From the NCBI RefSeq assembly GCF_001870905.1, contig NZ_LNDC01000064.1, positions 1 through 39,256 on the forward strand: a stretch of 39,256 nt of DNA, read 5' to 3'. A program made the translations under genes and the position numbers. The DNA comes from Geitlerinema sp. PCC 9228 (GTDB taxonomy: Bacteria > Cyanobacteriota > Cyanobacteriia > Cyanobacteriales > PCC-9228). The notes beneath the pieces are model-generated. The model saw only the letters and a program-made list of their open reading frames with translations, made no database searches and was not told the DNA's origin. Within the stretch, counting starts at the first letter, position 1. Each line of letters begins with the position of its first letter. Shown in pieces: positions 1-39,256 of the stretch.

Positions 1-9
1 GCTCGAGCC

Positions 10-257
10 ATGTTTGGAAAAATTGCCGCCGATGCCCTGGGATTAAGCGATTTGGGGAAAGTTATCGCCCAGAAGCTCCCAAGTATATTTTGCATGAAGA
101 AGGCGAAACTATTCACTTTCTCATTAAATCTAAAGCAGATGAATATTGTTTTACCAACTTTGCTTTTATTCATTTAGATGGTTCGGGCGCCGTTAGCAAA
201 AAGATTCTTCTGTCGCGCTATCCTTATAAAGCTTATTCTATTTCCCATTTTTATTGA
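10..257 (+). pseudogene. Decayed PH-domain (bPH_1/DUF1696-like) protein
   Basis: The first codons read MFGKIAADALGLSDLGKVIA, the usual N-terminus of the small bacterial PH-domain proteins of the YvbH/DUF1696 kind. Near base 78 the frame breaks. The homologous text resumes in the next frame (PEAPKYILHEEGE, then IKSKADEYCFTNFAFIHLDG and SGAVSKKILLSRYPYKAYSI) and stops at TGA 255-257. Losing one C from a C run (GCCCC to GCCC) would explain the shift. Family members are roughly 120-130 residues as I recall, so the tail that normally follows the SKKxxLxRYxY segment is also missing. A sequencing indel could explain the frameshift but not the short end. The start lies only 9 bases inside the window, so no promoter can be judged. 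Confidence 0.65.
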
Positions 258-326
258 AAAAAAGCTCCTATTTCCCTCGTTCGGTTTAGACTGGAAAACT
301 TATTGTTGTTGAGATGACATGGAAAA

Positions 327-833
327 ATGACGAATAACTTCCACAGTGCAACTCCTCCTGATAGAATCCGGCTCGATCGCACCGGTAATGAGATAACTAT
401 TGCCATTAAATGGTTTGATTTCGGTACGATAATTATTACTGTATTTACGTTTGTTTGGGATATTATATTATTCTCAACAATAAGTGATATAGGATTAACT
501 TTGCTAATATTTGTAGTAGCAGGAATCGTTCTAACTTACTACGCGATCGCTAAATGGGTCAATTGGACTTATATTACTGCCAGTCAAGAGAAATCGATCG
601 TATCTTCCCAGCCACTTTCTTGGTTTGGTGACAAGAAGTTTGAAGTCTCAAGACTACAGCAGCTTTTATATAAAAAAGAAACTAGAAATACTGGGCAGGG
701 AGGAAAAAGAACTTGCTATGTGATTTATGTTGATACTGGTTCTTCCAAGAAAACCAAACTGATAGAACTTGATAAAGAACAGGAAGCCTCATTTATAACA
801 ACATCACTCCAAGAGTATTTTAATCTTGGATAA
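327..833 (+). CDS. Small two-helix membrane protein, function unknown
   Basis: A 168-residue protein that I do not recognise as a named family. After a short polar N-terminus (a RIRLDRTGNEITIAIKW stretch) come two hydrophobic helices at about residues 32-50 and 57-75. A soluble, beta-rich C-terminal half of about 90 residues follows, with Lys/Arg-rich strands and a closing FITTSLQEYFNLG helix. The plan, two helices in a hairpin then a small cytoplasmic domain, resembles bacterial PH-like membrane proteins, which would fit the decayed PH gene just upstream; this is inference. The ribosome-binding site is weak (GGAAAA directly before the ATG). It contains one HIP1 site, so it is not obviously foreign. 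Confidence 0.6.
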   Translation: MTNNFHSATPPDRIRLDRTGNEITIAIKWFDFGTIIITVFTFVWDIILFSTISDIGLTLLIFVVAGIVLTYYAIAKWVNWTYITASQEKSIVSSQPLSWFGDKKFEVSRLQQLLYKKETRNTGQGGKRTCYVIYVDTGSSKKTKLIELDKEQEASFITTSLQEYFNLG

Positions 834-1422
834 CAACCAAGACATTCCACCTGGGGCCAGAAAATTTGTTTTCGCGAGCGCTTGCTTATGGTGACGCATT
901 TTATGGTGGGGATTTTTTCCAGCGAGCGATCGCCGATATAATGGCGATCGCTTCTCCCAAGAAACCGGACCACCGATTTCACCAATGGTAGGATGCTTCG
1001 GACCATCGCGATTGAACCTCGGTCGCAATTATTCTAGCAAGAAACAGCCAGCTTGCCATTGCCAGTTCCGGTGTTTGCGGCGGATATAGAACTGACAGTA
1101 GGCAATATTTTGGGATGGTTGCAGCATCCAGCAAGATGGAGACTGGATAAGTTACTTGAAAAATCTAGTAGACGATCCTGGGGAAAGACTTCTAGATGAT
1201 TGAGCAAACCTTGTACAAAAGAGATTCAATTGACATTTTAGAAAATTGGGCGGTACAATAACCGGGCACAGCAAAGTTTTTAGAAGTTAGCCCTTGACTA
1301 ACCAAATCACCGGACAACCATTGACCTTCGTGTTGATGATGTCCGTTTCATCTATAAAAAGCGATCGCTAGCGTTGAACGCTTCTAGTTCGCTTTCGGCG
1401 GCAAAAATCAAAATCCCCAACC
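834..1422 (+). other. Non-coding stretch upstream of the defence genes
   Basis: No convincing gene is seen in 589 bases; the open frames here are short and lack recognisable content. It holds a HIP1 inverted repeat (926-934 with 943-951, perfect 9-bp arms, 8-base loop, not followed by a clear T run), a strong sigma70-type promoter at 1230-1259, and a 13-bp palindrome AGCGTTGAACGCT at 1370-1382, about 40 bases before the helicase start, which could be an operator. Confidence 0.6.
1230..1259 (+). promoter_or_regulatory. Sigma70-type promoter for the defence operon
   Basis: TTGACA at 1230-1235 is a perfect -35 box, and TACAAT at 1254-1259 is a 5/6 -10 box, with an 18-base spacer. Transcription would start near 1266, giving a leader of about 155 bases before the ATG at 1423. 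There is no other gene start in between. Confidence 0.65.
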
Positions 1423-4299
1423 ATGACCAAATCCGCAACAACCGACAAACCAAATCCAACTCCCGGTTCGGTGGTTCGCTGTCGCCAGCGCCACTGGGTG
1501 GTTTTGCCATCCGATAATCCCGATTTGATTCGCCTGCGCCCCCTTAGCGGTGACGAAGAACAGACGCGCGGCGTTTATCGTCCCTTGCTGGGAGAGTTGG
1601 AGAATATCGAACCAGCCGAATTTCCCCTACCAACGGCAGAAGCGGTTCAAGACCATACGGCAGCGCGGTTGCTGATGGATGCGGCGCGGTTGAGTTTGCG
1701 TAGCGGCGCGGGTCCGTTTCGTTGTTTGGGGCGACTGTCGCTGCGACCTCGACCGTACCAGCTAGTACCGTTGTTGATGGCGCTGCGGTTGGAGACGGCG
1801 CGGTTGTTAATTGCGGACGATGTGGGGATTGGCAAAACCATTGAAGCGGGGTTGATTGCCCGGGAGTTGCTCGATCGCGCGGAAGTGAAGCGGTTGGCAG
1901 TTTTGTGTCCGCCCCGTCTGTGCGACCAGTGGCAGCGGGAATTGCGGGAGAAGTTTCATATTGATGCGGTGGTGGTTCGTTCGGGAACGGTTTCTAAGTT
2001 GGAACGATCGCTTCCCTCCGGCGACCATCACGTTTTTGGCTACTACCGCCACATTATCGTTAGTCTCGACTATGCCAAAAGCGATCGCCGGCGGGCCAGT
2101 TTTCTCGCCCATTGTCCGGATTTGGTTATTGTAGACGAAGCTCACACTTGTGCAATTCGCAGCAACGCACCACAAACCACAGGTAGCAGCGGTGGTTCCC
2201 AGCAGCAGCGCCACCAACTAGTAGAACAAGTAGCCGCCAAAAGCGATCGCCATTTGATTTTGCTGACGGCAACGCCCCACAGCGGTATTGAAACCTCGTT
2301 TTTGTCGTTGGTGGGGCTTATCAATCCCCAATTCGAGCAGTTGGACCTGGATAATCTCAGCGAAAGCGATCGCGCCCAATTGGCAAAACATTTTGTCCAG
2401 CGTCGCCGCGCCGATGTCCAACAGTGGTTGGGAGATGAAACGCCCTTTCCCCAACGAGATTCCTTAGAAGAATCCTACCGCCTCTCCCAAGAATACCGCC
2501 AACTGTTCGATAAAGTATACGAATTTGCGCGGGGGTTGGTGGTAGACCACCAAAACCAGGATATTGGCACAGCCCAACAGAGAGGGCGATATTGGTCGGC
2601 GCTGGCCATTATCCGCTGCGTTATGTCTTCTCCGGCAGCCGCTGTTGCTACCCTGACCCGCAAAGCCAGCCAAATTGCCGATAGCGAGGAAGTAGCGGAA
2701 GAACTGGACGAAGAATTGGCAGCGGCGTACACCGATGACCCCACCGAACGCGAACAAGTTATCGATGCCACGCCAAAAGTGGTGGTCGATCGCGCCCAAC
2801 GGTCTTATAAGGAAACAGACAAGCGCAAACTCCGGGAATTTGCCAAAACTGCCCAGCAATTGCAGGGGAAAAAAGATGCTAAATTGCAAAAAGCGATCGC
2901 TTTGGTAAAAAACTTGCTGGATGATGAATTTACGCCGATTATTTGGTGTCGCTACGTTGCCACTGCCAATTACGTTACCAGTGCTTTGGCAGAACAATTA
3001 GAAAAGAAAAAACGCGACAGCGCCCGGGTTATCGGTATTACTGGGGAACTTTCCGAAGACGAACGGGAAGCGCGCCTGGAAGAGTTGCTGAAGTATCGCC
3101 GGCGGGTGTTGGTGGCTACCGACTGCCTCAGCGAAGGGCTGAACTTGCAAGAGCATTTTACTGCCGTGATTCACTACGATTTGCCCTGGAACCCCAATCG
3201 CCTGGAACAGCGGGAAGGCAGGGTCGATCGCTACGGGCAAGTAGCGCCCACGGTGAAGTGTGTTTTGCTGTACGGTCAAGACAATCCCGTGGATGGCGCG
3301 GTGTTGGATGTGTTGCTGCGCAAGGCAAAAAATATTCATAAAGCTTTGGGAATAGCCGTTCCCGTTCCCATGGACAACGAAGCGGTTTCGGAAGCGTTGT
3401 TCCAGTCCTTATTCGAGCGCGCTAGCTCAGCCCAACAGCTTTCGTTGCTGGATTTGTTGGAAGATGGCGATTCTCCGGTAACGGAAGTACGCCGGCGTTG
3501 GGACCATGCTGTGCAACGGGAACAGCACAACCGTACCCGATTTGCCCAGCGCACCATCAAGCCGGAAGAAGTGAAGCGGGAGTTGCAGGAGTCGGATGCG
3601 GTTTTGGGCAGCCAGCAAGAGGTAGAACGCTTTACCCGCGAGGCTTTGGAACGGTTGAATGCGTCTTTGGTGAAGAAGAACAAGGCGTGGTATCTGCCCC
3701 ACGTTCTGTGGGTTTTAGAACCGGTTTTGGGGAACCAGCCGCGATCGCTTTCTTTTGAGTCGCCAGCGCCGGAAGGGGTAGAACCTGTGGGGCGCAACCA
3801 TCCTTTGGTGGAAGGGTTGGCGCGGCATCTGTTGGAAGAGGCGTTGAAAAATCCACGAGAAGCGGTGGCTGCCCGCTGCGGGGTGACGGTGACGGATGCT
3901 GTTAGTTACCCGGTGGTGGTTTTGTTGGTGCGATCGCGGTATTTGCTGCAACCGTATCGTCGCGAAGAACAATTGCTGGCGGAGGAATGCCTGACGTTGG
4001 GTTTTAGCGGACCGCCCTCAAACCCCCAATGGCTGTCAGTAGAACAGGCGCGGGAATTGTTGGAAACAGCAGAACCGACGGAGGATTTGCCCCTAGCCCA
4101 GAAACAGGCGCGCATCGAACGATTGTTGGGACGTTTGGAGGAATTGTCCTCCCATTTGGATGCGTGGGCTAACGATCGCGCCCAAGCCCTGAAAGACTCC
4201 CATCGGCGGGTACGGACCATGACCAAGGAAGGGGCAGTCAAGGTAATGCCCCAGTTGCCCATGGATATTTTAGGGATTTGCCAATTTGTCCCCGAGTGA
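1423..4299 (+). CDS. DrmD-like SNF2-family helicase
   Basis: A 958-residue superfamily 2 ATPase of the SNF2/RapA type. Visible motifs are RPRPYQLVPLLMAL (about 108-121), Walker A DVGIGKT (133-139), PPRLCDQW (163-170), the DEAH box (238-241) and LTATPHSG (281-288). The second RecA domain has VLVATDCLSEGLNLQ near 561 and WNPNRLEQREGRVDRYGQ near 588-605. This set, and the N-terminal RLLIADDVGIGKTIEAGLIA text, match the helicase called DrmD in class 1 DISARM. That protein lies next to an adenine methylase, as here. A charged, helical C-terminal region of about 300 residues follows the motor. A DNA translocase acting on invading DNA is the likely role. The gene has HIP1 sites and normal codon use. 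The methylase start follows after 97 bases, so co-transcription is likely. Another SNF2 defence helicase (DpdE type, for example) is possible. Confidence 0.8.
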   Translation: MTKSATTDKPNPTPGSVVRCRQRHWVVLPSDNPDLIRLRPLSGDEEQTRGVYRPLLGELENIEPAEFPLPTAEAVQDHTAARLLMDAARLSLRSGAGPFRCLGRLSLRPRPYQLVPLLMALRLETARLLIADDVGIGKTIEAGLIARELLDRAEVKRLAVLCPPRLCDQWQRELREKFHIDAVVVRSGTVSKLERSLPSGDHHVFGYYRHIIVSLDYAKSDRRRASFLAHCPDLVIVDEAHTCAIRSNAPQTTGSSGGSQQQRHQLVEQVAAKSDRHLILLTATPHSGIETSFLSLVGLINPQFEQLDLDNLSESDRAQLAKHFVQRRRADVQQWLGDETPFPQRDSLEESYRLSQEYRQLFDKVYEFARGLVVDHQNQDIGTAQQRGRYWSALAIIRCVMSSPAAAVATLTRKASQIADSEEVAEELDEELAAAYTDDPTEREQVIDATPKVVVDRAQRSYKETDKRKLREFAKTAQQLQGKKDAKLQKAIALVKNLLDDEFTPIIWCRYVATANYVTSALAEQLEKKKRDSARVIGITGELSEDEREARLEELLKYRRRVLVATDCLSEGLNLQEHFTAVIHYDLPWNPNRLEQREGRVDRYGQVAPTVKCVLLYGQDNPVDGAVLDVLLRKAKNIHKALGIAVPVPMDNEAVSEALFQSLFERASSAQQLSLLDLLEDGDSPVTEVRRRWDHAVQREQHNRTRFAQRTIKPEEVKRELQESDAVLGSQQEVERFTREALERLNASLVKKNKAWYLPHVLWVLEPVLGNQPRSLSFESPAPEGVEPVGRNHPLVEGLARHLLEEALKNPREAVAARCGVTVTDAVSYPVVVLLVRSRYLLQPYRREEQLLAEECLTLGFSGPPSNPQWLSVEQARELLETAEPTEDLPLAQKQARIERLLGRLEELSSHLDAWANDRAQALKDSHRRVRTMTKEGAVKVMPQLPMDILGICQFVPE

Positions 4300-4396
4300 T
4301 TCCGTTCGCGTCGCGTCTGGTGAAAGAGAATCGTTTTCTTGACAAATTTCCCATTTTATGTATTGACGTTGTCCATTGGCGGAAGCATTTAGAACT

Positions 4397-7300
4397 ATGA
4401 GTGCAGTTACCACAAACCTCACGGGCGTACAAATCGAAGGCAACTTAATTGCCCCCGACATGACCGAACAGTTGCTGGAAGGGGACATCAAAGGGCAATC
4501 CCCGGAAGATTTTGGCTTGCAGAAATCTGACAAGCTAGCGGATGAAATTGCCACGGCATGGGGCGATGCCCGGGCGTATTGGGATGCGTTTCGGCGGCGG
4601 TTGGCGCGGCTGCCAGAAGGAGAGACGGCAACGAGTTTGACCCGGGAGTATTGGGCAATTCCCCTGTTGGAACTGTTGGGATATCAGCCGAAATACCAGC
4701 CAAAAGCAGCGGTGGTGGAAGGGCAAACCTACGCCATTTCCCATCGTGCGGAACCTGGAGAAGAGAAACCACCGGTTCACATTGTGGGGGCGCGGGTGGA
4801 TTTGGAAAAACGTCCCCCCAGCGGTACTCCCAGACTGTCGGCACACGGGTTGGTGCAAGAATATCTCAATCGTACCGAACATCTGTGGGCGATCGCGACC
4901 AATGGGTTGCGCTGGCGGCTGCTGCGGGATTCGTCGTTGATGACCCGGCTGACCTATATCGAGTTCGATTTGGAACAGATTCTCGAAGGTGAGAACTTTG
5001 CCGAGTTTGGCTTGTTTTTCCGCCTGTTCCACCGTTCCCGGTTGCCGTCGGAAATGGACGATGCTGACGAGTGTTTGCTGGAGTATTACCACCAGGAAGC
5101 CCGCCAGCAAGGGGGACGGATTCGCGATCGCTTGCGCAATAATGTAGAAGCGGCTTTGGTTACCCTGGGAACCGGGTTTTTGCAGCGTCGTGACAACCAC
5201 AAGTTGCGCGAACAAGTGGAAACGGGAGAACTTACCCCCGAAAACTACTACCGCCAGTTGCTGCGATTGATTTATCGTTTGCTCTTTTTGATGGTAGCCG
5301 AGTCGCGGGAACTTTTGTTCGCTAGCGAAAATGAGCGTCAACTGCACTCATCGCCAGCCGAAAAAGCCCGTATCTATCGGGAATATTACAGCATGGAACG
5401 GTTGCGGGCGCTGGCGGAACGTCCTACTTACCGGCGGGAAGGCTTCCAAGACCTGTGGCAGGGGTTGCGGGTGACCTTTGCCTTGTTCGACGAAAACTGG
5501 CGCGGGGAACTTTTGAACCTATCGCCGTTGAATGGGGATTTGTTCGGTGAAGGAACTTTGGAAAATTTGGATACTTGCGCCATCGACAATCACGACTTAT
5601 CCCTTGCCATTCGCCATCTGTCTCTTTACGAACAAGACAAACGGATGCGGCGGGTGAACTACGGCGCTTTGGATGTGGAAGAGTTGGGCAGTATTTACGA
5701 AAGTTTGTTGGATTTTCGCCCGCAAATCGAGCAGAATCAAGGATTTTACGAGTTTCGTTTGGTGGCTGGCGGCGATCGCAAATCGACAGGTTCCTATTAT
5801 ACGCCACCGGAGTTGGTGGGACAACTGGTCAAAAGTGCTTTGGAACCGGTTATCGCACAGAAATTGCAGGGAAAAACCACCCGCCAAGAGCAAGAAACGG
5901 CGTTGTTGGAGTTAAAAGTTTGCGACCCGGCTTGCGGTTCTGGGCATTTTTTGCTGGCAGCGGCACGACGGATTGGCAAGGAACTGGCACAAATTCAAAC
6001 TGGGGAAAGCCATCCAGGACCGGATGCGGTACGGCAGGCAACGCGCCAAGCAATTCAGCATTGCATTTACGGGGTGGATATGAATCCCCTGGCGGTGGAT
6101 TTGTGCAAAGTGGCGTTGTGGATTGAAGGATTTTATCGCGGCTATCCGCTGACATTTCTCGACCATCGCATCCGCTGCGGAAATTCGTTGGTGGGGGTAT
6201 TGGATTTGGATTGTTTGCACGAGGGAATTCCGGATAAGGCATACAAGCCAGTGACGGGAGATGAGAAGAAAACGGCAAATTTGCTGAAAAAGCGCAACAA
6301 GGGAGAGCGCGGGGATGCGGAAATCGGGCAGCTTTCCCTGGAATTTGAGGAATTGGCTGTGGAAAGGGAGCAATATACGGAAGCGTTTCGGGAACTGGAT
6401 GAGATTGAGGAAACCAGTGCAGACCAAGTACGCCAGAAGCAGGCGAAGTATCGGCAAAGCCGTGAGGAAAAAGGATGGTGGCGCGATAATTCCGCTTGTA
6501 ATTTATGGACGGCGGCGTTTTTTATGCCGCTGACGGAGCAGAATTTGCAGTGGTTACCGACAACGGCAGCATTAAACCGGGTTTTGCGCGAAGACCGCAT
6601 GACGGGAGAAGTAGTTGAGGAAGCAAATAAGCTGGCAGAGGAGAAAAATTTCTTTCACTGGCCGTTGGAGTTTCCGGAAGTTTTTGAAGATGGGGGATTT
6701 GATTGCGTTATGGGAAATCCGCCGTGGGAACGGATTAAGTTGCAGGAGAAGGAATTTTTTGCGTCTCGGGATGCAGAAATTGCTAAGGCAAAAAATAGTG
6801 CAGCGCGGAAAAAGTTAATCGAGCGATTGCCGCAGACCAATCCCAAGTTGGCACAGGAATGGGAAGAGGCGAAGCAGTTTGCAGAGGCGCAGGGCAAGTT
6901 TGTGCGCGAGTCGGGTCGTTTTCCTTTGACCAGCAAAGGCGATATCAATACGTATGCGGTGTTTGCAGAAACCGATCGTAATTTAGTGGGAAAGAAAGGA
7001 AGGGCAGGAATTATTGTTCCCACTGGAATTGTCTCTGATGACACTACAAAGAAATTTTTTGAAGATTTGATCGAAAATCACACACTTAATAAAGTTACTG
7101 GCTTTGAAAATGAAGAATTTATTTTTCCTGCTGTAGCTAATGTAGTGAAATTTTGCATATTAACTATTAACGGTAAAAACCTTCCTCAATCTAATCCCAC
7201 TTTTTGCTTTTACATAAGAGATATTAATCAACTTAATCGAGAAGATAGGTACTTTACACTAACTCCTGATGAAATAAAATTAATGAATCCGAATACTCTC

Positions 7301-8275
7301 ACTTGTCCCGTATTTCGTACCAGTGCGGATGCTGAAATTACCAAACAAATTTACCAGCGGGTACCAGTTCTCGAAAACGAGAGTAAAGGACAAAATCCTT
7401 GGGGCATTTCTTTTATGCGTATGTTTGATATGTCCAATGATAGTGATTTGTTTAAACCTGAAGCTAGCAAAAATCGTGTCCCCCTCTATGAAGCTAAAAT
7501 GTTTCATCATTTTAATCATCGTTGGGGTGATTATGCAATACAAGCTAGAACAACAGGACGTGGTTTAGCAGAAGTTCCTTTAGAAAAATATCAAGACCCT
7601 AATTATACAATCACGCCACGTTACTGGATCGAGAAAAAAGAAGTAGAGAATCGAATAACCGATAAATGGAATCAAAAATGGTTATTGGGATGGAGAGATA
7701 TTTGTAGATCCTCAGACGAAAGAACAGTGATTTCGTCTCTGATTCCCATAGCAGGTTGTGGAGATACTGTTTTATTGATGCTTCCTCAAGTACAAAGCTT
7801 AAAATCTATTTCCTGTTTGTTAGCTAACTTAAACAGTATAGTTCTTGATTTTGTAGCTCGTCAAAAAGTTGGCGGAACCCATCTAAAATTTTTCACCATG
7901 CGCCAACTCCCCATTCTTCCCCCAGAAGCTTACAGCCAGGAAGACATCGAATTTATCAGCAGCCGCGTCCTCGAACTCGTATATACCGCTTGGGATATGC
8001 AACCCTTCGCAAAAGATATGGGATACGACGGCGAACCCTTTATCTGGGACGAACAAAGACGTGCAAAACTCCGCGCCGAACTGGATGCTAAATACGCCAA
8101 ACTTTATGGACTCACCCGCGACGAACTCCGCTATATCCTCGATCCCAAAGACGTTCATGGCGAAGACTTCCCCAGCGAAACCTTCCGTGTCCTCAAAGAC
8201 AACGAAATAAAACGCTATGGTGAGTATCGTACCCGCCGATTGGTTCTCGCCGCCTGGGATATGCAAGGCTTTTAG
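4397..8275 (+). CDS. PglX/Eco57I-type adenine-specific DNA methyltransferase (DrmMI-like)
   Basis: A 1292-residue N6-adenine methyltransferase. SAM-binding motif I is DPACGSGHFLLAAARRIGKE (about 510 onward), preceded by TGSYYTPPELV (about 465) and followed by IYGVDMNPLAVDLCKVALW. The catalytic motif is MGNPPWERIKL (NPPW near 773). The N-terminal ~400 residues resemble the helper domain of type IIG enzymes, but I see no clear PD-(D/E)XK nuclease site, so it probably only methylates. Residues about 880-1164 should be the target-recognition domain; their DNA is markedly AT-rich and HIP1-free (see findings). ATG 4397 is preferred: a GGCGGAAG purine stretch lies upstream, while the in-frame TTG at 4376 has no ribosome-binding site. 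A weak internal promoter (TTGACA 4339-4344) may add to read-through from the helicase. By analogy with DISARM/BREX it would mark host DNA as self. A stand-alone type IIG enzyme is less likely given the neighbours. Confidence 0.85.
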   Translation: MSAVTTNLTGVQIEGNLIAPDMTEQLLEGDIKGQSPEDFGLQKSDKLADEIATAWGDARAYWDAFRRRLARLPEGETATSLTREYWAIPLLELLGYQPKYQPKAAVVEGQTYAISHRAEPGEEKPPVHIVGARVDLEKRPPSGTPRLSAHGLVQEYLNRTEHLWAIATNGLRWRLLRDSSLMTRLTYIEFDLEQILEGENFAEFGLFFRLFHRSRLPSEMDDADECLLEYYHQEARQQGGRIRDRLRNNVEAALVTLGTGFLQRRDNHKLREQVETGELTPENYYRQLLRLIYRLLFLMVAESRELLFASENERQLHSSPAEKARIYREYYSMERLRALAERPTYRREGFQDLWQGLRVTFALFDENWRGELLNLSPLNGDLFGEGTLENLDTCAIDNHDLSLAIRHLSLYEQDKRMRRVNYGALDVEELGSIYESLLDFRPQIEQNQGFYEFRLVAGGDRKSTGSYYTPPELVGQLVKSALEPVIAQKLQGKTTRQEQETALLELKVCDPACGSGHFLLAAARRIGKELAQIQTGESHPGPDAVRQATRQAIQHCIYGVDMNPLAVDLCKVALWIEGFYRGYPLTFLDHRIRCGNSLVGVLDLDCLHEGIPDKAYKPVTGDEKKTANLLKKRNKGERGDAEIGQLSLEFEELAVEREQYTEAFRELDEIEETSADQVRQKQAKYRQSREEKGWWRDNSACNLWTAAFFMPLTEQNLQWLPTTAALNRVLREDRMTGEVVEEANKLAEEKNFFHWPLEFPEVFEDGGFDCVMGNPPWERIKLQEKEFFASRDAEIAKAKNSAARKKLIERLPQTNPKLAQEWEEAKQFAEAQGKFVRESGRFPLTSKGDINTYAVFAETDRNLVGKKGRAGIIVPTGIVSDDTTKKFFEDLIENHTLNKVTGFENEEFIFPAVANVVKFCILTINGKNLPQSNPTFCFYIRDINQLNREDRYFTLTPDEIKLMNPNTLTCPVFRTSADAEITKQIYQRVPVLENESKGQNPWGISFMRMFDMSNDSDLFKPEASKNRVPLYEAKMFHHFNHRWGDYAIQARTTGRGLAEVPLEKYQDPNYTITPRYWIEKKEVENRITDKWNQKWLLGWRDICRSSDERTVISSLIPIAGCGDTVLLMLPQVQSLKSISCLLANLNSIVLDFVARQKVGGTHLKFFTMRQLPILPPEAYSQEDIEFISSRVLELVYTAWDMQPFAKDMGYDGEPFIWDEQRRAKLRAELDAKYAKLYGLTRDELRYILDPKDVHGEDFPSETFRVLKDNEIKRYGEYRTRRLVLAAWDMQGF

Positions 8276-8416
8276 TCTCCCATGCCCACAAACATCCGTT
8301 ATTTATTGATTCAATTGAGGAAACATAACCCTAAAGAGCAACTTGGGAGCAGACAAAATGGCATCCTTTCCCCAATTTCCCAGAAACAAACCATCCTTAC
8401 CCCAGTCTATCCTCGA

Positions 8417-8445
8417 TTGAAAATCTAAAATTCTAGCGATAAAAT
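8417..8445 (+). promoter_or_regulatory. Sigma70-type promoter for the UvrD-fusion unit
   Basis: TTGAAA at 8417-8422 and TAAAAT at 8440-8445 are separated by exactly 17 bases. Transcription would start near 8452, about 26 bases before the ATG at 8478, with GGGAGAAAG as ribosome-binding site. The 202-base gap after the methylase supports a separate transcription unit here. Confidence 0.6.
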
Positions 8446-8477
8446 GACTCACTATCCCCTGGGAGAAAGCAAAAAGC

Positions 8478-10616
8478 ATGGCAAGCTGGACCGTTTCCGT
8501 CACCGATACCTTCCTCAACGAACTGCTGAACCTGCCCCACAAGGTCAGCAAACGCATCCAAAAAACCGTCAAAACCTTAGAAAAAGACCCCATTTCCGCC
8601 CGGGGTGATGCCAAAAAACTGAAAAACTATCAAAACAACGTCTATCGCGTCCGCATCGGCGATTATCGCCTGTTCTATACCTTCGGCAACGGCTGGGTAA
8701 AATTGCTCAGCGTCCGTCCGCGCAGCGATCGCACCTACAACACCGAACTCCCCGACACCACCGTTCCCGAAACCTCCCCCGAACCCCTAGCATCCAACAT
8801 AACCGAAACACCTGCGTCCAACATAACCGAAACACCTGCCCAAACCACCAGCTTTCCTACCAGCAGCCAAGGCGAACCCCTCCCCATGGAACTCACCACC
8901 GAATGCCTGCAACGCTGGCAAATCCCCCAGGAATACTGGGAAACTATCCAGCAAGTCACCAACGCCGACGAGTTGCTGGAACTGTCCATCCCGGAACGTT
9001 ATACTGCCCGCATTCTGGACAATCTTTTCCCCCGCCCCATCGAACAAATCGAAACCCAACCCGAGTATCGCCTCCCATACCCCGAAGACCTGGAACGCTT
9101 CTTTGAAGGGGACTTGAGTGCTTTTTTGCTAAAACTGGACCCGGAACAAGAAAAAGTGCTGGATTTCGGTCGCGAGGGTCCAATTTTGGTGAAAGGCGGT
9201 CCCGGTACTGGCAAATCTACCCTAGCTATCTATCGCGTCCAAAAACTTCTAGAATTGGGCTACCGTCCCCTGCTGTTTACCACCTACACCAACGCCCTGG
9301 TCACTTATTCGCGGCAGCTTTTGGAACAGCTTTTGGGGCGATCGCTAGAGGCAGCCGGCGTAACCGTCACCACGGTAGACTCCCTCACATACCAATACCA
9401 TGTCCGTCGATGGAGAAAACCCAAATTTATCAAACAGCCACAAGCTTGGGAATACCTGGAAGCCGCCCTGGAAACCACTGCCATCCCTGCCAAAAATGCT
9501 TTCGACCGCCAAGTTCGCCGGCAAAACCTGCAACAGTTGGGGGCTGCTTACCTGCTGTCGGAATTTGAAGATGTTATCGAAGCTTGGGGACTCACCACCT
9601 GCCAAGCCTATCTGGATTTCGACCGTCGCGGGCGCGGGATGCCCCTGAAAAGCAGCATTCGCGAGGCCATCTGGGCCGTTTACGAAACCTGGCGCGATCG
9701 CTTGGCGGCTGACGGTTTGCTCTCTTGGGGACAGTTGCGACAAAATGCCCTGGATGTAGCCCAACAAAATGAGCCACCCTACCGGGGATTGGTGGTTGAC
9801 GAAGCCCAAGACCTCACTCCCGTGGCTTTGCGTTTTTTGCTGTCTCTGGTTCCCGATTTTCGGGGCGTATACCTCACCGCCGACGCTTCCCAATCCATCT
9901 ACCATCGCGGCTTTAGCTGGAAACAAGTTCACGCCCACCTCAAAGTCACCGGACGCACCATTTCCCTAAAACGCAACCACCGCAACACCCGACAAATTCT
10001 CGATGCCAGCCAGCTAATCCTGGCAGGAACCAACGCCGGCAACTCGGAAAGCGACCAAGAACCGCTTGCAGTGAGCGAAGCCGAAGCGCCTGCGGTGAGC
10101 GAAGCCGAAGCGCCTTCTTCCCACCAAGGTGACCCGCCTACCTTACTTTTAACCGACGATCGCGATCGACAGATTGACTTCATCCGGGATTTTCTCGTAA
10201 CCGCCGCCAAAACTTATCGCTTGCCCTTACATGGTGGAGCGGTTTTGTGTCCCGACAATCAGACTGCCAAAGCGATCGCCAAACAATTATCTCACTTGGG
10301 ACTGGCTGCCAAGCACGTTTCCAGCCGCGAAATCGATTTGGAAGCCTCCCACATCAAAGTGCTGACCCTGCACTCGGCGAAGGGATTGGAATTTCCCTTT
10401 GTGGCGGTGGTGGGACTGGAAGCGGGACAGTTGCCGCACCTCGATGAAGACCTCCCCGGCAGCGAAGAAGAAACCGTTTTGAACGAACAGCGCCGCCTGC
10501 TGTTTGTCGGCTGTACGCGAGCCATGCGTGCTTTGATGGTCAGCGGTTCTCACCAGCATCCCTCTCCTTTTGTCCGTTCTTTGAAAGCTCCTTTTTGGCA
10601 CCAGCAAGTTCTATGA
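8478..10616 (+). CDS. ParE/RelE-like domain fused to UvrD-family helicase
   Basis: A 712-residue two-part protein. Residues 1-90 (SVTDTFLNELLNLP, VYRVRIGDYRLFYTF, VKLLSVRPRSDRTY) have the fold signature of RelE/ParE toxins: two N-terminal helices, then strands containing the R-IGDYR core. A Thr/Pro/Ala linker with 24-bp repeats follows. From about residue 210 comes a superfamily 1 helicase: Walker A GGPGTGKST (about 240-248), Walker B VVDEAQDLTP (about 438), ADASQSIYHRGFSW, and the C-terminal TLHSAKGLEFPFVAVVG and RRLLFVGCTRAM motifs. Fusions of this sort are annotated as UvrD/Rep-type helicases; the toxin-like part may bind DNA, another protein, or act as a toxin. Its stop overlaps the next ATG (ATGA), showing tight coupling to the giant helicase. 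It therefore likely belongs to the defence system. Confidence 0.85.
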   Translation: MASWTVSVTDTFLNELLNLPHKVSKRIQKTVKTLEKDPISARGDAKKLKNYQNNVYRVRIGDYRLFYTFGNGWVKLLSVRPRSDRTYNTELPDTTVPETSPEPLASNITETPASNITETPAQTTSFPTSSQGEPLPMELTTECLQRWQIPQEYWETIQQVTNADELLELSIPERYTARILDNLFPRPIEQIETQPEYRLPYPEDLERFFEGDLSAFLLKLDPEQEKVLDFGREGPILVKGGPGTGKSTLAIYRVQKLLELGYRPLLFTTYTNALVTYSRQLLEQLLGRSLEAAGVTVTTVDSLTYQYHVRRWRKPKFIKQPQAWEYLEAALETTAIPAKNAFDRQVRRQNLQQLGAAYLLSEFEDVIEAWGLTTCQAYLDFDRRGRGMPLKSSIREAIWAVYETWRDRLAADGLLSWGQLRQNALDVAQQNEPPYRGLVVDEAQDLTPVALRFLLSLVPDFRGVYLTADASQSIYHRGFSWKQVHAHLKVTGRTISLKRNHRNTRQILDASQLILAGTNAGNSESDQEPLAVSEAEAPAVSEAEAPSSHQGDPPTLLLTDDRDRQIDFIRDFLVTAAKTYRLPLHGGAVLCPDNQTAKAIAKQLSHLGLAAKHVSSREIDLEASHIKVLTLHSAKGLEFPFVAVVGLEAGQLPHLDEDLPGSEEETVLNEQRRLLFVGCTRAMRALMVSGSHQHPSPFVRSLKAPFWHQQVL
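8790..8837 (+). repeat. 24-bp tandem duplication in the UvrD-fusion linker
   Basis: Two 24-base units at 8790-8813 and 8814-8837 differ at one base. Each encodes the eight residues ASNITETP. They lie in the flexible linker after the ParE-like domain. Confidence 0.85.
10068..10115 (+). repeat. 24-bp tandem duplication (GTGAGCGAAGCCGAAGCG type)
   Basis: Two 24-base units, 10068-10091 and 10092-10115, differ at one base and encode AVSEAEAP twice, between helicase subdomains. The core GTGAGCGAAGCCGAAGCG resembles the short GAGCGAAG-type repeats scattered through many cyanobacterial genomes, so it may be a repeat insertion kept in frame. Confidence 0.8.
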
Positions 10617-13600
10617 ATACCATGCAATTAAAAGACCTCATTGCCAAAGGCGAACAAGCGATCGCGGCGACCAGCCAACTTTTAGCCTTGCAAGCCACCC
10701 ACCTCGACTGCAGCGATGTTGAATCCCTCACCGAATCCCAACTCGACGCGCTTTTTTCCGAGATTCCCGAAGACTGGGATTTCGCGCAACTGGGGGAAGT
10801 CATCGACCCGGCAAGCATGAGCGAACAACTGGCCGAACAAATTTGCGATCGCGTGAACCAACGCCACAGCAGGGCATCCACCACGACCACCAGCGAAGAA
10901 ACCACCGACAATCGATCCCAGCCAACCCCCTTCCAAACCGACAACAGCCGCGCCCCGCTGGACATTTTCCGCCTGCGCGATGAAGTCATCGACGACTACC
11001 GCCGCTATATTGAAAGCTTTCTCACCATTCGTGACAACCGCGTCAAAAACTTTGTAGATGAAGAACTAGGGCGAGGCCAGCTCTGGCGCGACCCCCTGGT
11101 GCAAATCAACCTCGCTTACCAACAGGGAAGTAGCACTGACGAACTCATCAAGCGCGGCATTTTGCACCCCGACTGCCGGCGCTACTTTCCCGAATTTCGC
11201 TTCTATCGCCACCAAGAGGAAGCCTTTCTGGCAGCCAATCGTGGCGAGTCCTACGTCCTTACTACGGGAACTGGGTCTGGTAAAAGCATGGCTTATGTGG
11301 TGCCTATTTTTGATGATTTATTGAGAAATCCGCAGATAGAAGGCGTGCGGGCGATTCTGGTTTATCCCATGAATGCCCTGATTAATTCCCAAAAAGAAGA
11401 ATTTGAAAAATATCTCAGCAAAGTTTCCAACAGCCACATCCGCGTGGAACAGTATACCGGACAAGAAAGTTTGGAGCAAAAAAGCGCCATTCAAAACCAT
11501 CCGCCTCACGTTTTGCTGACCAATTACGTGATGCTGGAACTCATGCTGTCTCGTACTGCCTACGAGAAAAAACTCGTATCGTCCCCCAACTTGAAATTCC
11601 TGGTTCTAGATGAGCTGCATACCTATCGCGGCCGTCAGGGGGCGGATGTGGCTATGGTGGTGCGCAAGCTCCGCGAACGGTGCCAAAACGACAATCTCCT
11701 GTGTATCGGTACTTCTGCCACCATGGCTACCGAAGGCAGTCGGGAAGACCGCCGCCAAACTGTGGCCGGGGTAGCCAGCCAACTGTTCGGGGTGGAAGTG
11801 CCCACACACAATACCATCGACGAAACTTTGGAACGCGCGATCGCTCGTCCGGAACCAGATGTGGCAGAACTGCACGCCAGCCTGACCGAAGGCTTACCAC
11901 CACAAGCCGAACGCACCAAGGAAGCTTTTTTACAACATCCCCTAGCAGCCTGGATCGAAAATAATTTTGGGCTTGTCCGAGAAGGCGATCGCTTGGTCCG
12001 CCGCCAGCCAATTTCCATTTCCCAAGGGGCACAACAACTGGCTGAAGAAACAGGGGTCGATCGAGAAACCTGTCGCGAGACTCTAGAGGCAGTCTTTCTG
12101 TGGGGCAGCCAAACTGGCGCGATCGCGTTTCGACTGCACCAATTTATTTCCCAAGGCGGCAGCGTCTACGCCACCCTGGAATCCAGAGACAATCGTTCTC
12201 TTACTTTGGAAGGTCAGTATGCCACCAGCGGCGATCGGCTGCTCTACCCGTTGAAATTCTGCCGCGAGTGCGGTCAGGACTACTATCTGGTGCGCTACAA
12301 CCGAGAGCAAAACACCCTCACACCGCTGCTTCCCAACGATGTGGAAACTCAAATAGATGGCGAAGATGTCCAACAGGGATATTTCACCCTCGACGAACCG
12401 GGGCTTTGGGAACCGGAGGAAGACATTAACCGCTTGCCGGATAACTGGTTCAACGACACCAAACGCTACGGTAGAAGAGTCAAAAAAGATTACAAGCGCT
12501 ACATTCCCCAATCATTGCACGTCTATCCCAACGGCAACATTGCCAGCAGTTCGGAAAGCGACCCTGAGAAGGGGATTGATGGATGGTTTGTTCCCCAACC
12601 CTTCCTGACTTGTCTTAACTGTGGTGTTGTTCACGATTCCCGATCGAGCGAATATAGCAAACTTTCTCGCCTCAGCAGCGAAGGACGCAGCACTGCCACC
12701 ACCTTGTTGTGCTTGTCCACAGTCAGCCGCCTGCGCAATGCTAGCAAGCGAGGTGCGATCGCCCAGGAAGCCAACAAAATTCTCAGCTTCACCGACAATC
12801 GCCAGGATGCTTCCCTACAAGCAGGACATTTTAACGACTTCACGCGCACCAGTTTTTTGAGAGCTGCCCTATACCGGGCATTGCAGCAAGAAGGAGAACT
12901 CACCCACGATAATCTTGCCGTCGCTGTCGTAGAACGCATGGGATTGTCTCAAGAATCCTATGCCCAGCAACCGGTCAGTTACGGTAAAGCGCGATTGCGC
13001 AATGAGGAAACCTTTCGGGATTTGGTAGAGTACCGCCTCTACGAAGACTTGCGCCGGGGCTGGCGTATTGTCCAACCCAATTTAGAACAGTGTGGGTTGC
13101 TGGAAATTGAGTACGAGGGGCTTTGGGAAATTTGCCAAAATCCCCAACCATGGCGCGATCGCCAGCATCCCATTTTGCTACAAGCAACGTCTTCCCAACG
13201 CTACCAAGCTGCCAAAGTGTTGCTGGACCAATTGCGAAAAGAACTAGCGATCGATGCCAAGTCGCTACAAAAAGATGAGATAGATAAGTTAAGAAAACGG
13301 GTGGAACAAACTCTGGTGGATGTCTGGCAAATCGATTCTGCCGAAACCCTCCAACAAGCCAAATATGCTAGCTTACGCAGCGGCCAGCAAAACAATCGTC
13401 GCACTCCGGCAGAAGTGAAGCTCACCGTTAGCAGTAAAGTTGGTAAGTTTCTGCGATCGGAGCGTGCCTGGCCTTGGTTGCCACAACCGCTATCCAAGAC
13501 AGAATACAACGATCTCATCGAAGCATTGGTGGAAGTTTTGCATACTTCGGGATTTTTGCGACGGAAGAACCAAGACAACAAAGTCCAATTGTGCGTCACT

Positions 13601-16030
13601 TCTATTAAATGGAAAGTCAGCAATGCCGATACCATCGCTGCCGACCCTCTCACTTCCAAACGCCTGCAAGGATCGGAAGAACCGGAACTGCCGGTCAATC
13701 GCTTTTTTAAAGATTTTTACCAACACCAGGCTTTCTCCATTTCCAGTTTGGAAGGACGCGAACATACAGGTCAAGTAAGCAATTACGATCGTCAAGAGCG
13801 AGAAGATCGATTTCGCCGGGGTCAGCTTTCCGCCCTGTTTTGCTCTCCCACCATGGAGCTAGGTATTGATATTTCCGACTTAAACGTAGTTCACCTGCGC
13901 AACGTTCCCCCTTCCCCTGCCAACTACGCCCAACGTAGCGGACGCGCCGGACGTGGGGGCAGCGAAGCCCTGGTGATTTCCTATGCTTCCGCTAGCAGCG
14001 GCCACGACCAATACTTTTACCAGCGCCAAGAGCAAATGGTTGCCGGGGTGGTGTTCCCGCCGAAACTGGAACTTGCCAACCAAGACATGGTCATCTCTCA
14101 CCTACACTCGCTCTGGCTGGCTTGGACAGGTGCGGATTTGGGGCGCTCGATGAACGAAATCCTGGACCTCGATTGCGAAGGCTACCCCCTCAAAGAGAGC
14201 ATCCAACAACAGCTAACCTTATCCCCCGAAAAGCTGGAAGAATGCGTCCAAGCTGCGCGCTCCATTCTTAGCGATCGCTTTTGCCAACAAGATTTGCAAC
14301 GTACTAGTTGGGGGTCCGAATCATGGTTGCGGCAAACTCTGGAGAACGCTCTGAATCAATTTGACCAAGCTTGCGATCGCTGGCGGAACTTATATCACGA
14401 TGCCGTTACTCAACTCCAAAAAGCCCGCTCTACGATCGATCGCGCCGCCAGTGGTGGCGTTTCCAAAAAAGAGCGAGACAATGCCGAAGACTTAAGACAA
14501 GAAGCCGAAAGACAGCGCGCTCTACTGGTAGGGCAAGAAGACCGCAGTGGCAGAACTGACTTTGCATTTTATCCTTACCGCTACCTGGCTTCCGAAGGAT
14601 TTCTCCCTGGATTCAACTTTCCCCGCTTGCCCGTCCGAGCCTACATTCGCGCCGGCGACAAAAGCGCGTTCCTCGCCCGTCCCAAAGTGGTTGCCATTCG
14701 AGAACTGGCCCCCAATAATATCGTCTACTACGAGGGCTCTACATATCAAGTTAATAAAACCAAACTACCTGTCGGGGGACCGGATTACCAACGCGCTGCC
14801 CTCTGCGCCAATTGCGGCTATTTCCACGCCGGCGATGGCATCAGTCGCGATACCTGCGAGCATTGCGGAGCGCGAATTACCACTGATAGCAACGGCAACC
14901 CCGCCAAACTCAACCGTCTATTTACTCTGGAAAGCCTCAGTACCCGCCGTTACAAGCGAATTACTTGCGATGAAGAAGAACGGCTCAAACACGGCTACAA
15001 CATCACCACCCACTTTCGCTTTGCTGAAGGGAAACAAGAGCTAGCCACAGTAACCGACTCGCAAGGAAAAAAACTGCTGCAGCTCACCTACGGCGAAACG
15101 GCCGAACTTTGGCGCGTCAATCGCGGTCTGCGACGAGCCAACGAACAAGGTTTCAAACTCGATCTCGACACCGGCGAGTGGTGGGGCAACAAAGCAGGAA
15201 ATAACACCAAACTCCCCGAAAACTTGCAAACCGAAGTCAACTTAATGGTGTCCGACACTTGCAACGTCATGCTGGTCGAACTAGCCGAGTTGCCCGACGA
15301 AAACGCCCAAGCCTACCTCGCCACCTTTCAACACGCGATCGAACGTGCCATCCAAACCGTTTACAAACTAGAGGAAAACGAACTGCTCTCCGAACGACTA
15401 GGGGAAGGCAATTACCTGCTGTTCTGGGAAGCATCCGAAGGAGGGGCTGGCGTTCTCTCGCGAATTCTGGAAAATCCCAAGGCATTTCAAAGACTAGCCG
15501 ATACAGCCCTGGAGATTAGCCACTTCCAACAAGAAGGTCAGCCAGAACAAGAAGGTTGCGCTCGCGCCTGTTACAAATGTTTGCTATCTTACAGCAATCA
15601 GTTCGACCATCCCTTACTCGATCGCTATTTGGTACGTACGTTCCTCGAACAACTCCAAACCAGTACCCTACAACGCCATCAGGAGGATCTTTCCCGCGAC
15701 GAACATTATCAGAAACTACGTTCCCAAATCGACCCCAATTCCCCTCTGGAGGCAGATGTTCTCGACGAACTGTACCGACGGGGCATCAAACTCCCCGACA
15801 CTGCCCAGGAATTAATTCCCGAAGCGCAGTGCAAACCGGATTTTCTTTATAAAAAGGCAAAGGTAGCTGTATTCTGCGACGGTTCGGTCCACGATCGTAC
15901 GGAACAGCGCCAAAAAGACCAAGCCAAACGCGATGATTTGGAGTACAACACGAGATATCACGTTTTTGTTTTGCGTCACGATGAAGATTGGCGATCGCGA
16001 CTCGATGAGTTAGCTGCTTATGTGGGGTAA
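10613..16030 (+). CDS. Giant DUF1998 helicase, DruE/MrfA-like, with C-terminal nuclease-like domain
   Basis: A 1805-residue superfamily 2 helicase. In order it shows an N-terminal acidic region, FRFYRHQEEAF with Walker A TGTGSGKS (about 218-225), YPMNALINSQ, the DELH box (333-336), and GTSATMA. A long insert carries FCRECGQDY (about 549) and TCLNCGVVH (about 665), then FTDNRQDASLQAGHFND. Motif V is SPTMELGIDISDL and motif VI QRSGRAGRGG (about 1107-1116). Further on are a zinc knuckle, CANCGYFH with CEHCGA (about 1397-1420), and a DUF1998 region with the CARACYKC cysteine cluster near 1650. The last ~90 residues (EADVLDELYRRGI, CKPDFLYKKAKVAVFCDGSV) look like a Vsr/DUF559 PD-(D/E)XK nuclease. 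Size and DUF1998 match DruE of Druantia; DrmA/DrmB and MrfA are relatives. The start is ATG 10613, overlapping the upstream TGA by ATGA; an earlier in-frame start lies inside the neighbour and is unlikely. Confidence 0.85.
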   Translation: MNTMQLKDLIAKGEQAIAATSQLLALQATHLDCSDVESLTESQLDALFSEIPEDWDFAQLGEVIDPASMSEQLAEQICDRVNQRHSRASTTTTSEETTDNRSQPTPFQTDNSRAPLDIFRLRDEVIDDYRRYIESFLTIRDNRVKNFVDEELGRGQLWRDPLVQINLAYQQGSSTDELIKRGILHPDCRRYFPEFRFYRHQEEAFLAANRGESYVLTTGTGSGKSMAYVVPIFDDLLRNPQIEGVRAILVYPMNALINSQKEEFEKYLSKVSNSHIRVEQYTGQESLEQKSAIQNHPPHVLLTNYVMLELMLSRTAYEKKLVSSPNLKFLVLDELHTYRGRQGADVAMVVRKLRERCQNDNLLCIGTSATMATEGSREDRRQTVAGVASQLFGVEVPTHNTIDETLERAIARPEPDVAELHASLTEGLPPQAERTKEAFLQHPLAAWIENNFGLVREGDRLVRRQPISISQGAQQLAEETGVDRETCRETLEAVFLWGSQTGAIAFRLHQFISQGGSVYATLESRDNRSLTLEGQYATSGDRLLYPLKFCRECGQDYYLVRYNREQNTLTPLLPNDVETQIDGEDVQQGYFTLDEPGLWEPEEDINRLPDNWFNDTKRYGRRVKKDYKRYIPQSLHVYPNGNIASSSESDPEKGIDGWFVPQPFLTCLNCGVVHDSRSSEYSKLSRLSSEGRSTATTLLCLSTVSRLRNASKRGAIAQEANKILSFTDNRQDASLQAGHFNDFTRTSFLRAALYRALQQEGELTHDNLAVAVVERMGLSQESYAQQPVSYGKARLRNEETFRDLVEYRLYEDLRRGWRIVQPNLEQCGLLEIEYEGLWEICQNPQPWRDRQHPILLQATSSQRYQAAKVLLDQLRKELAIDAKSLQKDEIDKLRKRVEQTLVDVWQIDSAETLQQAKYASLRSGQQNNRRTPAEVKLTVSSKVGKFLRSERAWPWLPQPLSKTEYNDLIEALVEVLHTSGFLRRKNQDNKVQLCVTSIKWKVSNADTIAADPLTSKRLQGSEEPELPVNRFFKDFYQHQAFSISSLEGREHTGQVSNYDRQEREDRFRRGQLSALFCSPTMELGIDISDLNVVHLRNVPPSPANYAQRSGRAGRGGSEALVISYASASSGHDQYFYQRQEQMVAGVVFPPKLELANQDMVISHLHSLWLAWTGADLGRSMNEILDLDCEGYPLKESIQQQLTLSPEKLEECVQAARSILSDRFCQQDLQRTSWGSESWLRQTLENALNQFDQACDRWRNLYHDAVTQLQKARSTIDRAASGGVSKKERDNAEDLRQEAERQRALLVGQEDRSGRTDFAFYPYRYLASEGFLPGFNFPRLPVRAYIRAGDKSAFLARPKVVAIRELAPNNIVYYEGSTYQVNKTKLPVGGPDYQRAALCANCGYFHAGDGISRDTCEHCGARITTDSNGNPAKLNRLFTLESLSTRRYKRITCDEEERLKHGYNITTHFRFAEGKQELATVTDSQGKKLLQLTYGETAELWRVNRGLRRANEQGFKLDLDTGEWWGNKAGNNTKLPENLQTEVNLMVSDTCNVMLVELAELPDENAQAYLATFQHAIERAIQTVYKLEENELLSERLGEGNYLLFWEASEGGAGVLSRILENPKAFQRLADTALEISHFQQEGQPEQEGCARACYKCLLSYSNQFDHPLLDRYLVRTFLEQLQTSTLQRHQEDLSRDEHYQKLRSQIDPNSPLEADVLDELYRRGIKLPDTAQELIPEAQCKPDFLYKKAKVAVFCDGSVHDRTEQRQKDQAKRDDLEYNTRYHVFVLRHDEDWRSRLDELAAYVG

Positions 16031-16106
16031 CTCGTTTCTAAAATCCTAAAAAAGCGATTCTGGTTCCGAGACGCTTTGCGATCGCGCCGGCAACCACTTC
16101 CTTCTA

Positions 16107-16226
16107 ATACCATTTCCTTAATAATCTGCAAGAGATAATAGAGGCATTTTTGTAGGGGCGCAACGCGTGAGCGCCCCTACCAGGGAAATTAAATTCCAGA
16201 AAATTATGGTTTTTCAGAAATGGTAT
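16107..16226. repeat. MITE-like element with 10-bp terminal inverted repeats
   Basis: ATACCATTTC at 16107-16116 is the exact reverse complement of GAAATGGTAT at 16217-16226; the match extends to 12 bases with one mismatch. Inside lies a perfect hairpin, GTAGGGGCGC (16152-16161) with GCGCCCCTAC (16171-16180) and a 9-base loop. No transposase is encoded. It sits 77 bases after the giant helicase, at the edge between the defence locus and the AT-rich cassette. The hairpin might also end transcription, though no T run follows. Confidence 0.6.
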
Positions 16227-16276
16227 AAGCTTGTTTCCCTGTGATTTACAATCGTTTGAGAGTCGGAGGATGCGAA

Positions 16277-16306
16277 TTGACAGATCTGACAATGGGACAG
16301 TATAAT
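16277..16306 (+). promoter_or_regulatory. Near-consensus sigma70 promoter
   Basis: TTGACA at 16277-16282 and TATAAT at 16301-16306 are both perfect boxes, with an 18-base spacer. Transcription would start near 16313, giving a leader of about 340 bases before the first recognisable gene at 16651, or a separate small transcript. Confidence 0.65.
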
Positions 16307-16650
16307 AACAGACTAATCGCGAACTTGGAGACTCCCTTTGAGAGACTCCGTTAGAAATCAAATACAATACATGGCACTCCGAGTAAGGAAGTTCCGACGT
16401 TATCAGTACACCTTCCCGATATTAGAAGTTTTATATTTGTTAAAGAGTACTGAAATCAAATTTTTTCCCTGTTGTCGTTAAAAATAAATAAGAAGGTGAT
16501 ATTTCAACGGCTTGGAAGCTGTTCAATGTAAAATAAAAATCAAATATTGTCAGGGCTCCAAAAAAATATTCATGTCAGGATGGGAGCCCCAATCGCTTTT
16601 ATCCTATTTTTAGCTATCTCGATTGGAAAAAACGAAAAACTGTAGGGAAC
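16307..16650 (+). other. Long AT-rich leader or possible small RNA region
   Basis: No convincing gene is seen. A 36-codon frame at 16371-16481 (MALRVRKFRRYQYTF start) has no ribosome-binding site, and I do not call it. GAGACTCC occurs twice within 16329-16350. A 7-bp hairpin, GGGCTCC (16553-16559) with GGAGCCC (16583-16589), lies about 60 bases before the cassette start. The stretch has no HIP1 site and is AT-rich, like the cassette itself. Confidence 0.4.
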
Positions 16651-17304
16651 ATGAGCGAAGAGCAAAATTCAGACATTAAAGAGCGTATCCAAATCACTCG
16701 TCCCGAAGGTCTCTATGAAATTCGAGATAGAGACGGCAACCTAATTGACTATACGCAAGCAGATGGTCGCCAACTATTTAACCACTACCGTCATAACGTG
16801 ACGAACTACGATGAAGTTTTAGATGAACTTCGCAAGAGTCAAGGATATGTAGGTGGATACGACCAAAAACAAGCTTCCAATGGCGCGGCAGAGAAAGTTC
16901 TCCAGTATTACAGAAACGAGCATGTTAAGGTAATTAATGACGCACAAACCAAAGGAGAAACTTTAAAAGGCCTAATGAAGAAAGCGGGTGTAGGTACTGC
17001 ATCTGCTCTATCATCACTGCTCGATTCTTGGTCTGAGAAAATAAAGCAGATTGCGCATTTACAAAATAGTCAAAGGTCTTTACAGGTCTGGAACGATACC
17101 TATCGGGTACAGCGAGACTTAGTTAAAAAACTGCTGAAAGAGGAAGGCGTCGATCCAGAAGTTATACAGAAAGTTAATTCTATATATTCCACCCGTTCGG
17201 TCAATAAAGCAGTTGAGAAGGGAATGGATCTATTCGATCTGGAAAAATCTGAAATTCTGCGAATCGTCAAATCTGCTATCCGGTATGCCAACAAATCATT
17301 ATAA
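16651..17304 (+). CDS. Hypothetical protein, first gene of AT-rich cassette
   Basis: A 217-residue, largely helical soluble protein that I do not recognise. The N-terminus has a short strand-rich segment (RPEGLYEIRDRDGNLIDYTQADG) that reads like a small beta domain. After that the protein is charged and helical, rich in Lys, Gln and Glu, with possible coiled-coil stretches (LLDSWSEKIKQIAHLQNSQR, then YRVQRDLVKKLLKEEG). There is no signal peptide or membrane segment. TGTAGGGAAC directly before the ATG supplies a ribosome-binding site. Seven bases separate it from the next gene and two more separate that from the nuclease, so the three form one operon. Codon use is AT-rich compared with the defence genes and no HIP1 site occurs, suggesting recent transfer. 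A mobile-element or defence role is possible from context only. Confidence 0.7.
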   Translation: MSEEQNSDIKERIQITRPEGLYEIRDRDGNLIDYTQADGRQLFNHYRHNVTNYDEVLDELRKSQGYVGGYDQKQASNGAAEKVLQYYRNEHVKVINDAQTKGETLKGLMKKAGVGTASALSSLLDSWSEKIKQIAHLQNSQRSLQVWNDTYRVQRDLVKKLLKEEGVDPEVIQKVNSIYSTRSVNKAVEKGMDLFDLEKSEILRIVKSAIRYANKSL

Positions 17305-17311
17305 AACCGGC

Positions 17312-17638
17312 ATGAAAATATCAGAAATCAAACAAGAAGTCTATCGTCTTACCAGGACGCAAAACACAAAGGAACTCAAGAAGAAGTACCCCAATTTAAC
17401 GCAAGGCAGAGACTTAAGGTATAAAGCTCAATGGTCGCAAATTCTTACCCTTGCTAAAGATTTAAATCTAGAATCCGATCTATCTCTAGAAGATTTGGAA
17501 CAATCCGAAAAAATGTTAAAAGAATCTCTATATAAAGTAGGCTATATGGCAAATTTAAGTAGTCGGGAAATTGAAAAAGACTGGCAACGCATTCAGCATT
17601 CTAGCAAAACCAGAGATATTCATATTGAAGAACTGTAA
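17312..17638 (+). CDS. Hypothetical protein, second gene of AT-rich cassette
   Basis: A 108-residue, highly charged helical protein of unknown function (MKISEIKQEVYRLTRTQNTK start; ends RDIHIEEL). It has no membrane segment, no cysteine cluster and no motif that I recognise; the abundance of Lys and Glu suggests a small adaptor or DNA/protein-binding helix bundle. I chose ATG 17312, seven bases after the upstream stop. An in-frame ATG at 17285 would overlap the upstream gene and adds only MPTNHYKTG. No strong ribosome-binding site precedes either, so translation is probably coupled to the upstream gene. The GIY-YIG gene starts two bases after its stop, which argues that the products work together. 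Confidence 0.65.
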   Translation: MKISEIKQEVYRLTRTQNTKELKKKYPNLTQGRDLRYKAQWSQILTLAKDLNLESDLSLEDLEQSEKMLKESLYKVGYMANLSSREIEKDWQRIQHSSKTRDIHIEEL

Positions 17639-17640
17639 AA

Positions 17641-17928
17641 ATGTCTTTGAAAGTTTCCATTGTAGAGCTTCATCTTTTGCCTAAAATCTGTGGGATATAC
17701 TTAGTGCGCAATTCCCACGATGAAGTTATCTATGTTGGTCAGGCTAAAAATATACATCAACGCTGGAAGAACGGACATCACAAACTAAGCAAAATTGTTG
17801 GCGAGTGTGGAAAAGATGCCTACATAGAATGCATAGAAGTTCCAGAATGGTTACTTAACCGTGCGGAAAATAGCTTATGTTCGTTTTATCAGCCGAAATT
17901 CAATAAAAAATCGACACCAGTAGTCTGA
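17641..17928 (+). CDS. Small GIY-YIG nuclease
   Basis: A 95-residue protein consisting of little more than one GIY-YIG domain. GIY lies at residues 18-20, the YIG equivalent YVG at 31-33, and the conserved Arg of the NIHQRW segment near 41. The candidate catalytic Glu is in LLNRAENSLCSF, and the closing PKFN Asn follows. All key positions appear to be present, so it should be an active endonuclease core without a separate DNA-binding domain. The fold occurs in homing endonucleases, restriction enzymes, UvrC and small stand-alone proteins. Here it is the last gene of a three-gene AT-rich operon, so it may need the two upstream helical proteins for targeting. A selfish-element or defence role is inference. 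Confidence 0.8.
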   Translation: MSLKVSIVELHLLPKICGIYLVRNSHDEVIYVGQAKNIHQRWKNGHHKLSKIVGECGKDAYIECIEVPEWLLNRAENSLCSFYQPKFNKKSTPVV

Positions 17929-17975
17929 TATATACCGCTCGAAAAGGGATAATCGCAATTGGTTTTTAGAACCCC

Positions 17976-18018
17976 AAAAAAGCGATCGCTTGCCATCACC
18001 AAACAACAAGCGATCGCT
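17976..18018 (-). terminator. Rho-independent terminator of gloB, built from two HIP1 sites
   Basis: AGCGATCGCTTG (17981-17992) pairs perfectly with CAAGCGATCGCT (18007-18018) across a 14-base loop. On the minus strand the stem is followed by a T run (complement of the A run 17976-17981). It sits 19 bases past the gloB stop. Confidence 0.75.
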
Positions 18019-18036
18019 ATTCTACCAAACAAACTT

Positions 18037-18810
18037 CTAAAACCGATTCTTACGACTGCGAACCCGGGCAAACGTTTCCACCGGGTCTTGACTGTCTACC
18101 GCCGCCTGTAACGCTGGAGACTCCCAACGCAAAAAAGGATTCGTGCGTTTTTCCAAACCCAAAACCGAAGGCACCGTCGCCTCATTTTGCTTGCGCTTCG
18201 CCTTCACTTCCTCAAACCGCTGCTGCAAATCCGCATTGTCTCCATCCACCGTCACCGCAAACTGGAGATTTTTCAGCGTATACTCGTGAGCGCACCAAAT
18301 CCGCGTATTGTCCGGCAACTGGCGCAACTTCGTCAGCGACGATACCATCTGATTGGGACTGCCTTCAAACAATCTGCCGCAGCCGCCAGCAAACAGCGTA
18401 TCGCCACAGAACAATTCTCCCATCTCTTCCCCTTCAGCCGGCGGGAAATAATAGGCAATGTGAGCGCGGGTGTGACCGGGCACGAAAAATACCTCACCAG
18501 TGCGATTGGCAAATTCCACGCGATCGCCTTCTTGTAAGTATACCTGCTGACCCGGAATGCGTCCGCGATCTTCCGCACCACCGTAAACCACCAAATCTGG
18601 AAAACGCCGCATCAGTTCCTTATTGGCACCCACATGGTCGTGGTGGTGGTGAGTATTGAAAATCGTGGTCAGTTGTGCGCCGAGGCTATCCAACTTTTGC
18701 AGCACCGGTTTTGCCTCCGCCGGGTCTACTACCGCTGCTTCGTTTTTCTCCGGGTCGTGCAACAAAAAGATATAGTTATCGGAAAGTGCTGGTAAGCGAT
18801 AAACTTGCAT
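18037..18810 (-). CDS. gloB: Hydroxyacylglutathione hydrolase (glyoxalase II)
   Basis: A 257-residue metallo-beta-lactamase-fold enzyme that hydrolyses S-lactoylglutathione to lactate and glutathione, the second step of methylglyoxal detoxification in the cytoplasm. The metal-binding THHHHDH motif is at residues 53-59. The further ligands are in [24 protein letters not shown] and the C-terminal [13 protein letters not shown]; the C-terminal helical domain ends with [13 protein letters not shown]. Length is as expected for the family. ATG 18810 is chosen because a perfect AGGAGG lies just upstream and the protein then starts [17 protein letters not shown], as homologues do. It is downstream of tetR on the same strand, across a 115-base gap, so it probably has its own promoter. 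It ends in the HIP1-built terminator. Confidence 0.95.
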
Positions 18811-18925
18811 ACAACCTCCTTGGTTTGCTTTCTCGCCAGCAACGAGGGGGAACCATACCGGCAAAAAATTCCTACCCCCCTATCATTTTACAAGCAGCGA
18901 TCGGGGAAACCGCAGCTGCTCGTTT

Positions 18926-19543
18926 CTACTCCGAACAGCTATATCCTTCCAAAAACGTGGTAACAGCGCTATCAACAAGGGTTTCAATCTGTTGCTGGTC
19001 TGGGGCTGACATAGTACCAAGTAACCGCTGCATTTGGATAGAACCAAGAAACATGCCTATAAATTGCATGGCAGCTTGTTGGCTATCGCAAGGTTTTAAT
19101 GTTCCCAACTGCTGTTGTTTTTCCAAATATTGCGCCAGACATTGGTGGCATGGCTGCGGTCCAGACTTCAAAAACAACGAACCTAACTCTGGAAACTGCC
19201 GGTTTTCAGCAATCACAATGCGCAGCAAACCAATAGCCCGGTCGGAAAGCACCACCGACATCACCTGTTTGCCAATTGCTGTCAGTGCCTCTCGCGGTGG
19301 CAAATTACCAATTTCTGCATCTGCCAGCGGCGATAAAATTTGCTGGCTCATATCTTCCACAATGGCGCGAAACAACCCTTGTTTGCCGCCAAAATAATTA
19401 TAAATATTCGCCTTGGAACCACCTACTTCTTTGACAATCGCATCGACGCTGACACCGTCGTATCCTCGCTCGACAAACAAATCTGCTGCTGCATTCAAAA
19501 TGGCTTTTTTCTTTTCTGCCGAGCGAGTTGTGGATACGCCCAT
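18926..19543 (-). CDS. TetR/AcrR-family repressor of the adjacent efflux genes
   Basis: A 205-residue TetR-family regulator. The N-terminal helix-turn-helix spans about residues 10-57 (KKAILNAAADLFVERGYDGV, then VGGSKANIYNYFGGKQGLF), typical of AcrR-like proteins. The C-terminal ligand domain is helical and has a Cys pair (PCHQC) in the middle. The start is ATG 19543, preceded by AAAGGAG at proper spacing; an in-frame TTG nine codons earlier is less likely. It is divergent from the RND adaptor gene across 257 bases that contain two matching palindromes, so it probably represses the efflux genes and itself until an inducer binds. The nature of the inducer cannot be told. Confidence 0.9.
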   Translation of the reverse strand: MGVSTTRSAEKKKAILNAAADLFVERGYDGVSVDAIVKEVGGSKANIYNYFGGKQGLFRAIVEDMSQQILSPLADAEIGNLPPREALTAIGKQVMSVVLSDRAIGLLRIVIAENRQFPELGSLFLKSGPQPCHQCLAQYLEKQQQLGTLKPCDSQQAAMQFIGMFLGSIQMQRLLGTMSAPDQQQIETLVDSAVTTFLEGYSCSE

Positions 19544-19604
19544 ATTTCCGTCTCCTTTGCCAATAACCAATTGTACCGAAAAAATATGGTCAAGCAGGTT
19601 GACA

Positions 19605-19623
19605 ATACTATACGGTACGGTAT
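19605..19623. promoter_or_regulatory. Candidate TetR operator 1
   Basis: ATACTATACGGTACGGTAT is an imperfect palindrome that matches operator 2 at 17 of 19 positions. It lies 61 bases upstream of the tetR start, suited to autorepression. Confidence 0.6.
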
Positions 19624-19766
19624 ACTTAAAACAAGTTCGCCGAAACCCAACCCCGAGTTGGTTTTCTCTGGTTGGGATTGTTGAAATTAGGAAACCTGAG
19701 AGGTTCTACGTGTACCAATCGTGCTTCACCTAGCCACCACTGGCTATATATTTTTTACTTTCAATA

Positions 19767-19785
19767 ATACCATACAGTACGGTAT
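19767..19785. promoter_or_regulatory. Candidate TetR operator 2
   Basis: ATACCATACAGTACGGTAT is an imperfect palindrome (16 of 19 positions symmetric). It ends 15 bases before the ATG of the efflux adaptor, so a bound repressor would block initiation or early elongation. Confidence 0.65.
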
Positions 19786-19800
19786 TAAAGGGAATGGCAA

Positions 19801-21231
19801 ATGCAAGGAAACCCAACCCAAGAAGAAACGCACGGTCAAATCTTACTGGATAAAAAAGATATCCCGACCGAGACAGAAGTTCCTCCTACTACCAACAGCC
19901 GCACAAGGCGATTGATGGCTCTTGGTGGGGCAGGCTTGCTCGCCGCTGGCGTAATTGGGGGTCTGTCGCTAGTAGCGAGCAAATCCGAAAAACAAGCACC
20001 TTCAGAACCCAGCCAAACAGCAACCAATGCAATTCCTGTAGAAACGCTGAAGGTGGAACCGGTATCTTCTTACCAAGTACAGCGCAGTTACACCGGCGAA
20101 ATTACCGCCCGACGCACCAGCAAAGTGGGATTTGAACGCAGCGGTCAGCTTGCTCAACTCTTTGTTGAAGAAGGCGATCGCGTTACCGCCGGACAACCCC
20201 TAGCAAAACTCGACACCCGCAACTTGCAAGCCCAGCGCCAACAACTGCAAGCCCAACGCGATCGCGCCTTAGCCAAACTCGAACAATTGCAAAACGGTCC
20301 GCGCACGGAAGACATCGAAGCCGCCCGTGCCAACGTTCGTAACTTAGAAAAAGAATTGCAATTGAAAAAAAAGCAGCGATCGCGCCGGGAATATCTCTAC
20401 CACGAAGGCGCTATTTCCCGCGAACACCGAGACGAATTTCGCTACCAACAAGAAGCTCTAGCTGCCCGTTTGGATGAAGCCCGCAGCCGCCTGCAAAAAC
20501 TGCTCAACGGCACCCGCCAAGAAGAAATTGCCGCCCAACGCGCCACCGTTCGCGAACTGGAAGCCAGCATCAACAATATCCATGTCACCCTCGACAAAAG
20601 CGTTCTCAAAGCCCCCTTTACCGGTACGGTTTCCCAACGCAACTTTGATGAAGGCACCGTCGTACAAGCCGGCCAGCCTGTGGTTCGCTTGGTCGAAAAC
20701 AGTTCTCCAGAAGCACGCATCGGCTTGCCCGCCCAATTTGCGCGCACTTTGCAGCCAGGCACTTCGCAAACCGTACAAGTGGGTTCCCAGAAATTTTCTG
20801 CCACCGTAGCCTCCATTTTGCCAGAAGTTGACCCGCAAACGCGCACCCAAGTAGTGGTTCTGAACCTAGAAGCTACTGCCATCTCCTATGCTTCTCCCGG
20901 GCAAACCGTACGCATGCACCGCACCAAAACCATAGAAACCCAGGGCTACTGGGTGCCCCTATCAGCCCTCACACAAAGCGTACGAGGCCTGTGGACTTGC
21001 TACGTGGTCGTACCATCCTCACAAGGGCAAGGCTGGCAAGTACAGCAACAAACCGTAGAAATCTTACATCAAAACAGCGATCGCGCTTTCGTGCGGGGAA
21101 CCTTGCAAGCAAACCAACGCCTGGTCGCCAACGGCACCCACCGACTGGTTCCTGGACAGCAAGTACGTCCAGTCACGGCCACCGCCAACCAACCCAACGC
21201 CAACCAACAAGCCCAGCTATCGCAGCAATAA
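19801..21231 (+). CDS. RND efflux periplasmic adaptor (HlyD/AcrA family)
   Basis: A 476-residue membrane fusion protein linking an inner-membrane RND pump to an outer-membrane channel. A 38-residue cytoplasmic tail is followed by one helix at about 39-62 (MALGGAGLLAAGVIGGLSLV) as anchor or uncleaved signal. Then come a lipoyl-like half (GQLAQLFVEEGDRVTAGQPL), a long coiled-coil hairpin of about 110 residues rich in Arg, Gln and Glu, and the second lipoyl half (VLKAPFTGTVSQRNFDEGTV). A beta-barrel and a membrane-proximal domain follow. The final ~30 residues are Gln/Asn-rich. AAGGGAA precedes the ATG; operator 2 is just upstream, so the TetR protein likely controls it. An alternative ATG at the start of the helix would drop the tail. 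The pump gene follows after two bases. Confidence 0.9.
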   Translation: MQGNPTQEETHGQILLDKKDIPTETEVPPTTNSRTRRLMALGGAGLLAAGVIGGLSLVASKSEKQAPSEPSQTATNAIPVETLKVEPVSSYQVQRSYTGEITARRTSKVGFERSGQLAQLFVEEGDRVTAGQPLAKLDTRNLQAQRQQLQAQRDRALAKLEQLQNGPRTEDIEAARANVRNLEKELQLKKKQRSRREYLYHEGAISREHRDEFRYQQEALAARLDEARSRLQKLLNGTRQEEIAAQRATVRELEASINNIHVTLDKSVLKAPFTGTVSQRNFDEGTVVQAGQPVVRLVENSSPEARIGLPAQFARTLQPGTSQTVQVGSQKFSATVASILPEVDPQTRTQVVVLNLEATAISYASPGQTVRMHRTKTIETQGYWVPLSALTQSVRGLWTCYVVVPSSQGQGWQVQQQTVEILHQNSDRAFVRGTLQANQRLVANGTHRLVPGQQVRPVTATANQPNANQQAQLSQQ

Positions 21232-21233
21232 CC

Positions 21234-24200
21234 ATGATGGCATCTTTCTATCGCAATATTCGGCTGATTATCCTCGTAGTCTTTTTAATTGTGGCTTGGG
21301 GCATTGCTTCCTTTCAAGCCTTACCGCGTCAAGAAGACCCAGAACTGATTGCTCGTACCGCCGTCGTCAAAACCGCCTATCCCGGTGCTAGCGCCGAACG
21401 GGTGGAATCGTTGGTAACGAAAGTTTTGGAATCGGAAATTGCCGAAATCGAAGCCGTCAAAACCATTTCTTCCGATTCTCGCGTAGGTTTCTCCACGATT
21501 TCCGTAGAACTGGCAGACAAAATTACCAACGCACAACCCATTTGGTCTAAAGTTCGCAACGAAATGGACGAAGCCAAAACCGAGTTTCCTTCTGGTGCCA
21601 GCGATCCGAGTCTAGAAGAAGTCGAAATCAAAGCGTATACCCTCATTCCCGCATTGAAATGGACTCAGGACCAAGAACCGAACTATGCCATTATGCGTCG
21701 CTATACCGAAGAACTGGCCGTAACCATGCGCGGTCTGCCAGGAACGGACGAGGTAGAGCTGTTCGGGGCACCAAAAGAAGAAATTCTGGTGGAAGTGGAT
21801 GCGTCCGAATTGGTGGCAGTAGGACTGTCCCCACAAGTCCTAGCCAATCGCATTGACCTCAGCGATGCCAAAGTATCGGCAGGAGAATTGCACAACTCGG
21901 AACGCAATCTGGCTTTAGAGGTCAACAGCGAACTCAAAACCTTAGAACAAATCCGCCAAATTCCCATTCAAAACAGCCAAGAGGGTCAGTTTACCCGTCT
22001 GGGCGATATTGCCACTGTAGACCGGGGCATTAGCCAACCCCCGCAAAAACTGGCTTTGGTGGGTGAGGAACCTGCGATCGCATTGGGCGTTTTGATGAAA
22101 TCGGGCAAACGCATCGACCAATATGCCCAAACTGTTCGCCAGCAAGTGGATGCGTTTCGCCAGCGTTTGCCTTCTGGTATCGAACTGGATGTGATTTTCG
22201 ACCAAAGCGTATATGTAGAAGACCGCATTCAGTCTCTCATGGCCAATCTCCTATTTGCCGCCATTCTGGTCATTGCTGTCGTGTTTGTGGCCATGGGCTG
22301 GCGTTCGGCATTTGTTGTGGGTGTTGCTTTGCCGCTGACAGTATGTGCGGTTTTGGGTTGGATGAGTGCCTTGGACATGGCCGTGCATCAGATGTCGGTC
22401 ACGGGGTTGATTATTGCTTTGGGATTGCTGATTGACAATGCCATTGTGGTGGTCAACGAAATCGACATGAAATTGAAAGAAGGCATCAAACCCGTTCAAG
22501 CCGTTACCAAAACCGTCAACTATCTCAAAGTTCCCTTATTTGCTTCCACGCTCACAACTGTCCTTACTTTTTTACCTATTGCTCTGCTTCCTGGCGGTGC
22601 TGGGGAATTTGTGGGGTCGATTTCGGTAAGCGTGATTCTTGCCCTAATTTCTTCGCTGGCTATTTCGCTGGTCGTTGTAGCTTCTATAGCAGGTCGCCTA
22701 CTGGCCAGCAGCCATGCCCACACGCTACCTCCACAGGGTCATTTTTCTTCAAGAAAAGAACGAACTGCTTTCAAACGCGCCCATGCTTGGTGGAATCAAG
22801 GCCTTTCCTGGCCCCGCTTGGCACGGGCTTACCGTTGGACTTTAGAACGCATAACCAGCAAACCATTGCTGGCTGTGGTGCTGACGTTTGCCATTCCCAT
22901 CACCGGATTTGCCGTAGCTGGCAATTTGGACCGGCAATTTTTCCCGTTGGTGAATCGGAACCAATTTCAAATTGAAGTGGAGTTTGCTCCGGAAACCGCG
23001 ATCGCACAAACCAAGGAAAAAACCCGTCGCATGGGCGATAAATTGCGTCAGTATTCTCCCGTGGAAAGCGTCCATTGGTTTGTAGGCGAAAGCGCCCCTA
23101 AATTTTACTACAACATTACTGGATCGCGCCAAAACCAAGCCCACTATGCAGAAGCCATGGTGAATTTGCGTTCCGGAGAAGGGGTGCAACAATTGGTGCG
23201 AACGGTTCAACAAGATTTAAGTAACAATTTTCCGGAAGCGCGGGTTTTGGTACAGCAACTCGGACAAGGTCCGCCCTACGATGCCCCAGTGGAAATGCGA
23301 ATTTACGGACCCAATTTGCAAGAATTGCGGCGATTGGGCAGCCAGGCACGGGAAATTTTGGCATCGGTCCCGAATGTGGTTCACGTGCGCGACGATTTGA
23401 GCGAGTACCGACCCAAGTTAGGCTTTGAAGTGGATGAAGAAAAGGTTCAACGAGCCGGTTTGGACAACACTGCGATCGCGCAACAACTGCAAGCTTATTT
23501 GACAGGTACCATTGGGGGATCGATTTTGGAATCCACCGAAAATCTGCCGGTGCGGGTACGGTTAAAAAATCGCGATCGCGCCAACCTCGACGAAATTGCT
23601 TCTTTAAATCTGCGCTCTCCCACCACCAGTAACAACCAATTCAATCCCAACTCTGCCCTGGGAGAGTTTCGTTTGATGCCGCAACGTGCCAACATTGCCC
23701 GTCGCAACGAACAGCGGGTCAACACCGTACAAGGCTTTATTACCGCTGGCGTTTTGCCATCTACGGTTTTGGCTGACTTTCAAGCTGCTTTAGACAAGCA
23801 AAATTTCCAATTGCCCTCTGGCTACCGATACGAGTTCGGCGGCGAACAAGAAGAAAGCAACAAAGCCGTGGGAAATTTATTGCTCTACGTACCGTTGCTG
23901 GTTTTGGTTATGACAGCCGCTTTGGTTATATCTTTAAATTCCTTCCGTCAAGCAGCCATTATTGCCGCCATTGCTGTGGGGTCTGTGGGCTTGGCGTTAT
24001 TTGCATTGTGGGTTTTCGACTCTATTTTAGGATTTATGGCAATTGTTGGATCCATGGGACTGGTTGGTATTGCCATTAACGACTCTATTGTGGTGCTATC
24101 GGCTTTAAATGAAGACAAACGAGCCAGAAGCGGCGACCCCAAAGCCATACGGGAGGTGGTCGTCAAATCGACGCGACACGTGCTTACCACCACTGTCACT

Positions 24201-24401
24201 ACCATGATGGGATTTGTGCCCTTACTTTTAGAAGGCGACCCGTTTTGGCGACCTCTAGCGATCGCGATCGCGGGAGGCATTGCTGGTTCTTCCTTGCTGG
24301 CGTTGTATTTCGTTCCAGCAGCCTATCTAGCTCTGATGTACCGCCTGCCGCGCATTTTACGCAAGAAACCTACCAAAATCTCTCGCCAGGCGTCAACCTA
24401 A
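21234..24401 (+). CDS. RND efflux pump, inner-membrane permease (AcrB superfamily)
   Basis: A 1055-residue RND transporter, the normal AcrB length. It opens with an N-terminal helix (IRLIILVVFLIVAWGIASF), then LPRQEDPELIARTAVVKTAY at the start of the first porter domain. The two halves repeat the plan of one helix, a large periplasmic loop and five or more helices. In helix 4 the proton-relay Asp pair is present as Asp401-Asn402 (LLIDNAIVVVNEID) instead of Asp-Asp. In helix 10 the region IAINDSIVVL has Ile near 948 where AcrB has Lys940, but carries an Asp at 950. The start is ATG 21234 (or 21237), two bases after the adaptor stop; the frame is open further upstream but inside the adaptor gene. 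Substrate cannot be predicted; multidrug, solvent or metabolite export are all possible. Confidence 0.92.
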   Translation: MMASFYRNIRLIILVVFLIVAWGIASFQALPRQEDPELIARTAVVKTAYPGASAERVESLVTKVLESEIAEIEAVKTISSDSRVGFSTISVELADKITNAQPIWSKVRNEMDEAKTEFPSGASDPSLEEVEIKAYTLIPALKWTQDQEPNYAIMRRYTEELAVTMRGLPGTDEVELFGAPKEEILVEVDASELVAVGLSPQVLANRIDLSDAKVSAGELHNSERNLALEVNSELKTLEQIRQIPIQNSQEGQFTRLGDIATVDRGISQPPQKLALVGEEPAIALGVLMKSGKRIDQYAQTVRQQVDAFRQRLPSGIELDVIFDQSVYVEDRIQSLMANLLFAAILVIAVVFVAMGWRSAFVVGVALPLTVCAVLGWMSALDMAVHQMSVTGLIIALGLLIDNAIVVVNEIDMKLKEGIKPVQAVTKTVNYLKVPLFASTLTTVLTFLPIALLPGGAGEFVGSISVSVILALISSLAISLVVVASIAGRLLASSHAHTLPPQGHFSSRKERTAFKRAHAWWNQGLSWPRLARAYRWTLERITSKPLLAVVLTFAIPITGFAVAGNLDRQFFPLVNRNQFQIEVEFAPETAIAQTKEKTRRMGDKLRQYSPVESVHWFVGESAPKFYYNITGSRQNQAHYAEAMVNLRSGEGVQQLVRTVQQDLSNNFPEARVLVQQLGQGPPYDAPVEMRIYGPNLQELRRLGSQAREILASVPNVVHVRDDLSEYRPKLGFEVDEEKVQRAGLDNTAIAQQLQAYLTGTIGGSILESTENLPVRVRLKNRDRANLDEIASLNLRSPTTSNNQFNPNSALGEFRLMPQRANIARRNEQRVNTVQGFITAGVLPSTVLADFQAALDKQNFQLPSGYRYEFGGEQEESNKAVGNLLLYVPLLVLVMTAALVISLNSFRQAAIIAAIAVGSVGLALFALWVFDSILGFMAIVGSMGLVGIAINDSIVVLSALNEDKRARSGDPKAIREVVVKSTRHVLTTTVTTMMGFVPLLLEGDPFWRPLAIAIAGGIAGSSLLALYFVPAAYLALMYRLPRILRKKPTKISRQAST

Positions 24402-24416
24402 CTTTGCGAGGAGTTT

Positions 24417-25925
24417 ATGTTCAGACAACCGCTTTTATTCGCAGCCCTAGCTGCCAATACCATTATTGCCGCGATCGGACTTTGGGATGCCGAAGGATTG
24501 GCCAACTTTGCTAGCAGCGTTACCAACATGCTATTTGACAGCCGCGGTTGGTTCATCATGCTCTCGGTGACTGCTTTTGTGCTGGTTTGCATTGGCTTGG
24601 CATTTTCCCGATACGGCCGTATGAAACTTGGTGGCAAAGACGACGAACCAGAATTTTCTACCATTACGTGGATTACCATGCTTTTTTCCGCCGGTATGGG
24701 TGTGGGATTGCTTTACTGGGGCACGGCCGAACCACTGTTTCATTTTACAGTCAGCCGTAACCTTTTTGATACCACCCAAGAAGCAGCCACTGCCGCCCTG
24801 AAAGTAACCAACTTCCATTGGGGCATTCATGCCTGGACGATTTATGCCATGCTCGCTTTGATTTTGGCTTACTTCAGCTACCGCAAGCAAAATCCCATGT
24901 TGGTTAGCACCCCCATTCGTTCTGTTTTTCGCGATCGCCAGTGGAGCGGTATTGTCGCCTCGCTATGCGATTTGATATCCTTAATTGCCGTTTCCATTGG
25001 CGTGGCTGGTTCCATTGCCATGGGAATTTTCCAAGTCCAGAGTGGCGTAGAATCCATATTTGGTTTGGAAAATACAGGAACTTGGATGGCTCTGGGCATT
25101 TTTTTACTCTTATTTATCGCTTATATTTTTCCCCTCACTGTCGATTTAGCCAGTGGCATGGCTCTCATTGCCAATGCCTGTATGGCGATCGCGATCGTAC
25201 TCTTACTTTATGTTTTGTTGGTTGGTCCCACTCACTACATGATGAACGCCATTGTGGATACTTTGGGAGAATACGGCAGCGAATTCTTAACTCGCGGTCT
25301 AAAAACGTATACATTCGTCGACCAGAGCAATCGAAGTTGGTTTAAAGATTGGACGCTGACTTACATGATTTGGTGGATTGCTTGGGCACCTTTTGTCAGC
25401 GTTTTTATTGCTCGTATTTCTCGGGGTCGTACCATTCGGGAATTTCTGGTAACGGTAATTTTGATACCAACTTTGTTTTCCATCGTTTGGTTTGGGGTTT
25501 TTGGCGGCATCGGTTTTTACGAAATTTTGGAAGGCACTCTACCTTTGTTAGAGACGGTGCAAACCAATCTCGATGCCGTTACTTTTAAGGTTTTAGAAAG
25601 ACTACCACTTAGCATTGTGACGGTTCCAACAACCATTGTTATTTCTTTTATGTTCGTTGTCACCAGTGTCGTCAGTGCCACTTACGTTCTTGCCATGTTT
25701 TCCGAGGCAGGAAACGAAAATCCCAAAACGCGATCTAAGTTAATTTGGGGAACCATTGTCGGCGTACTGGGTATTGTTGCTATTCTAACGGGCAATATCG
25801 AAGCCGTGCGTGCGATTATTGCCTTGGGCGCTATGCCATTTAGCTTTATTATTTTGTTGCTCTTAGTTTGCCTGCTGAAAGATTTGAAGCGTTTGAAGCA
25901 TACCAGCCATGGAAAACTTAATTGA
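24417..25925 (+). CDS. BCCT-family transporter (betaine/choline/carnitine type)
   Basis: A 502-residue, twelve-helix secondary transporter. Signature segments include ITMLFSAGMGVGLLYWGTAE (the helix with the G-x-G substrate and ion motif), FHWGIHAWTIYAMLALILAY, and MIWWIAWAPFVSVFIARISR followed by GRTIREF. These are hallmarks of Na+- or H+-coupled BCCT carriers of glycine betaine, choline or related compatible solutes. There is no long regulatory C-terminal tail, so osmosensing like BetP's is not evident. GAGGAG stands upstream of the ATG, and only 15 bases separate it from the pump stop, so it is probably in the TetR-controlled operon. That is an unusual partner for an efflux pump and may point to a shared substrate class or stress response. 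Osmolyte uptake would fit a saline or alkaline habitat. Confidence 0.92.
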   Translation: MFRQPLLFAALAANTIIAAIGLWDAEGLANFASSVTNMLFDSRGWFIMLSVTAFVLVCIGLAFSRYGRMKLGGKDDEPEFSTITWITMLFSAGMGVGLLYWGTAEPLFHFTVSRNLFDTTQEAATAALKVTNFHWGIHAWTIYAMLALILAYFSYRKQNPMLVSTPIRSVFRDRQWSGIVASLCDLISLIAVSIGVAGSIAMGIFQVQSGVESIFGLENTGTWMALGIFLLLFIAYIFPLTVDLASGMALIANACMAIAIVLLLYVLLVGPTHYMMNAIVDTLGEYGSEFLTRGLKTYTFVDQSNRSWFKDWTLTYMIWWIAWAPFVSVFIARISRGRTIREFLVTVILIPTLFSIVWFGVFGGIGFYEILEGTLPLLETVQTNLDAVTFKVLERLPLSIVTVPTTIVISFMFVVTSVVSATYVLAMFSEAGNENPKTRSKLIWGTIVGVLGIVAILTGNIEAVRAIIALGAMPFSFIILLLLVCLLKDLKRLKHTSHGKLN

Positions 25926-25992
25926 TACATTCCTCAACGTCACCGTATTTGCCTTCGTAGGCTTTTTAATTTGGTTGTATTTCAGCGAATAG
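25909..25992 (+). CDS. Possible 27-residue single-helix membrane protein
   Basis: An ATG at 25909 opens a 27-codon frame overlapping the last 17 bases of the BCCT gene in another frame and ending at TAG 25992. It encodes MENLIDTFLNVTVFAFVGFL and then IWLYFSE, a typical single transmembrane helix with acidic ends. The ribosome-binding site is weak, but stop-start overlap could allow coupling. It might be a small partner subunit of the transporter. It is too short to be sure that it is a gene. Confidence 0.4.
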   Translation: MENLIDTFLNVTVFAFVGFLIWLYFSE

Positions 25993-26149
25993 ATAGGGAT
26001 TTTTCCTTATCTTGTTCGGCATTGTCCCTCAAACGAGTTACATTCATGTATGCTACCTCAAATCAGGTTAGCTTACAAAAGGGACTGTTGGGTCACTATT
26101 TTCCTGGTTACAAAGAAAGAGAACACACACAGAAAATAGGTCTCTTTCA

Positions 26150-28147
26150 ATGAATTATCCTGTTATCGTCGAAGGGCAAGTTCGCTTGCAAGACACTGAC
26201 TGCACAACCAGCAACGCACAATCGCAAATTCCTTTAAATGTCTACGTTTTCGATCGTGCTGGCAAATTTTTGCAACGCGATCGCGTAGAACAAGAAGGCA
26301 GTTTTAGCCTCGCATTAAAACTAGAACAACCCCAGGATATCGAACTATTTGTAGCACCAACCAAAGAAGACCCAAAAAACATTCGTAAATCTACTGCCTA
26401 CTCCCAAAAATTCACCGCCAAAGACTGGATTCGCGAAGACCAAGGATTTCGCCTGCAACCAAAAATTGAGCTTCCCCTAGCCATTTGGCAACCTTGGATG
26501 CCTCGGTTTGTTTGCGTTTCCGGTCGCGTTCGTAAACAATTTGAAGAAGACGGTCAAAACCGTTCTTGCCCCGTTCCTTTTGTCAAAGTCGAAATTTTTG
26601 ATGTAGACCGGGAACCTTGTTGGCTTCCCTATCTAAAATTGCGGGAAGATTTGCTGCGCGATCGCGTTACTTTCCCCATCCCCGAACTCATCAAAAAACC
26701 ACCCTTTCCCCCCGACATTTCATTAGACAATCCCACCTTTTCTACCCAAAAATCACCCACAATCGAACCTTCTTTACCATCTTTGGAAATGGCTGCCCCT
26801 TCTGTAAAATCATTTTCTGCAGACGTAGCCACTCCCCTAGAAACACAACCAACCAACTTAGAAAATCTCACCCTCACTTCCAAAATTGCTCCTTGGCAAT
26901 TCTTCCCCCTCTGCTTTTACAGCAAAGACCTCGTTTGCGAAACCACCACCGATGCCGATGGCTTCTTCCGCTGTTGCTTCCGCTGGTTTCCGTTAGAATT
27001 CCGTCGCGGCAGGTTTCGGTTTGACGCCAAACCCGATATCGTCGTTCGTATCACCCAAGTCATCGATGGCGTAGAAACAGTTATCTATGCCGATCCTTAT
27101 TCCAGCACTCGTTGGAACCAAACCAACGCTTTCATCGACCTAGCTTTAGACAATCCCGCCATCCAGTGTGGCGAAAGCAGCACTTCTGAGCGACCCAAAG
27201 ATAAAACCGATGTCTTTTTTACCCGCATCGGCGACGATGAAGTGTACCAAATCAACCAAACCACCGGCTTGTATGGCAACGGTTCCCTCAGCAACGTTGC
27301 TTATGGCAGTACGTTATTGGTATACGCTCAATTTGGAGAAAATTTGGCAAATGGCGTTCCCGTCAACGGCAAACTTGCCAAATACTATCGCCTTTCTTAT
27401 GCCAAACAGGGAAGTGCCGATAGCGATTTTAAACCCATTACCACCACGCTAAACGACACCCGGGTTGACCAGAATACCTTGTTTAGCGAAACCCACAATT
27501 TGGGTCCAAAAACTGTTAACTTGCAACCAGCTCTGTACGAATTGCGCGATTTTGCCAATTATTATTGGTACAACCCCGATAAAATTGGTAGTTGGGCAAC
27601 GCAACTGGCGGAAGACGATACGGGGATCTACATTCTGCGTTTGGAGTTGTTCGACAGCAATGGGGATAAACTAACAGCATCGGATATTGGCTATCGGGAT
27701 GGAACCGTTCCGCCAGAGAATACATTACCGCTGACGGGTAGCGATCGCTGCGATTTGTTCATTACCCTAGACAACAAACTCCCGGAACTAACCATAAACA
27801 CGCCTGCCACCAATACCTGCGGCGTCATTCCTTGGAATTCTTCGCTCAATCTCAACTTCAACGTTCGGGTATCCCAGGAAAACAATCGCCTCTACTGGTG
27901 GCGTCTTCGCTACAGCAAAGGGGTTTCCTCAGATTTCGATTTGGTGGATAGCAATAGTTTTGACTCTTCGACAAGCGGCAATTTAAGCCCGGTGAACGAA
28001 GATATCAACGGCAACCAACTGTTGAACAATCTTACCAGCACTTGTGCTTTTGCTCTGGAGTTGGAAGCGTTACCCCACATTCGCAATGGTCGTGGCTTTA
28101 TCTATCGTCGCGAAGAAATTGTCGCGATCGCCATTGAAAAATGTTAG
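26150..28147 (+). CDS. Large hypothetical protein with beta-sandwich (carboxypeptidase-regulatory-like) N-terminus
   Basis: A 665-residue protein that I do not recognise as a named family. Residues about 1-130 (VIVEGQVRLQDTD, IPLNVYVFDRAGKFLQRDRV, EGSFSLALKL) read as a transthyretin/carboxypeptidase-regulatory-type beta sandwich. A second such unit starts near 122 (CVSGRVRKQFEEDG, PFVKVEIFDVDREPCWLPYL) and is closed by TTTDADGFFRCCFRWFPLEF near 270, after a Pro/Ser/Thr-rich insertion. The C-terminal half is beta-rich with many Asn and Asp, and contains RSDRCDLFITLDNKLPEL-like and TNTCGVIPWNSSLNLNFNVR segments. There is no signal peptide or membrane helix. About a dozen cysteines are spread out without a metal motif. 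It stands alone between the BCCT gene and a terminator, with HIP1 sites and normal codon use. A role as a structural or cargo protein of a particle is a guess only. Confidence 0.7.
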   Translation: MNYPVIVEGQVRLQDTDCTTSNAQSQIPLNVYVFDRAGKFLQRDRVEQEGSFSLALKLEQPQDIELFVAPTKEDPKNIRKSTAYSQKFTAKDWIREDQGFRLQPKIELPLAIWQPWMPRFVCVSGRVRKQFEEDGQNRSCPVPFVKVEIFDVDREPCWLPYLKLREDLLRDRVTFPIPELIKKPPFPPDISLDNPTFSTQKSPTIEPSLPSLEMAAPSVKSFSADVATPLETQPTNLENLTLTSKIAPWQFFPLCFYSKDLVCETTTDADGFFRCCFRWFPLEFRRGRFRFDAKPDIVVRITQVIDGVETVIYADPYSSTRWNQTNAFIDLALDNPAIQCGESSTSERPKDKTDVFFTRIGDDEVYQINQTTGLYGNGSLSNVAYGSTLLVYAQFGENLANGVPVNGKLAKYYRLSYAKQGSADSDFKPITTTLNDTRVDQNTLFSETHNLGPKTVNLQPALYELRDFANYYWYNPDKIGSWATQLAEDDTGIYILRLELFDSNGDKLTASDIGYRDGTVPPENTLPLTGSDRCDLFITLDNKLPELTINTPATNTCGVIPWNSSLNLNFNVRVSQENNRLYWWRLRYSKGVSSDFDLVDSNSFDSSTSGNLSPVNEDINGNQLLNNLTSTCAFALELEALPHIRNGRGFIYRREEIVAIAIEKC

Positions 28148-28192
28148 TACCTAAATTTTAAATAGATATCTCCTAGTTGCTTTTTCGCATTT

Positions 28193-28224
28193 TCTCCCGT
28201 TGGCTGCAGTCGGCGGGAGATTTT
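28193..28224 (+). terminator. Rho-independent terminator after the 665-aa gene
   Basis: TCTCCCG (28193-28199) pairs with CGGGAGA (28214-28220) around a 14-base loop, and is followed by TTTTATG. It lies about 45 bases past the stop. Confidence 0.6.
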
Positions 28225-28337
28225 ATGCTTTTTCTAGCTGCTGGGTAAACTAGAAATAGATATTAAACCGAGTTGCTTGATGGCAGTATTCAAAAATCAA
28301 TTCGGCAACCAGCAAGTATCCAAGGGGAAATCCAGTT

Positions 28338-29588
28338 ATGTGGAAATGGTGGCGACGGTTATGGCAACGACTGCGGCAATTTTGGCAGCGTTTGTGGCAG
28401 CAATGGCGGCAGCGGTTTGGCTTTGCTTACCGCAAATTCGATCAAAAATCATCCCGCCACTCTCAACCAGCGAGTGTTGCCGTCGAAACCAACCGCAATG
28501 GCAAAACACCTCCCCCTCTAGAAGATAGCGACTACGAAATGCTATTTTTTCAAATTCTCGATGGCGTGCAGCAGGGATGGCGTCGCGGTAAAGTACTAGC
28601 ATACATCGAAAGTTTCGGCGATCGCGCCCCTTTTTCCTCCTGGGTAGACTGGCTGCAAAGATTCGGCGAACGAGTTTTACAAGCCGAAACCGACAACCAA
28701 ACCCTCGCCAGACAACTCCTCAAACTCGGCAATTTAGGTTGTGGGGAACTCAGCGTCGTCGCCAAAAACATTGGTTCCCGCTTGCTGGTGAAATCCCTCT
28801 CTCCCGAAGAAACTGCCGAAAAAGCCAGAGATTGGTTGGAAAAGGGCAACCAACGCATTCCAGTTCGCGATTATAACGGTGCTTTAGCCTTTTACGACCA
28901 AGCGTTAGCCATCGATCCCAATAGCGTAGAAGCTTGGGCAAATCGTGGCGTAGCTTTATTTAACCTCAAACGCTACCGAAAATCGGTGGAAGCCTTCGAT
29001 CGAGCTTTGAAACTCAATCCCAAATACGCCCAAGCCTGGTCAAACAGAGGTTTTGCGCTGGCTGCTAGTTCTCAATTTCTAGAAGCTGCTCGTTCCTACC
29101 GCAAAGTTATCAAACTACAACCCAACTCCCACGAAGCCTGGCAAAATTACGGCGTTTCCCTGGCTAAAGCGGAACAACACCAGGAAGCGTTGCCTTGTTA
29201 CGAAAAAGCTCTGGAACTCAAACCCGATTTTTCCCGTGCCAAAATTAATTTAGGGGTTTCTTTGTTGGCTTTGCGACGCTACGACGAAGCCTTGGCAGCT
29301 TTTGACGAAGCTTTGGAACTTGATGGCGACAATCGAGAAGCTTGGGAAAATCGTGGCATGGCTCTTGCCGAGTTGCAACGCTACGAAGAGGCGGTGGATT
29401 CTCTGGATAAGGCGGCGGAACGTGGCTATTCCTACCAAACCCACTACAATCGCGGCTGGTGTTGCTATCGCTTGCAACGCTACGAAGATGCGATCGCTTC
29501 TTTCGATAAAATTTTACAACGGGATGAAGACGACGAAGCGGCTAACTACGGCAAAACGGAAGCCAGCAAGCAACAAACCCCTGCCTAA
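28338..29588 (+). CDS. TPR protein with Trp/Arg-rich amphipathic N-terminus
   Basis: A 416-residue protein. The first ~34 residues (MWKWWRRLWQRLRQFWQRLW and on to QQWRQRF) alternate Trp, Leu and Arg/Gln so as to give one strongly hydrophobic, basic amphipathic helix; it probably binds the membrane surface. A linker and a helical domain (about 60-155) follow. Six or seven TPR units then run from about 163 to the end, recognisable by repeated A-WxNRGxAL and YxxAxxxFDxAL patterns (for example NSVEAWANRGVALFNLKRY). TPR arrays bind partner proteins, so this may be a peripheral-membrane scaffold. AAGGGGAAA upstream of the ATG is a good ribosome-binding site. The stop overlaps that of mutL on the other strand. 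Function is otherwise unknown. Confidence 0.85.
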   Translation: MWKWWRRLWQRLRQFWQRLWQQWRQRFGFAYRKFDQKSSRHSQPASVAVETNRNGKTPPPLEDSDYEMLFFQILDGVQQGWRRGKVLAYIESFGDRAPFSSWVDWLQRFGERVLQAETDNQTLARQLLKLGNLGCGELSVVAKNIGSRLLVKSLSPEETAEKARDWLEKGNQRIPVRDYNGALAFYDQALAIDPNSVEAWANRGVALFNLKRYRKSVEAFDRALKLNPKYAQAWSNRGFALAASSQFLEAARSYRKVIKLQPNSHEAWQNYGVSLAKAEQHQEALPCYEKALELKPDFSRAKINLGVSLLALRRYDEALAAFDEALELDGDNREAWENRGMALAELQRYEEAVDSLDKAAERGYSYQTHYNRGWCCYRLQRYEDAIASFDKILQRDEDDEAANYGKTEASKQQTPA

Positions 29589-31261
29589 ATCCCATGGCTT
29601 TTGCCAATCACCCAGTGGCGGCGGAAAAATCTTGCCAAATCGCTTTCTTCCAAAGATAAATAAATGGGTCTGCCGTGGGGGCAAGTGCGGGGATGGCGGG
29701 TACGCTGCCACCGGTCTAAAATATCTTGCATCTGGGGAAGTTCTAAGGGGGTACCGTTGCGAATGGCGGTACGGCAAGCAACTGCTACTTGGGCAGCTTG
29801 CAAATTTTTCCCCGAACTTAATTCTATCAAGGCATCTTCGCGATCGCTTCTGTCCTGCAAAGCTGCGGGAATGCTACGCACTGCCCACAGTTTCTCGCCA
29901 AAAGGTTCGATATCAACCCCAATTTGCTGGAGTTGTTCCACTTGGGTATCCCGCAAATCCTGAAGAATGATTGGTGGTTCCACGGCAACCATTTCCCAGC
30001 GATCGCACAGTTGTTCGTATAAAATACGTTCGTGGGCAATGTGCTGTTCTACCAACCACAACCCATTGGGATGTTCCGCCACAATGTAGGTATTGTTAAT
30101 TTGAGCTACGGCTTTTAACGGTAGGGTAGGCGAACTTTGGGAAGTTTCCTCGTTGCTTAAAGAATCGCTCAGATAGTTGCCCTTAGCTTCCGATGCTTTT
30201 AACAGTTGGGCAACCTTCGCTTGGGATTGCCCTTCGCTGGTGTGGAACTGCAAAGCTTCTTCGATGGTCTGGGAAATTTGTGCTTGCCAAAATTCTAGAT
30301 TTTCCAGATAAATTTCCGATTTAGCAGGATGGCGGTTCCAGTCAATTTGTTCGGGGGTAACGTGCAGGTGTAAAAAACAAATCGGATAGCGATCGCGTGG
30401 TAATGTACGGGAAAAAGCAGCAATAACCGTAGGTTCTAGTTCCGGCGATCGCACCAAACGACCGTTTACAGCAATTTTAACCCAATCGGCATACCGGCGA
30501 TGGCAGCGATCGGGCAACCCCGCCAACACTTCAATTTGTTGCGTAGCAGTAGCCTCCGCAGTTGTTTCCGCTTCCACATCGCGTTTGACATACTGCAAAT
30601 CATCGGGACGCAAACGCGGTAAGATTTGCGGTAAAATTTGCTGGGGCGTACGAGCTGCATGAATGGTCAACCACGGGCGTTCGTCTTTGTAAACCTGCCA
30701 GGTAATCTGGGGATGGCACAAAGCCAAATGGTGGATCGTCACTTGTACTGCTTTCAGCTGTTGCTTGCGAGAAACGCATTCCCGCCTCCCTGGCATGTTG
30801 GCAAACAAATCTCTTACGTTGACAATGGTTCCCGGGGCAACGGCTGCAGCTTCCACTTGTTTGGGCTTTCCCTGGGCGTCGTAAATCACCCGCCAACCGT
30901 TGGCTTCGCTGTGCTGGGGGCGGCTAAAAATTTCCAAACGCCCCAAATGCGCCAAACTATGCAACGCTTCCCCGCGAAATCCTAAAGTGAGAATTTTGCC
31001 CAAATCCTGACATGCGCGAATTTTGCTGGTACTGTGGGACAACGCACATTTTTTTAAATCTGTCAAGCTCATTCCCATACCATTATCCGCCACCCGAACC
31101 CGCCACAGGTCGGGATACAGGGAAAATGAGATTCGCGTTGCCCCAGAATCCAGGGCATTTTCTGCCAACTCGCGAATAGCGGCGGCGAGAGAATCGATGA
31201 CTTCTCCCGCAGCAATTAAGTGAACGACGTCAGCAGGTAGGGTTTGAATGGTGGAATTCAT
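29585..31261 (-). CDS. mutL: DNA mismatch repair protein MutL
   Basis: A 558-residue MutL, coupling MutS mismatch recognition to strand removal. The N-terminal GHKL ATPase has VVHLIAAGEVIDSLAAAIRE, ENALDSGAT (catalytic Glu and ATP/Mg Asn), VADNGMGMS and GFRGEALHSLAHLG. A linker of about 80 residues leads to the C-terminal dimer domain. The endonuclease metal motif, usually DQHA-xx-E, reads EQHIAHERILYEQ here, and the second site CPHGRP is intact (RTCPHGRPIYLS), so nicking activity is likely. The start is ATG 31261; the upstream sequence lacks a clear ribosome-binding site, but the protein begins as homologues do. It is convergent with the TPR gene, sharing three stop-codon bases with it, and I see no terminator between them. 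Confidence 0.95.
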   Translation of the reverse strand: MNSTIQTLPADVVHLIAAGEVIDSLAAAIRELAENALDSGATRISFSLYPDLWRVRVADNGMGMSLTDLKKCALSHSTSKIRACQDLGKILTLGFRGEALHSLAHLGRLEIFSRPQHSEANGWRVIYDAQGKPKQVEAAAVAPGTIVNVRDLFANMPGRRECVSRKQQLKAVQVTIHHLALCHPQITWQVYKDERPWLTIHAARTPQQILPQILPRLRPDDLQYVKRDVEAETTAEATATQQIEVLAGLPDRCHRRYADWVKIAVNGRLVRSPELEPTVIAAFSRTLPRDRYPICFLHLHVTPEQIDWNRHPAKSEIYLENLEFWQAQISQTIEEALQFHTSEGQSQAKVAQLLKASEAKGNYLSDSLSNEETSQSSPTLPLKAVAQINNTYIVAEHPNGLWLVEQHIAHERILYEQLCDRWEMVAVEPPIILQDLRDTQVEQLQQIGVDIEPFGEKLWAVRSIPAALQDRSDREDALIELSSGKNLQAAQVAVACRTAIRNGTPLELPQMQDILDRWQRTRHPRTCPHGRPIYLSLEESDLARFFRRHWVIGKSHGI

Positions 31262-31489
31262 TCAAGCAGCAAACAAAACCAGATAGATGGGTGCAAACCA
31301 ATGCGTAAATGTGGATGGAGAAGAAAACTTTCCGAAAATTTCGGCAAAACTGGTTACAATACCAACAGGTTTTTCCGCCAATCAGAACATTTTTTCGGTG
31401 AAACCTTGATTATAAACCTAACTTAGCAATTTTCCTACTAGATTTGGGTAGGTTCGCCAAAAACTTTCCAGCGTTTTTCTTACCATATT

Positions 31490-33679
31490 ATGCTGAACGG
31501 CAAACAACTGCAAATTTCCCTGGCTTTGAGTGCGGGCGTTGGTGCTTTCTTGGTGGGGGCGGTATTTTCTCCCACAGACGTAACCGACACAATTGAAAAT
31601 TTATCGGATCCATTGCCCCTTTCAAAGGATAACAATTCATTCACCCCAGAAGTATCCAATACCTTCAAATTGGCACGCTTGGCACCGGAAAATCGGGCAG
31701 CACAGTTGGAAGCCCTAGCTAAAAATGCCGATTCGCGTGTTGATAGCTACCGAGCGCGATATTTGTTAGCCAGCGATCGCTTGCAAAAACAACAGCCAGA
31801 AGACGCTTTGCAGTGGTTGGATGGTTTGGAAGCAGATTATCCCATCCTCGCTCCCCACATTCTAGACAAACGCGCTCGTGCCTACCAAATGATGGGCAAC
31901 CAACAACAAGCCCAAGCCACCTGGCAGGAGTTGCTACAGGAATATTCTGATTCTCCCGTTGTTGCCAATGCTTTGTATGCCCTGGGTAAAGAAAATTCTC
32001 AATATTGGGATCGAGCGATCGCTGAATTTCCTTCCCATCCCCGCAGCGTCGATATTGCCTACCAACGCCTGCAGGAAAATCCCCAGCAACGGGCGTTATT
32101 GTTATTGCTGGCCGAACATGGATTGTATTTATCCGATATTATCTCTGTGTTGGACCGCTTGGTCAACAACCACGGCGAACAGCTTTCCCCGCAAGCCTGG
32201 GAAAAAATTGGATTTGCCTATTGGGAAAAATTAGAATATGGCAAAGCTGGCAAAGCCTACCAAAAAGCACCACCCACCCCCAAAAATGCCTATCGCGCCG
32301 CAAGGGGGATTCAATTAGGGGGCGATCGCCAAAAAGCGATCGAAGCTTACAAGCAACTGGTGCAAAAATTTCCCAACGGCAAAACCACCGGTCTGGCATT
32401 GCTGCGTCTGGGGCAGTTGCTCCCAGAAAAAGAAGCCCTCCCCTACCTGCAACGCGCCATTCAAAACTTTCCCGAACAAGCTCCAGAAGCCTTGCTGGAA
32501 AGAGCCAAAATCCTAGCCGTTTTAAACAGCCCCAAATCCGCACAGCAAGCTCGCCAATCCATCCTTTCTCAGTACAGTTCCTCCGAAACCGCCGCCAAAA
32601 TGCGCATGTCTCGCGCTGAAGAACGAGGCAGGCGGGGTGACTACCAAGGGGCAACCCAGTGGGCATCAGAACTTATTCGCGAAAATCCAGATAGCGACAT
32701 TGCTCCCCAAGCTCAATTTTGGATCGGCAAATGGTCGCAACGGTTGGGGCAAACCGCCCAAGCCCGGGAAGCCTTCGAGCAAGTGATTCGCAACTATCCC
32801 CATTCCTATTACGCTTGGCGAGCAGCAGTGATGTTGGGTTGGGAAGTGGGTGATTTCAACAAAGTTCGCTATCTCGACCCCAAAGCCGAACGCCCCCAAC
32901 AGCTCTCAGTCCTTCCCGCTGGTAGCGAAACTTTGAAAGAGTTATATCAGTTAGGTCAGTACCGGGAAGCTTGGCGACGTTGGCAATGGGAATATCAAAC
33001 CCCTATGGCACCTTCTGTGAGCGAACAGTTTACGGATGGTTTGATTCGTTTGGGGGTGGGGGATAATTTAGATGGCATTTTTATGGTTTCTAGTTTGGAT
33101 TGGCGGGATGAAAAAGCGGAAATTCAACAAGTAAAAGAACTCAAACAACAATCTGCCTACTGGCATGCTTTGTATCCTTTTCCCTATCTTGATGCGATCG
33201 TACATTGGTCCCAGGAAAATCAGCTCAATCCCATGCTGGTGACAGCGTTAATTCGTCAGGAGTCTAGATTTATGACTGCTATTGAATCGGCAGTCGGGGC
33301 TAAAGGATTGATGCAAGTCATGCCCAGTACGGCAGAATGGATTACCCAGAAGAGTTCTATTTCCCAGTACGATTTGACCAATCCTACCGATAACATTCGA
33401 TTGGGAACTTGGTATTTGGATTATACCCACCAACAGTATCGGGATAATTCTATGTTAGCGATCGCAAGTTACAATGCTGGTCCGGGCAATGTGGAGCGTT
33501 GGGTGAATCGTTTTGGGGTGACAGATGCCGATGAGTTTGTGGAACGAATTCCGTTTCCAGAGACGAGAAATTATGTAGAGAAAGTGTTTGAAAATTATTG
33601 GAATTATTTACAGCTCTACAATCCTCAGGTTCGTCAAAAGGTTCAGTCGTTTGTTGACCAGGGGAGAAATTCTAATTGA
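31490..33679 (+). CDS. slt: Soluble lytic murein transglycosylase (Slt70-like) with TPR-like helical array
   Basis: A 729-residue cell-wall enzyme that cleaves the MurNAc-GlcNAc bond of peptidoglycan to form 1,6-anhydro ends. A hydrophobic N-terminal segment (about 8-27, ISLALSAGVGAFLVGAVF) should be a signal or anchor into the periplasm. About 500 residues of TPR-like helices follow (for example YPILAPHILDKRARAYQMMG), as in the Slt70 ring. The C-terminal catalytic domain has ALIRQESRF with the acid Glu at about residue 591, then GAKGLMQVMPSTA, NIRLGTWYLDY and ASYNAGPGNVERW, the goose-type lysozyme-like signature. The gene stands alone, 228 bases from the divergent mutL. A palindrome CCGAAAATTTCGG at 31331-31343 lies in that gap. 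Role is expected in wall remodelling or recycling. Confidence 0.92.
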   Translation: MLNGKQLQISLALSAGVGAFLVGAVFSPTDVTDTIENLSDPLPLSKDNNSFTPEVSNTFKLARLAPENRAAQLEALAKNADSRVDSYRARYLLASDRLQKQQPEDALQWLDGLEADYPILAPHILDKRARAYQMMGNQQQAQATWQELLQEYSDSPVVANALYALGKENSQYWDRAIAEFPSHPRSVDIAYQRLQENPQQRALLLLLAEHGLYLSDIISVLDRLVNNHGEQLSPQAWEKIGFAYWEKLEYGKAGKAYQKAPPTPKNAYRAARGIQLGGDRQKAIEAYKQLVQKFPNGKTTGLALLRLGQLLPEKEALPYLQRAIQNFPEQAPEALLERAKILAVLNSPKSAQQARQSILSQYSSSETAAKMRMSRAEERGRRGDYQGATQWASELIRENPDSDIAPQAQFWIGKWSQRLGQTAQAREAFEQVIRNYPHSYYAWRAAVMLGWEVGDFNKVRYLDPKAERPQQLSVLPAGSETLKELYQLGQYREAWRRWQWEYQTPMAPSVSEQFTDGLIRLGVGDNLDGIFMVSSLDWRDEKAEIQQVKELKQQSAYWHALYPFPYLDAIVHWSQENQLNPMLVTALIRQESRFMTAIESAVGAKGLMQVMPSTAEWITQKSSISQYDLTNPTDNIRLGTWYLDYTHQQYRDNSMLAIASYNAGPGNVERWVNRFGVTDADEFVERIPFPETRNYVEKVFENYWNYLQLYNPQVRQKVQSFVDQGRNSN

Positions 33680-33733
33680 TGGCCTGGTTTCTCGTAAAAA
33701 ATATGCGATCGCTATCTCGTTTTTTTTCATATC

Positions 33734-33873
33734 ATATGAAATTCTCTTGAATAAAAGTTGATTCTCCTCAGACCCCCGGCTGTCGCTTTCCCCCTTGGCA
33801 AGCGAGAATAAAGGGGGTTATACCTGATTTTACACCGGTGGAAGGAAATTAAGTCTATAGCCGGATTTCATAT
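33734..33873. repeat. MITE-like 140-bp element, copy 1
   Basis: Direct repeat of 33969-34108, same length, about 13 mismatches by eye. The ends are near-perfect inverted repeats (ATATGAAATTC and GGATTTCATAT, 10 of 11). Inside, CCCCCTT and AAGGGGG form a hairpin arm. No coding frame is present. Apart from the two copies and the hairpin between them, the 453-base gap 33680-34132 holds only one HIP1 site followed by a T run after slt, possibly a weak terminator. Confidence 0.8.
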
Positions 33874-33912
33874 CAAATATAAATGGAGCTTGCTCCTAAA
33901 ATGAAGAAACCC

Positions 33913-33942
33913 TGTAGGGGCAATTGGCGAATCACCCCTACA
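33913..33942. repeat. Dispersed TGTAGGGG hairpin repeat
   Basis: TGTAGGGG (33913-33920) and CCCCTACA (33935-33942) form a perfect 8-bp stem with a 14-base loop. It resembles the hairpin inside the element at 16107-16226 and is a frequent cyanobacterial intergenic repeat type. Confidence 0.6.
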
Positions 33943-33968
33943 ACATTGCATCGTATACAATACAAATA

Positions 33969-34108
33969 ATATGAAATCCGCTTGAATAGAATTCGATTGC
34001 CCTCAGCCCCCCGGCTGTCGCTTTCCCCCTTGGCAAGCGGGACTAAAGGGGGGTATACCTAATTTGACACCGGTGGAAGGAAATTAAGTCTATAGCCGGA
34101 TTTCATAT
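33969..34108. repeat. MITE-like 140-bp element, copy 2
   Basis: The 11-bp ends ATATGAAATCC (33969-33979) and GGATTTCATAT (34098-34108) are a perfect inverted repeat. The interior is about 91% identical to copy 1, with the same internal CCCCCTT/AAGGGGG arms. No clear target duplication is seen. The right end lies 25 bases from the stop of the lipoprotein gene. Confidence 0.8.
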
Positions 34109-34132
34109 GACTAGATACTGGTTTCTAGCCTG

Positions 34133-35812
34133 TTATTTGGATTGGTCTTGGTTCGTTGTTTCTGGTTGTTTTTGACCGTTGGTTGTTTCCGATTCTGATT
34201 CGGCAACCGAACTAGGTTGGCTTTTTTCAGAATCTTCTGTTTGTTCGCTGGAGTTGGCTTCTTTGGTTTCGGAAGTTTCTTCTGGAGAGCGATCGCGTTT
34301 TTGGTCTTCTTTGGTTTCGGAAGCTTCTAAGCCAGATTCAGCTTCGGTTTCTGGTTCGGTTTCTTCTCCTTTTTCTGTTGATTTGGTTTCTAACTCGGGC
34401 GTTTCTTCCAATTCGGTTTCGGGAATCTCTTCCGGTTCCAAGGTTTCTTCGAGTTCTGGTTCAAAATCTTCCTCTAATTCTGGTTCAAAGGTGTCCTCGG
34501 TTTCGGGAATCTCTTCCGGTTCAAAGGTGTCCTCGGTTTCAGGAATCTCTTCCGATTCAAAGGTGTCCTCGGTTTCGGGAATCTCTTCCGATTCAAAGGT
34601 GTCCTCGGTTTCGGGAATCTCTTCCGGTTTAAAGGTGTCCTCGGTTTCAGGAATCTCTTCCGATTCAAAGGTTTCCTCGGTTTCAGGAATCTCTTCCGGT
34701 TCAAAGGTTTCTTCCGGTTCCGGTTCCGGTTCGGGTTCGGCAGTTTCCTCGGGTTGGGGAGTTGCTTCTACTTTTGGTTCCGGTTCGGGTTCGGCAGTTT
34801 CCTCGGGTTGGGGAGTTGCTTCTACTTCCGGTTCCGGTTCGGGTTCGGCAGTTTCTTCCGGTTTGGTGTAGTCAGGATCGACAATCGCGTAGGCATCCTC
34901 TAAAGGAATTTCCCCACGAATTAGCTGGGAAAGGGAATCTTGAGCGTTTGGTTGGTACGTGATGAGCTTGGTGTTGTTGTCAATGGGGTTGGTAACAATT
35001 TCTCCCTGTTCGTTGAGGTATTCCACCTGAATCCAATTTTGTCCAGTTGAGAAACCTTTTAAATAAACTGGTTGCCAGCGATCGAAATAAAAGGATTCTC
35101 CGTTGGCAGTAATGCGAATTTGCCACTCTTCAATTTCATCGTTGGCATCTTCTTGAGCTGCCAGCTGCAAAGGAGCGTTATCTAGATAAAAATCCAACAG
35201 AATGGGTTCTGCTCCTTGGCTTCCCTGGGGTGTGTTGTAGACCAGTAGGGGTTGGTCAGGATTGGGAATATCTTGTGGGGTTTTGGTAAAGACGTGAAAA
35301 GTGGTTCTGGCATAGGCATCTTGGTTTTTAAAACTTTCTTCCCAGGGTTTGGCAGCGAGAACCTGTAGGGTATGACTGCCGGGGGAAAGCTCCGAAAATT
35401 GAATGGGTTGGCTAGTGTCGTAAATAGAAATCGCAGGTCGGTCGTCGAGCAAGACGCGTAAATGGGGACCGAGATTGAGTTCGGCATCGCGGTAAAGGGG
35501 AAGGTCTTTCACCTGAAGCCTAACCTCAACGGTGGTATCCTCCAAGACTTCATCGGGGGTGGGGGTGGTAATAGTGACTTGAGGTCGGTAAATGTCTAGT
35601 TTGCTGTTGAGTTTCTGGAGGGTTTCTGGAGGCGAAACTTCTACCACTTGGGGTCTGGGAGCAGCTGTAGTGGTAGGTTGCTTTTTGGCGGTGGGTTCGA
35701 TTTGGTCGCTGTCGCTACAAGCGGTTGTTTCTAACAACAGCACCACCACCAACCCCCCAGCCAGTAGGGTACGGGCAATTTGTTTCCACCAATACAAAAT
35801 TCGATCGAACAC
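34133..35812 (-). CDS. Lipoprotein with long acidic Glu/Pro/Thr repeat tail
   Basis: A 559-residue secreted lipoprotein of unknown function. The signal peptide is a basic start, a hydrophobic core (about 15-27, TLLAGGLVVVLLL) and a lipobox-like TTAC with Cys32. Residues about 40-310 form a beta-rich globular region with Ig/Big-like strands (PQVTITTPTPDEVLEDTTVE, GSHTLQVLAAKPWEESFKNQ). From about 320 to the end the sequence is almost entirely Glu, Pro, Thr and Ser: two and a half 18-residue units (EETAEPEPEPEVEATPQP), then six 12-residue units of TFESEEIPETED type, then a Lys/Glu/Ser tail. This should be an extended, very acidic stalk, perhaps a calcium or cation binder or wall spacer. The start codon is GTG 35812, supported by AGGAG ten bases upstream. 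It is divergent from psaA. Repeat number may vary by slippage. Confidence 0.8.
   Translation of the reverse strand: MFDRILYWWKQIARTLLAGGLVVVLLLETTACSDSDQIEPTAKKQPTTTAAPRPQVVEVSPPETLQKLNSKLDIYRPQVTITTPTPDEVLEDTTVEVRLQVKDLPLYRDAELNLGPHLRVLLDDRPAISIYDTSQPIQFSELSPGSHTLQVLAAKPWEESFKNQDAYARTTFHVFTKTPQDIPNPDQPLLVYNTPQGSQGAEPILLDFYLDNAPLQLAAQEDANDEIEEWQIRITANGESFYFDRWQPVYLKGFSTGQNWIQVEYLNEQGEIVTNPIDNNTKLITYQPNAQDSLSQLIRGEIPLEDAYAIVDPDYTKPEETAEPEPEPEVEATPQPEETAEPEPEPKVEATPQPEETAEPEPEPEPEETFEPEEIPETEETFESEEIPETEDTFKPEEIPETEDTFESEEIPETEDTFESEEIPETEDTFEPEEIPETEDTFEPELEEDFEPELEETLEPEEIPETELEETPELETKSTEKGEETEPETEAESGLEASETKEDQKRDRSPEETSETKEANSSEQTEDSEKSQPSSVAESESETTNGQKQPETTNQDQSK
34490..34705 (-). repeat. 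Six tandem 36-bp units coding a 12-residue acidic repeat
   Basis: Units start at 34490, 34526, 34562, 34598, 34634 and 34670 and are nearly identical, differing at a few bases each. They encode variants of EEIPETEDTFES within the lipoprotein tail. A second array of about 54-bp units (18 residues) occupies roughly 34720-34860. Confidence 0.9.
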
Positions 35813-36400
35813 GTCTCAAATACTCCTGAAAAGCAGCGATTGGAAATATTTAATCAAGGACTAAAGGAAAATCATCATTGCCAAACAGGTCGCTCCGTTT
35901 CGTAAAGTTTCTTTGTCGAAAAGTTAAGTTTTTTTTCATTTTGTTCGCGGAGCGATCGCTGTTGGCAAGTTCAGAACCATCATCTCAGGTCTTGGACGTT
36001 TCGCAAAGCGAAATCCTTGAATTGGTATGCATTTGAGGGGTTTACCCACGGCGTGGGAACCGGTCAGCCGCCGGCAAAAATCGGCACAGAATTTTTAATT
36101 ATTGTTAAGCAACCCTTCAACGATTGTGGGGAGCAAGCTCTATAATGCAGAGTCAGAACGCCACTTTTGCTTGCTCGACCGACCTTCCTTGAACTTCATC
36201 AAGCTTAACAGTGGGGGGGGCTTCTCGAAACGGGAAGAGACGATTACACTAGACCTTTGAGTAAGCTTGATTCCCAAGATTGGGCGAGCTTCCACGGGTC
36301 TGCCCCTCAGCACTTGCCGAAAGCAAAAAAACCCTTACAATTCAAGGAAAGGCTGAAGGTCAAGCAGAGTTCGTTCCTGTCTAAAGAGAGGAGAGTCTTA
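35813..36400 (+). other. psaA upstream region and leader
   Basis: 588 bases with no convincing gene. It serves the GTG-started lipoprotein on one side and psaA on the other. It contains a hairpin TTTCGC-AAA-GCGAAA (35999-36013), a 13-bp palindrome CCCACGGCGTGGG (36045-36057), the psaA -10 box (36141-36146), a run of eight G at 36213-36220 and a leader hairpin CTTCTCG/CGGGAAG at 36221-36237. The reading frame of psaA stays open upstream as far as a TTG at 36257, but this is not homologous to PsaA. Confidence 0.55.
36094..36146 (+). promoter_or_regulatory. Candidate psaA promoter with possible RpaB (HLR1-like) site
   Basis: TATAAT at 36141-36146 is a perfect -10 box; the -35 is poor (TTCAAC at 36116-36121, 19-base spacer). 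Just upstream, TTTAATTA (36094-36101) and GTTAAGCA (36104-36111), separated by two bases, loosely match the HLR1 double repeat that the RpaB regulator binds at photosystem I genes. The match is imperfect. A transcript from here would have a leader of about 250 bases. Confidence 0.4.
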
Positions 36401-38668
36401 ATGACAACCAGTCCTAAGGAGCGAGAGGCAAAAGCAAGAATCGCTGTCGATAAAGACCCGGTTCCCACCTCCGTAGAGCAGTGGGGCAAACCAGGATTTT
36501 TCGACCGCACTCTTGCCAAAGGTCCCAAGACCACCACTTGGATCTGGGACTTGCATGCCAATGCCCACGACTTCGATAGTCAAACCAGCGATTTAGAAGA
36601 AGTATCGCGCCGGATTTTCAGCGCCCACTTCGGTCACCTAGCAGTCATCTTCGTCTGGCTAAGTGGTGCGTACTTCCACGGCGCTAAGTTTTCCAACTAC
36701 GAAGCTTGGCTAAATAACCCCACTGGCATCAAACCCAGTGCCCAAGTTGTTTGGCCGATTTTTGGTCAAGAAATTCTTAACGCTGACGTTGGTGGCGGAT
36801 TCCAAGGAATTCAAATCACCTCGGGACTGTTCCAACTATGGCGTGCTTCTGGTATCACCAGCGAATTTGAACTATACTGCACCGCCATCGGCGGCCTGGT
36901 CATGGCCGGTCTGATGCTGTTCGCTGGCTGGTTCCACTATCACAAGCGCGCTCCCAAACTGGAATGGTTCCAGAACGTGGAATCCATGATGAACCACCAC
37001 CTAGCCGGACTGCTCGGTCTGGGTTCTCTAGGTTGGGCTGGACACCAAATTCACGTATCTCTGCCCATTAACAAGCTATTGAACTCCGGAGTAGCGCCCG
37101 AAGACATTCCCCTGCCCCACGAATTCATCCTCAATCCCAGTCTGATGAAAGACTTGTATCCCGGGGTTGAGTGGGGTTGGTTCAGCGGCGTTGCGCCCTT
37201 CTTTAGCTTGAACTGGGGAGCTTACAGCGAGTTCCTGACCTTCAAAGGCGGACTCAACCCCATGACCGGTGGCTTGTGGCTCACCGATACGGCGCACCAT
37301 CACTTGGCGATCGCCGTATTGTTCATCATCGCCGGCCACATGTACCGCACCAACTGGGGCATCGGTCACAGCATGAAAGAAATTCTGGAAGCTCACCGAG
37401 GTCCCTTCACCGGTCAAGGCCACAAAGGTCTGTACGAAATTCTCACCACCTCCTGGCACGCCCAGCTAGCCTTAAACTTGGCTCTGCTTGGCTCCTTGAG
37501 CATCATCGTGGCCCATCACATGTACGCGATGCCTCCCTATCCGTACATTGCGACGGATTATCCCACCCAGCTATCGCTGTTCACCCACCACATGTGGATT
37601 GGCGGTTTCTTAGTTGTCGGTGCGGGGGCGCACGCAGCCATCTTCTTCGTGCGCGACTACGACCCAGCCACGAACGTGGATAACGTGCTCGATCGCGTCA
37701 TTCGCCACCGGGATGCCATCATCTCCCACCTGAACTGGGTATGCCTGTTCCTAGGCTTCCACAGCTTCGGACTGTACGTTCACAACGACACCCTGCGGGC
37801 TTTCGGCCGTCCTCAGGACATGTTCTCCGACACTGGCATTCAACTGCAGCCAGTCTTCGCCCAATGGGTGCAACAGCTCCATACCTTGGCACCTGGCAAC
37901 ACCGCTCCCAACGCCCTCTCTAGCGTCAGCCCCGTATTCGGCGGCGACGTGATGGCCGTGGGCGGCAAAGTCGCCATGATGCCCATGGAATTGGGAACCG
38001 CTGACTTCATGGTGCACCACATCCATGCGTTCACCATCCACGTCACCGTCCTGATTCTGCTCAAAGGCGTGCTGTTCGCTCGTAACTCGCGCTTGATTCC
38101 CGACAAGTCCAACCTGGGCTTCCGCTTCCCTTGCGACGGTCCTGGTCGCGGCGGTACCTGCCAAGTTTCTGGTTGGGACCACGTGTTCTTGGGTCTGTTC
38201 TGGATGTACAACTCCCTGTCCATTGTGATTTTCCACTTTAGCTGGAAGATGCAATCGGACATCTGGGGGACTGTAACGCCCGACGGTACGGTTTCCCACA
38301 TCACCGCTGGCAACTTTGCTCAAAGCGCCATCACCATCAATGGTTGGCTGCGCGACTTCCTGTGGGCTCAGTCCTCGCAGGTGATCAACTCTTACGGTTC
38401 TGCCCTCTCCGCTTACGGACTGCTGTTCCTGGGTGCTCACTTCGTCTGGGCATTCAGCCTCATGTTCCTGTTCAGCGGACGTGGATACTGGCAAGAGCTC
38501 ATCGAATCCATCGTTTGGGCTCACAACAAGCTGAAAGTGGCTCCTGCTATCCAACCCCGCGCCCTGAGCATCATTCAAGGCCGTGCGGTTGGCGTAGCCC
38601 ACTACTTGCTAGGAGGGATTGTGACCACCTGGTCGTTCTTCCTGGCGCGTATTATCTCCATGGGATAG
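36401..38668 (+). CDS. psaA: Photosystem I core protein PsaA
   Basis: A 755-residue thylakoid protein that, with PsaB, forms the photosystem I reaction-centre heterodimer carrying P700, the antenna chlorophylls and the electron acceptors A0, A1 and FX. It starts [20 protein letters not shown] and ends [10 protein letters not shown] as in other cyanobacteria. The FX iron-sulfur loop [12 protein letters not shown] has Cys578 and Cys587, two of the four ligands (the other two come from PsaB). The many conserved His (for example [20 protein letters not shown]) are chlorophyll ligands. ATG 36401 is supported by GAGGAG just upstream and by homologue length. psaB follows after 105 bases in the usual psaAB operon. 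Codon use is C-rich and biased, as expected of a highly expressed gene. Confidence 0.98.
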
Positions 38669-38683
38669 AAACTTAGGTTATAG

Positions 38684-38715
38684 GCATTGGGTGGGGAAGG
38701 GTCCCTGCCCAATGT
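38684..38715 (+). promoter_or_regulatory. psaA-psaB intergenic hairpin
   Basis: Bases 38684-38697 pair with 38702-38715, a stem of about 14 bp with a few G-U pairs and a 4-base loop; its outer arms are CATTGGG and CCCAATG. No T run follows, so it is not a plain terminator. It may stabilise the psaA end, mark a processing site or tune psaB level. Confidence 0.6.
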
Positions 38716-38773
38716 TCCCCAAAATCCGTCAACCATTGCCCAACTGACGATATTTGAGATTGATAAGAGGCTT

Positions 38774-39256
38774 ATGGCAACCAAATTTCCAAAGTTTAGC
38801 CAGGACCTCGCTCAAGACCCCACTACCAGGCGTCTGTGGTACGGGATTGCCACCGCACACGACTTTGAAAGTCACGATGGCATGACCGAGGAAAATCTCT
38901 ATCAAAAGATTTTCGCCTCTCACTTCGGTCACCTGGCCATCATCTTCCTGTGGACTAGCGGGAACCTATTCCACGTCGCCTGGCAAGGAAACTTCGAGCA
39001 GTGGATCCAAGATCCCCTAAACGTGCAACCCATTGCCCACGCTATCTGGGATCCGCAATTTGGCGAAGCAGCCACCGACGCCTTTACCCAAGCGGGAGCT
39101 GCCAACCCAGTTAACATTGCTTATTCCGGCGTTTACCAGTGGTGGTACACCATCGGTATGCGCACCAACGGCGACCTGTACCAAGGTGCCATCTTCTTGA
39201 TGCTGATGTCAGCCGTATTCCTATTTGCCGGCTGGCTGCACCTGCAACCGAAATTC
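38774..39256 (+). CDS. psaB: Photosystem I core protein PsaB (5' part)
   Basis: The first 161 codons of PsaB, cut by the window end; the full protein is about 740 residues. It begins [20 protein letters not shown] and continues [36 protein letters not shown] and [20 protein letters not shown], all characteristic of PsaB. It is the partner of PsaA in photosystem I and binds half of P700 and two FX cysteines (beyond the window). AAGAGG lies five bases before the ATG as ribosome-binding site. It is the second gene of the psaAB operon. Confidence 0.97.

Follow-up and report, generated by a model that had tools for sequence, protein, structure and literature searches.

A probable ARMADA operon of the cyanobacterial Type I branch with a RelE-UvrD gene between armB and armC

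Which defence system do four adjacent long genes encode when their products recall parts of both DISARM and Druantia? The window, that is the whole stretch of 39,256 nucleotides analysed here, is one complete contig (C64 of 223) of the 4.8-Mb genome of Geitlerinema sp. PCC 9228. A first-pass annotation had described on it a four-gene defence locus mixing components of the two systems, and Pfam, PADLOC and NCBIfam profiles agree that this is a defence-type locus with parts common to class 1 DISARM and Druantia. Its features are listed below.

1423..4299, + strand: ArmA-like RapA/SNF2 helicase, 958 amino acids
4376..8275, + strand: ArmB-like PglX/DrmMI methylase, 1299 amino acids from a TTG start, with an in-frame ATG at 4397
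8276..8477, no strand: B-D interval of 202 nucleotides, the site of variable genes in cyanobacterial relatives
8478..10616, + strand: D, a RelE-UvrD fusion of ArmD architecture, 712 amino acids
8478..8729, + strand: N-terminal RelE/ParE-like domain of D, residues 1-84
10613..16030, + strand: ArmC-like YprA-family helicase, 1805 amino acids
15326..15583, + strand: MrfA Zn-binding (MZB, DUF1998-type) domain of ArmC
15746..16027, + strand: C-terminal Vsr/DUF559-type nuclease domain of ArmC

Gene content and comparison with known systems

The locus consists of four genuine, intact genes arranged like an operon: they form long uninterrupted frames on the + strand, and the open reading frame list confirms the positions first given for them. 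In that list ArmC starts at a TTG (10595); a start at the ATG of 10613, which shares the ATGA of 10613-10616 with the TGA stop codon of D, gives the protein of 1805 amino acids. The B-D interval contains no open reading frame of 50 or more amino acids. Upstream, the view of the locus extends over the 1422 bases to the start of the contig. The genes downstream are ordinary-looking (RND efflux, BCCT transporter, TPR, MutL, SLT and psaA, with the PsaA/PsaB gene at 36257-38668, a mark of a cyanobacterial host), and the ten downstream proteins that were scanned had no PADLOC match. Promoter-like and terminator-like sites were no commoner than in shuffled sequences (13 versus 12.4 and 25 versus 23.7, respectively), and we consequently claim no promoter. 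The window gave no Rfam match, and among the repeats of the two flanks nothing clearly resembled the ends of an element.

To each of the four proteins we assigned domains and profiles, PADLOC being considered over the best 25 matches per protein. Gene 1 encodes an SNF2/RapA helicase whose best PADLOC profile is labelled DpdE (713.5 bits), followed by DrmD (335 bits); with the NCBIfam models it scored 371.9 bits for DrmD, under the cut-off of 610, and 199.6 for DpdE, under the cut-off of 500. Gene 2 encodes an Eco57I/N6 methylase that is DrmMI-like (280 bits). Gene 3 encodes the ParE-UvrD fusion recognised in the first annotation, with a ParE/RelE match in Pfam (E 9.3e-7) followed by UvrD, and is GajB-like. 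The product of gene 4 has DEAD, Helicase_C and MZB domains with DruE3 as its top PADLOC match (291 bits), and it ends in a Vsr-type motif, so that its earlier description as a DruE-like helicase of 1805 amino acids with a nuclease-type end is borne out, as is the count of three motors and one methylase. The best PADLOC names obtained here (DpdE, DrmMI, GajB and DruE) illustrate how profile labels can scatter a single known system.

We then compared the locus with the systems to which these names belong. Class 1 DISARM shares with it the DrmD- and DrmMI-like opening pair. DISARM, in contrast, has separate DrmA and DrmB proteins where the window has one fused YprA helicase with an MZB domain; DrmA profiles gave only cross-matches (212 bits to gene 1 and 54 bits to gene 4), and neither DrmB nor DrmC was among the best 25 PADLOC matches of any of the four proteins, so that membership of DISARM class 1 was rejected. 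Druantia resembles the window in that DruE profiles are the top PADLOC matches of ArmC; it was rejected on the lack of DruH and DruA-D among the best 25 matches, with the upstream view covering 1422 bases. Druantia III moreover has two PLD domains according to the text of PMC12458937, whereas the window ArmC has a Vsr-type motif. BREX was set aside since PglZ and BrxC did not appear among the best 25 matches of any scanned protein. The BREX locus of Deinococcus sp. NW-56 (L008) has a RelE-UvrD gene between brxC and pglX whose product is 37% identical to the window D, but it also has PglZ, BrxC and BrxL, none of which was seen in the window. Within the best 25 matches per protein, these results agree with the absence of DrmC, DruA-D, DruH, PglZ and BrxC noted previously. 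A suggested resemblance to Hma, on the other hand, failed, because HmaA is only one of many helicase profiles that cross-match gene 1 (190 bits) and HmaB and HmaC were not among the best 25 matches per protein. Dpd was likewise discarded: the NCBIfam DpdE score is below its cut-off and no other Dpd gene was prominent, DpdJ and DpdF being weak helicase cross-matches to gene 4.

What the first annotation did not recognise is that this mixture of parts has a name: a new DISARM/Druantia hybrid was rejected because the same mixture is already known as ARMADA, which the preprint of Bell et al. 2025 (PMC12458937) presents as the 'missing link' connecting these two systems. As set out in the text of that preprint, ARMADA comprises ArmA (BrxHII/RapA-like), ArmB (PglX-like) and ArmC (YprA-like with a C-terminal Vsr nuclease), to which Type II adds ArmD (RelE-GajB). 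Type II has a strict gene order with ArmD last, and it is the type whose anti-phage activity was tested; the E. coli system required each of its four genes, and its defence was non-abortive. In Type I the YprA gene leads the operon; many archaea and cyanobacteria instead have the order A-B-YprA (PMC12458937). The main text mentions the RelE-GajB fusion for Type II only, and the supplementary tables of the preprint may list A-B-D-C loci. Among the papers listed in our literature search ARMADA was the subject of PMC12458937 only, the word occurring once or twice in PMC13192584 and PMC12904381.

Assignment of the window to ARMADA and to Type I

The window operon has the BrxHII/RapA-like and PglX-like genes, and its four domain architectures are those of E. 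coli armABCD. In our alignments all eight residues that were mutated in E. coli ARMADA (PMC12458937) are identical in the window proteins. These are K138 and D238 of ArmA (K136 and D236 of E. coli ArmA), G521 of the SAM motif and N781 of the NPPW motif of ArmB, K224 and D333 of ArmC, and K246 (Walker A) and D441 (Walker B) of D. Across the aligned rows the eight positions were conserved in 25/27, 26/27, 29/29, 29/29, 40/43, 43/43, 45/45 and 45/45. The earlier possibility that all four genes match one described system in the same order thus holds in part: the content is that of ARMADA, whereas the order is A-B-D-C, the helicase is of Type I and D is not of the ArmD lineage.

To place the helicase we built a quick tree with 42 of the 49 C-like frames; a near-duplicate, both parts of a split gene and four frames that were short, incomplete or no more than related were left out. 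The Type I and Type II ArmC clades were each fully supported and far apart, Type I being defined here by loci of the order C-A-B together with A-B-C loci from cyanobacteria. Window ArmC fell inside the cyanobacterial Type I group, which otherwise consists mostly of A-B-C loci, and its nearest sister is from an A-B-C locus (L075). A more careful tree of 20 rows, which omits long branches, separated Type I from Type II with 100/100 support and branch lengths of 4.1 and 4.2; most forks within Type I have no resolution in that tree, and the finer placing of window ArmC rests on the quick 42-row tree.

The last domain of ArmC was analyzed separately. Pfam matches at the end of window ArmC are weak (MTES_1575 E 0.011, DUF559 E 0.012 and Vsr E 0.058), a close relative from Chroococcidiopsis (L003) has a clear nuclease-domain match (E 1.4e-6), and the Vsr-type motif at the C-terminus is shared. 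A structural model of this end (mean pLDDT 84.7) had as its best PDB fold match the catalytic domain of I-Bth0305I (E 7.2e-3, probability 1.00, TM 0.65 by target length), which we take to be an enzyme with a Vsr-like fold; a sequence search of the PDB with the same region gave no real match. The shared motif, the weak Pfam matches in the window with a clear one in a relative and the fold match together lead us to assign the domain to the Vsr type. Window ArmC stops right after this domain, whereas the Type II proteins examined extend further.

Type I ARMADA of the A-B-C form resembles the window operon in ArmABC content, in ArmC clade and in its Vsr-type last domain. In gene order A and B precede C in both, but in the window D separates B from C, and this RelE-UvrD gene overlaps the start of ArmC. 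We consider it probable that the window carries an intact ARMADA of the cyanobacterial Type I branch, with a RelE-UvrD gene of other than Type II lineage in the armB-armC slot, and that this system most likely restricts unmodified DNA. ARMADA itself was known; a Type I variant with a RelE-UvrD gene of a non-ArmD lineage in the order A-B-D-C would be new.

The RelE-UvrD gene in the armB-armC slot

We analyzed recurrence in 386 cyanobacterial genomes taken in a single draw, with a threshold of E 1e-100 for ArmC matches. Such matches occurred in 28/386 genomes; in 20 of the 28, counting fragments, the match resembles window ArmC at 56% identity or more. D adjoins C in only three of these 20 (G000, G093 and G116), so most close Type I relatives are without D. 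The D-then-C order was found in four other loci: on a plasmid of Pseudanabaena galeata (L002), in G093 (L065), in G116 (L066), where A and B are not on the same contig stretch, and in a Pseudanabaena metagenome-assembled genome (L097). Type I cyanobacterial operons with and without D form natural pairs among close relatives.

The main rival to D as an extra motor is D as cargo of the slot. Under this explanation the window holds an ordinary Type I ARMADA of three genes (A-B-C), and D is a passenger unconnected with it, possibly a defence or repair gene acting by itself, that settled in the variable position between armB and armC. In twelve A-B-C relatives, among them L084 with a split ArmC, the slot between B and C measures 45 to 2761 nucleotides and holds varied genes, including a PIN/AbrB pair, an Rpn-type gene and a Uma2 nuclease, and because of this variety D may be cargo as well. 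Slots that contain D can also contain other genes, such as a PIN protein (L002) or an AAA and HNH pair (L065). The four D-bearing ArmC proteins that were tested (window, L002, L065 and L066) do not form one clade (p-AU 0.0018), which indicates that D was gained, lost or exchanged repeatedly. D also exists away from any such helicase, in G002 (L067) and, next to genes for protein kinases, in G111.

Several observations argue against a passenger. The stop of D overlaps the start of the helicase gene as ATGA in the window, in L007 and in two DISARM-type loci; the overlap is absent from L002, L065, L066 and L097, where gaps run from a few to about 180 nucleotides. In E. coli armC and armD overlap by four bases; G170 has another junction, with the stop of D overlapping the start of ArmA. 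Scanning the genome contigs for D gave at least 80 loci, the neighbours of which were examined in 45 of the 80 (41 from L093 to L133, and four others). Out of the 41 broadly sampled loci, some of them interrupted by contig ends, 18 had an ArmA-, ArmB- or ArmC-like match on the strand of D, in three such a match lay solely on the opposite strand, and 20 had none. The Type II system of E. coli depends on D for its defence (PMC12458937), and the RelE-UvrD architecture appears to have joined ARMADA from separate lineages, as described below. On this evidence we regard a passenger D as unlikely, while giving it more weight than any other alternative.

Proposed mechanism and lineages of RelE-UvrD

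For the window locus, self/non-self restriction by methylation is plausible. The mechanism we favour is a methylase-guarded restriction of DNA in which ArmC would be the helicase-nuclease effector and D a second motor feeding it. The scheme builds on what was observed, namely which genes are present, that their motifs are intact, in which clades the proteins fall, how the genes overlap and recur, and that D has a lineage of its own. We infer each of its steps from the analogous E. coli ARMADA and from work on DruE, a YprA relative reported to load on 3' single-stranded DNA and, as a helicase-nuclease, to cleave long DNA (PMC13192584). ArmB would methylate the recognition sites of the host, and ArmA, a RapA-type translocase, would interrogate DNA together with ArmB. 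ArmC would then load on 3' single-stranded or stalled non-self DNA, translocate along it and cut it with its C-terminal Vsr-type nuclease. D, whose gene overlaps armC, might supply or extend the single-stranded DNA on which ArmC loads, and its RelE-like domain could bind or cleave RNA or dock the protein. The need for all four genes and the non-abortive defence come from E. coli Type II, as distinct from Type I or from the D lineage of the window (PMC12458937).

A second alternative makes the RelE-like domain the effector: phage DNA would be sensed, the UvrD part would release mRNA cutting and the cell would halt translation. The first approximately 84 residues of D indeed match RelE-family toxins in the PDB (3bpq, E 1.5e-4; 1wmi, E 4.2e-4), while the model of the whole protein (mean pLDDT 76.3) best matches UvrD-type helicases. 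All 20 D proteins of one alignment have R59, R64 and Y87, residues of a kind that is presumably catalytic in RelE. In contrast, when DISARM- and BREX-linked proteins are included, in an alignment of 12 sequences, full invariance is left to R64 and near-invariance to R59, while Y87 loses it. Furthermore, no antitoxin-like gene adjoins D in the window and the Type II defence of E. coli is non-abortive (PMC12458937), and we judge this explanation very unlikely compared with DNA restriction by ArmC.

Window D and E. coli ArmD share about 24% identity. We built a tree of D proteins with 53 of 58 rows, leaving out a near-copy and four sequences with a poor or truncated N-terminus, and ran the AU test on 25 of the 53 rows. 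In both the 53-row and the 25-row trees window D groups with DISARM- and BREX-linked RelE-UvrD proteins, outside the Type II ArmD clade, and a single clade of the 16 ARMADA D proteins was rejected (p-AU 6.65e-90). By these phylogenies window D belongs to a lineage other than Type II ArmD. The D tree is midpoint-rooted, so that the direction of transfer is not readable from it, and the BREX- and Dpd-linked proteins are long branches.

Type II ARMADA (E. coli armABCD, L034) is thus like the window in its four architectures and eight tested residues, but its ArmC belongs to the other clade, its order is A-B-C-D and not A-B-D-C, and its D is of a different lineage, and on these differences membership of Type II was rejected. 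That the window operon is a Type II ARMADA with C and D swapped would explain the identical architectures, yet it is hardly credible given an ArmC of the Type I clade with no further stretch behind its Vsr domain, a D outside the ArmD clade, and a cyanobacterial locus from Aulosira (L179) that groups with Type II and keeps the order C then D.

The relatives on the window side of both D trees come from a DISARM-type locus (G185), from G005, from the Deinococcus BREX locus and from a plasmid of Pseudanabaena ABRG5-3. The plasmid has a divergent A-B-D-C locus with D 53% and C 26% identical to those of the window. The G185 operon contains ArmA/DrmD-like and ArmB/DrmMI-like genes (detected by tblastn), Sacsin-type genes, D, DrmA and DrmB, and in G005 D is followed by a DrmA-like gene. 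Some cyanobacterial DISARM-type loci therefore carry a window-related D just before drmA: DrmA matches occurred in 25/386 cyanobacterial genomes, with D directly before drmA in two (G185 and G005), and in G153 D and drmA are both near contig ends and cannot be joined. A Dpd-linked D from Deinococcus joins the window side on a long branch in the wider 53-row tree only. On the other side of the tree are Type II ArmD, the actinobacterial L098 and L107, G170 (order C-D-A) and D proteins linked to restriction enzymes or brxL; L098 and L107 look like C-A-B-D Type I loci, C being placed by coordinates, presumably on the same contig.

The balance of these results tips slightly towards separate RelE-UvrD lineages having entered ARMADA more than once, one of them in the B-C slot of cyanobacterial Type I and another in Type II, the latter probably also in Type I of actinobacteria. 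RelE-UvrD would then be an exchangeable module of YprA-helicase defences, which is the wider lead of this analysis, and the window operon, a four-gene ARMADA, would have converged on the Type II gene set. RelE-UvrD also occurs in DISARM-type and BREX operons, which makes its role testable across systems.

ArmA labels and the ArmC N-terminus

The ArmA-like protein of the window (1423-4299) scored 713.5 bits against the PADLOC model PDLC02853, which is labelled DpdE, and fell far under the cut-off of the NCBIfam DpdE model. ARMADA proteins may be part of the material behind PDLC02853. An ArmA-like stretch 71% identical to that of the window was found in another cyanobacterial genome (G005:C6:6008-7870), where a search of the genome gave no ArmC match at E 1e-100; this stretch is perhaps a remnant, or ArmC is perhaps lost to a contig gap. 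An N-terminal stretch of some 115 residues (window 10613-10960) is common to the ArmC proteins of cyanobacteria; it is absent from the more distant Type I matches and has no clear Pfam match.

Divergent loci and an inserted gene pair

Loci with related or interrupted gene orders were as follows.
L007:4605-21799, A-B-D-C operon, Pseudanabaena ABRG5-3 plasmid
L101:520-11647, B-C-D gene order, Thiohalocapsa MAG
L065:9345-11453, AAA_21 ATPase and HNH endonuclease genes between armB and D, genome G093

The YprA helicase of the plasmid operon L007 is DruE1-like, 26% identical to that of the window and on a branch distant from ARMADA Types I and II alike, and it also carries the start of the cyanobacterial ArmC N-terminal stretch. 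This operon is possibly another ARMADA-like type. Next to its helicase gene is another YprA-like gene, the two being in tail-to-tail orientation. The YprA-like helicase of the Thiohalocapsa locus likewise falls outside both ARMADA types in the tree. The inserted pair in G093 recalls Septu/PtuAB.

Flanks of the window operon

327-833, same strand as armA and 590 bases upstream of it, gene for a 168-aa protein

This protein matched nothing in Pfam, PADLOC or NCBIfam. Downstream of the operon, a perfect TTGACA-18-TATAAT (16277-16306) is followed by a terminator-like hairpin (16577-16605), both being kinds of site that are overall no commoner than by chance. The region 16277-17304 had no match in Rfam, and the 217-aa gene that it holds after the hairpin had no family match.

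RelE-UvrD genes in other operons

L178:6022-14082, L181:1159-10404 and L182:7451-10995, RelE-UvrD in restriction-enzyme or brxL contexts (Pseudomonas, Gemmobacter, Thermus)

On Pseudomonas and Gemmobacter plasmids, a RelE-UvrD-type gene is the last of operons that pair a BPTD_3080-family restriction enzyme with a methylase, and in Thermus such a gene follows brxL. The BREX operon of Deinococcus sp. NW-56 (L008:10518-19233) has brxC, a RelE-UvrD gene and pglX in sequence.
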